A DNA stretch of 64,000 nt from Aplectana chamaeleonis (taxonomy: Eukaryota; Nematoda; Chromadorea; Rhabditida; Cosmocercidae), in assembly GCA_029168955.1 (NCBI GenBank), contig JAPDOI010000374.1:248001-312000 (forward strand), read 5' to 3'. This document shows, one piece after another, positions 1-64,000 of this stretch (its first letter is position 1; each line of letters starts with the position of its first letter). The position numbers were made by a program, and so were the translations under genes. Below the pieces are notes generated by a model. It saw nothing but the letters and a program-made list of their open reading frames with translations, was not told where the DNA came from and did no database searches.

Positions 1-180
1 CAGAAGTTACAAGCCTCGGACAACTCGTCCACCATTTTCCTTAGCTCAATCTTTGAGGGACCATACCTCCGTTCCCAAAAGGTCACGAACGACTTCAGAG
101 ACATCATTAGAATCAGCGTGGGGCGCTTTTCAAGATAGGCGGAAAAACAGAAAAACGATTTTCATCGTGAACACTGCCTT
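1..180. mobile_element. Right end of a TTAA foldback MITE, cut by the window edge
   Basis: The segment ends in GTGAACACTGCCTT followed by TTAA, the right terminus shared by the copies at 8479-8963 and 15760-16242. Phrases inside it (CAACTCGTCCACCA, then a GATTTCAGA-like stretch and ATCAGCGTG) also occur in the related copies at 8968-9440 and 14158-14641. The left end lies outside the window. Confidence 0.6.
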
Positions 181-1617
181 TTAACAGGGTAAATCGACCA
201 CGCTGGACTCAAATATCTTACTCTCAAGACTCCTAGTTCTCACAATTGACGACTTCTGGCGAAACCACACCTGAGAAAGGTGTTTTCCCGTATAGTGTAG
301 CGGTCTTCAGCGTTCATCTGAGATGGTGAAAGTGAATATATAGGGTGAGTCGACCCCGCGCAACTCGAATATCGACTCTCGTGACTCAGAAAACATTTGC
401 AGAAATCATTTTGCATTTAGTAGTCAAACTGTTTCGGACTTTTCGCATGGAGGATTCATAAGCCTTGAATTTTATTCTGAAAAGACCTTTACTTTACCCA
501 TAACTTCCTAATTAAACTCCGTGACTTGTAAATCAGGTAAATCAGCCTTTCAGTTTAATCGCAATGTATATTTGAAATCTACGTGAAAAACTGCTCCTGA
601 CGGTATTTACTCACAAACACTTTAGTTCAAATGGTCTTCGTCCAAAGATCAAACCGCACGTTTCTACCCCTCCGGAGCTAACACTCCTCCCCCCTTCGGG
701 GGGCCACACCCGCTTCGAACCCTGATCTTTGGCTTATAATTTCCTGCCAAATCGGCGGGTTCTTTTTTCGACAGGAGAGTTGGACCAGATGAGCACAGTA
801 CAGTCGAGCGACTTTTGTTGGCCAAGCTCCTGTCACAAACACATTTGCATGAGCGAAAGTCTCTGAAGAAGAGGAGGACGATGTGCTCTGCGAACCAGCA
901 CACATTGCGTTGAAAGAAGGCCACGTCAACTTCAGGATCAAACGATGGTTAAATATTATCACTCGCACTACATATACACCTCTCAGAAATTATCCGCTAA
1001 TAGATCTTCTTTATCCTGATCTACAGTTGCCACTTCATCCACTTTTTTTTCAGGCTGATCGTGGTTGTTCTTCGTTGATGAACGTTGATGGTCTTCCCGA
1101 TCGATGCGAGTCGGAAATATCAAAATTACCTTATTTGAAATTGGAAAACTACCTTCGGCATTTACGAATGTCCAATGCCTTGGGATGAACATCGCAAACG
1201 TTTTTGGTAGCAACCTCTCTTGCAGAACCCAAAGAGCATGCAATGCCGGGTGTGTACCTATTCTGGCATTTAGCTGGTCAGTTTACCCGAAATAACAATA
1301 AAATCCAAATGTCTATATAAGGGAATAAGTCACTATAACCATACATATCCTGAACACGCCTCTAAACCAAACATTAAGCTGATAAATGACAATCAAATAT
1401 TGACATGGGCAGAAACGACATTACTTTCTGGTCCTTCTTATACTTCGAGCTCCTTATTGTTGGGGGAGATCAAGAAAACACTTCAAACATCAGAATACAC
1501 CTAACACAAACTGGTTACAGATCGCGCAAAATTGAACAAGATGTAAGATGACAACTCCACCAAGCAACCAAAACGATCGTGTGCCTTGAGACAACCAGAG
1601 ACGTGTACCCGCCTCTG
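181..1617. other. Intergenic, no supported gene
   Basis: Open frames here are short and overlap on both strands with no recognisable domain. A TTTTTTTTCAG acceptor-like site at about 1043-1051 precedes an open stretch to 1188, but no matching donor or conserved residues are visible. A GC-rich short palindrome (CCCCCCTTCGGGGGG) sits near 689-703. Confidence 0.5.
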
Positions 1618-2095
1618 AAGCCTAGTTTTGACTGCATCGCTGCTGTTTTTCATCGCAGCGATTTCACACCCGCTGCTGCAGCGATGTGGCAGCGGCAGCG
1701 AATCTGTTCATAGTGCATAGCCTCACAGATGATCGAAGAAATTCAATCAATCAGTGAAATTAATGGCTGATAATTATCAATAACACGTTTCGACCTGTAA
1801 ACACTGGCCTTGTCATGTGAAAGGGTCAACGTTCACTTGACGAAACGTGTCATTCGCTGGCGATCACTCCATCGCTGCCATTTTGGCCGCGATGGAGCGA
1901 TGGTCAGCGACCGTTGAGAATCGCTCTTCAAGCAGCGATGCAGTAAAACATAGGATTTCGTCGCCGCGGCCCAGCGATGTAGGACGTTTGCAACGAAGCG
2001 ATCACAATTGGAGCGGCTTTCCATTACGCGCGATGAAAAAGGAACAGTTGTCCCTCGCATGGCCGCAGCGACCACCTGCAGTCAAAACTAGGCTT
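1618..2095. mobile_element. Foldback element with 18-bp terminal inverted repeats
   Basis: The ends AAGCCTAGTTTTGACTGC (1618-1635) and its exact complement (2078-2095) bound 478 bp. The interior is full of the motif GCAGCGATG/CATCGCTGC on both sides, so most of it can fold. The centre holds ACACGTTTCGACCTGT and a second ACGAAACGTGT in opposite orientation. There is no ORF of note. Superfamily is unknown; no clear target duplication was found. Confidence 0.7.
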
Positions 2096-4041
2096 GAGAC
2101 GACTGCCGGCTGACAACGGGACAACCACAGAATTATCAAGTAAGTATTGAGCATTGGAATAAACTCTGTGCACGTACGTATAATATTTGCGCATTGTGTT
2201 TGCTACAAAGAGTCCGCAATAAGGAACGCAAAGTATCAGATATGTGCTGACTGCATGTACTCTGCGTCTAATATGTACATACCATACATAGTTATATGCC
2301 ACGGTACGTAAACAATGCACTATATCCGGAATACGACCGGATCTTGTATTTTTTATTGCCATCATCATGAGGCGATTATAATTACTCTGTGACGGAAATG
2401 GAAGCAACTCCATCCGGTTTCGCAAGAAAACATCAAAAATTACATAGCAGGAATCCTGAAAATTAATGCGACAGATTTTCTTATGTAACATCAGGCGTTG
2501 ACTGAGAAAATGACAGGGAAATTCAGCAGTGAGGATCATTCATCAAGAGACTCTGCTAAAACATAGAAGAGAACGACGAGGTATAGAACACTGTCAAAGA
2601 TTTCGAAGAGGTCAAAACTATGTCTGTTCACTTACTGTCCGTGTCATTCAAGAAGAAACCAGTACTCAGCTATTGGGCATGTACTCAGCTAATCATTCGA
2701 TCGATAGCCATCTTCGCTTCGTTTTACCTCGTGCAATTTATTCTGAGAAGCGGCGTCGAAGCTTCCGTATTGAATGACACTTACCATAAGTGCATTCAAT
2801 CGGAAACCTTAGCCAGCGTTCCTGGAAACCAAACAGTATTCCTTTTATACTTTTTTTGCAGACAGACAGAGTTATAGTAATCCTATGTACTTAGCAGTAG
2901 CTACTATCACGTAGGGATACATAGTTTGAGTTTAGAAAAGCTTGATTATGAACCATTCTAGGCTTTGAGCTAACTTGTCATGAAAGCTTCCAGAATTCCT
3001 TAAGCAGAATAGAATAGATGCAGCTGGGTTTGTTGCAATGCTTCTCATGCAGGAAAACTCCACCTTTGTGCATCCTCACAAGAAAAAAGATGGCTGGCGA
3101 CTAAAACTAAATTAGAAAAGGGCGACCGCGGACAAGTTTCGTGAGATCACTAGCCTGAGTCTATGGAACGCGAGTTTTGGTTGAAGCGCAGGATTTTCCC
3201 TCTACATAGACCCAGATTCGTAACAGTCCTGGTCGGAGCATTTTCAACCTTGAGATTTTTTTGCGCAACATCTTGTGTGTAGCGCGTACCCTGGATATGA
3301 ATTGCGATTGTAATGTATATTGAGAAAATCAGATACAAGTTCTCAAATAAAGCTTCAAAATAAGCATTTTACTATTCCAGAATTGAGTAATCACGATTAC
3401 CATGTACTACGAAATGGATCTGTGGCGGCCCTTCGCCGACCATCTCTGCCGTTATGGGCAGTGTTGATATCTCACTGGGTAGCCGAGATTTCTCGCGAAA
3501 AGCTAGCTAGGGAGTGTTAGAAGGAATGAGGATGACTAACGAAGCCTGCACAATCGCATTTGTCGACAAGGTGACGAAGGTACGACGATGTGATCGAATA
3601 TATCATATCTAATACACTGAGGTATAGAGAGGAGATTGGTCACTTGCCAGAATCGATGACTTCGAAAGAGACCGTAGCATAGATTTTGGTACTCTGTGGA
3701 ATAAGAGCCAGAGACTTCGTGTTGAGGGTAGAACCGAACATGCCTTTGCTCCACCTTTTTCATGTACTGTGTATACAAACACGAGGGCGTGCGTCGCTCA
3801 GTGAATCGCTAGGTGTTAGCTTTGACTGGTCCAGTAGTCTCCTTGCAGAGATTAGTCTAGTGAATGGAAGGGGCTACAGCTCGATCGAAACAATGGTTGT
3901 TCAATGATCTCGTGAACGCCGCACTGCGCGTCCCAATAATTGAGCCTGATCGATTCTCTGGACCAGGCCTAACAAGGGGACCGTATTCTATGTGATAGAG
4001 AGTGCTGTTTGATCAACGTGTTCATTTCTGTGCGGAGTTCA
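2096..4041. other. Intergenic, no supported gene; one diverged repeat
   Basis: Positions about 2693-2775 resemble the repeat at 17143-17220 (shared order CATTCGATC, AGCCATC, CTTCGTTTT, GCAATTT, AGCGTCG-like). The open frame at 2620-2877 with two hydrophobic stretches overlaps this repeat and is probably not a gene. Confidence 0.45.
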
Positions 4042-4490
4042 TACAATACCGCTGCTATCCAAGGGAAAAAATGGGCTCCAAAGTGCTTTGTTTTGAAATC
4101 TGAAAACGCTGAATTGTACAGCATGTCGTGAACCAGTCAATCGTGTGAGAGTATTTGTCGAATTATGGGAGGAACTTTATTCTCCAAGGTAAAATACATT
4201 TTAATTTTGACAATGCTAGAGATCGCGTACGGTTGTTTTTTGATTGAAAAGAGCTCGTTATATTGTGATAACATTATCAAATTCATAACTAACTCTACCT
4301 TAAAAAAGGGTTTCCATGAGTGAATTCCGAACTTGTCTCATATAGTTAGATAGATTGTGGCACGGTGAACATTTTGGTCCTTTCGAAATTGAAAACAAAG
4401 CATTTTGAGGCGAGTTGGGTCCAAAAGACGCTTTAGTTGCCCACTCTGACAATTTCGTCCATTTTTCCCTTGGATAGCAGCGGTATTGTA
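4042..4490. mobile_element. Foldback element
   Basis: A 32-33 bp arm at 4042-4074 (TACAATACCGCTGCTATCCA...) is repeated in inverse at 4459-4490. A second inner pair (AAAGTGCTTTGTTTTGAAAT-like at about 4078-4103, inverse at about 4379-4404) shows that the complementarity continues inward with decay. No coding content is recognised. Confidence 0.6.
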
Positions 4491-5200
4491 GCTCCGTGTA
4501 TCCAAACAAGAAGACCTTTTCCAATAATTCAGTGTACACATAAGAAGGTGGAGATAAAAATGAATTCTGATGAGATAACTGGAGGCGAAAATTTCACATT
4601 TTACATGCGTGGTAATAATCATTGTCCATCCCATGAAGAGGCCGTTGCTCGTCAATGGGGTTCTACGCGGCTGATTGCACTTTAAATTGAGCCCACTCCT
4701 CAGGAACTTTTTTTCTATTCTGGATAGCTCTGTTTCGATATTGTTCTCATGTTGAATAAGTGGGTACTGGAAAGGGAGTACCAGTTTTTTCTCATTTTTT
4801 TTCAAACATGGAACGAGTTTGATTGCTCGGCTTCTTATCGTTTAGAGTTCTAGCCGAAAGGGCGCGCTGACCTAATTCCTTCACACCCACCCTGTTTTTT
4901 TGTCAGGTATACGTGAACTGCTTTACCGAACTGGTTTTTTTTTGTGAGAGCGGAGAGCACATGCTTGGCGTCTGTTGCTAGAAACCTTTTTCACCATGAA
5001 CTTTTGGGATTCTAAACACACAGTAGTGTCGACAGTAAAAAAATTCCATCTAATGAGACGCAAAAGGTTTTTTTCTGCTCTCGAATCTCTGAAACGTCGA
5101 ACGCTGATCTTTGAAGCGTACGCGGTATTAAAAAAGGAATATCTACTACGCTGCTCTCATAAAACGGGTGCAACAATTTCAACCAAAGCCATATAAAAAT
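4491..5200. other. Intergenic, nothing recognised
   Basis: AT-rich sequence with poly-T runs and short unrelated open frames on both strands. No inverted ends or domain signatures were found. Confidence 0.4.
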
Positions 5201-5202
5201 TA

Positions 5203-6444
5203 TTCATTGTACGAAAATTTCATCATTTTTAATTTTTTTCAACTTTGTTGAAAAACAAGTCTAATAAACAAAATAATCACCACAGTTATCCACAACAGTG
5301 GCCCATCGATTGGGTAGGTCGCCGATGCCCTTCGCCCAGAACTCCGGGGGGGACTGCGACTCGAAGACGTCCGCGATGTCGGATTTGAGGTTATCGTAGT
5401 TGGTGAATTTTCTTCCGGCCAAATGGTGCTTCAGCGGGCGGAACAAGTGGTAGTCAGAGGGGGCGAGGTCCGGGGAATACAACGGATGGGCAACTGTCTC
5501 CCAGCTGAGCGTCGACAACTTCTGCTGGGTCTCTTCGCCACGTGGGGGCGCGCGTTGTCGTGCAGCAGGTGGACCGAGGCCCGTCGGGGACGCTTTTCTT
5601 GGATGGCGGCGGCTAGTTTCTCGAGCTGATCGGCGTAGATAGAGGCGGTGACCGTCCTGCCTTGCGGGAGCAGCTCGAAGTTCAGCATGCCCTTGGTGTC
5701 CCACCAACAGCAGAGCATGATCTTCAGCGGGTGCAGGTCGGCTTTCGGCGTCGTCGGCGGCTCTTCTCCGCGCGGGATCCAGACGGCACGGCGGGCGAAG
5801 TTGTCGTAGAGGGCCCAGCTCTCATCCCCAGTGACCAGGTCCTCGAGAAACTCCTTGCGATGCGGACGAAGGAGGAGGGACTGGCAGACGGCCACGCGGC
5901 TCTGCTTGTTAGCGTCCGTCAGACGGTGGGGGATCCAACGGGCCAGAACTTTGTGGTAGCCGAGTAAGTTGAGTCGATTGTGGATGGTGGACTTGCTGCA
6001 GCCGAGCGTCGTCGCCAGTTCACAGGTGGTGGCTTCCGGCTTCTCCTTGATACAGCGACGGACTTCGTCATCATCCACAGTAGAAGGCCTCCCGCTGTGC
6101 TCCCTGTCCTCGAGGCTCGTGTCGCCGCTCTCGAAACGATTGAACCAGCGGCTGACTGTGCGTTGGGACACTGCATCCTCCTTGCACGCTCTGCAGATGT
6201 TGGCGACCGCGGTGCCCGTGTCGTTGCCCAGCAGCCACTCGTAGTACACGAACGTACGAATTCGACCTTGGTCCATTTTAGCTTGTACTGGTAGCTAGAC
6301 GCGGCGACTGCGCCTTATATACCCCTAGCGTAGAACTTTGGAGAACCTTCTAGAAGGTTCTTACACTTGCCTGATATTATAACAATTCTAAGGAAAATTA
6401 TAGAATTTTGAAAAATCTCGGACAAGAATCATTGTACAACCTGG
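5203..6444 (-). mobile_element. mariner transposon, about 1.24 kb, non-functional
   Basis: The transposase lies on the minus strand. The right end reads, from outside in, TA then CCAGGTTGTACAATGATTCT, a plausible mariner terminal repeat. The left end at about 5201 has TA and a weaker match sharing TTGTAC, so the left terminal repeat is degenerate or slightly misplaced. The whole element is strikingly GC-rich in its coding part compared with the AT-rich flanks, which suggests a different base-composition history (inference: fairly recent arrival, possibly by horizontal transfer, as is common for mariners). Confidence 0.8.
5261..6276 (-). pseudogene. mariner transposase (DD34D type), frameshifted
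   Basis: Start ATG at 6274-6276. The N-terminal part has a helix-turn-helix region with WFNRFESGD and a REHSGRPS linker, then WIPHRLTD. The catalytic core shows VTGDESW (first Asp), LHDNARPH (second Asp) and, in a different frame, YSPDLAPSDYHLF (third Asp), the mariner D,D34D signature. The first frame runs 6276 to 5431 and loses homology after HVAK. The correct C-terminus is read in the frame ending at 5261 (motifs SPDLAPSDY, WAKGI, LPNRW). The shift is one base near 5530-5545. Total length would be about 345 residues, normal for the family. The protein would cut and paste the element at TA sites, but this copy cannot make the full catalytic triad. High G/C at third positions sets it apart from its surroundings. 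Confidence 0.9.
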
Positions 6445-6446
6445 TA

Positions 6447-6995
6447 TATCATTAGGAGGCAATTCGGAATGTGGGCTCGCAGAATTCGAAAAAGTTTTCA
6501 TCTAGGAAAACTACAAGTGCCGGGCCATTTTATCACCCTTGGCCAGTGTATCCCCTACAAGAGATTGCGCGGCTATTGTATGTAAACTCCGGCGAATCTC
6601 CAGTGAGCTTTTTAATTGGATTATCATCAGCAGCGGACCGGTGTAATATAGGTGGTTATGAGCATGTTCCGAATAAAAAGCCACTGCACTCAGCTATGAG
6701 AATCGAAATCAAGAGCTTGCTGGAAATGCCCCAAAGCTTATGTTCATAGATACCCGGCATGTCACCTCGTTTAGGACCCAGCTTTTGAATGATGGAAACT
6801 GCTGAGCAGTTTAGATGACACGGATACGCTTTCTTGTTGAATACCCCGACGTCAGCATGGAGACCTTCTCCTGGCCTTTTTTACTTGGATGCATAGAAGC
6901 CAGACAGAGGGCGCGTAGAGCAGCGAGGGAAGAAAGGAGCAGAGAATATCCCCATACGTTGAAGGTCCAATTATGCGCTGAACGTTAGATTGTAA
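6447..6995. other. Intergenic, no supported gene
   Basis: One open frame (6471-6749, plus strand) has no recognisable domain and no splice context. No repeats were matched elsewhere in the window. Confidence 0.4.
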
Positions 6996-7582
6996 TTAAC
7001 CCATACCCGACCACGCCTAATGTTGAGTGACTGAACGTTCGGACTGCGTGCAATATTGCGTCACCGTTTACCGTGTCCTACCGGTGGGACACGCTGGCCT
7101 GAATAGCATCCCACGGGTAATTCCTTTTTCTTTATTGTGTCCACATTGTAGCTAGCAACGATGGTCGGACAGTACTAGAGTTTGAGATTCCGAGACGCTT
7201 TCGTTACCAAGAAAGAATTACTCAAAGCCAAAACGGGGTAAACTGAGCTGCAACGCTTTCAGAAAAGTAAACGAGTTTCAAGCGAGAGGTTTCATCTAAG
7301 GAACCTAAAAGCTAGCAATAGAAGGAAGGAGAAATCCCAATGTGCTCCCACATGATTTTGGAACGTTCTCAATATATTGTTGCATTTGACCTACTGTTGG
7401 AACATGAGGTTTTATTTAGGTCTTGGGTAGGTCGAGGTATTGATTATATGTAGGTTCGAAAATAGTTTCTTGTGGCGGAGAAATCGATTTTTGAAAAGGG
7501 TGTCCCACCGGTGGGACACACGGTCCGAAGTGGTAGTCAACGCGTGTCCCATCGGTGGGACACGTGGTCGTGAATAGGTTAA
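6996..7582. mobile_element. Foldback element carrying three 20-bp palindromes
   Basis: The ends are TTAACCCATACCCGACCACG (6996-7015) and an imperfect inverse at 7563-7582. Inside are three copies of the palindrome GTGTCCCACCGGTGGGACAC: 7500-7519 exact, 7073-7092 and 7544-7563 with one change each. The rest is non-coding. Confidence 0.55.
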
Positions 7583-8162
7583 CCTTCGAGATGATAGTCC
7601 TTCATTATTGTCCAAGCTTTCACGATAATTTTCAATTTTGAGATTAATTGCTAAAGCGACTAATCGGTCCCCGGGCAGAGTTGATATGTAGAAGAAATTT
7701 TAAAAAAATGCTTTAGAAGTACATTGATTGCTCTAGTCTCACTCCGCCCTAGTACTCCCCGTGGAGCTGCTTGTCGAGTAGGTCAAATCCTTTGTTTACC
7801 CGTCCTTTCAATTCCTCAGCTATTTGTTGTTTCTTTTTTCCTTCGCACTCTAAATGACACTGTTTTGCATGATATACATATATTTTCATTTTTGATTAAC
7901 ACATTATTCCGGCCGTAACAACAGGAAGCTCGCTCATCATACCGCACAACTAGTCCAGACCCAAAAAAGTACTTTACACTTAATGGACCACGTGTACACA
8001 CTGTGCACACACAGCTTTTTTGACCCTGGGATCTCGTTTCCACACTGCGCACCCACGCCATAAACTCGATGTTTTCGTTTTACTTCAAGAAAAACGGATT
8101 CCTTCTGATTATTGCTGAAATATCCATTCTTAGGCTGTTCACGACAATTCTCGTTCCAGTTT
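7583..8162. other. Intergenic, nothing recognised
   Basis: AT-rich, short open frames only. No domain or repeat match was found within the window. Confidence 0.35.
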
Positions 8163-8474
8163 ACACTCAAAACAACGCGTTGGCAACCAAGTGTAACCAA
8201 ACCTTCGAAGAAACAGCGAGAGAAGCACTAAAACGTTTTATTTTAGTGACATTGTTCTCTGACCTGGACTAGTTGTCCTACTGGATGAGCATGTTCACGG
8301 TGGTTGTCACTGGTAAAAAATGGGGCTAGTCAAAAATGGATGAATATTTTAGACAAACAGGGCAAACAGCATTAGTTAGGGTCCGAAGGAAAGAACGGAG
8401 CGATAGAGAGTAGAGAATTGCAAAAGACGGTTCGCAAAAGAATTAATTGTCACAACGAACAGTTCCAGTGAGAC
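8163..8474. repeat. Dispersed repeat fragment, second copy at about 15795-16110
   Basis: Shared phrases in the same order include GGTGGTTGTCAC, GAATATTT, AGAGAGTA and AGAATTGCAAA. The MITE at 8479 is inserted immediately after this fragment. In the copy at 15760-16242 the same sequence lies inside a TTAA foldback, so this is probably the body of a related element whose right part was displaced. Confidence 0.55.
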
Positions 8475-8478
8475 TTAA

Positions 8479-8963
8479 AGGCAGTGTTCACGATAAAAAT
8501 CGTTTTTCAGTTTTTTCACCCATCTTGAAAACGGTCCCTTGCTGATTCCAATGATGTCTCTGGAATGGTACAAGACCTTTTGGGAACGTAGTTATGGTTG
8601 CTTAAAAATTGAGTTTGGAAACATTGTGGACGAGTTGTACGAGACTTGCAACTTCCGTCATTTGCAGCCGATGTATGTGAAGTGACCTGAGTGCAGAGAG
8701 AAGTTGAGAATGAAGGGAAGAACGGGGCTATTGAGCGGAAATCATCGCTTATCTCACGATCTCGAATTTTCATTTGTTCTCGTCGGAGGGCAGGCATTTG
8801 GCTTTTGACGTTTGCCTTGCACTCAAGGTGGACCCTTCGGGCACTTTTGGGGCTCTTCCTGGCTCGTTTTCATGTGTTCTTTCGGCGTCAAGATTACAAT
8901 GTGCCCCTCCACTACCCATTCCTAGTGGAAACTGAAACACAATTTTAATCGTGAACACTGCCT
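8479..8963. mobile_element. TTAA foldback MITE (AGGCAGTG ends)
   Basis: Preceded by TTAA (8475-8478) and starting AGGCAGTGTTCACGAT. It ends GTGAACACTGCCT at 8963, followed by TCAA, a one-base variant of the target. The terminal inverted repeats are about 17 bp and the interior has no coding content. Piggybac-type and palindromic nematode MITEs use TTAA targets (family knowledge), but no transposase for this family is in the window. Confidence 0.75.
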
Positions 8964-8967
8964 TCAA

Positions 8968-9440
8968 AGGCACAGTACACTCTCAGACATAAATTTTGTG
9001 ATTTTTATTTATTTGTGTACTAGATCCCTCCAGTATAACACGTGCTAAGTGCGAGATCTCAATTCCTTCAAATAAACGAGATACAAGCGACCACCACAGG
9101 CCCGGCTCCCTTCGCCCACCACCACGTGCCACACCCCATACCATATTTCCGAACTAGGAAGTAACTAGATGGATGTATGAATTCTCAACGAGTCGTCGTT
9201 CTTCAGTCCATTGCCGGACTGTCTCCATATCCTGGCTCGCTCTCGCGCAACGATTGCGTATGAAGAGAAATACAGGCCTGAGACAACTCGTCCACCAATT
9301 TTTCACCCTGAAATTATGGGAATTTTTAAGGAGGCATGAGGGGTCCTGAACGATTTCAGAGGTACCACTGTGATAAGCGTGGGACTCTTTCCAAGATCAG
9401 CATGAAAACTGAAAAATAACTTTCTGGATAGTCTGTGCCT
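8968..9440. mobile_element. TTAA foldback MITE (AGGCACAG ends), adjacent to previous
   Basis: Begins AGGCACAGTACAC and ends CTGTGCCT followed by TCAA. It aligns along most of its length with the copy at 14158-14641 (shared GCGACCACCACAGGCCCGGC, GAGTCGTCGTTCTTCAGTCC, GGCCTGAGACAACTCG). It shares the single TCAA (8964-8967) with the MITE on its left. Confidence 0.75.
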
Positions 9441-9467
9441 TCAAGTGTAGACTGAAATAGTCAGAAA

Positions 9468-9939
9468 AATGAAAACAAGTTGCACGTAACATAAAAGAAC
9501 TAAAACAAGTTACTTGCGACTTATCTCAGGTCATTTCAGTTACATGCAACATACCGTTAGGATACCGCGTGCAGTGCGCCTCCGATATGTTACATGTAAT
9601 TTAAATTGCACAGGATTATTCTCAAGGAACTTAAATTGGACAAGATATATTTCCGAGAGGAGTATACGACGCACTATCGGGGTCACGCTTAGGACTCGCG
9701 TTGCTGTCGGATCAATTAACCGAGTTTGATGCTCCTAAAACCCCACTAACAGGAAACGCCCCCCGCAACGTTTTTCGCGTCTGGGGCGCGTGTCGTCTGC
9801 GTCGCATGATGGCCACCCATGATGAAAATGTAAATGTAAGTTACATGTAACATAAGTGTAGCTTACATGTAATATAAATGTAAGTTACTTGAGACATTGA
9901 AGTAAGTTACATCTATATTACAAGTAACTTGTTTTCATT
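9468..9939. mobile_element. Foldback element rich in TTACATGTAA motifs
   Basis: The left end AATGAAAACAAGTTGCACGT is matched by an inverse at 9918-9939 (AAGTAACTTGTTTTCATT). Both flanks hold repeated TTACATGTAA/CATAA units (strong at 9838-9930). The central 9690-9830 part is GC-richer and unique. No coding potential. Confidence 0.5.
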
Positions 9940-9954
9940 TCCCCGAGTAAGGCA

Positions 9955-10053
9955 TTGTCCTTCGCAGTTTCTTCGTGATATTTGGGAGAATTGGTGGCCA
10001 ACTCCGTTTTCAGGTGAAAAACTCGACAACGAAAATCATCGTGAACACTGCCT
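9955..10053. mobile_element. Truncated right end of a TTAA foldback MITE
   Basis: Ends ATCGTGAACACTGCCT, identical to the right terminus of the 8479 family. The left half is missing or replaced by the TTACATGTAA foldback just before it. Confidence 0.5.
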
Positions 10054-12070
10054 TTACATGAACTCGGATTGCTGAGTATTTCGACAGGTTGGAGTGGAGA
10101 AAAAAAGAGCGCCTATGCGCTCTTAAGGAGAAAGGAGATCCTGCTTTTATTAGAGTGGATTGACTTAGCTCAACAGCTTTTTATTTTATCCTGTCGACAT
10201 CTAAGCCGCCACTTCCGAGAAATCAATTAAACACCAAACTTGAGCAATATTAGCAATAACAAAATTGATACTTTCAAGACTAATCCGCCCAGAAACGCGC
10301 TGTCGCCAAGAGATGAGCCGGAAAATGCGATCATCAAGCATGTTAATTTTTCAAAGCGAAAGAAGGAATTAACCGGGACTAAGAGAATCATCGAGAAGTA
10401 GAAGAAAAAAATCGGAAGCGAACAGGCAGAAAAGCAGGGGACCTTTTGCGCCCAAGCAAGTCGGCTTATGGGCTCGCGCTGGATTTGATTAGCGTTTTCC
10501 CATCACACGTTTAACCCTCAAGCGTTTTTTTCGGGTACCGACCTTCGGTAAGCAACAAGGCAGATTCAGAATACAAACATGTGTCGGGAAATACTTGTTC
10601 ATATTTGTGTGTATCTGCCCTGTAGAGCTATGGCACCGTGAAAGGTAAATGGGAAAATCGAGGCAAGTAGGCAGACGTAATCAACACACTTCTGGAAAGC
10701 TATGTGAAAAATCTTGCTCCCTCTCATAACATTTTGGAATTGTTGCGAAGTCCATTTCCAGGAGCTCACCAAAGTCTTCCAAGAGTTGTTGAAAATCGTG
10801 CCCGCAAGTTGCGCATTCTCATGCGTCCGCTTCTGCAACTCATGGTAGGTTTTTAATCGCAACATTTTCAAAACTGATCCGTGACCCTCTCAGCGGTTGA
10901 CTTCAACTAAAAATCGACCATCTCGTCTTGTAACTATTAGCTATTCGAAGGAAAGGGGGACTCGCAATATAATCCGTTTCTCGCACAATTGTACAATACC
11001 GAGCATATTTTTTGAAAAAGCGTTTTGCAGCGGTTTAGAGTTGCAAATATGCAATTTCTGATAAACTTCTGGTGTTGAGTCTATCATTTTGTAATACTAT
11101 AGTATAGGACTAAATGAAAGCAACCCAGAAATGACTTCAAAATTGAAATTGGACCACTTTGAAGCAAGTTATGGGCTTGCGGCGGTTTGTGGGCGCAAAA
11201 AGCGCCGCAAAACCCTTTCTTTGCAAAAAATTTGCTCGGCACTGTAGCTCTTTTCCGCCGGACCGTCTTGAGACAAAACGGTTGTTTAGAGGGGCTTATT
11301 ACTTTGATAACACGAATGATTATTTTGGTGGTAGTTTGAATGACGGATTATCTTATGCTGTTCTTAAGTAGAGTTCTTACGTGCACTGCGCTTGCGCCAA
11401 CGCACGATGAGGGACGCAAGGTATGTACATATTTGCGTGATCTCTGCCGACTGTACGTACGAACAAAAAAACCATATGGGACCAATATGTGGGACTTGTA
11501 ATCAAAATCGGCATTCAATGTGCGTCCAATGAGCGTGAAAATGTCAAACAAGTCGCAGATCACGAGGGCAAGAATGGGAGAAAGGCAGCATGTCACGGAA
11601 AGCATACAGTTAGGGTTCGACAGCGCTGCATTAACAATCTGATTATTGTCTAATCTTCCCTGAGGCTCTTTCGAGATGTCGCCTTCGCTCGAGTTTTTAT
11701 ACCCGGAAGGGATGGTGAAGTAGTGCTGCCCGAATCAAGAGGTGCTCCGTTAAATCGCTTCAGCTGATGGTCTGAGAAATGAAAAGAGCTGGGATAGATG
11801 AGCACACGTTTATAATGAGGAGACTATGCGTGTAACTAATAATATCACAAGATAAGAGATATGATACACAATAAGTTAGTTAGTTGGCTTTGTTAACAAA
11901 AAATGTAGACACAAAATTATGTCTCCGTCGCTGAAACGCTGAAATTAGAAAGACGCTAGCAACATGAAAAAAAAAATCATGTATACGCTTTAACGATTCT
12001 CTTCAGGCCAAAAGCAGTAGTGTTCAGACAATGCATAAGAATAAACATGACTCAGTGAACATAATTACGT
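10054..12070. other. Intergenic, no supported gene
   Basis: AT-rich. Open frames at 10599-10871, 11159-11371 and 11348-11605 show no domain, no splice context and no partner copy in the window. Confidence 0.4.
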
Positions 12071-12074
12071 GTAT

Positions 12075-12340
12075 ATGTAGTATAGCTGTAGAATTTCGAA
12101 AAAATGTCGAACGAACGAAAATCGAAATTTTTTCGGTCGAAATCTTTTTCAACGAACGGAAAATGAAAAAAATCCGTTCGAAAAAAATTCGAACGAACGA
12201 AATTTGAGAAAATTTCGTTCGACGAAATTTCGAACGAACGGAATCTGAAAAAAAACTTCGTAACGAACGAAAACGAACGAAATAAATTTCGAAAAATCTT
12301 TCGAAAATTTTACGAAAATTTCGTTCGTGTACAACTATAG
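12075..12340. repeat. Self-complementary AACGAA/TTCGAA array inside a TIR
   Basis: About 240 bp consist of degenerate GAACGAA, TTTCGAAA and ACGAAAA units, mostly short palindromes. The block is bounded by TAGTATAGCTGTAGAA (about 12078) and an imperfect inverse ending ACAACTATAGTATG (about 12341). Open frames here are low-complexity F/R/S strings and not credible proteins. Confidence 0.6.
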
Positions 12341-12344
12341 TATG

Positions 12345-13250
12345 CATTATACTTAGTATCCGAATCACTCCTTTTCGAATATCCGACCGGATATCCGAGG
12401 TTCGGATAATCCGATATCCGAAACTTCAAAAAAACGCATTATCTGAATCGAACCGTTTTTGGGAAATTTAAAATCGGCATTATCTGAATCGAATCATTAT
12501 CCGAAGGGTCAAAAATTTGGATAAAATCGGATAGAATTCGGATAAATTTCGGATGAAGTCGGATAAAATTAGGGTAAAATCTCGGATAAAATCGGATAAT
12601 TTTCGGATAAAGTCGGATAAAATTGCACTAGGCCGTGCCCATTCTCCGTACCGCTTTCTATTTAGTACATCAATCCAGGATTTTCCTCCTCCTTCCGAAA
12701 TCGGAAGAGTCAATGCGGCGCCGACGTGATCAAGTGAGATGACCAAGTGGCTAGTTATTAAGCGAAGAAGTTTTTTGTATAGTCGCTTTGCATACTTTTC
12801 ACTTGCTAGTTGTTCTGAAAACCTGTGTATGGATAATACTGTGCCTCCCAACGACGATAGAGTAATTGCAGTTTTGTTTTAGTATTTTTATTATTATGCA
12901 TATATGATTGAAGTTTGTACATACATATGTGAACATGCTGCGAATGCAATGAAGGACAACTGCTTGCTCAATTATGGATGTTTCCAAAGGCTTGCCTCGA
13001 GTGCCTGGTTTATTTTTCACCGTTTTGCCTCAACTTTGTTCCGAAAATATCCAAAGTAATCCGAAATTAGCCGACCGGATATCCGTATCCGAATCTTTGG
13101 AAAAATGGCATTATCTGAATCGATCTATTACTCGAAAATTTGAAAAAGCGCATTATCTGAATCGAACCAATATCCGAAAAACTTAAAGTCGGCATTATCC
13201 GAATCGATTCATTATCCGAAAAATTATCTTCGGATTACAAGTATAGTATG
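12345..13250. mobile_element. Non-autonomous element with ATCCGAAT-rich ends (copy 1, uninterrupted)
   Basis: The ends ATTATACTTAGTATCCGAA and ...TTCGGATTACAAGTATAGTA are imperfect inverses. Outer parts (12380-12640 and 13030-13240) are arrays of CGGATAA / ATTATCCGAA motifs. The middle (12640-13030) is unique non-coding sequence. A second copy lies at 39715-40870 with the same order throughout, and its two extra segments are absent here, so this copy shows the empty sites. Confidence 0.7.
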
Positions 13251-13350
13251 TATCGTCAATCACTGGACGAGGGGTCGCCGCGACGCTGCTTGGCGGGAAA
13301 AATTGCGAGCGGGAAAGCGAAGGGAGGGTGGCTATCAGAGTGAGGACCGA
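13247..13350. repeat. Dispersed repeat related to 17140-17480
   Basis: Shares GTATGTATCGTCAATCACTG, GTCGCCGCGACGCTGCTTGG and AAAAATTGCG with 17230-17290, and an AGAGTGAGGAC flank with the inverse sequence at about 16960-16985. Confidence 0.6.
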
Positions 13351-13351
13351 A

Positions 13352-13700
13352 TATTCGAGTTCGAATAAATATTCGAATTTTTCGAACGAATTTTTATTCG
13401 AACATTCGAATATTCGAAAAGTGTGAATGTTTGAACATTATTCGATTTCGACTATTCGCAAAAGGTGAAAATTCGAACATTATTCGAATTCGACTATTCG
13501 CAAAAGTTGAAAATTCGAACATTATTCGAATTCGACTATTCGCGAACGGTGAGAATTCGAACATTATTCGAATTCGACTATTCGCAAAAGGTGAAAATTC
13601 GAACATTATTCGAATTCGACTATTCGGGAAAGGTGAATATTCGAATATTATTCGAATTCGATTATTCGCAGAGGTGAATATTCGAACGTTATTCCAATTT
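13352..13700. repeat. 42-bp minisatellite, TTCGAA-rich
   Basis: About seven to eight units of period 42 bp with core ATTATTCGAATTCGACTATT followed by CGCAAAAGGTGAAAA. Because 42 is divisible by three, both strands stay open (13394-13723 minus, 13431-13853 plus). The peptides are pure repeat translations, so no gene is called. Confidence 0.8.
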
Positions 13701-14153
13701 GAATACCCGAGCTGGTTTAACAAAAAATATGAAAATCAGCTCCAATGTATGAAGGAATCGACATACCTTTCAAGACTGATGTCAGTCTCTTCATTACTCC
13801 ATTGTTCCATTTTTCCGAACGCAAGACCTAAATTTTTTCCCCACCTCGTCTGATTGTTCCATTTTTCCGAACGTTTTCTACGAGGGCGGTTCTAACAGGG
13901 GGAGCCATACGGCAATCGCACCTGGCCACTCCCATTTGTCCATGCCGCTGGGCAATGATAACACCAACCATAGCTTCGTTGGGTGGAGCCATGTACTCCA
14001 TCAACCCTCACCTCTGGGCAAGTGAAGGGGGAACCTCCATCATTGGGAAAATTGGGAAAACCGGTGACAACCGGTGAAACGCCCTGAGGCACAGGAGGAG
14101 ATGGGAATACGTGAGGGTGGGGTTTATCCCGCCGTTGACCAATCACCCACGTC
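13701..14153. other. Intergenic, weak open frame on minus strand
   Basis: The minus-strand frame 13892-14170 is Pro/Gly-rich with scattered Cys. It has no recognisable fold, and its 5' end runs into a MITE. No support for a gene. Confidence 0.3.
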
Positions 14154-14157
14154 TTAA

Positions 14158-14641
14158 AGGCACAGTACACCGTCAGATATGAATTTCGAGATTTTCGTAT
14201 AATTGTATAGAAGACCCCTTGTGTATAACACGTGCCAAATGCCTGATCTCATTTCCTCCAAATAAGCGAGATATAAGCGACCACCACAGGCCCGGCCCTC
14301 TTCGCTCACCACCACAGGCCCGACCCTTTTACAGATTTTCGAACTCAATAGCGGCTCGATGGATGGATGAATTCCAACGAGTCGTCGTTCTTCAGTCCAT
14401 CACCGTTCTGTCTCCTTATCCTGGCTTTCTCTCACGCAATGATTGCGAATGGAGAGAAATACAGGCCTGAGACAACTCGCCCACCAATTTTTCACCCTCA
14501 AAATCTAAGCATCTTTGAAGAGCCATAACTCTGTTCAAAGGGGATCTTGAACGATTTCAGACATACCACTGTGATCAGCGTGTGACTCTCTCCAAGAAAA
14601 GCATAAAATCTGAAAATTAATTTTTCGGGTGTCCTGTGCCT
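14158..14641. mobile_element. TTAA foldback MITE (AGGCACAG ends)
   Basis: Exact TTAA on both sides (14154-14157 and 14642-14645). Starts AGGCACAGTACACCGTCAGA and ends GTCCTGTGCCT. It aligns with 8968-9440 over nearly the full length. Confidence 0.8.
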
Positions 14642-14999
14642 TTAAGTGAAGGAGAGACGTCTGTCGATTGGCCGACGGAGCAATAAACTCCGCCCCGTAC
14701 TCCGATCTCCCCCCAGTACACGCCTCGAAAAAGAATGAAAGTCACCCAACTTTCATGCAAGTCATTTTCAAGATTGTGTGGGTGTCACTGCCGGTTTTTC
14801 GTCCATAACTTTTTTGTGCTTGGAGATATAATTCTGCGTCAACTTGTGCTTCCAGTTTGAAAAACTATTCTCGATCCTCCAGCCTTATTCATTTTACGAA
14901 ACACCGGTTTTTTGCCTATAACTCTTTAAACTGGTGAGAGTTGTTTTTGAAATCTACGTAAAATTCTGCGTCGAATGATATTTCGGATTCCTAACTTTG

Positions 15000-15690
15000 C
15001 TCGCTCCATACTCTGAGAGGATCCCCGCGATCGTTAACTGATAGAATCTCCGGTTTCTGGTAGGGACCGAGAGGATTCTAGCATGGGGCTATCGCGCAAC
15101 GATCGCGAAATTCTGCCAGTCTCAAACCGAGAGTGTACCACGTTCGTTCATCGATGCTCCCACGATGCTCTATAGCAAAACCGCGAGGAGTCGAGCCTGG
15201 GCCTATCACGGAACAATTGCGAGATCCTACCAGTTTCAACCTGAGGGCGAATCGCGTCTATACATTGACGTATTCTGGGCGTCACATCGCGGATCCGCGA
15301 CGAACCGAGCCCGGAACTATCGCGGGACGGTCGCGAGATCCTGCCATCCTCCACCCCTGATCGTACCGCGTCCAGGCCGTCTCGATGTTTCACCCGAGCG
15401 AGTGTTGCCTATCAGATCAACACGAAGCTATAAGGTATTGCCCTCGCCGCGTTTCGCGCTGCTTTACAAATCTGCACAAGATGAGAACGCGGGAGCGGGG
15501 GGAGACGATCACGGTACCATCGCGGATCGCGAGTGTACCACGGTATTAGCGCCGTAAACCTCTCAACGATCGCGGTATTATCACGGTATGAGAACGAGAA
15601 TGTCAACGGATGAGTCGATTGGGTAACTATCGCGGAACGAACGCGAATCACGGGAGCATCACGGTACTAACGCAAAAGATTCTCTCAGAG
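15000..15690. repeat. Degenerate GC-rich repeats with ATCGCG motifs
   Basis: At least five imperfect units are recognisable by CTATCGCGCAACGATCGCGA-type cores (about 15088, 15204, 15318, 15510, 15628), spaced roughly 110 to 190 bp, and several are followed by GATCCTGCCA or a variant. The motif is itself near-palindromic. Composition is GC-richer than the flanks. Open frames through it are Arg/Pro-rich and shift between units, so coding is unlikely. Confidence 0.55.
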
Positions 15691-15759
15691 TAAGCCAGCC
15701 AGGTCGGTGGAGCCTAACCCCGTTGTTGGCTCCAGCAGAACTCTGCGCCTCTCCTTCAA

Positions 15760-16242
15760 AGGCAGAGTTCACGATGATTTTCATCCGCGAGTTTTTGACA
15801 TAAAACAATGCGCTAGCCTCCAAGTGTTACCAAAATTACGAAGAAATGGCGAGAAACGCATTAAAACGTCGTATTTCAGTGAGATTATTCTTTAACATGG
15901 GCCAGTTGTCCGGTCGGATAAACATGTTAATGGTGGTTGTCACCGTTGGAAAACTGTGTCGATCGAAAATAGAAGAATATTTCATGCAAAGCAGAATCAG
16001 TTAGGGCTCTAAGGAAGGAACGGAGCAATAGAGAGTAAAGAATTGCAAAGGACGCGTCCACAAAAGATTTCATTGTCACATAAACAATTCCTGTGATACT
16101 TAAGAGGCGGGGTGATACTTAAGGATTTCGCGTACTTCTGTTGCGTTTTTCTCAATTTCTACGTCATTTCAGATCCACCCGGGGGCCAGTTAATCGATAT
16201 AGCGAATAATCTCAAAATTAAAGATTGTCGTGAACACTGCCT
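15760..16242. mobile_element. TTAA foldback MITE (AGGCAG ends)
   Basis: Preceded by TCAA and followed by TTAA (16243-16246). Starts AGGCAGAGTTCACGATGA and ends GTCGTGAACACTGCCT. The interior shares about 300 bp with 8163-8474. Confidence 0.75.
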
Positions 16243-16246
16243 TTAA

Positions 16247-16544
16247 ACCATAGAGGCGAAAGCACCCTCTGGAGATAACTATGGAGCTCGGCTCCACCAA
16301 TCTCGCTGGCTTATGGTGCAGGCAAAGTCAGTAAGGTCCTCGAATAAGCTCCTTAGGCTAAGCTACAGAGAAAAAGTTGATTTTGCAGCATCCTTTGCAT
16401 TGTAGCCCGTACAGGTCTAGAGATGAGTCGTGCCTTATTAATTCCAATTGTAAGTGGAAATAAAGCTCTAGAAGAAGAATTCAACTTGTTAGTGCCGCTC
16501 ACTTCGCAGTTGCGCGATAATGCTATGGATGCTTAAATTATTCG
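16247..16544. other. Short unique stretch, nothing recognised
   Basis: No open frame with a domain signature and no repeat matches. Confidence 0.35.
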
Positions 16545-16957
16545 TCATTCGAATATTCGAATTTTGAATATTCGTTCGTTCGAAATAAAAAATGAACGAA
16601 TTTATTCGACATTCGTTCGTTCGGAATAAAAAATGAACGAATTTACTCGAAATTCGTTCGTTCGGATAAAAAAATGAACGAATTTATTCGAAATTCGTTC
16701 GTTCGAAATAAAAAGTGAACGAATTTCTTCGAAATTCGTTCGTTCGGAATAAAAAATGAACGAATTTATTCGAAATTCGTTCGTTCGGAATAAAAAATGA
16801 ACGAATTTATTCGAAATTCGTTCGTTCGGAATAAAAAATGAACGAATTCATTCGAAATTCGTTCGTTCGGAATAAAAAATGAACGAATTTAATCGAAATT
16901 CGTTCGTTCGAAATAAAAAATGAACGAATTTTTTCGGAATTCGTTCGTTCGGTCTCT
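16545..16957. repeat. 41-bp minisatellite, GTTCGTTCG-rich
   Basis: About ten units of 41 bp with the order GAACGAATTTATTCGAAATT then CGTTCGTTCGGAATAAAAAAT. Each unit is strongly self-complementary. It is followed by GGTCTCTTTCTAAAAAGTCC and an inverse of the AGAGTGAGGAC flank seen at 13340, so the arrays at 13352 and 16545 probably belong to related elements in opposite orientation. Confidence 0.8.
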
Positions 16958-17139
16958 TTCTAAAAAGTCCTCACTCTAGTGGCTATCGATCAGACGATTT
17001 TCGCGCACAACTGCTGAGCGCGGCTATCTCCCTGTGAGACACCAACGATAGCTCAGGGTGACGCTGAAGCACACTAACAACTTGCATATTGGGAGTCTCT
17101 CTCAAGTAGGAAGCCGCGCTAAGCAATCCTGTGCGAAAT

Positions 17140-17480
17140 CATTCGATCAACAGCCATCCTCCCTTCGTTTTCCCGCGCGCAATTTTCCTCACAAAGCAGC
17201 GTCGCGGCTCCCCCTGCAGTGATTGACGATATGTATCGTCAATTACTGGATGAGGGATCGCCGCGACGCTGCTTGGCGGTAAAAATTGCGCGATCCATAG
17301 CCACTCTCCCTTCGTTCTCCCGCCAAGCAGCGTCGCGGCGATCCCTCATCCAGTTATGGACTATATGAATCGTCGGTGTCATGCAGCCAGTGGATCGATA
17401 ACGGTCATCCATTCATTTTACCGCCCGCAAGTTTTTCCGCCAAGAGGCGTCGCGACTTTCTAATTCAATGTCGCGGGCCA
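17140..17480. repeat. Inverted repeat cluster around GCAGCGTCGCGG
   Basis: ATCGCCGCGACGCTGCTTGG (about 17260-17279) is followed by its inverse at about 17320-17343, making a hairpin with a loop of about 45 bp. Flanking degenerate copies sit at about 17200 and 17450. Related copies are at 13247-13310 and, diverged, at 2693-2775. Confidence 0.6.
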
Positions 17481-18091
17481 TTCGTAAACATAGTTTGCAG
17501 GCAAAAAGCTAAGCTCTAAACATTAAGAGGTACAATACCGCTCGTAGGATTTGGTCAGAAAGCGAGCGAGGTCGGATTTTCGCGTCTTTTTCGTCTTTTT
17601 CATATAACTCGCTTCAAACTCAACTTTGAGCGAGGCCAGGGTGATATTCATGATCCTGGCGTCGAGGGCTACCCAAAGGTTAAGCCATCGTGGTGGTTAC
17701 GTTGAGAACAATAGACGTTTCGCTATTAGCCAGGTTTATAATTACGGTACCATGGCGGATCGGGCGGTACCATTTCTGTGTGCGTTTCCCTTTGTCTACG
17801 GTATATAGAGAACATGTTGATTGCGAAACTTTGATGATTTTCAACGAACCCCCGAGAATGGCTATATCATTGGATAGTCCCAACTCAAGCATCATGAATA
17901 TCTCCCACGTTTCGCTCAGAGTTGGCTTTGAAGCGAGTGAGATTCCATGTTTGGCTGTCTTGAAACCTGGGCATGAGTTGAACGTACTTTTGTGATTCTT
18001 TGCCGTGCAGGTTTGATAAACGGTGAAACTGGTTTATTAGTGACCTGACGTTTCGAACAAATCGTCGTTTTCGAAGGCCTGAAAGCGCTAA

Positions 18092-18403
18092 AAACTTTAG
18101 TGACCTGTGAGTTGCTCCATCAAGCGCTTCTCCCTCTACGACAAGTTCAACAAGCCCCAAAAAACTTGAGTAAGCCACCGAAATCAGCACAGAAACCCAC
18201 CCACGCCAGTTCCACCAACGACGAGCTCCCGTATCGACCAGATAGACCGCAAGCCAGGAGACAAGTGAACCCTCCTGGTCATACACGGCTGATCGTGCTA
18301 TAGCTGGCACAGCGGTATGAATGGTAGGAAGTCACTAGTAATGGAAATGCACTCATTTCTATTATTGAGTCTGGGGGAGCGGGACATGATATAGAAGGCC
18401 TCC
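18092..18403 (-). repeat. Left arm: inverted 312-bp copy of the Penelope 3' end
   Basis: Reverse complement of 19121-19432. The inner junction falls right after GGCCTCC (18397-18403), where the copy ends and sequence leading into the reverse transcriptase/endonuclease linker begins. Mismatches seen include CGGTATGAATGG against CGATATGAATGG and CATACACGG against CATTCACGG. Confidence 0.85.
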
Positions 18404-18425
18404 TTTCCTGAATACGCGAATAAGT

Positions 18426-19226
18426 GTGACTGCTGGTGCATACAGAGTGAAATGGTATCGCAAGGAAACCTCCAAGAACATCGTCATTCACGCAACATCT
18501 GCGCACCCTGGAGCCGTGAAATGCGCCGTGATTCGGAACATGTTCAGAACTGCCAATCATGTCTGTACGGGAGACGAAGAGCGAGAAGAGTCGCGCAGAC
18601 TGGCTGGTGCTGCTACTCGTCTGAATGGATATATTGCGCAGCGACGGGACCGTGGCAGAAGAGTGAGGCTCCCGAATCGAATCGACAACAAAGTGCCTCT
18701 GCAGCTACCGTTCTTTTCCGACAGAGTGAGTGCAGCTATACGGCAATGTATTGCGCGTGCGGACCTCAGCGATGATGTAGCTCTCATAAACATCCCTCGG
18801 GACAACATAAAGCGGCAACTTGTACGCAACCGGCTCTACGACCGCACTTGCGACACGGAAAATTGCACAGTATGTCCAAACGGAGCAGAAGGCGATTGCT
18901 TATTGAGCGGTGTCATCTACCAGCTTCAGTGCACGTCCTGCATAGGGGAAACGGGAAGAATGCTGAACATTCGTGTCAAGGAGCACCTAGCAGGAAAGCG
19001 GTGCAAAAATACATTAACTCCCCTTGGAAAACACAGGCAAGAAGAGCATGGTGGAGTTGATTTTGACATCAAATGCACGATTCTAAGTCGTGAGGAGGAT
19101 ATTGGAGCGAGGAAAGCACTGGAGGCCTTCTATATCATGTCCCGCTCCCCCAGACTCAATAATAGAAATGAGTGCATTTCCATTACTAGTGACTTCCTAC
19201 CATTCATATCGCTGTGCCAGCTATAG
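18426..19226 (+). pseudogene. Penelope-like GIY-YIG endonuclease domain (C-terminal fragment)
   Basis: The 266-residue open frame begins within the linker after the lost reverse transcriptase: residues about 26-45 hold HPGAVK...RNMFRTA, a segment typically found just before the endonuclease. A Cys-rich zinc-finger-like stretch follows (Cys 142, 147, 150, 158). The nuclease shows GVIY (162-165), then CIGETGR (172-178, the YIG half with Cys for Tyr), the Arg of NIRVKEH, a histidine at LGKH, and the late Glu of KALEAFYIM with the Asn of RLNN. In intact elements this nuclease nicks DNA for target-primed reverse transcription. The assigned ATG is only the first Met in the frame, not a real start. 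The frame is undamaged but the protein is a fragment. Confidence 0.85.
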
Positions 19227-19432
19227 CACGATCAGCCGTGAATGACCAGGAGGGTTCACTTGTCTCCTGGCTTGCGGTCTATCTGGTCGATACGGGAGCT
19301 CGTCGTTGGTGGAACTGGCGTGGGTGGGTTTCTGTGCTGATTTCGGTGGCTTACTCAAGTTTTTTGGGGCTTGTTGAACTTGTCGTAGAGGGAGAAGCGC
19401 TTGATGGAGCAACTCACAGGTCACTAAAGTTT
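19121..19432 (+). repeat. Right arm of the Penelope inverted repeat
   Basis: Covers the last 35 codons of the endonuclease frame and about 200 bp of 3' non-coding sequence. Inverse of 18092-18403. Confidence 0.85.
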
Positions 19433-19502
19433 CACTAAAGTTATTCAAAAAAGACGAAAAAGACGCGAAAACCCGACCTTAATCACTTTCTGACCAAATC
19501 TT

Positions 19503-20757
19503 ATGGGCGGTAGACTTTTTAGGCTTTCTGAATAAATGAGCGCATCGATTTTTTTGAGACATTCTCTGATTTTTCACTGAAAGCAAGGTTTCGGGATTTG
19601 TCTGATAAGGAATTTGTATTCTCATTTGACATTGCGGCCCAAACTAATCAACATTTACGGGGTGAAGGCATTGAAGAAGAAACAGAAATTATATACTTGA
19701 TTACATCATAGGCGAAAATTGGCAAAAAAAAACTTGTGTCGGAATCTTAAGATTTCTTGAGTATGTAACATTCTGGACGGTTGTTGTTCTGGTAAGCCAC
19801 GAGGGAAATCAAAAAGCAACTCTGACAACTATCCCTTCCATGGTCCCATTTCCGAATGCCTCCCTCCCTTCCTTTCTGTTTAACCTTAAAATAGATTTGA
19901 TGTTGCCACATTTCTTGGATGGTTGTCATTCACAGATTCAGTTCAAAAAAAACGTAGATCAACTCCTTCAGGAATTCTCACTCAGAGGCAACTTTTGCGA
20001 CATCATCATTCACATAACGAAATGAGGTAGAGTAGGATGTAAGAGGGTTCGTGTTTCCTGGTGATGCACGACCTATCCAAAATTCATGATGCGGCGGTCG
20101 TGGTCTTAGAATCACTAACAGATTCTTTGCGATTCAGATTCTGAGAGAGAGAAAAATCACCAGCGATTCATTGGTAATTCCTTTACCTTTTCTGTTTCTC
20201 AAGGTCACCTACATGAAATGAAATTTTGTTCTATATAGAACATAGCAGTGTTTTGATAAGTCGGAGGTTCATTGGTATCCTCAGTGTCATTCGACCACAG
20301 TCAGGTAATGGCCTCCGAATTATTGGGTCGATGGCCATCATCTCTAAGTGTTCCCGTGTAAGAAGTTTTCCGCTAAAAATGTAGCGTCACGGCTTCCTAA
20401 CTGCATGACACAGACCTGATGTGGCTCGTGAGGAGAGTTGAATTTTCTAGGGTGAAGATAGGCGTCCGTTTTGGTTCTTTCAGAAGCGTTTTCACATCTC
20501 AATTTGTTACTGCTAAAGAAAGCCCCGATTCGGGTAACGGTGGGATTTTCTCGTTCCGAAAACCGAAGTTCCGCGCATTTCTGTGCGTTGCGCACCCGAT
20601 TTCCGAAAACCGAGAAACAACTTCTGTTCCGAAACCCGAGAACCGATTTCCGGAATTTTGAATTTTTATTCCGCTCATCCCTGACCCGAGTAACCCCAGA
20701 AAATAGTTTCGAGCCAAATCTGAAAAAATTTGTGGATGCCCTAGAAATTGTCTGATG
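19503..20757. other. Intergenic, no supported gene
   Basis: Several short open frames are present. The 20344-20823 minus frame and its plus-strand partners lie in a stretch with repeated GTTCCGAAAACCGA-type words (20550-20660), which look like simple degenerate repeats rather than coding sequence. Confidence 0.4.
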
Positions 20758-20761
20758 GGTA

Positions 20762-21040
20762 CTGTGCTTCTCTGGGCCAAATTCCGGTCCGCAATTGCGT
20801 CTCGACACGCTTTGCTGCCGCACGCGCTCGAGTCAGTCGGGTTTCCAACGCCAAAGCCGACTCGATGTGGCTTTTTAATACAATTTTCTCTAATTTTTCT
20901 TAGTTTCCAGTTTTCGAAACACACCTAGAGTTAGCAGATCGGCGGCTGCGGCGCTGGAAGCTCTTCCGACTCGGGAGCGTGCGGCCGCAAAGCGTGTCGA
21001 GACGCATTTGCGGACCGGAATTTGGCCCAGATAAGCACAG
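20762..21040. mobile_element. TA-flanked MITE (copy 1), long terminal inverted repeats
   Basis: TA at 20760-20761 and 21041-21042. Ends CTGTGCTTCTCTGGGCCAAA and inverse. The inverted arms extend about 90 bp (CCGGTCCGCAATTGCGTCTC, CACGC, GCCGCACGCGCT). A second copy at 58636-58912 aligns over the full length. TA targets point to Tc1/mariner-type mobilisation. Confidence 0.75.
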
Positions 21041-21042
21041 TA

Positions 21043-24000
21043 CCTTCATATTTTCGCCCTACCGGGAGAGTCCATCTGTAACCCGGTTCGGAGTGCGCTC
21101 CAACAGCTACAAAGTTAGATTCATGAACGTCTTTAAAAGTACACTCATTCAGTTTAAATGTGTTACGTTTTAAATGATCAGATCATTGACAACTGCTTCT
21201 TCAGTTTGTCTGTGCCTACGAAACTTCAGTATGTTGTAGCGCTGATCGTACCTACAGCACAATAGAGGCCCTCGTCAAAAAAAATTGGTGGAGATTTGGT
21301 CGAGCCATTTTGAATGCTTACTCCTGGAGTTCTGATCTTAACTTCCGCAAGATGACAGTGTGGTGAAAAACAAAGACTGATAACCGTAGGTCCATACACC
21401 ATTTCACACCACTGCATTTGCCCATAGGAAAAATACATATGGTTTCCGTTTTCGTTTTAGTTTGACGCATGACACAGGCTTCTGGCCTTGCAGGTTTGGT
21501 GGCCTCACTGAAGAATAGGGTTTCGATTCTACCGTCGGTGATCTACCGTCGCAGCCCCGTCCATTCATCAGACTAAAATTATTGCGCAAACTCTACAACA
21601 CATTCGGAAACTGGCAGTTACTCCCATAATATTGCTGAAACGATGGCCTTGAGTGTTTGGAGCATGGAAGTCGGAAAATGAGTGTTGCTATCTGTACGTG
21701 AGTCGGCCATCAACTTATTACTCTTGCTGTGAATTGTCCGGAAATTGATGTTCTCTTTCAATTAATTATCATCCGATTAACTTCGGTGTAGTTCTCGCCA
21801 TATTCCTTATCGGCATTCGTCACCTCTGACTAGTATTCCTTCCGATAGAAGAAATTTGGGGACAGATTTGAGTGATGCCGACCATTGGGATCCAGCTATA
21901 CTGTGTCCTGATCGAGTCAGCCAATGAAGAGACCAAAGATGCAGCTTCGCGCTCTGTGGGTAAGCAATCGCGTCGCCTACGCAGTCTTCCCATCGTAATC
22001 CAGAAACCGGTACATCAGAGACTGCTGTTTTAAAACACGTCGCAATCAAGGCACAATGATCGGGAACGATTTTTTCATACGCCTGTCCAACAAAACCTTC
22101 CGATTTTCAAGAAATAGATAAAAATTGCACCATAAAAGATACATGCAACTGTAACCCAGCTGAAGATGCTGTGAACTGCTATTGTATACAAATCACCCAT
22201 ATCTTACCACTGTCGATTCCTGATGGTGTAGTAAGAACCGAAGGACTACGTAAGGTACCTACAGTGAGAACAAGTGCGGCTTCAATTGAAGTTGCACTTA
22301 TGTTCGATGTAAACCTTAGAATGCTGAAAGAAAAAATTCAAGACATCTCTTGAAATATGCTTCCAATATCGCTGATAGGATGTTACAGATGTACCCAAGA
22401 AGCGCTAGCAGAGATTGTATGCTACTCAAGTACAGCATAAGCCGTTGCCCAGGTTTCGTGCACATCGCAACTTTTCCCCTTACAATGCTCGCGTAAAGGG
22501 TTCGAATCAAACTTTTTTACAACAGAGCCCGAATTAATGAGAAGTGTTCTGCTTTATGTGGGCGACAAACCACTTTCTTTCAACTCAAGAGTGTTTTAAA
22601 CTATGTGAATAGAATACAGCCTATCCTTAATCTTCTACGGATATGGGATAACTCGACCATAGTTTCGAGTGGTTTCGATTTGGAGCTTCCAGAAATTGGG
22701 CATTTTCTCTTTTTTGGAATTCGAAAGCGGACGATTTCTTTTTGAACGACAAAAATCACCTTCGACGCACCTGGCCTTCACCCGATTTCCCGCACCTTCC
22801 ACAAGAGTCATCGTATCGTCAGATTTTGTGCACAAGGATGACTACGGTGCCGATGTTTTTATTTGATCAGAATTTTTTTCTATGTGTGTACCATTCTTGC
22901 ATCTGTGTTCTTTTTGTTTTGATGGAAGATTATTGTTTTTAACTGACTCTAAGAAGAGACTGGGGAGAGTCTAAACTATCTTATCAACTACAAACTATAT
23001 GTAACTGAATACCTTCCATTGATTTCCGCAACAGCAAAAACAGCTAGTGGGGAGGATGCGTAGAACGGCATCATTCACTTTTTATGAATACGTAAAATGT
23101 GGATTACTTTTTTGCTCTCGGGAATGTCGCGAACCCCCGGGTTAACGATCTCTGACAACCCGAAGACCAGTCCTGATTTTGAACGTGAGTGGCGGCGTGT
23201 CCTGCTACTCCAACGAACGACCAGTTTCTGGCACGTGAATGACATCATCATTTTACACCCCTTATGGCTCGTATAAAAGGGCCACAAATTTACTAACTAG
23301 GGCGCGCCAAACGGCTGGCACGTCACGCTGGGAATGTAAGGAGAATAGGACGAGCACAACAGATCACAGATCTGTTGATGCTGCTCAGACCGGTCGGTGG
23401 ACCCACTAGCCTTTCTAGAATAACTGGAGTAACGAAAGAATATGGAAGGGAAAATAACTAGAGTCTGAATAGGAAAATGAAAATTATTCTCAGTCTCTTG
23501 CTATGGGAAAAAATATGGATTGCGTTTGATAGCATACAACTTCGTGCGTATGTGTAGATTCAATAAATATTTAAAAATACAAATCCATTGAACCACCAAA
23601 CCCTCATGAGATTAGTGATGCAATTCTCAAATGCAATTCTCAGTATTGGCTGAGAGATCATCCCGCTCCGCCACACGCCAGCTTGTGCCTTTTCAAAGAA
23701 TAAGGTGCAAGCGATACACTCTCGTGCTCTGTGCAGGTTATTTTTTCAATCCCTTCATTTAACGGACGGAGTTTTCGAAACACAAATCCGACATTTCAGG
23801 GAGTTCTCGAGTGTGTTGAAAAGAGTAGTTAGAAAATATAACCTGCACAAATCTCGAAATTGCCCAACTGCACCCAATTCATAGAGGAAACACAGATTTA
23901 TCTAGTGTATTTCCTGCTCAGAGTTTCGCTTAGCCGCTCGCGTGGTTTTCGAGAAACGATTCCAAAGCAATTTCAAAAAAAAATCAGAGCGACTTAGAGG

Positions 24001-25493
24001 AACTTCAGTTCACGAAACACACCATTGGGCAATATTTTGAACTATCAATATGACTGGGTATTCAGGAATCGGAAAGGGTTTTTTCTCCAAAAACGTTACA
24101 GGCATCGGACATTTTCCTGCCAGTTCACCAACTGCTCCCGGTTTTCGCCAAACTCAACGCGGGTGTACTCCTTTTACTTCATGGTCACTACATAGGCGAG
24201 GCAATTTTTTTGGGTGTTATTCATGACTGCGGTTGTTTACTTGGGTTGTGCTGTTTCTGACTTCCTTCGCTTAATCGTGGAGGTGTTGTTTTTAATGGAG
24301 CAGAAGCGAGCACGCGCTCTCACCGAGGCGTACCGTCTCAAAAATTACTTTTGAGTAGCTCATTGATTACAAGGTCGTGCACCTCGGATTTTCCGGAATG
24401 CAACTTTTCTCAGGAATTTTGTGATCTCCACTCAGACAGCAATGTGGAAATAGGAAAAAGTTCAGCTACAATCACTTTGATGTGATTTTCAGTCCCGAAG
24501 AAGTGGTCTTGAGGAAAGCTTGTCGGTGGAAAGTCTCTCGTCTCAGTCCGGCTAAATGTCGCCGCACATTATTATGAAGACGTGAATGGATCAAAGCTGA
24601 TCCAGACTGCGGGAAAAGTGAAGGGAAGGGGGTTAACTTCCCACGTCTCACGGGCTATTCATAATTCTCATCACGAGCGCGTGATGGGCGTGCGACGCGT
24701 CAAAGTATGGATTGCTTGACGCCACGCCCGCTCGTGACGCCCACTCCGCCACGGCGGCGAAGCTGTTACCAAATTTTCATAGCCTTCGCTACTATTCCAT
24801 CTGCGATTTCATTCTACTTTCCCATACATAATGGTAGTACTACCCTACGCTACCATAAAGAGAAACGAATGCATATGAAAAACTTTAACGCCACAGATGA
24901 AGTCACTTTAATTCCGCTCCGCCATAGGGTTGCCGCTGGAGCATTCATAGCCTCAATGTATGTAATCCCATTACTGCCCGAAAGTACGCGAGGCATATAA
25001 CCACTGACTCTCCCACTGCGTAAAGTGACATTTGGTGCACGTTACTGTTGTTTCTCACGATTTTAATAGAGTTCGAACTGCTCAAAATTGAGGCTTTTAA
25101 ACTAGAGTATCGGCAACTCCTCTTTTTTCACGTATTAAGAGAAAGAAACGCAGAAAGCACATGTGTGCCCGTCTGCCACAACTCTGTCCAAAAGGGACAG
25201 GGTCTCTCTACCAGGCTAATGGCGCGAGGTGTGATACAACCCAACATTGGTCCGACCCCCCACCCAAGTCAAGCGATTTGCTCACCCCCCCCCCCTGGGA
25301 AAAATGATGGCTACGACCTGGGGGGGGAGGTCCTCATTTCGTAATTTTTTATTCTATAGTGAACGAATTTTTAATTCAAGACTCCATCAAGACCGAATAA
25401 TGCAATAAATAAATGTTTTCCACGAAAGCAGACAAAAACAACTCTCCTACGACAATGGCACCAAATATTTGTTCAATTGCTGAACGTTCATTA
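21043..25493. other. Long intergenic stretch, no supported gene
   Basis: Mostly AT-rich unique sequence with unremarkable open frames. About 23760-24170 is a diverged, partial relative of the right arm of the foldback at 40955-41736 (shared GTTTTCGAAAC-like start, CTGCACC, TTCATAGA, CATCGGAC, TTTTCCTGCCA, CTCCCGGTTT, AACTCAACGCGGGTGTACT). An open frame at 24707-25000 encodes no recognisable domain. Confidence 0.45.
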
Positions 25494-26451
25494 GTGCCCT
25501 GAGGGGACAGAGGTGCGGTTTCGAGCATGAAAACCACATTAAGTGATTGGCGGTTCAGATGTAAAAACGCACCCTAAATTTCATGGATACAGCTTCAATC
25601 CGAACAGCGCTACATAGGGTGGGCGGAGTCTGTTTTCTTGCCCTGAGGGCACATAGGTGCGGTTTTAGGCATGAAAACCACATCTAGTAATTGACTATCC
25701 GGATGTGAACACGCACCCAAAGTTTCATGGACGCAGCTTCAAGCCGAACAGCGCTACATAGGTTGGGGTCCATGAAAAATTCGATAGCTGTGAAATATTC
25801 ATAAGTATTTAACGAAATTTGAATTAGGGAGTTTCGCGTTGCTACAACGTGCGGAAAACCTAGTCACGGACCCAAGTAATTAATTTCATTCTTTTAACCG
25901 GTTGAAAATGGCCTTCGAAGACCCATTTTTAGGTGTGATGCAATCGATTGTATCACACCTAAATTTATACGAATTAGGTGTGATACAATCGATTGTATCA
26001 CACCTAAAAATGGGTCCTCAAAGACCGTTTTTAACCGGGTAAAAGAATGAAATTGATTAATTGGGTTCGTGACTAGGTTTTCCGCACGTTGTAGCAACGC
26101 GAAACTCCCTAATTAAAAATACGATAAATACTTGTAAATATTTCACAACAATTCCAGACGGAACATTTTTTCATAAACCCCACCCTATGTAGCGCTGTTC
26201 GGCTTGAAGCTGCGTCTATGAAATTTTGGGAGCGTTTTCACATTCAGATAGCCAATTACGATATGTGGTTTTGATGCCTGAAACCGCACCTATGTGCCCT
26301 CAGGGCATGAAAACAGGCTCCGCCCACCCTATGTAGCGCTGTTCGAATTGAAGCTGCACCCATGAAACTTTGGGAGCGTTTTCACATGCGGACATTCGTA
26401 TTCAAAATGTGGGTTCAGCGCCCGCAACCGCTCCGATGTGCCCTGAGGGCG
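25494..26451. mobile_element. 0.96-kb near-perfect palindrome (foldback element)
   Basis: Each arm holds, from outside in, two imperfect direct units of about 135 bp (GCCCTGAGGG, AGGTGCGGTTT, CATGAAAACCACAT, TTTCATGG, GCAGCTTCAA, CGAACAGCGCTACATAGG), a linker with AAATATTCA, and an inner arm of about 110 bp (GTTTCGCGTTGCTACAACGT, GGAAAACCTAGTCACG). The centre is two 34-bp palindromes, 25929-25962 and 25974-26007, built on TTAGGTGTGATACAATCGAT and its inverse. The first of these has one mismatch. No coding content. Confidence 0.85.
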
Positions 26452-26523
26452 TAAAAATCGAAAGGCGATTTCATTAAGGAAATTGTAAGAGATATCACAG
26501 TGAACAACGCTCTTTTGTGACAG

Positions 26524-26895
26524 TCAGCTATCCATCGTTTTACAGCTTTGCGAAATTTTTATATTTAGAGGGATCGAACCTGTGAACTCTAAATCGCCTA
26601 AGAATGCATTTTCGATTACGAAATTCCAGAACATCGGTGTCATTTCGTTGACAGGATAGTCCGCTTGTAATGACCTCGATGACATCGAATACTCAACACC
26701 GCTGCTGCTGACATATCCAGGAGCGCATTGGCGACACATTTTACCTTTCCAAGACTCCTTCTCCATGTCAGAGTCATTAACAATGGCCGTGCTACCGTCG
26801 TCTATTGTCTTGCATGCTTTATCACCAGTGAATTGTAAGCTCTTCTTGTGTGTCCCTGCCTTATTTTTACATCTCCATTTCATATCTTGCTTCAT
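26524..26895 (-). other. Unrecognised 123-residue open frame
   Basis: The frame is longer than most chance frames here and has a mixed, protein-like composition with seven cysteines. It includes CRQCAPGYV around residues 58-66 that vaguely recalls an EGF-like turn. No signal peptide, no splice context and no second copy. I do not recognise it. It could be an exon of a host gene or chance. Confidence 0.2.
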
Positions 26896-27173
26896 TTGTT
26901 TTTTCGCAAATGTTTCTCACTAATCAGTTTCTTTTTTGATCTCCTGTCTCATTTTGCTCTCTCAGTATAATCTCCAGTTTTAATTTGACCTCCTATTGTG
27001 ATCTCATTTTGCCGTCATTTTTTATACTAACGGTATGGTTCTTAACCCCTCCCCCCTCCGGCCTGATAGAAGTCCATCCTGTTTCTTGGTTGACCGAAAG
27101 TCCGACCCCCCATCCCACCGGATGTCGATGGGTCCGACCCCCTCTGTGTTACATCACACCTCACGCCGAACCC

Positions 27174-27688
27174 TGCTCTCTACACACGGAGGGATGAGCA
27201 CGAACAAGATTTCATGCTGACGCGACGCGCGCGGCGGAATTTTTTTATCTGATTACCCCATCAGTGGAGCGGGCTTGCCACAATCTCGCGAGATTTCATG
27301 TGTTTATTGATTCTCATATGACTATTTCTTTATGTTTCATAATCCAGAGCCAAACTGGTTGTCGGCCGCAACGATCCCATCACTTCATCTAAAATGGTGC
27401 TCGATCTTTAATACCATATTACATTTTCTATAAATATCAAACGGTACAACGGCACGAGAACATACAAGAGTTATTGAAATGAGTGTCCAAGATAAGATGA
27501 TGAGAGGAACAACTAAGGAACATAAAGAAAAGTCATGTGAGAATGAATAAAAACATGAAAGCCCATGAAATCTCGTGAGCTTATGGCAAGCGCGCTCCAG
27601 TGATGGGGTAATAGGATAAAAAGTTCCGCCGCGCGCGTCGCGTCAGCAATGAATCTCGTCCGTGCTCCTCCCTCCGTGTGTAGAGAGA
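27174..27688. mobile_element. Foldback element, about 515 bp
   Basis: The arms 27174-27336 and 27519-27688 are inverses at perhaps 80-85 percent by eye: CTCTCTACACACGGAGGGA outside, then GACGCGACGCGCGCGGCGGAA and GTGGAGCGGGCTTGCC. The roughly 180-bp centre is unique. No ORF of note. Confidence 0.75.
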
Positions 27689-27913
27689 CCCTGTCCCTGT
27701 CCAAAACGATCCATTCAGGAATCTAAACAGACATTTGTGACGAGGATCAAACGCTTTCACCTCACGATGGTTCATGGCTTACTACTGAAGAAACCATGTC
27801 ATGGGCTTGATGACATGGTCACACTCAATCCTGCCTGCTTCATAAGCGAAATCACGAAATTATTCGCGGATGTCTCATGTTGATTGTGTTCTGCCTAACT
27901 TGGCCAGTATGTA

Positions 27914-28953
27914 CAGGGTGCTCTATAAATATGGTGACAAGGTTTCAAATCTCATCCCGTCGGCATATGTGTGCCACTAATCACACTGTACATATAGTCT
28001 ATTCTTTTCATCAAACCTCTCTTTCCAAATGCACAAATAAAGTTTCGGAGCGCAAACTGGTTTTTGAAGCTAATGGTGAGAGAAGGCCTGAAGGGCCCCT
28101 GATTTTTCACAGTAGAACTCATCATTGAGTCGGGTTCGGTAATTGTTGCTCGTTCCTCCCATATGACCGTGAAGAACTGTTCCAATGGGGTAATTTCGGA
28201 GCAGAGGGTGTCTGCTAGAAAACGTGTCATAGCTGAACTCCTTGGACCCTCTATTGAAAGAACGCGGAGGCAAATTTCCAAAATACATTTTTCGCCCAGG
28301 TCGGTGTTCAAAATAGATAAATTCGTGCCACTTTTTCCCTTTGCCTGGCAACGTAGAGGCGTCGAACTTGGAGCATAGGTGCCCCTGAAGGTTTTCTATC
28401 GATCTGTACGCATATTACCAACTTTTCTCGAAAAATCGATCGATTATCGATCTTCTTGAAAATCAATGAGAAATACCAAATTCGGCGAAGAATCTTCCGC
28501 ACTTGAGCAAGAAGTAAGCCGCCTGAATGTCTTCAGGGAATTAAAAAAATAACAAAAATGTGGGTGCACTGAAATCGACAGAGCCCACGTATGGAATTCA
28601 GCAGCTTGCCCTCACGTTCTTTTAGTAGAGGGTCTCGAAACTTCAGCTATGATACGTTTTATAAGCAGACACCTGCTTCAAAATGACCCCCTCAGAGCAG
28701 TTCTCTAGGTACGCACACGTGAAGTAGAAAAGATTATCGAAGATGACTACGAGTTGATTTGTTTCTTACGAGTCGAGGACCCCTACGGCGTTTGCCCACC
28801 ATTGATTTCAAATACGATTTGACGCCGCGAAATTTCATACGTTTTGAGAGGGAGGTTCATAGGAAAGAAAACACCACAGAAGCCGATTAGTCGCGCACAT
28901 ATGTCAACGGGATGAGATTTGAAACCTTGTCACCATATTTAAAGCGCACGCTG
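27914..28953. mobile_element. TA-flanked TIR element, about 1.04 kb, no recognisable transposase
   Basis: TA precedes CAGGGTGCTCTATAAATATG at 27914, and the inverse CATATTTAAAGCGCACGCTG ends at 28953 followed by TA. The terminal repeats run about 60 bp (GGTGACAAGGTTTCAAATCT, CATCCCGT, CATATGTG). CAGGGTG ends and TA targets are usual for Tc1/mariner-type elements. Minus-strand frames 27952-28311 and 28070-28351 lie inside, but show no DDE motif that I can recognise. Confidence 0.65.
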
Positions 28954-29089
28954 TATAATTCCCATGTTCGAATGTCGGTGAGACTCGGCATCAGAGCAAT
29001 ATTGCTAGATATGGCTGCAGCAGATACGAGGTAGCATGATGATTTTATAGGCAGACTAACGTTTCGGCGATGTGGCACTTAAACATTTT

Positions 29090-29760
29090 TTCTAGTTGTT
29101 TTGGGGCTGATTACGAATCTGAGGCCCATTTCTCAATGGTTGAGAAATTCCGTCTGATTTGGTCCGAAGCTTCAAAATGGGGGAAATTTCGCTCGCCAAA
29201 CGCGACTTTTGACGATTTCGAGAATGCTACGATGGAATCGTCGTAAAACTTCTACATAGGGGTTGTTGGGGCTGGCTAACACAAATCTGTAGTCGGTTTA
29301 TCGATTCTCCTTGGATTATGGTATGTAAAAGTGGGCATACGGTAGCTCCGCCAAATTCTCAGAGTTTACTCAAAATGTCTCTGTGAGTGTTATTTGACAC
29401 GCTGAACACGAATTAGAGATTTACATATTTCTCGATTTCCGACATCTAAAGGTAAATAACGCCAATTAAAAGACATTAAGCCTACCGTAATCTACAGTAA
29501 CCCTAAGTTTGGCAACAAATAGGCCCCAGATTCGGATTCAGTGCCTTAAATAACTCTCGGTTGAAGGTTTTGAGCCGAATCCGAAGAAATCTTTCTGAAC
29601 ACTCCGAAGATTTCCTGATGGGTGGGTGGTACCCCTACCTTTTTGTGAAGCAATGAAAATGCAAATTTCTGGAATCTCCTCAGAAATTTTGGGAATTTTG
29701 AGCACGGGCTATTCCACGAAAAGTCATTACAAAATTTTCAAACGATTTTCCAAGATACGT
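29090..29760. repeat. Dispersed repeat, copy 1 (copy 2 at about 58380-59300)
   Basis: Shared in order with the second copy: CTGATTTGGTCCGAAGC, GACTTTTGACGATTTC, ACACAAAT, TGTTATTTG, ACGCTGAACACG, AGCCGA, TCTGAACAC. A more distant relative lies inside the foldback at 50574-51616. Non-coding. Confidence 0.6.
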
Positions 29761-29936
29761 GAGGCTGAGTGGCATACCTTCTCAAAGTCTGAGGAACATC
29801 AGGCTATCAACAGACAGAAGGCGGGGTGCTGAGATATGAGATGTATCAGGAAAAAGCATCCAAATCAGAAGGCTATAGTAATATACATGTACGGTTACCG
29901 CGATATCCTTATACTTAAAGCAGTTATGTCCCGATG

Positions 29937-29976
29937 TTTGTATGTATGTATGTATGTATGTATGTGTGTGTGTGTA
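29937..29976. repeat. TATG/TG microsatellite
   Basis: About six TATG units run into (TG)n. Confidence 0.9.
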
Positions 29977-30253
29977 ATTGTGTTTTCCCGTGAATCTTCG
30001 GAATGGCCGATCAAAACGGATGAAATGGTACCAACATTTGCGTGGGTGGGACACTCATCGATTACCAAAAAATCAGCCTGAATCACCTCTTGCGCGCCTC
30101 GGGGCCACCGAGTTTGTCCGTAGGGCGCAATTTTAGCCGTGGGTCATGAAAACCTCTATGAGTCATCCAGCGGTAGAAGTGCTACGCTATAATCACGGCG
30201 ACAGGTCTTCGGTAATATTTTACGGGACGCCGAACAGAATCTCGGGTTTGATG

Positions 30254-31690
30254 AGTCTGCAGGACAGCAGTGGTAGTGTGCAGGACCACAGTGGGGCTGT
30301 GCAGGCCGTCATGGTAAGCGTGCAGGACCCCAGTGGGAGTGTGCAGGTCGTCATAGGAAGTGTGCAGGACCCCAGTGGGAGTGTGCAGGACGTCATAAAA
30401 AGCGTGCAGGACCCCAGTGGGAGTGTGCAGGTCGTCATAGGAAGTGTGCAGGACCCCAGTGGAACTGTGCAGGCCGTCATGGTAAGTGTGCAGGACCCCA
30501 GTGGGAGTGTGCAGGACCCCTGTGGGAGTGTGCAGGACGTCATAAAAAGCGTGCAGGACCCGAGTGGGAGTGTGCAGGTCGTCATAGGAAGTGTGCAGGA
30601 CCCTAGTGGGACTGTGCAGGCCGTCATGGTAAGTGTGCAGGACCCCAGTGGGAGTGTGCAGGACGTCATAAAAAGCGTGCAGGACCCCAGTGGGAGTGTG
30701 CAGGTCGTCATAGGAAGTGTGCAGGACCCCAGTGGAACTGTGCAGGCCGTCATGGTAAGTGTGCAGGACCCCAGTGGGAGTGTGCAGGATCCCTGTGGGA
30801 GTGTGCAGGACGTCATAAAAAGCGTGCAGGACCCCAGTGGGAGTGTGCAGGTCGTCATGGTAAGTGTGCAGGACCCCAGTGGGAGTGTGCAGGACGTCAT
30901 AGAAAGTGTGCAGGACCCCAGTGGGAGTGTGCAGGACCTCATGGAAAACGTGCAGGAGTCCAGTGGGAATGTGCAGAACGTCATGGTAAGTGTGGAGGAC
31001 CCCAGTGGACTGTGCAGGATCCTGTGGAGTGTGCAGGACGTCGTAGAAAGTGTGCAGGACCCCAGTGGGAGTGTGCAGGACGTCACAAAAAGTGTGCAGG
31101 ACGTCATAGAAAATGTGCAGAACCCAAATGGGAGTGTGCAGGACGTCACAGAAGGTGTGCAGGACCCCAGTGGGAGTGTGCAGGACCCAAATGGAAGTGC
31201 GCAGAACGTCATAGAAAGTGTGCAGGACCCAAATGGGAGTGTGCAGGACGTCACAGAAAGTGTGCAGGACCCCAGTGGGAGTGTGCAGGACCCAAATGGA
31301 AGTGCGCAGAACGTCATAGAAAGTGTGCAGGACCCAAATGGGAGTGTGCAGAACGTCGGAGGAAGTGTGCAGGACGCCAGTGGGAGTGTGCAGGACCCAA
31401 ATGGAATTGTGCAAAACGTCATGGAAAGTGTGCAGGACCCCAGTGGGAGTGTCCAGAACGTCAGGGAAAGTGTGCAGGACCCCAGTGGGAGTGTGCAGGA
31501 CCCGAATGGAGGCGTGCAGGACATCATAGAAAGTGCGCAGGTTCCCAGTAAGAATGTGCAGGAGGTCATGGAATGGGTGCAGTACCCCAGTAGGTGCGTG
31601 CAGGACGTCGTGAAATGTGTTAAGGACCCAGGTGGGAATGTGCAGGACGTCATAGAGAGTTAGCAGGGCCGCAGTGGAAAAGTGCAGGAC
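30254..31690. repeat. 21-bp minisatellite (42-bp dimer), open in multiple frames
   Basis: About 67 units of 21 bp alternate between GTGCAGGACCCCAGTGGGAGT and GTGCAGGACGTCATAAAAAGC types, giving a 42-bp dimer and in places longer higher-order blocks. Because the unit is a multiple of three and lacks stops, one plus frame (30146-31663, 505 residues, mostly VQDPSGS/VQDVIKS heptads) and two minus frames stay open. The plus frame has no signal peptide and no flanking domain. At about 31006-31040 three one-base deletions sum to three and restore the plus frame. I favour non-coding satellite; a repeat protein is possible but unsupported. Confidence 0.85.
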
Positions 31691-31699
31691 GTCATGAAG

Positions 31700-33310
31700 A
31701 AATTAGAATTGAATCAGCGAGATTTTCTCAATTTTTCATGCGAAATCTTAGCCTTTGTGTAGCGAAGAAAACAGATAGGAAATCATGTATCTTGAGAAGC
31801 GTGCAACGCGTTTTGAGGAGTACGCAAAACTCTGGAGTCACTTCCTCGCCAGTCTGACGAAACAATCAGCAGCTCCACTTCCGCATCATCTCTGTTCGTC
31901 ACTCAATACAACCGCTCAGTCATTTTGATTCACTAACTTCGATAAACCAGTTTTATATATGTTGAACGTCTGAGCTTATCAAAATCTGCTTCACAAAAAC
32001 GTAAACATCAACGGACATATTTCATTTATTGAGAACAAAGGCATGGTGTTGGTCAACAAGGGAATCCACATCTAAAATGCGAGTGCTTTTTTCTCAACAT
32101 GACAGGGATGGTAGAGCGAGAATAATAGCTTGCGTACATTACAGAAGGAAGGGGTCGTAAATAAGATGCCGGTAACAACCGACGATCTACCGCTGGCTTC
32201 TTATGTTTTGCTTTTTTTATGCCTTGTTTTTTATACCCTACGCCCTGCTATAAATGTCCTGCAGCCAGTTTTGCTCAGGAGAGTCCATACGGACAGCAAC
32301 TTTCGGATATACGGAAGGCAGTCAACACCGTTTTGTCAGAATAATCTGCCTCAGGAAGCTAGCGGACGTTAAATTTTTTTTGAGCGAAAACTTCGCTAGG
32401 TCTCGCTAGTATGTATTGATGCAATCATTCTTACAGTTGACCGTCGGGTCTCACGCAATGCTCTAGAATGCCTCGTGCGCTTTTCGCGCACTAACCGCTT
32501 ATACACCTCGTCCAGTGGTGAGCCATTTGTTACTCGGAACGAAAGAACTCTTGGTGCTGATTCCAGGTATTTGGTTGGATTCCCAAACGAATCATCCTGA
32601 GCAAAGTAATGACCAAAACGATTTCGTTTCTTTTTTACACTAGATTCGACATGTAATTTAGTTCTTCAAATCAAATTGACTGTAGACTGTTGCTCATGAG
32701 CTCAAATGCGATAATAAGTTAGTTTTTGAGCATTCGTATATACATCGTTGAGTCCGAATATAACAAATCGATCAAAATGGATTACTTCAATTAATTCCCA
32801 GAAAAAAAACAACGCAAAGAAAATGGAAATATGTATTTTTGTAAAGGATCGAGCTAGACAACAGAATGGGAGCAATGCTCGCTCACAGCTGTAACTTTGT
32901 TCAATGATGGTGAAGCTCAAACGGGCATGTCACCCGCTGTGCAATTTCGGCCGTCAGAATGTGGCCCACACCATGGAATTCATTCCGAAGGGGAGTGTGT
33001 GACGGGAATCTCGCCGTTCAACGGCGTAATAACGGAAAAGATCATTGTAACCAGTGCTCCAAACACACTCACCCGGGGAAAGGTATGGTGAAGTAATGTA
33101 AGAAGATAATCTAATCATTGAATAACTAATACTAAGAAGCTATGAAGTTCACATGTATGCGTGAGGATAGATACCAATTATGAACATAAATGTCACGCAG
33201 AAATAATAGTTAGGCCTAATTTCCAGATTACTGTAGATAACAACTAATTAAAAAAAAGAAAAGTAAGTGTATGAAAGAGAATTTGACAAAGCTCGTTTCT
33301 CCCCAAATCT
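31700..33310. other. Intergenic, no supported gene
   Basis: A plus frame at 32130-32372 has one hydrophobic stretch but no other support. At about 32022-32065 the words ATTTCATTTATTGAGAAC and GGTGTTGGTC resemble 52706-52750, a minor dispersed repeat. Confidence 0.4.
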
Positions 33311-33847
33311 CACAAGGGAAGGATCATTACATGCCGTAGCCACTCCAAATGAAGTGTGAGCTTTAGGCTCCATTTTTGACGTAGATTTCGAATTTTTACT
33401 TTCCAGCTGCGAAACGTTTCACGGAACGGAATTATATGCGTTCTTAGGGCTTCACTCGTAGACGCATCATAGCGTGTAATGCATGAGTCTTCGTTACCTC
33501 TCGAGAGGCACGGATGTGATTTCTACCCCAGGAATCATTCCGTAGTCATCTGGTGTAGAATCGTCATCTCTGGTGTAGAAATCACATTAGTGTATCTAAG
33601 GAGGCGACGAAGACTCATGGATTACACGTTATGATGCGTCTACGAATGAAGCGTCAAAAATGCATATAACTCCGTTCCGAGGAACCCATCGCAGCTGCAA
33701 TGTAGAAATTCGAACTCTACGTCGAAACTCAATCTCATACACTGGAGGGGGCTAGCGCAGCTCTTCAGAAGGGCAACCCTCCGAGCACCGGCGCTTGCCC
33801 CCCCCCCCCCAATCGTGGGGACTAACGCCGGAGTGACAATTTGTCTT

Positions 33848-34025
33848 GATCGGAGCCCCCCGTCACTGCCGTGAAGCCCCCTGTGACTGCCTTGAAGCCC
33901 CCTGTGACTGCCTTGAACCCCCTGTCACTGCCTTGAAGCCCCCCACGTCACTGCCCCGGAGCCATGACGTCACGGCTCCGGAGCAGTGACGTCACGACAC
34001 CGGAGCAGTGACGTCACCCCCCCCC
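33848..34025. repeat. Short tandem repeat with TGACGTCA sites
   Basis: Units of CTGTGACTGCCTTGAAGCCCC grade into GGAGCAGTGACGTCAC units. The last third has several TGACGTCA palindromes, the same octamer that occurs in each unit of the satellite at 53893 and 61662, though the flanks differ. Confidence 0.7.
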
Positions 34026-34065
34026 GTAAAACGTCTCCGCTTTCCTCCAAAAATATCCCTTTCTG

Positions 34066-34152
34066 ACAGTGACTCGAAGTCGCCGTCCAGGGCCGGCCCT
34101 GTTAGGCCGAATGCGACTCTCAATGAGGTGAGGCGCCTTTTATACCGGTCGA
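34066..34152 (-). repeat. TATAAA-containing dispersed repeat, copy 1
   Basis: The minus strand reads CCGGTATAAAAGGCGCCTCA then a CTCATTGAGAGTC-type segment, GCATTCGGC, GGCCCTGGACGGCGACTTC and GAGTCACT. It matches 35978-36060 on the plus strand. The TATAAAA with a downstream TCATT resembles a pol II core promoter, but no transcript can be assigned. Confidence 0.5.
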
Positions 34153-34297
34153 GCACGTGATAGATCAGAGGAGAAATCAAGTCAAATAGGGACAAAACTC
34201 GACGTGAATGACTATGCGTGCGTTTGGCCTACTATGCCTTCTCTGTCCTCTATTGTCGTGAACTACCTTCTACGAGTTCTTCCCATCTTTTCCCTCT

Positions 34298-34434
34298 CTT
34301 CCTCTGGGGGGGGGGCAAGCGCCGGAGGAGAGCAGGGGCCTCCCCTGTAGCCCCCCTCGGGGGAGGCCTGCGCTGTAGCTCCCCCAAGTCGAAAACGGGC
34401 TCTATTGTCCGGCGCTTGCCCCCCCCGCAGAGTC
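34298..34434. mobile_element. Small MITE with G/C-run terminal repeats
   Basis: Left end CTCTGGGGGGGGGGCAAGCG, right end the inverse CGCTTGCCCCCCCCGCAGAG. A partial copy of one end lies at about 33787-33810 (CACCGGCGCTTGCCCCC). No coding content. Confidence 0.6.
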
Positions 34435-34497
34435 TGAGATCTTAGAAACGCATAATTCATTTGGAATGGCCACGGCATGTAATGATCCTTCCCTTGT

Positions 34498-34978
34498 CAG
34501 ACGAAACCTATGAAACAGCTCTGCCGGGGCACTCCAGTAAGCAACAGAACCGATGATGAGAAGGAAGGATGAAAATATTGGGTTGATGCATAATTATCCT
34601 GCGTTTTCTGAACAATTTTTTTTTATTCGAACGCGATCGGCTCTGTTGCTATCGGAGAGCTCGTGGGCAACTCATACAGCGATTTTTCACACTTTATCAA
34701 GCTTTTTGGAGAGAAACGACCGAGGATTGATTGACATCAGAGTCTTGTTTCTTTGCCAAAATGTTCGTTCAGAGGGAGAAATGTCTGTACTGTTTTCCTT
34801 TCTTTCTCGAAGTGGTAGAGCATAAAACCGCGAATATGACTATGGTTTTCGACTCGCTTTTTTCTCGGAACATTGAGAAAATTATTTCATACAAAAATAA
34901 AGAACAGAATGCTACTTTTCACGAATGAAAAACGTGTCGAAATAAGCGCCGGATAATTATGCATCCACCTAATACATA
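34498..34978. other. Intergenic, no supported gene
   Basis: Open frames at 34553-34825 and 34731-34928 overlap in different frames with no domain. Confidence 0.35.
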
Positions 34979-35683
34979 TAGGGTGGCCCACATGAAGTGT
35001 GACGTGCAAAAGTACCCACATTTCTGCACAATGCAATTCAAATATGAGCTAATAACTTCTGTTCAGTACATGAAAGCATTCTAGATAAAATGTTTCAGAG
35101 CACAATCAAAATTACTCACTTTTGTTTCAATACAAGCACCCAGTCTGTTACGGAAATTTTCGATGCGCGCGCTCAATTCCGTCGAAATCTCGTTCCATGC
35201 GTGTAGCAGGGCTCGCTTCAGCGAATCCAATGAGTTGTGTTAGGAAGAGCAGACTTTCTGCTCCATAACTGACCAGTTAGCGGAATCCGAAAGGTTGAAG
35301 TCAGGCGCGTTTGACGGCCAAACATCCTTTGACCACAAGCTCGCAATGTTCGCCTCGCACCATTCCGATGTCTTCTTTGCGTCGTGGGTCGGTGCCCAAT
35401 CTTGCGCGGCATCCTCGAAACTCTGGACTCGATAGACTCCGGCATTAATTTTGACTCCTTTTTGAATGAAAACAAGCTTGGTCTTGTCGAGTCCAGAAAT
35501 TCCAGCCCACAACATCCTAAACTGTGAAAAATGAGATTCTCCGATCTTGACGATTATCGGAGATCCTTTGAACAGCCGTTCCTTTTGATTTTGCGCGTTT
35601 TGAAGTGCTTTAACGGTGAATATTTTCTCGTCCGTCTCTGCCAATTCGAGACTTGATGCTTCGGGGAAAGCGGCCTTTATCAC
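34979..35683 (-). pseudogene. Tc1/mariner-superfamily transposase, decayed
   Basis: The minus-strand open frame 35240-35683 shows FTVKALQNAQN, then MLWAGISGLDKTKLVFI, GVKINAGVYR, DWAPTHDAK (second-Asp region), SEWCEANI and WPSNAPDFNLSD (third acidic region; the family norm is SPDLNPLDY). A TAA near 35239 is followed in the same frame by NSLDSLKRALLHAWNEIS and RIENFRNRLGACIE down to about 35090, a normal C-terminus for this group. The N-terminal DNA-binding part and any right terminus are absent, so the element is 5'-truncated near 35690. The left end has TA then TAGGGTGGCCCAC at about 34979, a plausible terminal repeat. The catalytic residues are damaged. Confidence 0.75.
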
Positions 35684-35694
35684 GCTCTGTTATC

Positions 35695-36420
35695 AATAGG
35701 CATCAAATTCACCTTTAGCGCCTTCATCAAAGCTTATCCGCGCAAAGGGTGAATTTGCTGAGCGGTCGGATATCAGTCAGCGCAAAGAGTGAAAATACCG
35801 CCAGCGCTAACATGTTAATGCATATCAGTTGCTGAGCGGCTGGATATCAATCAGCGCAAAGGGTGAAATTACCGCCGTTGTTGGCATCTCAGAAATTTCT
35901 ACACAAGTGAAAACATCTTAGCGAAAACACGATAAAACGATTGATCACGTCTCGATGTGTTCACTATGAGCACAGCCGGTATAAAAGCCGCCTCATCTCA
36001 TTAGAGTCCTCATTCGGCATTCTGATGCCGGCCCTGAAAGGTGACTTCGGGTCACTCTCCGGAGGCCAGCATAGTTTTGGCTGCTGGGAGGATACAGTGG
36101 GTATCCTCACGGCGGGAGGGGCGAGTTACGTCGCGGCTCGTAGAGGGTGGCTCCTCACCGCAGACCTCGGTGAAGATTGCGCCCATGTTGCGGACAAGGC
36201 GGGGCTTCTTGCGCTGTGGGCCTTCAAATTCGTGAAATTTTCGAGGTAAACTCACCCATTTTTCGAGGTAATTTCACCTTTATTTCGGGGTAATTTGGAC
36301 CCTCTCTCGCTGCCAGTTCGCACCATTTTCACGGGATATTCACCTCATTCTCACCTATACTACCGGCAAGTTCACCCATAAAGTGAATTTAACACCGCAA
36401 ATTAAGACTTCATGCCGACT
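35695..36420. repeat. Non-coding repeat region with tandem units and a TATAAA repeat
   Basis: Two units of about 75 bp (GCTGAGCGG, GGATATCA, TCAGCGCAAAG, GTGAAA, TACCGCC) lie at 35755-35880. The TATAAA-containing repeat (copy 2, plus strand) is at 35978-36060. At 36238-36390 there are several TTTCGAGGTAA and TTCACC words. The open frame 35941-36249 starts within the repeat, and its relative at 34195-33992 reads a similar peptide, which follows from the DNA repeat rather than proving a protein. Confidence 0.45.
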
Positions 36421-38573
36421 TGTACATGAGCATCAAGTCTCTTTTGCTCAGGCATCAAGTCTGGAATCGGCAGAGGTAAAGAGAATTCAGCAAAGCAAAG
36501 CACGAAATAAGCAAAACAATAACCAAAAATGAATTTTCTAATGAATTTTTTCATGTGAACCGCCCTGTTATCCGAGCAGAGCGAGATGGTGATGAACATC
36601 AGTGGAGTGAGCTATAAGATAAAGAAGCCGTTCTGAGTTCACAATCACTACTCTGCATTCCGGATAGTTTTGAACAACAATTGAATGTATTATATTGCGG
36701 TAATATTGTATTGATCTCGTTCTTTGAAAGCGCTAAAAAGCCTCAAAACGCCGCTTTGGCAAGAAATCTGTGCGGTGCTGTAGTTGAGTACAACAGCATT
36801 GTTCCCTGCACCAAAATAGAAGGAAGTGAAGCAAGTTTTTTTTTCTTTTGACGAAAACTTCCTTTAAATGAAACCACTCAGTTCTGACAGCTATGTGCAT
36901 GCAAATGACCACAGATGAATGCTTCGCTTCTGTCATTTACATGCATAGCTCATGCAGCAGCAGCAGTTTTTCAGGCTTCAAATTGAATAGCAATCTAGCG
37001 AAAACTCCAAAAATAAATAGACAAGAAAGCATGAATGCTATCCTAAATTTTGGAAAGGAGATACTCTGGGCGCACAGGAAAATTTTCCCAGATCGGGGAA
37101 TATGTAGCTGGCGTTGGCACGAAAGCGCCTATTATGGCTAGTTTTTCCGCTTTTCGTCCCAGATTGATTCGCAGGACGTGCCCTATTGGACTGTGATAGT
37201 AGTGTGAGTCCTTCTCAGGTGCATCAAGCAAATCGCGATAGGGGACAGAAAACGCTCCGCGCTCACTGCATTACAGATCAAAACTGTTATGATTCACTGC
37301 TGACCTGGACTGTCTCAAGATCCTAATGCGCAAAAACGGGGAGGAGTAAAGGACACCATTGGACGGGACGGATGCTCAAGGCTTTCGCGTCCCTTTGCGA
37401 TCGAAAGACGTCCGCCTTGGAAAAGTATCATGTGTCAGTGTTTCAGGGGTCGGCGACTTGAAGTAAACTCGCTCGCAAGCATGTGTGGGTGACGTTCAAT
37501 TACAGCCCTCCACTTCTTTCCTCCATCCCCCCCCCTCTTCTTCCGCGATGTGGCGTCTCAGAGGCGTCTTCTCCGTCCGCCAAAAAAAAAGATGCAGAGA
37601 TGTCGAAAGAACAGTGTTGCGAATTGCGAGAATCCTGCAGACAGGTGGAGAGTACTTTGATTTTATAGCAGCTGCCACCGCGACAATAAACCGCTACGGG
37701 CATGATGACAGATGAAAGCAAACGCAGTCATGCAGGTATAAGACACTTGAACGTTGGAAAGCGAAACCCTCTCTCATTGAAGGAGTGAATGTGGAGAAAT
37801 AACTGATTGATTACCTCACTATATGGCAGTACGAAGAGTGAGTTATCCTCCGTAAAAAATCGAAATTCTCATTACCAATGGCGCGTGCAGCGCGCGCAAT
37901 GCTACAACCTCCGTCTACCCCCCCCCCGCTCTCTCGCTGTCTCTAACCTCCGCTCCGCACCAGCACGCGTCGGAAACATGAGAATTCGTGTTTTTAGAAC
38001 CTACATGTTGGTTTATTATTTTTTGCAACCGCAGATTTTTTCTCATTCTGCAGATAAAACTTGAGAAGATCCACCAGAGGTTCACCTTATACCTCCTGAA
38101 AAGATTCGTCCTCAATTAGATTCACAGGGCGCGTTCAAGATCCACCAGATACCCTTTGTGATGTGTCTGGGCTCTAGAAGCTATAAACGCTTTTATCTTT
38201 ATGCAAAAAAAAAGACCGCCATACATAGGATGGGGCACGAGTTTCGGGATTGGCCCACATGGTCTCAATAAGTTAGAGTTAGTATGGGATTGGCTCTTTG
38301 TCTAAGTACGCTTGTGAGAGTCAAACAAAGTTCATGCTGTCGTCAGAGCAAGGCAGTCGTCACCGGTCAGGACAGCACAGATGTTAGGCCCATTCGGCAC
38401 GGATAAGAGTGTCGGCTCTGGTCACCTTTAGTCGGGGCAAAACCGACTTGACTGTATATAATTCCTTCGGAATACCAAGCTATTATAATTTCTGGTTCAC
38501 ACACACACTTCGAAAGAATGTATATGAGCCGACTTTGACAGACGCGAGGCTAACTACTAGGTATGAATCCAGT
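36421..38573. other. Intergenic, no supported gene
   Basis: Short overlapping frames only. There is a CAG run near 36955-36965 and C/G homopolymer runs at 37528 and 37918. No domain or repeat match. Confidence 0.4.
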
Positions 38574-38730
38574 TAGGGGGGGGGTTGCACTCAAGATTCA
38601 TAATGAAATGATTTATATGAAACGTTTAAAACACGTTTCTAACACGTTATACGACACGTTTTTCTAAAACGTGTAGCTGTGGAGAAAATTTCCATGTCTC
38701 TGAATCAATCTTGAGTGCCCCCCCCCATGT
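38574..38730. mobile_element. MITE with GGGGGGGCACTCAAGATT ends
   Basis: The left end (G-run, TTGCACTCAAGATTCA) and right end (TGAATCAATCTTGAGTGCCC plus C-run) are inverses. The same end motif bounds the three elements at 54582-55296, so this is a dispersed relative. The interior holds repeated ACACGTTT/AAACGTGT words. Confidence 0.65.
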
Positions 38731-38819
38731 AGTTTCAAGCCAACTACTACATAACAGTGCTACTTATTAGGCGGATCGGTAATGTATGTATGCAGCTAGA
38801 CGAAGTGGCATGAGCTTAA

Positions 38820-39367
38820 AGGCAGTGGTCACGATGAAAAACGTTATAGAAAAACTACAAAAATCAGCTTAGATAAAAAACAGCTGAAAAACTATAAAGG
38901 TAGAGCGGTGAAAAACGGGCTAGAATTAGAGTTTCTAAGGCCCAAAGCAGCCAGTTCGTGCACACGTGCACAGCGATGACGAATTAGATCGCAGTCTCAT
39001 GCCGAGCAGTCAAAAATCATCGACATTCAGAGGACGAAATAAATGCAAATTTACCTAATAAAAACAGTTGAACAATGAAAGCAAGCACTTCAGTCAATGT
39101 TTTTGACTAGATGTGTACATAAATCCGAAGCTGCATTGATTGAAATTCAATTTCAAGCCAGCTTATGTTCTTGATATAAGAGGTCATCGATGCCGATGAT
39201 ATGGAGTGAGCTCGTCCACCGTCAAAAGACAAGAAAGTTCAGGCTTCAAATTTTGCCCAAAACAATGGTTTTTTCGCGATTTTTTCTTATAGGTCCTACT
39301 ACTCAAGACCCAGAAAAGGGTTTAGAGAGACAAAGACGACAAGCATATTTGATCGCGACCACTGCCT
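38820..39367. mobile_element. TTAA foldback MITE (AGGCAGTGGTCACG ends)
   Basis: TTAA at 38816-38819 and 39368-39371. Starts AGGCAGTGGTCACGATGA and ends GATCGCGACCACTGCCT. The interior is unlike the other copies, so only the termini define membership. Confidence 0.75.
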
Positions 39368-39371
39368 TTAA

Positions 39372-39714
39372 GGAGCTAAATTGAGGAAAAACAAGGAGAA
39401 AATCAGCAAATAAACAAATAGACGGCTATTGAGCGTTGAGATTGGATGAGGTGCCAAACGGGCTTGTTGACGGTTACCGCATGCTGGTATTGTTCAATAT
39501 TGCCGGCGTAAACAAGGGAAGGTTGAATGAACTTTCTCCGCAAGACAATGAGTATATAAGGCGAGGAATACAGGGCGTGGAAAAGTTCCCGGACTAATTT
39601 ATTAAGCTGTCAAGATCGTTCCCCTTGCTTTTAATTGTGCTCATCTTAAAATTTCTCTTGTCTATCATATGCGTTGCTACTTTTAACAATACATTTTTTT
39701 GAATTCCAGGTAGG
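39372..39714. other. Intergenic, nothing recognised
   Basis: AT-rich unique sequence leading into the ATCCGAAT-type element. Confidence 0.35.
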
Positions 39715-39936
39715 GTCAACAATCCGGATAAAATCGGATAATTTTCGGATAAAATTGTACTTGGCCACGCCCATTTTTTCCATGTCATCTTCTCTTTAGT
39801 ACAACAACACAGGGGTTTTTACTCCTTCCGGAATCCGAAGAGTCGTTGCGGCGCGGAAAAATGGGTGTGATCAAGTGAGAGAACCGAGTTGCTAGTTATT
39901 CAGTGTAGAAGTTTTTTTGAATCGTTGCTTTGCATA

Positions 39937-40216
39937 AAGTGTGTCCGAATGAGAATGGCTGCCCATGCGGCCGGCATGCGTTGTAGGCGGCCGTCGCATG
40001 TGCTGCTCTTGGACGAGTGTTCAAACGGCTGCCACCCCCCCCCCTCGGCTGCACAGTTGATCGCAGCTTGTTACTGCCGGGCGGTGCCGGCGCCGCTCGT
40101 GGTCAATGGTTGTGGGGGAAGGCTCGTTTCGTAAGCTCGTCCGAGAGCGGCACATGCGACGGCCGTCTGCAGGACACGCCGGCCGCATGGGCAGCCATTC
40201 TCATTCGGACACACTT
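39937..40216. mobile_element. Nested MITE with long terminal repeats, 280 bp
   Basis: Ends AAGTGTGTCCGAATGAGAAT and exact inverse. The arms continue through GGCTGCCCATGCGGCCGGC and, with mismatches, to GCGGCCGTCGCATGTG (about 65 bp each). Copy 1 of the host element reads straight across this point (GCTTTGCATA then CTTTTC), which confirms insertion. Target duplication is unclear. Confidence 0.8.
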
Positions 40217-40466
40217 TTCTTGTTACTAGCTAGTTGTTCTGAACCAAACCTGCGTATGGATGATATCAAGCCTTCCTACGAAGATATAGTAGCGTTGGAG
40301 ATTTGTTTACATATTTTTATTAATATCCATACATATATGAGGTTTGAAGTTTGTATGTGAACATGCTGCTATTGCAACGAAGTGCTACTGTTTGTTCAAT
40401 TATGGATGCTTTCGAAGGCTCACCTTGTGTATCTGGTTTATTTTTCATCGTTTTGACTCAGCTTCG

Positions 40467-40659
40467 GATGCTATGTGGGAAGGGGGGCCACTATGGCGCG
40501 ATGGACTTGGCCACGCCCATTTTACTGTGCCGCCCTAAATTTGAGCACCTACCCGGGGTTTCCCTCCCCTGCCAAAATCAGGAGAGTCATTGCGGCACGG
40601 AAAAATGGGCGTGGCCAATTGAGATACAACAGTGCCCCCCCCCCTTCCCACATAGCACC
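40467..40659. mobile_element. Nested MITE with 8-bp target duplication
   Basis: Flanked by CAGCTTCG on both sides (40459-40466 and 40660-40667). Copy 1 of the host element has a single related site (CAACTTTG) here. The ends GATGCTATGTGGGAAGGGGG and inverse GGTGCTATGTGGGAAGGG extend for about 85 bp each with mismatches (GGCCACGCCCATTTT, GTGCCGC). An 8-bp duplication is typical of hAT- or P-type elements. Confidence 0.8.
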
Positions 40660-40954
40660 CAGCTTCGTTCCAAAAATTTTCCGAAATTATCCGACCGGAC
40701 ATCCGTATCCGAGTCATTGGAAAATGGCATCACCTGAATCAATCCATTATACGAAAATTTTACCAGAGGACATTGTCGGAATCGATCCAATATCCGGGAA
40801 GTATTCAAAATCTTTATACGAATCGATCCATTATCCGAAGAATTGCCTTCGGATAATAAGTATACATACAACGCTACAAGGAGTTGGGAAGCGAGAAGGA
40901 CCGTCCTCGGAAAGCTCGCCCGGCTGCATGCCAATCAACAACGATGAGCTATTA

Positions 40955-41736
40955 TACAATACCCCCGCTAAGTTTTGTAAAAACGGGGAGCATCTGGCAA
41001 ACATGGCAAAAAGGCGTCCGATGCATGTAACTTTGTTGAATGAAGAGTTTTTTGGATTCTGAAAACACTATCATATTCACAGATCAAATTGCTACCTAAT
41101 TATGTGACTTGTGTGCCTTAGTTCCCTAAAATCGCTTTGTTTTTTAAGGAAATGATTTTTGCAATCGTTTTTCAAAAACGTCGCGCGCGGCGAAACTTTA
41201 AGCAGTTTTTGTACAAGTAATGGAAGAGCAATCTGTATGTTTTCTTCATGAATTAGGTGCAGGTGAGAGAATCTCAAGGAAAGTGTAGGTTGAATTTTCG
41301 AACTCCTTCATTAAACACGCTTGAGAACTAACGAAAAGTCAGAGTTTTGTTGCAAAATCCCCGGACTCGTAAATGAAGGATTTCGAAAATTCAACCTAAA
41401 CAAACCTTGAGATTCTTCCACTTGCACCTAATTTATGAAGAAAGCATACAGATTGCCCTTCCATTACTTCTACAGATACTGCTCAAAATCTCGCCGCATT
41501 CGCCGCGCGCGACGTTTTTGAAAAACCATTGCAAAAACTATTTCCTTCAAAGACAAAGCTCTCTTATTGAACTTCGGCACACAAGTGACATAATTAGGTA
41601 GCAGTTTAATCTGTGAATATAATAGCGTTTTCAGAACTCAAAAAGTCTTCACTAAAAAAGTTGCATTCATCGGACGCTTTTTTGCCAAGTTTGCCAGATG
41701 CTCCCCGTTTATACAAAACTTAGCGCGGGTACTGTA
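40955..41736. mobile_element. Foldback element, about 780 bp
   Basis: The two arms run almost the full length: CGCTAAGTTTTGTAAAAACG at the left and its inverse at the right, then GCAAACATGGCAAAAAGGCG, TTCACAGAT, CTACCTAATTATGT, GTTTTTCAAAAACGTCGCGC, GGAAGAGCAATCTGTATG, GAGAATCTCAAGG, GTTGAATTTTCGAA. The centre near 41325-41350 is unique. A diverged partial relative is at about 23760-24170. Open frames at 41092-41277 and 41407-41601 encode the same peptide, as expected from inverse arms. Confidence 0.8.
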
Positions 41737-42947
41737 CTTGGCAGGATCCGCAGAAATAAGGTGTTCAGATGAAAAAAGTGGTCCAAAGAGAAAAAAAATC
41801 GTCCAAAGACTCCGCAAATGAGAAAAAAGTGCAAACGATTGCCCGAAAGAAACTTAGAGTGTGCAGCTATCGAACCAGCCAAGCTCATTTCTTAAACGAC
41901 CAAATTAAGGCAAATAGAGAGCTAAAGGCAAAGAAGATGTTACGTCCGGTCGTTTCAACCGGATGCCGGCTTCTGGGGCAAGAACGTTTGACGGAGCAAC
42001 ACGCCCGATTTGAACCCGACCGATTTTTCTCTTTAGACATTCTCGGGGCGGAAGATCTCCTTTGGATGATCTGAGAAAAATTATGTTGGAAGTCAGGAGA
42101 GCCTTTTTTCTAGAGCTGTGTGCTAACTTGCATCGAATAAACGCTTCCATCTCTGGATATACACATATCATACTAACTCGTGCCGGCTTGAATCTACGTA
42201 CAAGCTATACTCAGGATATACATGTTTCGCTAATATACTCTAAAATTTGCACTAGAGCCTGAGTTCGCTCCAAACACTTAGCTGAAAAGGTTTAATTCAG
42301 GATGATCGGTAGTAGATCACGATCACACTGAAATGGGACAAAACACGAAGTATTCAGGCTTCAAGAACAACCCACTCGAGGAAAAACTATCTTCTTGTCT
42401 ACGAAAATTGTAGCTACCCATTATACCTCGGATCTGACTCATCTCGGAAAACAGGAAAAGCTGTTTTTCTCTTCACCGTCAACCTAATGCCTGAAGAAAA
42501 GATGATTTTTAAATCGAAACTCATTATAGCATTCATGCGAGGTCAAAATTGCCGTCGATTTCGAATTAGCTCGTAAAATAAAGGTTTTTCGAAATGATTC
42601 GGATATCCGAAAAAAAATAGGATATTTCAGAATTTCACAGAACCTCCTAGTTACTTGGAAGTTGGGATCACTCTGCCTTTTTAGTCCAGAGACATCTAAA
42701 CGTAAACCTTGTAGTTCACGGTAAAGCAGCAGAGAGCGATTTTCGCAATTATCGTCAATGAGTCGGATCCAATGTATGCTATCCATGTGTTCTCGCAAAT
42801 AGAAAACAAGTGCTAGATGTTTTCGTGGCTAAATAAGGGGCCTTCTGCATTCAAGAAGGCAAGAAATATCTTGAAATTGTAGACTTCATGTCCTGGTTTC
42901 ATATCAATCGAGCAAAACCTCCTAGAAAGGCATTGAAAAGAAGCACC
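41737..42947. other. Intergenic, no supported gene
   Basis: The plus frame 41769-42074 (101 residues) is Lys/Arg-rich at the start and has no recognisable domain. The rest is AT-rich with no repeat match. Confidence 0.4.
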
Positions 42948-42951
42948 TTAA

Positions 42952-43427
42952 AGGCACGGTCCAACCTCAGAATCGTTTGTCTGTTTTTCTGCCTATCTTG
43001 AAAAGGTCTCACACTGATTCCAAAGATGCCTTTGGAATCGTACAAGACCCCCTGAGAACGAAGTTATGGCCCCTCAAAAATTGTGCTACGGAAGCATGGT
43101 GGACGAGTTTTCCGAGGCTCGTAACTTCCGTCATTTGCAACCGATGTATGGGAACCAACCTGAATAAAGAAAGATGCTGGAACTGAAGGGAAGAACGGGG
43201 TTACTGGTGGGAAACCATCGCTCATCTCGCCGCTGTTGAGCTCGAAAGATCGTAAAAGGGGCGTGCCAAAGTGGCTTCCTGGTATGGGCGCCCCAGGGTA
43301 GCTTCCCCCTATATCTCGCTTATTCGGGGGAATTGAGAGCTCGCATTTGGCAGGGGCTATATAGGGTGGGTGAACTTCACAATTATGTGGAAATCTCAGA
43401 TTTCGTCCCTGAGCTTGGACTGTGCCT
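42952..43427. mobile_element. TTAA foldback MITE (AGGCACGG ends)
   Basis: TTAA at 42948-42951 and 43428-43431. Starts AGGCACGGTCCAACCTCAGA and ends GGACTGTGCCT. The interior shares words with 8479-8963 (GCAGCCGATGTATG-like, GAAGGGAAGAACGGGG). It abuts the truncated 5' end of the LINE. Confidence 0.8.
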
Positions 43428-44225
43428 TTAAGGAATTTTGTAAGTTGCCATCGAGCAACTCAAGCAGGCATTGATGACAAGTCTGAAATGTTTTTGAGTA
43501 TATTGCAGCACACTATTGACCTGTTTGTGCCTCTTAAGAGGGTGTGCGCCACGCGTTCGTTCCTTCCTAATTATCTTCAGAATATGGTTGAACCTAGGAG
43601 CTGTCTATTTAATCTGGCCATTAACTCTCAGACAACGCAGGACTGGGATAACTTCCATATGTACTCTCAGAATTTCGAAGTACTTCTTAAAAAGTACAAC
43701 CGAAATATAGAAAAAAAGGTGATAAATAGTAACAACAAAAAGAGTTTTTACAAACTGATTAACAAGAGACTTAATGCTTCTCGTCAAATTCCATCTTTGA
43801 AAAACGGACAACATTTAGCAGTCTTGAATCAAGAAAAATCGGATTAACTGGCTAACAAGTTCTGTGAGGTTTTTAGTAACCCTGATGGAGTATCACCCTC
43901 ATTTAGTCAAGAAATCGGAAGCCCGATGACAAGCTTCCCGTTTTTTGACGAAGAGGAAATGTGTAAGCAACTAAAAAGATTGCCTCGCTCGGAATCGCTA
44001 ACTCCTGACTCAATTCCAGCCAATTTTATAAAACATGTCGCGCACACAATAACCCAACCCCTGGCTTTCCTTTTCAATCAGTCGCTTTGGTATTCTCAAA
44101 TCCCCTTTAGATGTAAGCACTCTTATGTCACACCAATTCTGAAAAAAGAGCCATCTTCATCTGTCAATAATTACAGGCCGGTGAGTATCACCTCAGTATT
44201 TTGTAGAGTACTTGAAAGAACTTTG

Positions 44226-44427
<202 letters not shown>

Positions 44428-44622
44428 GGAACATTTGAAGTTAAATGCTATAATTCCTCCAAATCAACGTGGTTTTGTACCACGTAAATCGGTAGAAAGA
44501 AATTTACTCGAGAGTATGAAGGACTGGACAAACTTGCGTGATTCGAGGTAGGCATGTGACGTCATTTACCTAGACTTTTCCAGGGCATTTGATAAAGTGG
44601 ACCATTCCAAACTATTGTTTAA

Positions 44623-45091
44623 AGGCAGCATACACGCTCGTAAACGTAAATGAGATAACTACGGAATTAGAATGGTATGGCACCGAGCACAACGCTTACG
44701 CATTTTGAAGCTTCAAAAGCAACCCACAATGACGCCACAGGAGTGAGAAGTTGGTCTCGCCCCTGTATCTGCCCGCCCCCTGTATTTGCCGTCTCTTCCA
44801 AAACAGGGGGCTGGGCCATTTCCAACGTCATCGATGTGTGTGGTTTACTTATTGTACCTATTCCACCACCTACAAACGTCGCCGACGGTGGTGATGGCCC
44901 AGCACCCCTGTTTTGGAGGAGGACGCAAATACAGGGGGCGGGCAGATACAGGGGCGGGGCCAAGTTCCCACTCCTGTAGCGTCATTGTGTGTCGTTTTTG
45001 AAGCTTCAAAATGCGTTGGCGTTGTGTTCGGTGTCATACCATTCTAATTCCGTAGTTATCTCAATTACGTTTACGAGCGTGTACGCTGCCT
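44623..45091. mobile_element. TTAA foldback MITE inserted in the LINE
   Basis: Starts AGGCAGCATACACGCTCGTA and ends inverse at GCTGCCT. TTAA at 44619-44622 and 45092-45095. The arms are nearly complete inverses for about 200 bp (TAATTCCGTAGTTATCTCA, TTTTGAAGCTTCAAAA, GACGCCACAGGAGTG, GCCCCTGTATCTGCCCGCC). Deleting the element plus one TTAA joins ...SKLLF-K and IEQLKF in frame, direct proof of the TTAA duplication. Confidence 0.9.
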
Positions 45092-46150
45092 TTAAGATCG
45101 AACAACTTAAATTCCTTCCCTTAGTCTGTGAGTGGATAAGGGAACATCTGACAGGCTGGAGCTTTCAAATTAGGGTTGGTGATTGTTTCTCATCCGTAAG
45201 AACTGTACAGAGTGTGGTACCCCAAGGAGGGGTCCTATCTCCGATCCTGTTTGCTGTCTACACTGCTGAACTTGCGTTGGTTTTGGAAAGTCGCGGAGTG
45301 GTCTGCAAACAATTCGCAGATGATATCAAAGTGTATAGAAAAGTTGAGGACCCCGAAGACATTGCTGTAATTCAAACAGCTCTGAATAAAGTTCTGGAAT
45401 GGTCGGAAACATGGAGTTTGCCTATGTCACCAGAGAAGACGTTTCATATGAGGATAGGGCCATCGGCTATCTACTCCTCCTCATAATTATTTGCTCGAAG
45501 ATCACACTCTGGTTTCAGTGTCTCATGTCAGGGACTTGGGTTTCCAGTATGATTGCAACTTGAACTTTTCTCTTCATTACAAGGCTCTTGTCAATAAGGC
45601 GTCGTTACAAACGTTCCACATTTTTAAGGCATTGTCTGTTTGTGACCGAAAAGTTCTCACAAAAGCGTATACGACATATGTACGCCCTCTTATGGAATGC
45701 GAGACTCCTGTTTTTTGCCCACATTTTAAAAAAGATATAAACTTACAAGAGAAAGTGCAAAGAAATTTCACGAGAAAAATATTTTTAAGAATGGTAGGAT
45801 TCCGATACGATAGTATCCCTGATTCGTTTTGAAGAAATCAGGACTGTAGTCTGCACACTTTAGAATCAAGAAGAAAGGTAAATGACGTTTGTATGGTTTT
45901 TAAAATTCTCAGCGGAGTTGTTGAAACTGATGTAACGAAAATTTTCAGACTTCAGGCTTCTAGGACCAGGGGTAATTCGGAGAAAATCTTGTACGACACA
46001 CCAAGGACTGGGCACAGTCTGCATGGTTTTACGTGCAGAGCTGGCTCTGTTTTCGTTTCGTTGAACTCCAATGTTCCCTTCATTCCCCCCTGCTTCCGTT
46101 CTTTCAAGCGACTTTCGAGCGGGAAGCTGCTAAGTTTCTGAGAAAATGTA

Positions 46151-46446
46151 CTCTTTTCATATGACATCTGTTCCTTACATTTATGCTTTGTGTGTATATA
46201 AGTTAGTCACTGTATCTTCTCCTTAAAATTAGTTGATATACGAATGAGCGATTTTTTCTATAACGTCTACCTTATGTAGCGTAATCATTGAATAAATAAA
46301 TGTTCGTGACGATCCTCTCCACCGGCTGCGCGACATTCCACCACTGTCTGCATTGTTTTTCTGACAGTCCGATGTCTGCCGAGTTGCAATAGTTAAGAGC
46401 AAAGCCAAACGATTCAATCTAGGAATTATCTATGATAATTTTTTTG
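46151..46446. other. Spacer between the two LINEs
   Basis: Includes GAATAAATAAATG near 46291-46303, possibly the AT-rich tail of the upstream LINE. No gene. Confidence 0.35.
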
Positions 46447-46722
46447 ATTATCGCTCCAGCCGCGAAGCGGCTGGAGAGGTTTCGTTTTGCCTACGCCTTG
46501 TGATCACTTAGAATTTATAAAGTAGTTTATAGAACCCTTCAAACGAAATTTCTGAAGATTTCCTTCTGGATGTAGGTGAAGAGGTCCAGAAGACACATGC
46601 TATCAAAATTTCAGCCAAATCGGTTCACAAATAACAAAGTTGTGAACGCGAAAGCTTAAGAAAATATCATGGTGTGCGCCGTAGGCCGTGAGCCGTAGGC
46701 CGTAGGCCGTCACGCTTTTCAT
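46447..46722 (-). repeat. 3'UTR of the minus-strand LINE, with terminal hairpin
   Basis: Homologous to 53448-53760 and 61228-61538. At its outer (left) edge is a hairpin with 10-bp stem CTCCAGCCGC and 3-base loop, followed outward by CGATA. Next come CCTTGTGATCACTTAGAATT, TTTCTGAAGATTTCCTTCTG, CACAAATAACAAAGTTGTGA and a 12-bp type GCCGTAGGCCGTGAGCCGTA array. A stem-loop near the 3' end is a common recognition element for CR1-like reverse transcriptases (family knowledge). The role here is inferred from position. Confidence 0.7.
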
Positions 46723-46821
46723 TCCTTCTTCTTCTTGTCAGCCATGAACAGAGCATCGCATCAGAGACGAAGGAAGCTAGCCACCTCACACGGCTTGTAT
46801 CATAGATCATTTATCTGGGAC

Positions 46822-48737
46822 TTACTGATCAATCCGATGAGTGTAGGCCTTTAGATATCTGGAGTGACCGCATCGCAGACCAGCGAGGATTGTTCGGGTA
46901 CGTCTCGGTAGTCCAGCTTCGCTGTCGTCGACTCGCAGGGGCACGCCGCCATAGATTGAGTTGGGCTGAGCATCAGACAGGTACTCTGCCACGAACCGCG
47001 TATGCTCAGCCATCTGGAGTCTTCTTCGCGATAGCTCGGATGTAGCCCAGCGTTGTTGATTGACTGCAGACAGAGAAGCACTGAGCGGCGTGCGTATGCT
47101 TCTTGGGTGGGGCCAGACGACGGAAGATGGTAAATTGGATGGGTCGGGCTCTTGACAATACTTATTAGAAATTGCTGAGACTGGAGTAAGCAGTGCTCTT
47201 TCACGGGAAGTAGGCCGGTTTCCTGATGAAGTTGCGGAATAGGCGTCGACTTGTGACATCCAGTGATAAGCCTGAGGGCAGCATTCTGTGTTCTCTGCAA
47301 TCTGCACCAAGAGGATTCAGAGAGATGCCTGGTCCATATATGGGCACCATATTCCAGGACTGGCTGCACCATGGCCCTATATGTCATACGTAGCACTTCC
47401 TTCGTGCTGCCCCAGGTGTTTCCAGCCAGTGCGCGAAGAATTTTGTTGCGCGAGTTGGCTGAGGCAGCACGTATACGCGCATTCTCATGAAATCGTAGCG
47501 AGGGATCAAGGAAGACTCCCAGTAGTCGAGGATGCTTAGACAGTGGCAGCTCGTGGCCATCCCAGATGACCTTGGGATGAAGCCGATGTTCGATAGTAGC
47601 CGTCGTACATAGTGTGACACTTGACTTGGAGGCAGACACAGTCAGCAACTTTGATTTGAGATACACAGCCAACGTTCGTAAGTAGTTGTTTTGTTTGGTG
47701 GCAGTGGCTCGGTCAATAACTGAGTCCGTGCAAACGATAGTGATGTCATCAGCGTACAGGCACAGATGAATGCCAGTTGGTGGCTCAGGAATATCAGACA
47801 GAAATAGCGAGAACAGGCTAGGGGACAACACCCCGCCTTGCGGGACACCGGCTTTCAATGGGACCGAAGACGATAGATGTCCGTCGAACTTGACACGAAT
47901 GGACCGGTTTTTGACAAAGCTATTAATCCATCTTTTAGACCAACTGGGCAAGTCCGATTCAAGAATGGATTTCGATAGGAGCGGGATGCTGACGCTATCG
48001 AATGCAGCCGAAAGATCAATAGCAACGACGAGGCTTCTACCAGCCGGAGCCTTGCGATTAAATCCAGCGATGATATGCTCGGTGATTGATGTCAGGGCAG
48101 TGATGGTGGAATGCTCCTTTTTGAAACCATGCTGGTGAGTGTTGTGCTGTAAGGCGTTTTGGAGGAGCGGATTGACGACATTCTCAGCAAGCTTGGCTAG
48201 GGGGGAAAGGAGGGAGATGGGGCGGTGGGAGGCAGCCTTGTCCAGTAGCTTGCCAGGTTTGGCGATGGGAATGACGACAGCTTGTTTCCAGCGCGCCGGA
48301 ATAACACCAGAACTGAATGACGAATAAATGAGATCAGAGAGCAATTCATAATAGGCATCAGGAAGATGCCTGAGATGAACAGGCGATATTCCGTCGGGTA
48401 CCTCTGCACGCGAATTTTTCATCGATTTGATGATCTTGTCAATGGCGGAGGTAGAAATAGCAGGGACATCCAGCCGGTTGAGCTTCCTGATTGCACGCAT
48501 TGTTCGTCTGTTTTGCATATCACGAGGCGATGAGGCCGATGTGAAAAGTTTGCCGAGCAGACAAGCTGCCTTGTATCCGTGCTCGAATCTTCCAGGCGGA
48601 AACTCGAGCATATTACGATCCGTGCTCATCTTTTTGCCAGAAATTCGTTTCAGTGTTGTCCAAGCTTTTCTGGCATCCGCGGCAAAATCAATCGACTTGG
48701 TTAGCTCTTTCAGCGCTGCTGCTTGTGTTGATTTAGC
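46822..48737 (-). pseudogene. LINE reverse transcriptase (CR1-like), frameshifted
   Basis: The main frame (46851-48629, extendable upstream in frame to about 48735) shows RT motifs in order: AEVPDGISPVHLRHLP, RPISLLSPLAKLAE, QHGFKKEHST, VVAIDLSAAFDSV (motif A), GVPQGGVLSPSLFSLFLSDI (motif B), LYADDITIV (motif C, YADD intact), KHPRLLGVFLDPSLRFHEN, and the thumb YRAMVQPVLEYGAHIW. The natural C-terminus (RVDDSEAGLPRRTR, LRCGHSRYLKAYTHRID) is read in another frame (46822-47310), so a shift lies around 47000. The usual final Cys-rich knot is not seen. The upstream shift near 48715-48735 separates it from the linker. Confidence 0.88.
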
Positions 48738-50148
48738 AGCTCGGTGATGTTGTCCGGCAGCTGCTGTACCGCAGGATCACTGGGATCCGATATTCGCTCG
48801 TCGTCTCTCATCGTGATCAGGTCGAGGACTTCACTGGGCACGTTTCGGTGAAAAGTCCTTACACGTCCAGTGGGAATAGCTGCTTTGGAGGCACGTTCGA
48901 TGGCTTTGACGATAAACTTCTCCTTATCGTAGACTGTTCCGTTCTTCGGGTAGTTGGCCGCCTGTCTGAGCAACACCTCTTTGAATAGGTCCCAGTTAGC
49001 CTCACGATAATTGGAAAAAGACTTACAACGAGAGCCAGAGAACGAAGCAAGCAAGCTATTAAGTTACAAAACCAATGACGTAATTATGGGAATATGATCA
49101 CTGGCCAGGACCACATCGGTAGACCAGTTACAGGAGATAGCTAGCGAGGATGATACAAAGGTGATATCAGGTGAGGAAAACCTGCCCACTGCCGGAAGAC
49201 GAGTGGGAGAATCCTCATTGATAGGCACAAGATCACAATCATCAGCGAATAATTCAATGAGCTCACCTCTATTGTCAGGCTCTAGAGGAGAGAACCACGA
49301 GGGAGAATGAGCATTACCAGCTCCTACAACCGAACTAGATGACAATGCAGTATGAACAGTATGTAAGTAATTTGAGGGGTCAAACGCGTTAGGACAGGAC
49401 GTGGATGGGGGTATGTAGACGTTGACAATATCAAGGGGGTCACTTTGTAATACAATATGAACACCAAGACATTCTACAACATCATCAGTGGGTAGATTAA
49501 TTAGGTGAGAAGGGATAGAAGATTTTACAAATGTTGAAACACCACCACCGTGAGATGTACGTGGAACATGATAAGACAAATAACCAGGGAGACGGGGAAG
49601 GGAGGGGGAAGATGGGCTAAGCTTGGTCTCCTGCAGGAGAATGACATCAGGTTGAGTGCGATCTATGTACACTGTAAGTTCAGCAATTTTGGCACGCAGG
49701 CCATTGATATTGAGTTGATAAATGCAAAGACTATGTTGAGGAACCCTAGGAGGATTTACAGAGCAAGACATACAACAGTAAGCATGAGTGTAGTCATCAT
49801 AGCTGGACAATCCCGAAAATTTGAGGTGCACCCAGCCAAGGCAACCACCACATTGAATGCTTGCATGTTGAGCAGATAGCCCGCAGTGACAGCAGGGATA
49901 TCGTGGTGTCTTGATGTGCGATCCCGGATTCCTCTCGATGCCAGCTCGTATAAGTAGAATACAGAGGAGTGTAGCAGCCAGCCAATTACACTCCCAATAC
50001 GAAAAAAAATACTCCACATGAAGTGATTGATGTCCGTTTGATGAGTCTCCATAACGTCGACTCCACAGATCCACCACGCGTAGGTTGAACATCTTAAAGC
50101 AGGAGTTCGGGACACGTTGCTGGTCGTTACCGAATTTGTGCACGTCAC
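48710..50148 (-). pseudogene. LINE N-terminal part: 2A-like motif, PHD-like finger, AP endonuclease, linker
   Basis: The frame 50143-49064 (359 residues) has a hydrophobic stretch (about 53-65), then IRAGIERNPGS (65-75), close to the 2A consensus GIExNPGP but with Ser for the last Pro. Next is a PHD-like finger: C84/85, C87, C98, C101, H106, F109 in place of a Cys, C123/124, C127. The endonuclease shows QLNINGLR, DVILLQETKL, NVYIPPS, GAGNAHS (normally GDFNAH; the Asp is lost), PDITFVSS and ASDHIPI. After an in-frame TAA near 49061-49063 the same frame continues as the linker (48710-49054, YREANWDLF, VPSEVLDLI). With the catalytic Asp gone and frames broken, this copy is inactive. Confidence 0.85.
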
Positions 50149-50558
50149 TTCGGAGAGTGAGCAGGAGTCCGGGACCCGTTACTAGTCATCCGGGAAATTG
50201 TGAAGGACACCCCGGAGACAGAGCAGGAGTCTGGGACTTTGCGCTAGTCGTCTGAGATAAAGTGCTGGATGCATCGGAATTGGCGCAGGAGTCTAAGAAC
50301 ACCTTGCAAAACTTCTCTAAAAGTGTGCGGATGACAAGAGTAGCGTGCAGAAAGTTTTATCTTCAGTAGGTCATGTTGCCAGGCTACTTCTGAATTTCGT
50401 ACCGCGTTGAGGCCATCCACGTAACCCCATTTTGAGTGCTGCCTCACTCTTTTTCACCAGCCTACTGATTTCTTCTGCAATAAATGGTATTTGCTTATCA
50501 GAATCTACATTCAAAAACAAATCGTGAGAATTATGATCTCCATTCGCATCTCACAAGG
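50149..50558 (-). repeat. 5'UTR of the minus-strand LINE
   Basis: Lies directly upstream of the endonuclease frame and is homologous to 55383-55790 (CACCTTGCAAAACTT, GTCATGTTGCCAGGCT, AACCCCATTTTGAGTGCT, CTTCACCAGCCTACTGATTT, CTGCAATAAATGGTA). The near part holds degenerate tandem units of about 60 bp with GAGCAGGAGTCCGGGACC. Homology stops at the foldback insertion near 50560. Confidence 0.7.
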
Positions 50559-50573
50559 GAACCACAATAAGTC

Positions 50574-51616
50574 ATAGTGACCATTCCTAATGAAATTTAC
50601 TTTTCTAGAACCATTTTCGGACGAGAAGTCCGAATGTGCCCATCGCAGCTGCCTGGACCCACTCTGAAAAAAGATATGGGCGTTTTTTAAAGCTTCGCGG
50701 CACGGTAAGGGTACCCCCCATGCAATTTTTAGGGTGTTTTTGAATTTTTCTCCTGATTTTGCTAAAAACACGTATGTAAGGGTAATCTGGGGTGCTGAAC
50801 ACGAATCTGGGGTTCGCTTGCCCAAATTTCAAGGTTTACTGTAGTTTACTGTAGGTAGCATGCCATTTAGGAGGCAAAACCTACCTCAAAATTCCGATAA
50901 TCGACAAATGGACATCAAATTCGTATTCAGCACCCCAAATAACCCCCACATGGAAACTTTGAGACAAATCTGAGACTTTGACCAAACTACCGTGTACCCA
51001 CAGTAATCTACCGTAAGCTGCCAGAAATCGATGAACCGACATCAGATTCGTGCTCAGCACTCCAAACAACCTCCAGAGAAGTAACTTGAGCATATTCTAT
51101 AGAAGCACTCCGAAAATCGTCAAAAGTCGCCATTTGCCATCAAATTCTCCCCCAATGGGAATCTGTGAACGAATACAGTCGAAAACTTAGGAAAATCGAT
51201 GAATGAACCTCTGATTCGTGATCAGCACCCAAAATAACCCCTTCGAGCATTTTTAGTCAAATCTGGAATATTTTTCTGAAACGCTTCGAGAGCCTTCTAA
51301 TTGTTACAAATAAACGCCCAACCGAAAATCCGTAAAAGTTCAAAACGCTGTTAGTCTGCGCAAAGTTTCGAGAATGTTCCTTCAACCTAACTTTGCTTAG
51401 TGGGGTAGTTTTGTGCGCTGAACACGATTATGAGGTCCGTTTCCGGATTTTCGTTAATATATGCGCTTTTTGGAGGGTACAATAAGTACAAAAATAAGAG
51501 AAAAAATGCCTATAACTTTTTTCAGAGTGGGTCTAGGCAGCTGCGATGGGCATATTCGGACTTTTCGTCCGAAAATGGTTCTAGAAAAGTACATTTCATT
51601 TGGAATGGTCACTATG
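50574..51616. mobile_element. Foldback element inserted in the LINE 5'UTR
   Basis: Arms of about 115 bp are inverses: CATAGTGACCATTCC, AATGAAAT, ACTTTTCTAGAACCATTTTC, GGACGARAAGTCCGAATRTG, CCCATCGCAGCTGCCT, CCCACTCTGAAAAAA. The left arm resembles the arm at 33312. The interior contains repeated ACGGTAGATTACTG-like and GCTGAACACGA words related to the 29090 repeat. Confidence 0.75.
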
Positions 51617-51899
51617 GCCCAAAGTAAAGCCGGCGAAAATTCAGTTTAGCCTGACTGAATCCATGTTCTGAAAAGAATTCCGGTGAGCCGCACTTATTTC
51701 AGACGTACGTGTTGTAGGATAGCGACCTAGTCTAAGTAGAGAAAGTCAGCAACAAACAAGATAAGCTGAATCATTCAGTCAGATCTGACTGAGTGGATTC
51801 AGTCAGATCTGACTGACTTCTTAGCTAGAGAGTAGAGGAACAGCGTGCCAGGTCAGGAGTGCGCTCGAGACTGTTTTAAGGAGCAAAGGAGTAACTTAA
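51617..51899. other. Short spacer with direct repeats
   Basis: Contains CAGTCAGATCTGACTGA twice in close succession (about 51777-51815), a short palindromic repeat. No gene. Confidence 0.4.
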
Positions 51900-52632
51900 A
51901 GGCAGGGTCCGGGCAGAATTTCGATTTTGAGATTTCACGCTAAATCGGCGCTCTTGTTACAGGTAGTCCCAAGGAACATGCGAAAACTGCGTAAAAATCG
52001 GTCTTCTTCAAGTTATTTCAGCAACTTCCGTTCGCCGATGATCCAGCAAAGTCAGGAAAGAGTGGCCATCATCCATATTTTAGCGATTGTCCACGCATTC
52101 TTCAAAAGTCCTGTGTAATTATCGGTCATTCCAGCCTTGATTTTCATGCTGCGACTACCGCAATCCCTGACATTGAGGCTGTTCTCTCAAGAACTAAGGA
52201 CTCAGAGTTCGTGAAACGTTCAGACGATGTTCAGCTAGGCCAGCCCAATCTATTTAACCCAAATTTCGGTAATGTCAAAATTTGACCGGACCTTGGTTCG
52301 TATTCGCCAATAACCCGCCGGGTACCCGCCGGGTAGTCGAAGGGTAAATGAGGTGAAATTTCAGTACAAAGTGCGCGCTCCACGGCCACCTCTCGCCTCC
52401 CTTGGCTTCCCTCGCGACCGCCGGAATTTTTCGAATCGCATAGCTGAAGAATGGCCGCTTCGCGATGGAATCTTTATCTTTTCGTTGTGATATCGATACG
52501 TAACACAGTTTGCATTTCCATCTTACATGGTGTAAGATGGGTTGATCTGCTCCTCTGCCGCGCGCGGTATCATCCCTTCCGCTTCCCTTCGACTACCCTC
52601 GGCGGGTTGTTGGCGAATACGACCCCTTGCCT
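51900..52632. mobile_element. TTAA foldback MITE interrupted by a second foldback
   Basis: TTAA at 51896-51899 and 52633-52636. The left end AGGCAGGGTCCGGGCAG matches the right terminus once the inner element is removed (GGACC...TTGCCT). The inner element is described separately. Confidence 0.65.
52291..52624. mobile_element. Nested foldback with CGCCAAYAACCCGCCG ends
   Basis: Left GGTTCGTATTCGCCAATAAC, CCGCCGGGTA, CCTTCGACTA-type inverse at right (GACTACCCTCGGCGGGTTGT, TGGCGAATACGACC). It sits within the right end of the TTAA MITE. No coding content. Confidence 0.65.
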
Positions 52633-52636
52633 TTAA

Positions 52637-52960
52637 ATAATTCAGCAGAGATATAGGCTTATCAATCTATCAATATCAATATCAGCTTCCACGAAACAGA
52701 AAGCATTTCATTTATTGAGAAACGGGGTATGGAGTTGGTCGATTCGTGAACGACCATCACAGGTATTATCGAGTCCTCATCATCATGGCTTTGTAAGACC
52801 GACCGCTTCAATGCAGTCTATCACTCGATACGATTTCGGACTCGTCTGAGCCCTGTCTGAATCGTTTCGGGCTCCTCTTATCACCCACTTAGATGATCCT
52901 GACTGAGTGGTGGGTTTACTACGGGCCTATGACTTATTGTGGTTCACTTGTCGGCACACC
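52637..52960. other. Spacer, minor dispersed repeat
   Basis: Includes TTTCATTTATTGAGAAACGG-type sequence related to about 32022. No gene. Confidence 0.35.
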
Positions 52961-53110
52961 TTTTTCGTATCACATTCATGGAATCGAAGCGGCTGTTCCG
53001 TGAAAGGATGGGCGGTGGAAACTAAATAATGAGCATGGGAAACCGCTTTGTTTCATTGATATGAAGGTGCGCAGACAGATGGTATGGAGTTAAGAACTTA
53101 ATGGCCAACG
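52961..53110 (-). repeat. Displaced outer part of the LINE 5'UTR
   Basis: ATTCATGGAATCGAAGCGGC, GTTCCGTGAAAGGATGGG, AAATAATGAGCATGG and CGCTTTGTTTCATTGATATG match 55795-55910, which in that copy directly follows the 50149-50558 homologue. The gap of about 2.4 kb here is therefore later insertion. Confidence 0.6.
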
Positions 53111-53447
53111 GCTGTAACAGCCAGCTCCGTACGCGGTCGCGTCGCGGTCGTGCGAATTCGCATTGGAGCACTTTATTATCGGTTGCGAAACAGCTGTTCT
53201 CCTCCTTGCGAAATACGCCCTTTCGCCGCATTTCATTTCCACAGTCTCTCAGATGCCCGAGTCACTTACAATTTGCGGTATTATTTCGAATTTTTCAATC
53301 TTATGACGCATATTTGTCATCAAACGCCACTCACTTCAAGTTGTTTTAAACTTAACGTGTTGTATTTGCAATGTTCAGAGACAGGTTTCGAAGAAATGTC
53401 TTTTATTTAGAGTTAAGTAATACCGCAAAATCGATATTAGTTAGCGT
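53111..53447. other. Unique spacer, no gene
   Basis: Short frames only (53101-53349 and 53150-53410). No domain. Confidence 0.35.
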
Positions 53448-53892
53448 TATATCGCTCCAGCCGCTTCGCGGTTTGGTTTTGCCTAGGCCTTGTGATCACT
53501 TAGAATTTTATAAAATAGTTTATAGAATCTTTGAAACAAAATTTCTGAAGATTTCCTTCTGGATATAAGCGAAGGGGTCCAGAAGACACCTGCTATCCGA
53601 ATTTCAGCAAAATCGCTTCACAAATAACAAAGTTGTGAGCCCGAAAGCTTAAGAAAATTTCATGGTGTGCGCCGTAGGTATTGTGAGCCAGCCGTAGGCC
53701 GTGGGCCGTAGGCCGTGGGCCGTAGGCCGTGGGCCGTAGGCCGTGGGCCGTAGGCCGTCACGCTTTTCAGTCCTCACTGCTAATAGCCACTGCCAATGGT
53801 CTCAGGCAATCAACTTGGCAGACAGGTAAGTTGGTAGGAGGTACGTAGGCTGGTAATTAACCGATTTGTAGGTGAGGGGGGATTCTGATGAC
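53448..53892 (-). repeat. LINE 3'UTR copy 2, with GCCGTAGGCCGTGG array
   Basis: Nearly identical to 61228-61661 over its length, and similar to 46447-46722 up to CACGCTTTTCA. The terminal hairpin is decayed in this copy (CTCCAGCCGCTTCGCGG only). The 12-bp GCCGTGGGCCGTA units lie at 53690-53758. A segment of about 130 bp (CTCACTGCTAATAGCCACTG, CAACTTGGCAGACAGGTAAG) joins it to the satellite; this joining segment is absent from the long LINE. Confidence 0.8.
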
Positions 53893-54581
53893 GTCATCGG
53901 GACGTCGTGAAAAGTGCTTCGAGCTTCTGATGACGTCATCGGGACGTCGTGAAAAGTGCCTCGAGTTTCTGATGACGTCATCGGGACGTCGTGAGAGTGC
54001 TTCGGGCTTCTGATGAGGTCATGGGGACGTCGTGAAAAGTGCTTCGGGCTTCTGATGACGTCATCGGGACGTCGTGAAAGTGCTTCGGGCTTCTGATGAC
54101 GTCATCGGGACGTCGTGAAAAGTGCTTCGGGCTTCTGATGACGTCATCGGGACGTCGTGAGAGTGCTTCGGGCTTCTGATGACGTCATCGGGACGTCGTG
54201 AAAAGTGCTTCGGGCTTCTGATGACGTCATCGGGACGTCGTGAGAGTGCTTCGGGCTTCTGATGGCGTCATCGGGACGTCGTGAAAGTGCTTCGGGCTTC
54301 TGATGACGTCATCGGGACGTCGTGAAAGTGCTTCGGGCTTCTGATGACGTCATCGGGACGTCGTGAAAAGTGCTTCGGGCTTCTGATGACGTCATCGGGA
54401 CGTCGTGAGAGTGCTTCGGGCTTCTGATGACGTCATCGGGACGTCGTGAAAAGTGCTTCGGGCTTCTGATGACGTCATCGGGACGTCGTGAAAGTGCTTC
54501 GGGCTTCTGATGACGTCATCGGGACGTCGTGAAAAGTGCTTCGGGCTTCTGATGACGTCATCGGGACGTCGTGAGAAGTGC
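53893..54581. repeat. 41/42-bp satellite array 1 (about 16 units)
   Basis: Unit: CTTCTGATGACGTCATCGGG then ACGTCGTGAAAAGTGCTTCGGG. Units ending GTGAAAAGTG (42 bp) largely alternate with GTGAAAGTG or GTGAGAGTG units (41 bp), giving an 83-bp dimer. Each unit has the 12-bp palindrome GATGACGTCATC with the octamer TGACGTCA, and a second GACGTC. Open frames through it are repeat translations. Confidence 0.95.
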
Positions 54582-54786
54582 GGGACTATCCTAGACGGGG
54601 GGGGGGGCACTCAAGATTCAAGTCAGAAATGGAATGAACCACCGATCTATAACGCTATCAATCGAAGTATTTCTACAGAGCTTCATCAAGAAAAATGAGT
54701 GATAGCAGCATCAAACATCTTTTATCAGGGTTTCCATTCATTTTCATTAGAAAGTCGTGGGTGCCCCCCCCGTCTAGGATAGTCCC
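54582..54786. mobile_element. MITE in satellite, copy 1 of 3
   Basis: Left end GGGACTATCCTAGACGGGGG plus CACTCAAGATTCAAG, right end the inverse of the first 20 bp. It sits inside a satellite unit: AGTGC lies on both sides. Confidence 0.85.
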
Positions 54787-54836
54787 AAGAGTGCTTCGGG
54801 CTTCTGATAACGTCATCGGGACATCGTGAGAAGTGC

Positions 54837-55040
54837 GGGCCTACCCCAGACGGGGGGGGGGCACTCAAGATTTAAGTCAGAAATGGAATGAACCACCGAT
54901 CTATAACGCTATCAATCAAAGTATTTCTACACAACTTCATCAACAACAATGACTGATAGCAGCATCAAGCACCTTTTATCAAGGTTTCCATTCATTTTCA
55001 TGAGAAAGTCGTGGGTGCCCCCCCCGTCTAGGATAGTCCC
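54837..55040. mobile_element. MITE in satellite, copy 2 of 3
   Basis: Same as copy 1 with small changes at the left end (GGGCCTACCCCAGACGG). Separated from copy 1 by a single satellite unit with the variant TGATAACGTCATCGGGACAT. Confidence 0.85.
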
Positions 55041-55090
55041 AAGAGTGCTTCGGGCTTCTGATGACGTCATCGGGACATCATGAGAAGTGC

Positions 55091-55296
55091 GGGACTATCC
55101 TAGACGGTGGGGGGGCACTCAAGATTCAAGTCAGAAATGGAATGAACCACCGATCTATAACGCTATCAATCGAAGTATTTCTACAGAACTTCATCAACAA
55201 CAATGATTGATAGCAGCATCAAACATCTTTTATCAGGTTTTCCATTCATTTTCATGGGAAAATCGTGGGTGACCCCCCCCCGTCTAGGATAGTCCC
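55091..55296. mobile_element. MITE in satellite, copy 3 of 3
   Basis: As copies 1 and 2. The three copies plus one satellite unit each form a tandem of about 254 bp, so the MITE was amplified with the satellite rather than inserted three times. Confidence 0.85.
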
Positions 55297-55382
55297 AAGA
55301 GTGCTTCGGGCTTCTGATGACGTCATCGGGACGTCGTGAAAAGTGCTTCGAGCTTCTGATGAAGTCATCGGGACGTCGTGGA
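55297..55382. repeat. Last two satellite units of array 1
   Basis: Two units, the second with TGATGAAGTCATC, end in CGTCGTGGAAACCCGG where the 5'UTR homology starts. Confidence 0.8.
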
Positions 55383-55915
55383 AACCCGGATAGTGGGCAG
55401 GTGTTCGGGACCCGTTGCTGCTCATCCGAAAAGTTGTGAAGACCACCCCGTAGAGTGAGCAGGAGCCCAGACTCGATGCTAGCCATCCGAGAAATTATGT
55501 CCCGGAATTTGCGCAGGAGAGAACACCTTGCAAAACTTTTGTAAAAGTGTAAGGATGACAAGCATAGCAAGCAGAAAGTTTGAGATGTTATGTGAGTCAT
55601 GTCAGGTCATGTTGCCAGGCTGCTTTTCAGTTTCGTAAGGTCATTCACACAACCCCATTTTGAGTGCTCCCTCTTCCTTCTTCACCAGCCTACTGATTTT
55701 TTCTGCAATAAATGGTACTTGCTTATTAGCATCCAAATTCAAAAACAAATTGTTAGAACTATCTCCATTCGCAGCTCAGCAGAGCTTTTTCATATCAGAT
55801 TCATGGAATCGAAGCGGCTGTTCTGCGAAGGAATGGGGCAACAGGAACCGAAATAATGAGTATGTAAAACTGCTTTGTTCCACTGATGTGAAAGTGTCCA
55901 GATGGAATGGAAGGT
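55383..55915 (-). repeat. LINE 5'UTR copy 2
   Basis: Matches 50149-50558 (to about 55785) and then 52961-53110 without interruption, so it preserves the intact 5'UTR order. Together with 53448-53892 it brackets the satellite array in the place where the long LINE has its ORFs. Confidence 0.7.
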
Positions 55916-55950
55916 AGTTTCTGACTGTCCCGGTTTTAAGTTAGTTTCAT

Positions 55951-56142
55951 TTGAAAGCGAAGAACTGCAGGCAGATTCTGCATCCGGCTGTAGGCCAGCA
56001 GGCTTTCATGATTATCGACCGGGCTGGCTACGTCTGGGCGACCAACTATAACCGGGGCCTAAGGTCCCTGTCAGAGTTGGTTGAGAAAATCACCGTGGCC
56101 GACCCGTTCGATACGTATGAAAAACATGGAAGGTGCAAATAA
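55951..56142 (+). other. Unrecognised 63-residue open frame
   Basis: Composition is protein-like (AFMIIDRAGYVWATNYNRG, then LSELVEKI), but I do not recognise a family. It is close to the LINE-derived element and upstream of the zinc-finger exon. It could be an exon, but no convincing splice sites were seen. Confidence 0.2.
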
Positions 56143-56149
56143 CACCCGG

Positions 56150-56275
56150 TGTAGCCAGATGTGGCTGACGCGATCAATATGAATGAATTATGTGGAACGA
56201 TATCATGGATATCATTCATTTCTTAGCTAATATCATGTGAACATCGGTCTTGTCAGCCACATCGAGTGATTTTTC
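56150..56275. repeat. Small inverted repeat
   Basis: AGATGTGGCTGAC (about 56158) and GTCAGCCACATC (about 56257) are inverses around an ATCATGGATATCAT-type centre. Confidence 0.45.
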
Positions 56276-56415
56276 TGAGATAGTTTTACAACAGTTTGGG
56301 TCATTGATTCTTGTGACCACAGAAAGAGGACTGATCTAGTGGGGAGATGAAGAGGTCTTTGTTCGAAATTCTTGCATGGGATATTACAGCGTAATATCAA
56401 GAAAAAGTGAACAAT

Positions 56416-56917
56416 TCTGTAAAAAGGGTCTCCCAAGCAGAAGTGGTTTGGTTAGCGTTACAAATGCTTCAACAAAAAGGGAACAATAGGAAAGCGGAAT
56501 GAGGAGAGTCTACAAAAATGAACAATATCCTCCAAGAACTCTTTTCTTTTTCGAAACTTCCAAACAGCGGAAACAAACCGTTGTGGTATTTTACGAGGAA
56601 GAAATTGACTGGTTCCTAAAACAATTTAACATCATCTCCCCTTTTAATGATAGCTATTAGGTTCACATGCATATATACATATTTTATCGGCACTCACATA
56701 ATCAAAGTCCTTTATGGAGCCAAAAGCGCTTCCTCATAGAGAACCACAACGGTTTGTTTCCGCTGTTTGGAAGTTTCGAAAAAGAAAAGAGTTCTTGGAG
56801 GATATTGTTCATTTTTTGTAGACTCTCCTCATTCCGCTTTCCTATTGTTCCCTTTTTGTTGAAGCATTTGTAACGCTAACCAAACCACTTCTGCTTGGGA
56901 GACCCCTTCTTTACAGA
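56416..56917. mobile_element. Foldback element with about 185-bp arms
   Basis: Left CTGTAAAAAGGGTCTCCCAA, GCAGAAGTGGTTTGGTTAGC, GTTACAAATGCTTCAACAAA and its inverse at right. The arms continue through AATAGGAAAGCGGAATGAGG, TATCCTCCAAGAACTC and GTTTCCGCTGTTTGG (inverse). The centre is about 140 bp. No coding content. Confidence 0.85.
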
Positions 56918-56992
56918 ATCAGTATTGCATTCGAATTCGTCTAGTACTGTGATATATTATCTTCTCGTGACGAATTTGCATTGCTTTTTCAG

Positions 56993-57218
56993 AGGTGGAG
57001 TTAAAGAAGATGAACTGTGGATGCTGTGAACGGCCTATGCCGGTATTCCGCAACTACCTGAGGCACTTGAGGGAGCAACACGATGAAGAAGGATCGGCCC
57101 TGGCTACTCAATTGCTGGAGGAGAAAAAAACATCGAGCCAACAAGACAATGATTGTAGTTGCGCCTCGTGCAGCTATAAAGGACCTTCTCAGCAGGCGCT
57201 GAAAATGCATATATCCAG
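56993..57218 (+). CDS. Exon with two C2H2 zinc fingers
   Basis: Preceded by the acceptor TTTTTCAG (ends 56992) and ending at the donor CAG|GTATTC. It is open throughout, starting with the last two bases of a codon and ending with two bases of the next. Finger 1: C-x2-C-x12-H-x4-H in CGCCERPMPVFRNYLRHLRE. Finger 2: C-x2-C-x12-H within CASCSYKGPSQQALKMH, with the last His probably coded by the next exon. Between them is a Glu/Lys/Gln-rich linker. The likely role is nucleic-acid binding. The next exon could not be found: all nearby acceptors lead to stops, and the intron phase does not match the exon at 60213 directly, so at least one exon is missing or the gene is broken. It could be a host gene or a transposon-encoded protein. 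Confidence 0.55.
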
Positions 57219-58379
57219 GTATTCTCATTGCTGTCTATTTTACTTCTCTCTTTGGCGTCCAATTCAAGCTTAGAAAGTTCTTCTCTTTCTTTCTATTGTT
57301 CATGTACCCCAGCTAGACTGTGAATGGGGTTTCACCGTTTCTCATGATTAAGCAATGCCAGGTGCAGTTGTGGTGTCCTATAACGGGTTGTGGATGGGGT
57401 CGTAACGATCTTGGGTACTCTGAAGTTCTCTTGCTGAACACTGTAGTTTTCGAAGAGAAATTTTGGTCCACACTTGCGGCTAGTCGCTGCTGCATCACGC
57501 AACACGATGATAAAATTGGGCTGGAACGAAGGTTGATCGTGGCAGGACCGCGTGCTCTAAGCAGAATTACCTTAATGCTCCGTGATTCAAAGCGGCTCTC
57601 CGCAAGCGTGAACTGGAGTGTCCAATCGAGTCAGCCTTCGCTGCTCCTGTGAAGCTTTAATTGCGAGAAGAATGGGCAGGAAATCTCTTCCCACCTAAAA
57701 GATCTTATTGAGAGTCGAATTTCGGTCTAAAAATAAAAACGTCGAGTAGGGCAGGGTAATGAAACGTTTGGTTTAAAAGTTACAGTAGTTCGTAAAAACT
57801 TTTTTGGACACTGGGGGAGGGTCGTAGCCTCGCCGAGACCAAGACCTGCTCCCTTGCAGAAGGGGTCCTAAAACAAGAAGCTCCCTGTGCCCAAGAGATG
57901 ATGGTAAGGGAAAGTTTTATTGATATTGGTAGCCGTTCCAAAAGTGTCGCACATCTCTAGAATTCCAATTGTGTGCATATCTTGCCTCGAACACTTTTTG
58001 CAGTTCTGAGGAAACGATCTTCTGAGGAATAAAATGAACATTTCCAAGTTTTTGAATTCATCTCAGGCGCCCTGGTAGATCAAAAAAAGGTGATTCGCTC
58101 ACGGACTCACTTTATCGGACACCAGAAATAGGAACAAATCTAGCTTGTACTAGGTCTTATTAGTGCTTGTTTTACCCCAATGATTTAGAAAATCATGTTC
58201 TGAGTGTTGGAGGTATAGTGCTATCAATAACCCGTGTTTGAAATTTCCCAAATGCCTAATAGATTTACAGAAGTGGGCAAATCTCACAGTTTTGCAAAGC
58301 GGAAAGGGCTACCTGAATGACATTTCTTACACGGTGTTCAAAAAAATTGTTTCGGATTTGGCTCAAAACTTTTCTCTAT
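57219..58379. other. Presumed intron or intergenic
   Basis: The plus frame 57320-57652 contains WCPITGCGWGRND, but it is not joinable in frame to the preceding exon. Otherwise nothing recognised. Confidence 0.3.
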
Positions 58380-59300
58380 GAGTTGTTTCAGGGTGGCGAT
58401 TATAAATCTAAGGCTCTTTTGTCGATTTTTCTGGGAAATTCTGGCTGATTTGGTCCGAAGCCTGAAAATGAGGGATATTTTGCTGGAAAAACGCCACTTT
58501 TGACGATTTCTCTGAGTGATGCAATAAAATAGCCTCACAACTTCTCCATAGAGGGTATTTCGGCTGCTTTACACAAATTTGCGGTCCATTGATCGACTTT
58601 GTTTGCATTACGGTATACAGCGGGGGGGGGGGTGGTGTGCTTATTTGGGCCAAAATTCGGTCCGCAATTGCGTCTCGACACGGTTCGCGGCCGCACGCGC
58701 TGGAGTCAGTCGAGTTTCCAGCGCCAAAGCCGACTCGATATGGCTTTTTATACAGTTTTCTCCAAGTTCGTTTACTTTCCAGTTTCTAAAACCCACCTAA
58801 AGTCAACAGATCGGCGGCTGCGGAGCTGGAAACTCTTCCGACTCGAACGCGCGCGGCCGCAAAGCGTGTCGGGACGCAATCGCAGACCGGAATTTGGCCC
58901 AGATAAGCACAGTATCTGTGAGCTTAGTCGAGGTCTAAGATTTGGCTCAAAATTCCTTTGTTGGTGTTATTTGGGACGCTGAACACGGATTCGATGTCTA
59001 TTCGTCGATTTTCGAAAAGTCCAGGCAGGCTACGTGAGCTTAAAGGCGTTATGCCTACCAGAACCTACACCAGCCCTAAGGCCGGCATCATACTTCAAGC
59101 GACGAGATGCAATGTTTACCTCCAGTATCGACCAAAAATCGATATGCCTTATATGCACTTTCGCCGTCATCGGTCGCGGGAACTATCCCTGCGTAAGTCT
59201 AGCGACGAACAGACCCCATATTCACGTTCAGCTCTTTAAATGAACCCGGTTGAAAGTTTTCAGCCGATTCCGAGAAAATTTTCCTGAACACACAAAAAAT
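58380..59300. repeat. Dispersed repeat copy 2, with a MITE inside
   Basis: Aligns with 29090-29760. The homology breaks at CATTACGGTATAC and resumes near 58930, bracketing the MITE at 58636-58912. Confidence 0.6.
58636..58912. mobile_element. TA-flanked MITE (copy 2)
   Basis: Same family as 20762-21040: TGTGCTTATTTGGGCC at left, GGCCCAGATAAGCACAG at right followed by TA. Inserted in the dispersed repeat. Confidence 0.75.
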
Positions 59301-60212
59301 CCATGATGGTTTCGCGAAGGAATGAATTCTCTTTTCTCGAATCCTCGAAGGCACTTAGAGGCTTTTGAGTACGTGTCATTTATGTACTGTTACGAATGTA
59401 TTCTCTGGTTCCGAGCCAGATTTACTCTGTTACCTCGCGCGCGTGCGGAGCGAGGGTAGAGACAGCGAGAAAGTGTGGGGAGAAGGAGACGCAGCGTACG
59501 CACGCAGACGCACGCGACGAACGGAAATAAATAACACTCGGAAACAGAGGATACAACAACGCAAACATGGACACGGATATGAGACCTCTCAGATTTTCGG
59601 AGGATTATGGTAGACCACAGTAGCCGAATAATTTTTTCCACCAGTGCTTTATTTTTCAAGGAATACTATAAACGAACACAGCTGTGTTCAGCGCTCCAAT
59701 CAAACGTTCCTCCGCACGGTGTTTCGGTTGAATTGTCTTCCATTTCCATGTGTGTATTCAAAGCGACCCATTCAGCCGTCAATGTCCCTCCTATTCTGGA
59801 AAGGCTAAAGAACTATTTATCGCTCGTGATATACCTTAGTCCCAGGGTCCAGGAGTATAGAAAAGGGCATTCGTTGGATTAAGTTGACTTATTTTAGCGC
59901 TCTGACTAGCTCCTTATTGTTTTGTAATGATAAAATCTTTCCGATATGAACGAAGTGTGAGTTCCTTCAATTAGGATCTCCGCTTTTTTGCACAGTTCAA
60001 TTCAATTTTCCATAACTGTTCAGAATCAGCATTGTCTTATTTGCAACGTCTGCCCCGTCTCGGTAACCTGTTCCTGCCCAGATAATACCAGAAGCGGTAC
60101 ATCTTGCAAGCATGCTCATGCTTTCAAAATACTGCATGATGGTGAGTGAAAATAAATGACCTTCGGGCTGATGTCTATCCAGAAGGAGGTAAGTAGAAAG
60201 CTTGGTTTTCAG
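59301..60212. other. Presumed intron or intergenic, nothing certain
   Basis: TGTTACGAATG at about 59389, followed by a GC-rich stretch to about 59530, has the look of an LTR start, but no matching end was found. No gene. Confidence 0.3.
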
Positions 60213-60880
60213 ACTGTGATACTGTTGCGGACTCTTCAACTGATCAAGAGGCGACCGCTGATGATGTGGACAGGCAGTCAGATGTCTCGGATTTCAACAA
60301 CAATGCCATCACAGAGCCTCCGCCCGAGGACGCTACTAAAGAATACTGTGCGTCTACGCGGCTACGCGCTGAGAGGGTGAGTGCATAACGACGGTTGTCT
60401 TTCATGATAGCAATTTTCCACTGTTTTGTTGTACAGATGCTCGACTTGCTTTCTGCTCAAATGACAAGTCTAACGCTGGGTGGCACTAATCAGGATTTGC
60501 AGAAGCTGAGGGAAATAGAGTACGATATGAAGAACGTTGTGGAGAAACATGTGTCCGGTAAGTTGCGAACTTTTCATGGACTAAAGTCGGAAATTATGCG
60601 GGTCGCTTTAGATGGTGTTTGGTCTGGTATCCCTATGCGAAGGCATCTGAATACGGCTGGCCGGCCTCCATTGCTTTTGAAGCAGATGAAGAATGGATTA
60701 TACATGTGCCAGATAAAGCACAGGGGGTAAGATGTAAATATCCTATCTTTGAATCTAGCAGAATCATGATGAACTTTAATTTTCAGAGAACCGCACTGAA
60801 AGCAAGGAGAAGAACATCTCGAGTGCCACCAATCATTGCTGACGACATTGGAGATGACGAGTTGGAATTATGTGCCGTTG
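60213..60880 (+). CDS. Four consecutive exons of a nuclear-type protein
   Basis: Exons 60213-60376, 60437-60557, 60686-60726 and 60787-60880 join in frame. Acceptors: GTTTTCAG, TTGTACAG, GAAGCAG, ATTTTCAG. Donors: GTGAGT, GTAAGT, GTAAGA and possibly GTAACC. Introns are 60, 128 and 60 bases. Exon 1 is acidic (CDTVADSSTDQEATADDVDR, ending YCASTRLRAER). Exon 2 is a probable coiled coil (MLDLLSAQMTS..., DLQKLREIEYDMKNVVEKH). Exon 3 gives DEEWIIHVPDKAQG. Exon 4 is a basic then acidic stretch (RTALKARRRTSRV, IADDIGDDELELC). No catalytic domain is seen. The finger exons upstream and PHD-like finger downstream suggest a chromatin or DNA-binding factor, possibly transposon-derived. Reading on, the frame stops at 60923-60925. 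Confidence 0.6.
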
Positions 60881-60910
60881 GTAACCAGCAACAACTAAAT
60901 GGAGAATCAG

Positions 60911-61140
60911 GACAATGGTTTCATTGACTGGGTGCAGTGCGAAGATTGCGACACGGGCGCACGTTCAGTGCATAGTTGGTAGAAACTGTGTGTGCTGTGG
61001 CGTGGGCATCATGGCTGCTACTGAGTCGGATAGCTTGGATGTATGTATATATATTTTCCTCTCCCTAGTCAATCTTTTTCTATGGACTCTTTCATTTACA
61101 GGACGTTTGCGAAGCAAATCGAAATTTAGAGGAAGCTTGA
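60911..61140 (+). pseudogene. PHD-like finger, out of frame, and terminal exon
   Basis: The sequence right after the previous exon encodes NGFIDWVQCEDCDT in a second frame, and then AHVQC...NCVCCG in a third. Together they form the second half of a PHD finger (W-x2-C-x2-C, H-x2-C, C-x2-C). Each switch needs a one-base gain or two-base loss, the later one near 60954-60957. The third frame continues to 61040 (SLD), a GTATGT donor, a 61-base intron and the exon 61102-61140 (DVCEANRNLEEA, stop TGA). Clean splicing downstream argues that this was the true C-terminus. Either the gene is decaying or the sequence has local errors. Confidence 0.55.
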
Positions 61141-61212
61141 GAAGCGAATCGAAATTCACAGGACGTTTGCGAAGCCAACAGGAATTCAAGACGACGCTTG
61201 AGAAGCGAATCC
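61093..61212. repeat. 60-bp tandem duplication of the terminal exon
   Basis: ACAGGACGTTTGCGAAGC occurs at 61098 and 61158, and CTTGAGAAGCGAATC at about 61136 and 61196. The second unit even carries its own CAG|GACG acceptor-like junction. Confidence 0.7.
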
Positions 61213-61227
61213 AATCGAGTAGTATAT

Positions 61228-61661
61228 CGCTCCAGCCGCGAAGCGGCTGGAGAGGTTTGGTTTTGGCTAGGCCTTGTGATCACTTAGAATTTTATAAAAT
61301 AGTTTATAGAATCTTTGAAACAAAATTTCTGAAGATTTCCTTCTGGATATAAGCGAAGGGGTCCAGAAGACACCTGCTGTCCGAATTTCAGCAAAATCGC
61401 TTCACAAATAACAAAGTTGTGAGCCCGAAAGCTTAAGAAAATTTCATGGTGTGCGCCGTAGGCCGTGAGCCGTAGGCCGTAGGCCGTGGGCCGTAGGCCG
61501 TGGGCCGTAGGCCGTAGGCCGTGGGCCGTAGGCCGTCACGCTTTTCAGTCCTCACTGCTAATAGCCACTGCCAATGGTCTCAGGCAATCAACTTGGCAGA
61601 CAGGTAAGTTGGTAGGAGGTACGTAGGCTGGTAATTAACCGATTTGTAGGTGAGGGGGGAT
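61228..61661 (-). repeat. LINE 3'UTR copy 3, with intact terminal hairpin
   Basis: The hairpin with 10-bp stem CTCCAGCCGC and a GAA loop is perfect here. The rest is nearly identical to 53448-53892, including the GCCGTAGGCCGTGG array (61456-61537) and the joining segment to the satellite. Confidence 0.85.
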
Positions 61662-64000
61662 TCTGATGACGTCATCGGGACGTCGTGAAAAGTGCTTCGG
61701 GCTTCTGATGACGTCATCGGGACGTCGTGAAAAGTGCTTCGGGCTTCTGATGACGTCATCGGGACGTCGTGAAAGTGCTTCGGGCTTCTGATGAGGTCAT
61801 CGGGACGTCGTGAAAAGTGCTTCGGGCTTCTGATGACGTCATCGGGACGTCGTGAAAGTGCTTCGGGCTTCTGATGACGTCATCGGGACGTCGTGAAAAG
61901 TGCTTCGGGCTTCTGATGACGTCATCGGGACGTCGTGAAAGTGCTTCGGGCTTCTGATGACGTCATCGGGACGTCGTGAAAAGTGCTTCGGGCTTCTGAT
62001 GACGTCATCGGGACGTTGTGAAAGTGCTTCGGGCTTCTGATGACGTCATCGGGACGTCGTGAGAGTGCTTCTGGCTTCTGATGACGTCATCGGGACGTCG
62101 TGAAAAGTGCTTCGGGCTTCTGATGACGTCATCTGGACGTCGTGAAAGTGCTTCGGGCTTCTGATGACGTCATCGGGACGCCGTGAAAAGTGCTTCGGGC
62201 TTCTGATGACGTCATTGGGACGTCGTGAGAGTGCTTCGGGCTTCTGATGACGTCATCGGGACGTCGTTAAAAGTGCTTCGGGCTTCTGATGACGTCATCG
62301 GGACGTCGTGAGAGTGCTTCGGGCTTCTGATGGCGTCATCGGGACGTCGTGAAAAGTGCTTCGGGCTTCTGATGACGTCATCGGGACGTCGTGAAAGTGC
62401 TTCGGGCTTCTGATGACGTCATCGGGACGTCGTGAAAGTGCTTCGGGCTTCTGATGACGTCATCGGGACGTCGTGAGAGTGCTTCGGGCTTCTGATGACG
62501 TCATCGGGACGTCGTGAAAAGTGCTTCGGGCTTCTGATGACGTCATCGGGACGTCGTGAAAAGTGCTTCGGGCTTCTGATGACGTCATGGGGACGTCGTG
62601 AAAAGTGCTTCGGGCTTCTGATGACGTCATCGGGACGTCGTGAGAGTGCTTCGGGCTTCTGATGACGTCATCGGGACGTCGTGAAAAGTGCTTCGGGCTT
62701 CTGATGACGTCATCGGGACGTCGTGAAAGTGCTTCGGGCTTCTAATGACGTCATCGGGACGCCGTGAAAAGTGCTTCGGGCTTCTGATGACGTCATCGGG
62801 ACGTCGTGAAAGTGCTTCGGGCTTCTGATGACGTCATCGGGACGTAGTGAAAAGTGCTTCGGGCTTCTGATGACGTCATCGGGACGTCGTGAAAAGTGCT
62901 TCGTGCTTCTGACGACGTCATCGGGACGTCGTGAAAGTGCTTCGGGTTTCTGATGACGTCATCGGGACGTCGTAAAAAGTGCTTCGGGCTTCTTATGACG
63001 TCATCGGGACGTCTTGAAAGTGCTTCGGGCTTCTGATGACGTCATCGGGACGTCGTGAAAAGTGCTTCGGGCTTCTGATGACGTCATCGGGACGTCGTGA
63101 GAGTGCTTCAGGCTTCTGATGACGTCATCGGGACGTCGTGAGAGTGCTTCTGGCTTCTGATGACGTCATCGGGACGTCGTGAAAAGTGCTTCGGGCTTCT
63201 GATGACGTCATCTGGACGTCGTGAAAGTGCTTCGGGCTTCTGATGACGTCATCGGGACGCCGTGAAAAGTGCTTCAGGCTTCTGATGACGTCATCGGGAC
63301 GTCGTGAAAGTGCTTCGGGCTTCTGATGACGTCATCGGGACGTCGTGAAAGTGCTTCGGGCTTCTGATGACGTCATCCGGGACGCCGTGAAAAGTGCTTC
63401 GGGCTTCTGATGACGTCATCGGGACGTCGTGAAAGTGCTTCGGGCTTCTGATGACGTCATCGGGACGTAGTGAAAAGTGCTTCGGGCTTCTGATGACGTC
63501 ATCGGGACGTCGTGAAAGTGCTTCGGGCTTCTGATGACGTCATCGGGACGTCGTGAAAAGTGCTTCGGGCTTCTGATGACGTCATCGGGACGTCGTGAAA
63601 GTGCTTCGGGCTTCTGATGACGTCATCGGGACGTCGTGAAAAGTGCTTCGGGCTTCTGATGACGTCATCGGGACGTCGTGAGAGTGCTTCGGGCTTCTGA
63701 TGACGTCATCGGGACGTCGTGAAAAGTGCTTCGGGCTTCTGATGACGTCATCGGGACGTCGTGAAAGTGCTTCGGGCTTCTGATGACGTCATCGGGACGC
63801 CGTGAAAAGTGCTTCGGGCTTCTGATGACGTCATCGGGACGTCGTGAAAGTGCTTCGGGCTTCTGATGACGTCATCGGGACGTCGTGAAAAGTGCTTCGG
63901 GCTTCTGATGACGTCATCGGGACGGCGTGAAGAAGTGCTTCGTGCTTCTGACGACGTCATCGGGACGTCGTGAAAGTGCTTCGGGCTTCTGATGACGTCA
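61662..64000. repeat. 41/42-bp satellite array 2 (about 56 units, runs off the window)
   Basis: Same unit and same largely alternating 42/41-bp dimer as array 1, without MITEs. Scattered point variants (GACGCCGTG, CATCTGGACG, GACGTAGTG, TTCTGACGACG) recur at several places, indicating amplification of larger blocks. For example, ATCTGGACGTCG after a CTTCTGGCTT unit appears near both 62080-62140 and 63150-63215. Confidence 0.95.

Follow-up and report, generated by a model that had tools for sequence, protein, structure and literature searches.

Satellite arrays as the cargo of a non-autonomous, probably rolling-circle DNA element beside a nested LINE in Aplectana chamaeleonis

Introduction

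How dispersed satellites originate and spread is an open question, and the 64,000-nucleotide stretch of Aplectana chamaeleonis DNA considered here (the window) raises it in concrete form: arrays of a 41/42-bp satellite lie there next to conserved modules that also accompany a LINE. The first-pass annotation took these modules for the untranslated regions of the LINE and proposed that derivatives of it had spread the satellite by retrotransposition. Which element carries the arrays, and by what route, is addressed below.

Three Units and a Nested LINE

Window alignment reveals three units, all on the minus strand, that have a 3′ module in common. In the third unit (copy 3) this module matches copy 2 at 96% (61254-61656 against 53470-53878) and the LINE-bearing unit at 91.5% (61228-61487 against 46452-46710). 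A 5′ module is common to copy 2 and the LINE-bearing unit in two segments, 55387-55778 against 50151-50553 (77%) and 55776-55902 against 52951-53075 (79%). Copy 2 holds a 41/42-bp array with palindrome-ended 206-bp units (53879-55384), and copy 3 runs from its 3′ module into a pure 41/42-bp array (61657-64000), the satellite of at least 2.3 kb originally described there. The modules, orientation and arrays of the first description therefore stand; the membership of the LINE and the extents of copies 2 and 3 required correction.

The LINE, with endonuclease and reverse transcriptase frames (Pfam Exo_endo_phos_2 and RVT_1), occupies 46723-50095 on the minus strand, its ends, GGATCCAAGATG... and ...GGCTGACAAGAAGAAGAAG, having been set from other copies; it is disrupted by a stop at 49064 and by frame changes near 48.75 and 47.1 kb. 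Beside it lies what had been called the LINE 3′UTR, a 3′ terminal module of 7-bp repeats and a hairpin (46451-46722, minus strand, 91.5% to 61228-61487). The supposed 5′UTR (50149-53110) does match copy 2 but is not continuous, as a 2.4-kb insertion (50553-52951) splits this 5′ domain (50096-53085, minus strand) into 50096-50553 and 52951 to about 53085, 77% and 79% identical to copy 2; the domain is 81% identical to an older genomic copy of the satellite element. A genome search with the LINE gave 2243 candidate places, of which 40 were scored, 39 of them other than the window LINE. Similarity to the query halts at base 1096, equivalent to window position 50095, in 37 of the 39, at 1095 in one and at 1079 in one; all 39 end at or before 50095, and none crosses the 5′ end of the window LINE. 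Likewise, both modules are absent from all five other LINE copies read at both ends, and the 3′ terminal module does not lie behind the 3′ end of the LINE in locus L028. The modules are not LINE sequence. The link fails because the window LINE (46723-50095) sits as an insertion within a diverged relative of the element that carries the satellite. When a single locus is read, an unrelated element can in this way take on the identity of the LINE nested inside it.

Architecture of the Element

From 5′ to 3′, the element consists of a foldback 5′ end, a 5′ domain, a repeated 206-bp unit with satellite, the satellite array, a 117-bp segment, 7-bp repeats and a 3′ hairpin. Copy 2 is complete at 3,467 bp (53452-56918, minus strand, as are all its parts), its termini having been fixed by comparing 17 loci; its modules do enclose satellite as first reported, but the length given was too short, with about 1 kb more of 5′ domain ending in a foldback. 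The foldback 5′ end (56408-56918), which starts TTCTGTAAA and has arms about 84% identical over 520 bp, is followed by the outer 5′ domain (55903-56407), the inner 5′ domain (55387-55902; 97-99% identical in all 17 loci in which it was found) and the first satellite units (55297-55384). Three palindrome-ended 206-bp units come next, each with one satellite unit, at a period of 254-256 bp (54582-55296), and then the 41/42-bp array (53879-54581). The 117-bp segment between array and 7-bp repeats (53759-53878) is identical to copy 3 (0 differences in 123), the 7-bp repeats of GCCGTAG type (53691-53758) vary in length among copies, and the 3′ end, recognized by alignment (53452-53690), retains the terminal hairpin minus part of one arm. 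The palindrome-ended units had been taken for MITEs within the satellite; in the loci read they recur regularly as an amplified component of the element and are not chance insertions in one copy. A 5′ end 526 bp upstream of the 5′ domain, suggested by comparison with L022 alone, was rejected, as other queries place it at about 1,020 bp. Copy 2 contains no frame above 141 aa.

Of copy 3, the window includes the 3′ end, the 7-bp repeats, the 117-bp segment and the initial 2.3 kb of satellite (61227-64000, minus strand); the element passes the window end, reaching about genome position C1462:323116, for a total of about 13.9 kb and 267 satellite units by anchor count. The 3′ hairpin has 10 pairs and stands three bases from the end; its fold z is -3.92 in copy 3 and -2.95 in the diverged relative, and the signal is missing in the damaged 3′ end of copy 2 (z +1.00).

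Copies across the Genome

Of 1927 candidate loci, 40 were scored and 20, picked for high 3′ identity, were read. All 20 have the satellite next to the 117-bp segment and the 3′ module, always in the same orientation. The 5′ domain is reached in 17 within the 10 kb fetched and in an eighteenth (L009) after extension, that is, in 18 of 18 readable loci, the sequence read for L016 and L023 being too short to reach it. The full foldback end is present in 14 of the 17 copies with a readable 5′ terminus, and three (L012, L018, L024) stop within it. The 3′ flanks differ in nearly all loci read, though L023 and L026 have one in common; those of the window copies differ, so these are not a segmental duplication.

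The element has hundreds of relatives in the genome. Exact pattern matches, for which reversed-pattern controls gave 0, number 2654 for the 3′ end, 244 for the junction of array and 3′ segment, 362 for the 5′ arm (both arms counted) and 32,648 for a satellite 38-mer. Among the 55 junctions listed on contigs C1-C138, an exact 5′ arm lies within 20 kb on the 5′ side at 36 and on the 3′ side at 1. Of the 84 exact 3′ ends listed on C1-C8, an exact 5′ arm lies within 15 kb of only 10, and an array junction accompanies 4, which suggests that the majority of 3′ ends come from other relatives or from incomplete copies. The 20 loci and 244 junctions thus support one part of the first-pass proposal, a non-autonomous family with two conserved ends that disperses an expandable satellite; module and satellite do not co-occur at the two window loci only.

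Termini and Insertion Sites

The element ends in TTCTGTAAAAAAGGGG and GGCTGGAGCGA. Insertion-site evidence comes from two paralogous empty sites, both of which indicate insertion at A^T with no target duplication: GGAGGA^TTTACAG (L028, inside a LINE) and AATCAAAA^TATGCATCC (L019, empty in L021). The target-site duplications that a retrotransposed family might be expected to leave were thus looked for and are lacking at both. All 14 flanks have A before the 5′ end, followed by TC in 2 and TTC in 12; the T is assignable to either side. The 3′ end reads CGA, and the base after it is T in 20 of 21 flanks and G in L025. A T^T target, considered at first, gave way to A^T with the second empty site, the shared T leaving the exact cut ambiguous. 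A 9-bp inverted match that may be due to chance, GGTTTGGTT and AACCAAACC, occurs in one copy at distances of about 32 nt (5′ end) and 27 nt (3′ end) from the termini; beyond it, the two ends have no terminal inverted repeat in common. Most 3′ ends carry no poly(A) or repeat tail.

Array Length and Interior

Among 18 complete copies, divergence in the unique parts is 0.6-1.9% (mean 1.29%, 153 pairs). Between copies this close, arrays range from 1,497 to 7,939 bp, with about 11.9 kb in copy 3, or from 21 to 267 units, a many-fold spread that bears out the variable array length anticipated earlier. Sequence distance and array-size difference are not correlated (Spearman 0.06, p 0.50, 153 pairs). 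In 15 of 17 loci, the 206-bp unit that is closest to the first unit of copy 2 is the first one, so the 5′ edge of the array is inherited. The array of copy 3 repeats internally at a 26-unit lag, with a score of 15.10 where the highest of 1000 shuffles reached 15.18, making a block duplication inside the array likely. The two window arrays are not shown to have their unit variants in a common order, 135 of 2000 and 340 of 2000 shuffles reaching the score.

Derivation of the satellite by shortening of a 62-bp repeat in the 5′ domain is unsupported: the local alignment is matched by 166 of 1000 shuffles for the relative and 688 of 1000 for copy 2, and end-to-end comparison of four repeats is matched by 31, 169, 17 and 233 of 300, two falling below 0.11 and none convincing. 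The TGACGTCA palindrome is intact in 65 of 72 units, with no clear excess of conservation (6 changes in 560 cells, and 31 in 1820 over the rest of the unit). A hammerhead or other ribozyme in the satellite finds no support: the window has no Rfam match at gathering thresholds, and the only hits in 53400-56300 are weak ones to microRNA models (best E 0.068). Plasmid, viral and prokaryote collections, which do not include animals, hold no exact or near match to the satellite.

Mode of Movement

Insertion at A^T without duplication, sharp ends, the fixed order of parts and an array at every locus read fit a non-autonomous Helitron-like element and not target-primed retrotransposition. The arrays probably make up the inside of a non-autonomous DNA element, likely of the Helitron rolling-circle type, and the neighboring LINE, which is unrelated, has inserted into a diverged copy. 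A trans-acting Rep/helicase would nick at the 5′ end, and one strand would be peeled off through the array until the 3′ hairpin brought this to a stop; the array, copied along with the element, could then grow or shrink by unequal exchange or slippage and might occasionally be left without its carrier. Helitron_like_N has 42 genome matches, with open frames above 1,000 aa at 10 places. An autonomous partner was not found in the stretches downstream of Rep genes, five readable ones, at places guessed from frame length, being without the element 3′ end and a sixth reading N. Besides the partner not found, points that weigh against the Helitron reading are the CGA 3′ end in place of CTRR, the three copies of 17 that end within the foldback, the few 3′ ends on C1-C8 accompanied by a 5′ arm or an array junction, the choice of the 20 loci by 3′ identity, the damaged hairpin of copy 2 and the small number of empty sites, two.

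A different kind of DNA element, such as a foldback element or a hairpin-ended type, as yet undescribed, that uses an enzyme of its own, would suit the 0.5-kb foldback 5′ end, the missing CTRR, the partner not found and the 43 of 80 merged foldback loci on C1-C138 without an exact array junction within 20 kb. It is nonetheless rather unlikely, as the ends share no terminal inverted repeat beyond the 9-bp match and the target is not duplicated, both expected of rolling-circle rather than cut-and-paste elements.

Still less probable is a LINE-derived non-autonomous retrotransposon (SVA- or RIME-like), moved by target-primed reverse transcription without target duplications. LINE insertions without such duplications are known, so their absence alone does not exclude all LINEs; moreover, both modules are common to window units, one of the three containing LINE genes, and in three copies the outer foldback is partly missing. 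Against this stand the absence of both modules from other LINE copies, the absence among 18 readable loci of any 5′-truncated copy that has lost the 5′ domain, and the mostly tailless 3′ ends with their sharp A^T insertion. An SVA-like retrotransposon, earlier favored, was dropped once the element termini and empty sites had been read. LINE derivation and satellite spread by retrotransposition are supported neither by the module-free LINE copies, which contradict them, nor by the two empty sites. Segmental duplication or recombinational satellite spread, with element ends beside arrays by chance, could draw on two arrays (C4:1072249-1080249 and C2:3280346-3280845) whose flanks, read for 1.3-1.5 kb in both directions, contain nothing of the element and on the 98.5% common 3′ flank of L023 and L026, and it may explain such free arrays, but for the loci read it is refuted by the order fixed in 20 of 20, the nearly always different 3′ flanks and the clean empty sites, and is highly improbable overall.

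Comparison with Known Systems

The preferred rolling-circle reading has close precedents. Cg_HINE elements, non-autonomous Helentrons of Crassostrea gigas, have satellite-like tandem repeats at their center between conserved flanks, together with a microsatellite and a 3′ palindrome; they leave no target duplication, have spread genome-wide and have no identified autonomous partner, and one member has two consecutive arrays (PMC7492417). The 3′ palindrome and central tandem repeats recur here, the hairpin being damaged in copy 2. Cg_HINE monomers, however, are mostly 140-180 bp, in arrays averaging up to 5 units (longest 29), and the target is T-rich (PMC7492417), whereas the present element has 42-bp units, 21-267 per copy, a second, 250-bp tier, a 0.5-kb foldback 5′ end and an A^T target.

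The DINE-1 and HINE-Mo Helentrons are similarly non-autonomous, with central repeats, a microsatellite, a 3′ stem-loop and no target modification, but are defined by subterminal inverted repeats of 12-15 bp (13 bp in DINE-1) (PMC4067079), compared with a 9-bp match here that may be due to chance. Canonical Helitrons resemble the element in A^T insertion, lack of target duplication and a 3′ hairpin. Their 5′ TC may be matched here, where TC follows the A in 2 of 14 copies and TTC in 12, the T being assignable to either side. They differ in a 3′ CTRR with the hairpin about 11 bp upstream, in place of CGA with the hairpin 3 bases from the end (PMC4067079). SVA and LAVA are alike in one respect, as mobile units that enclose an array of 30-50 bp repeats, conserved at its edges and remodeled within; they are mobilized by LINE-1 reverse transcription (PMC4432496), which the evidence here opposes.

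The model of Scalvenzi and Pollet, as cited in PMC7492417, holds that array length is limited because longer arrays lower mobility. Copies 0.6-1.9% apart with 21-267 units make this question testable, although the spread does not yet demonstrate movement of long copies, because arrays may grow after insertion. It is conceivable, if on balance doubtful, that the element bears no visible mobility cost for cargo size, its near-identical copies being loaded with two-tiered satellite of anywhere between 1.5 and 12 kb after a foldback 5′ end, and shedding free arrays; were this true, the birth, growth and release of a satellite could be traced stepwise in one genome. On this reading the element may form a superfamily of its own rather than belong to Helitron. 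Rolling-circle carriage of satellites is already known, and the unusual features here are the very long arrays and the foldback end.

The Window LINE and the Shared End Modules

The shared modules and 41/42-bp arrays reported by the first-pass annotation are present in the window (C1462:248001-312000 in an assembly of 1.037 Gb and 2,087 contigs); its reading of those modules as the 3' and 5' untranslated regions of a LINE is contradicted by the other scored copies of that LINE. A genome search with window bases 49000-50140 (1,141 bases), which span the boundary between the LINE frames and the supposed 5' untranslated region, gave 2,243 candidate places, of which 40 were scored, with the window's own copy among them. 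Across the remaining 39, at 95-96% identity, similarity stops at query base 1096 (37 copies), 1095 (one) or 1079 (one), and thus always at or inside window position 50095. All five copies examined at both ends start with GGATCCAAGATGTTCAACC, preceded by unrelated flanks, and finish at or near GGCTGACAAGAAGAAGAAG, followed by unrelated flanks, so that both modules are missing, as they are from a more distant LINE copy in locus L028. From these ends, the window LINE is placed at about 46723-50095, nested in a unit bounded by end segments of its own, 46451-46722 and 50096-53085. This unit is a diverged relative of the satellite elements (77-79% identity in the 5' part, 91.5% in the 3' part), and C2:1331300-1337000 holds a copy, intermediate in divergence, in which the same 5' modules are accompanied by the satellite and the 117-bp segment. 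The 5' domain of the relative also contains a 2.4-kb insertion with 25-bp inverted ends (50553-52951). Elsewhere in the window are a mariner-type transposase frame (5431-6294, minus strand; Pfam Transposase_1) and part of another reverse transcriptase (44980-45486, plus strand; RVT_1).

Anatomy and Abundance of the Satellite Element

Twenty of 40 scored loci with the 3' module (7-bp repeats and a hairpin) were fetched as 10-kb stretches, and in all 20 the satellite adjoins the 117-bp segment and this module. The 5' domain is seen in 17 of them and, once extended, in an 18th, window copy 3 (its part inside the window being 61227-64000, minus strand), the sequence of L016 and L023 being too short to tell. 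These 17 loci and window copy 2 (53452-56918, minus strand) form a set of 18 complete copies in which part order is constant: foldback, 5' domain, one or two satellite units, a repeated tier of a palindrome-ended 206-bp unit with one satellite unit in each repeat, array, 117-bp segment, 7-bp repeats, and 3' hairpin. By anchor counts, the complete copies hold 21-150 satellite units and 2-24 of the 206-bp units, in arrays of 1,497-7,939 bp; copy 3 has 267 and 4, respectively, in about 11.9 kb, and in L023, which is incomplete, the 206-bp units number at least 33. Extra segments occur within the 5' domain in at least six loci, one of about 203 bp being found in L011, L015, L020, L022, and L025. 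In L010 and L025 the foldback is oriented opposite to that of the other copies, as expected if its arms recombine.

Exact matching, for which reversed-pattern controls gave 0, finds in the genome 2,654 3' ends, 244 array/117-bp junctions, 362 5' arms (each of both arms counted), and 32,648 satellite 38-mers, the last amounting, at 41-42 bp per unit, to at least about 1.3 Mb. Among the matches listed on C1-C138, 36 of 55 junctions have a 5' arm no more than 20 kb away on their 5' side, and one has it on the 3' side. Among those listed on C1-C8, only 4 of 84 3' ends adjoin an array junction and 10 are near a 5' arm, which argues that the 3' end is common to a wider set of elements in which satellite carriers are a minority.

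Termini and Class of the Element

The 5' terminus reads T(T)CTGTAAAAAAGGGG in 14 of 17 readable copies, the preceding base being A in all 14; the other three (L012, L018, L024) terminate within the foldback. The 3' end is GCGA, and T is the next base in 20 of 21 copies (the exception is L025). Empty sites are available for two insertions, both in repeats that received element copies: L028 lies in a LINE sequence, and L019 in a repeat that stands empty in L021; each site reads A^T, and neither has any target duplication or loss. The 3' hairpin, of ten pairs, lies three bases before the element end and folds far better than shuffled sequence in both copy 3 and the relative (z -3.92 and z -2.95, respectively); that of copy 2 is damaged (z +1.00). 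The elements of L023 and L026 have 399 bp of 3' flank in common (98.5% identity), reflecting either duplication or the targeting of one repeat twice.

Insertion at A^T without target duplication, the 3' hairpin, the central array, and the lack of any long frame found in the element fit a non-autonomous rolling-circle element. As the canonical CTRR is missing at its 3' end, Helentron-type subterminal repeats are at best weak, and its ends were not found in five readable stretches adjoining Rep genes, the element is described as Helitron-like and assigned to neither the Helitron nor the Helentron family. Helitron_like_N has 42 matches in the genome, with frames of more than 1,000 aa at 10 of these places. 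One match (C84:1633219-1633758), whose open frame is 248 aa, is found about 2.5 kb upstream of the satellite element in L020, possibly by chance, and at L041 2547-2845 a foldback relative (72-75%) occurs on the downstream side of a Helitron Rep gene.

Proposed Inheritance and Remodelling of the Arrays

Unique parts of the 18 complete copies are 0.61-1.90% apart (mean 1.29%, 153 pairs). The 206-bp units inside copy 2 are 4-7% apart from one another, whereas the 3' parts of copies 2 and 3 have 2 differences in 318 sites. In 15 of 17 loci, it is the locus's first 206-bp unit that best matches the first unit of copy 2. Sequence distance does not correlate with difference in array size (Spearman 0.06, p 0.50; 153 pairs). 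On the simplest reading, we infer that a structured array was already present in the common source. The array would be copied together with the element, its 5' edge being kept while its interior is remodelled.

Among the 38-mer matches listed are ten satellite clusters, seven with an exact 3' end within about 1-11 kb. Examination of the flanks of the remaining three identified one as the diverged element on C2 described above; no element parts occur in the 1.3-1.5 kb on either side of C4:1072249-1080249 (8 kb) and C2:3280346-3280845 (0.5 kb), free arrays that may derive from elements. A second satellite, of 42/21-bp GTGTGCAGGACCCCAGTGGGA type, occupies window 30253-31695 and occurs in the flanks of L012, L019, L021, and L025. 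Minisatellites of unrelated sequence, with periods near 21, 42, and 62 bp (20-22, 41-42, 62), multiples of about 21 bp, lie at window 9827, 12151, 12512, 13086, 13394, 16570, 30253-31695, 33854, 33945, 36239, 50098, 53879, and 61657.

Comparison with Known Systems

A search of the literature by words rather than by sequence did not find the element's exact sequences in print. The features that define Helentrons are given in PMC4067079. PMC4432496 describes SVA and LAVA as the sole non-LTR retrotransposons that its authors knew in 2015 to have complex internal tandem repeats, and the present element adds nothing to that list of repeat-bearing non-LTR retrotransposons. The oyster HINE, for which, as for the present element, no partner was found, demonstrates the principle of satellite carrying with short arrays, the longest of 29 monomers (PMC7492417).
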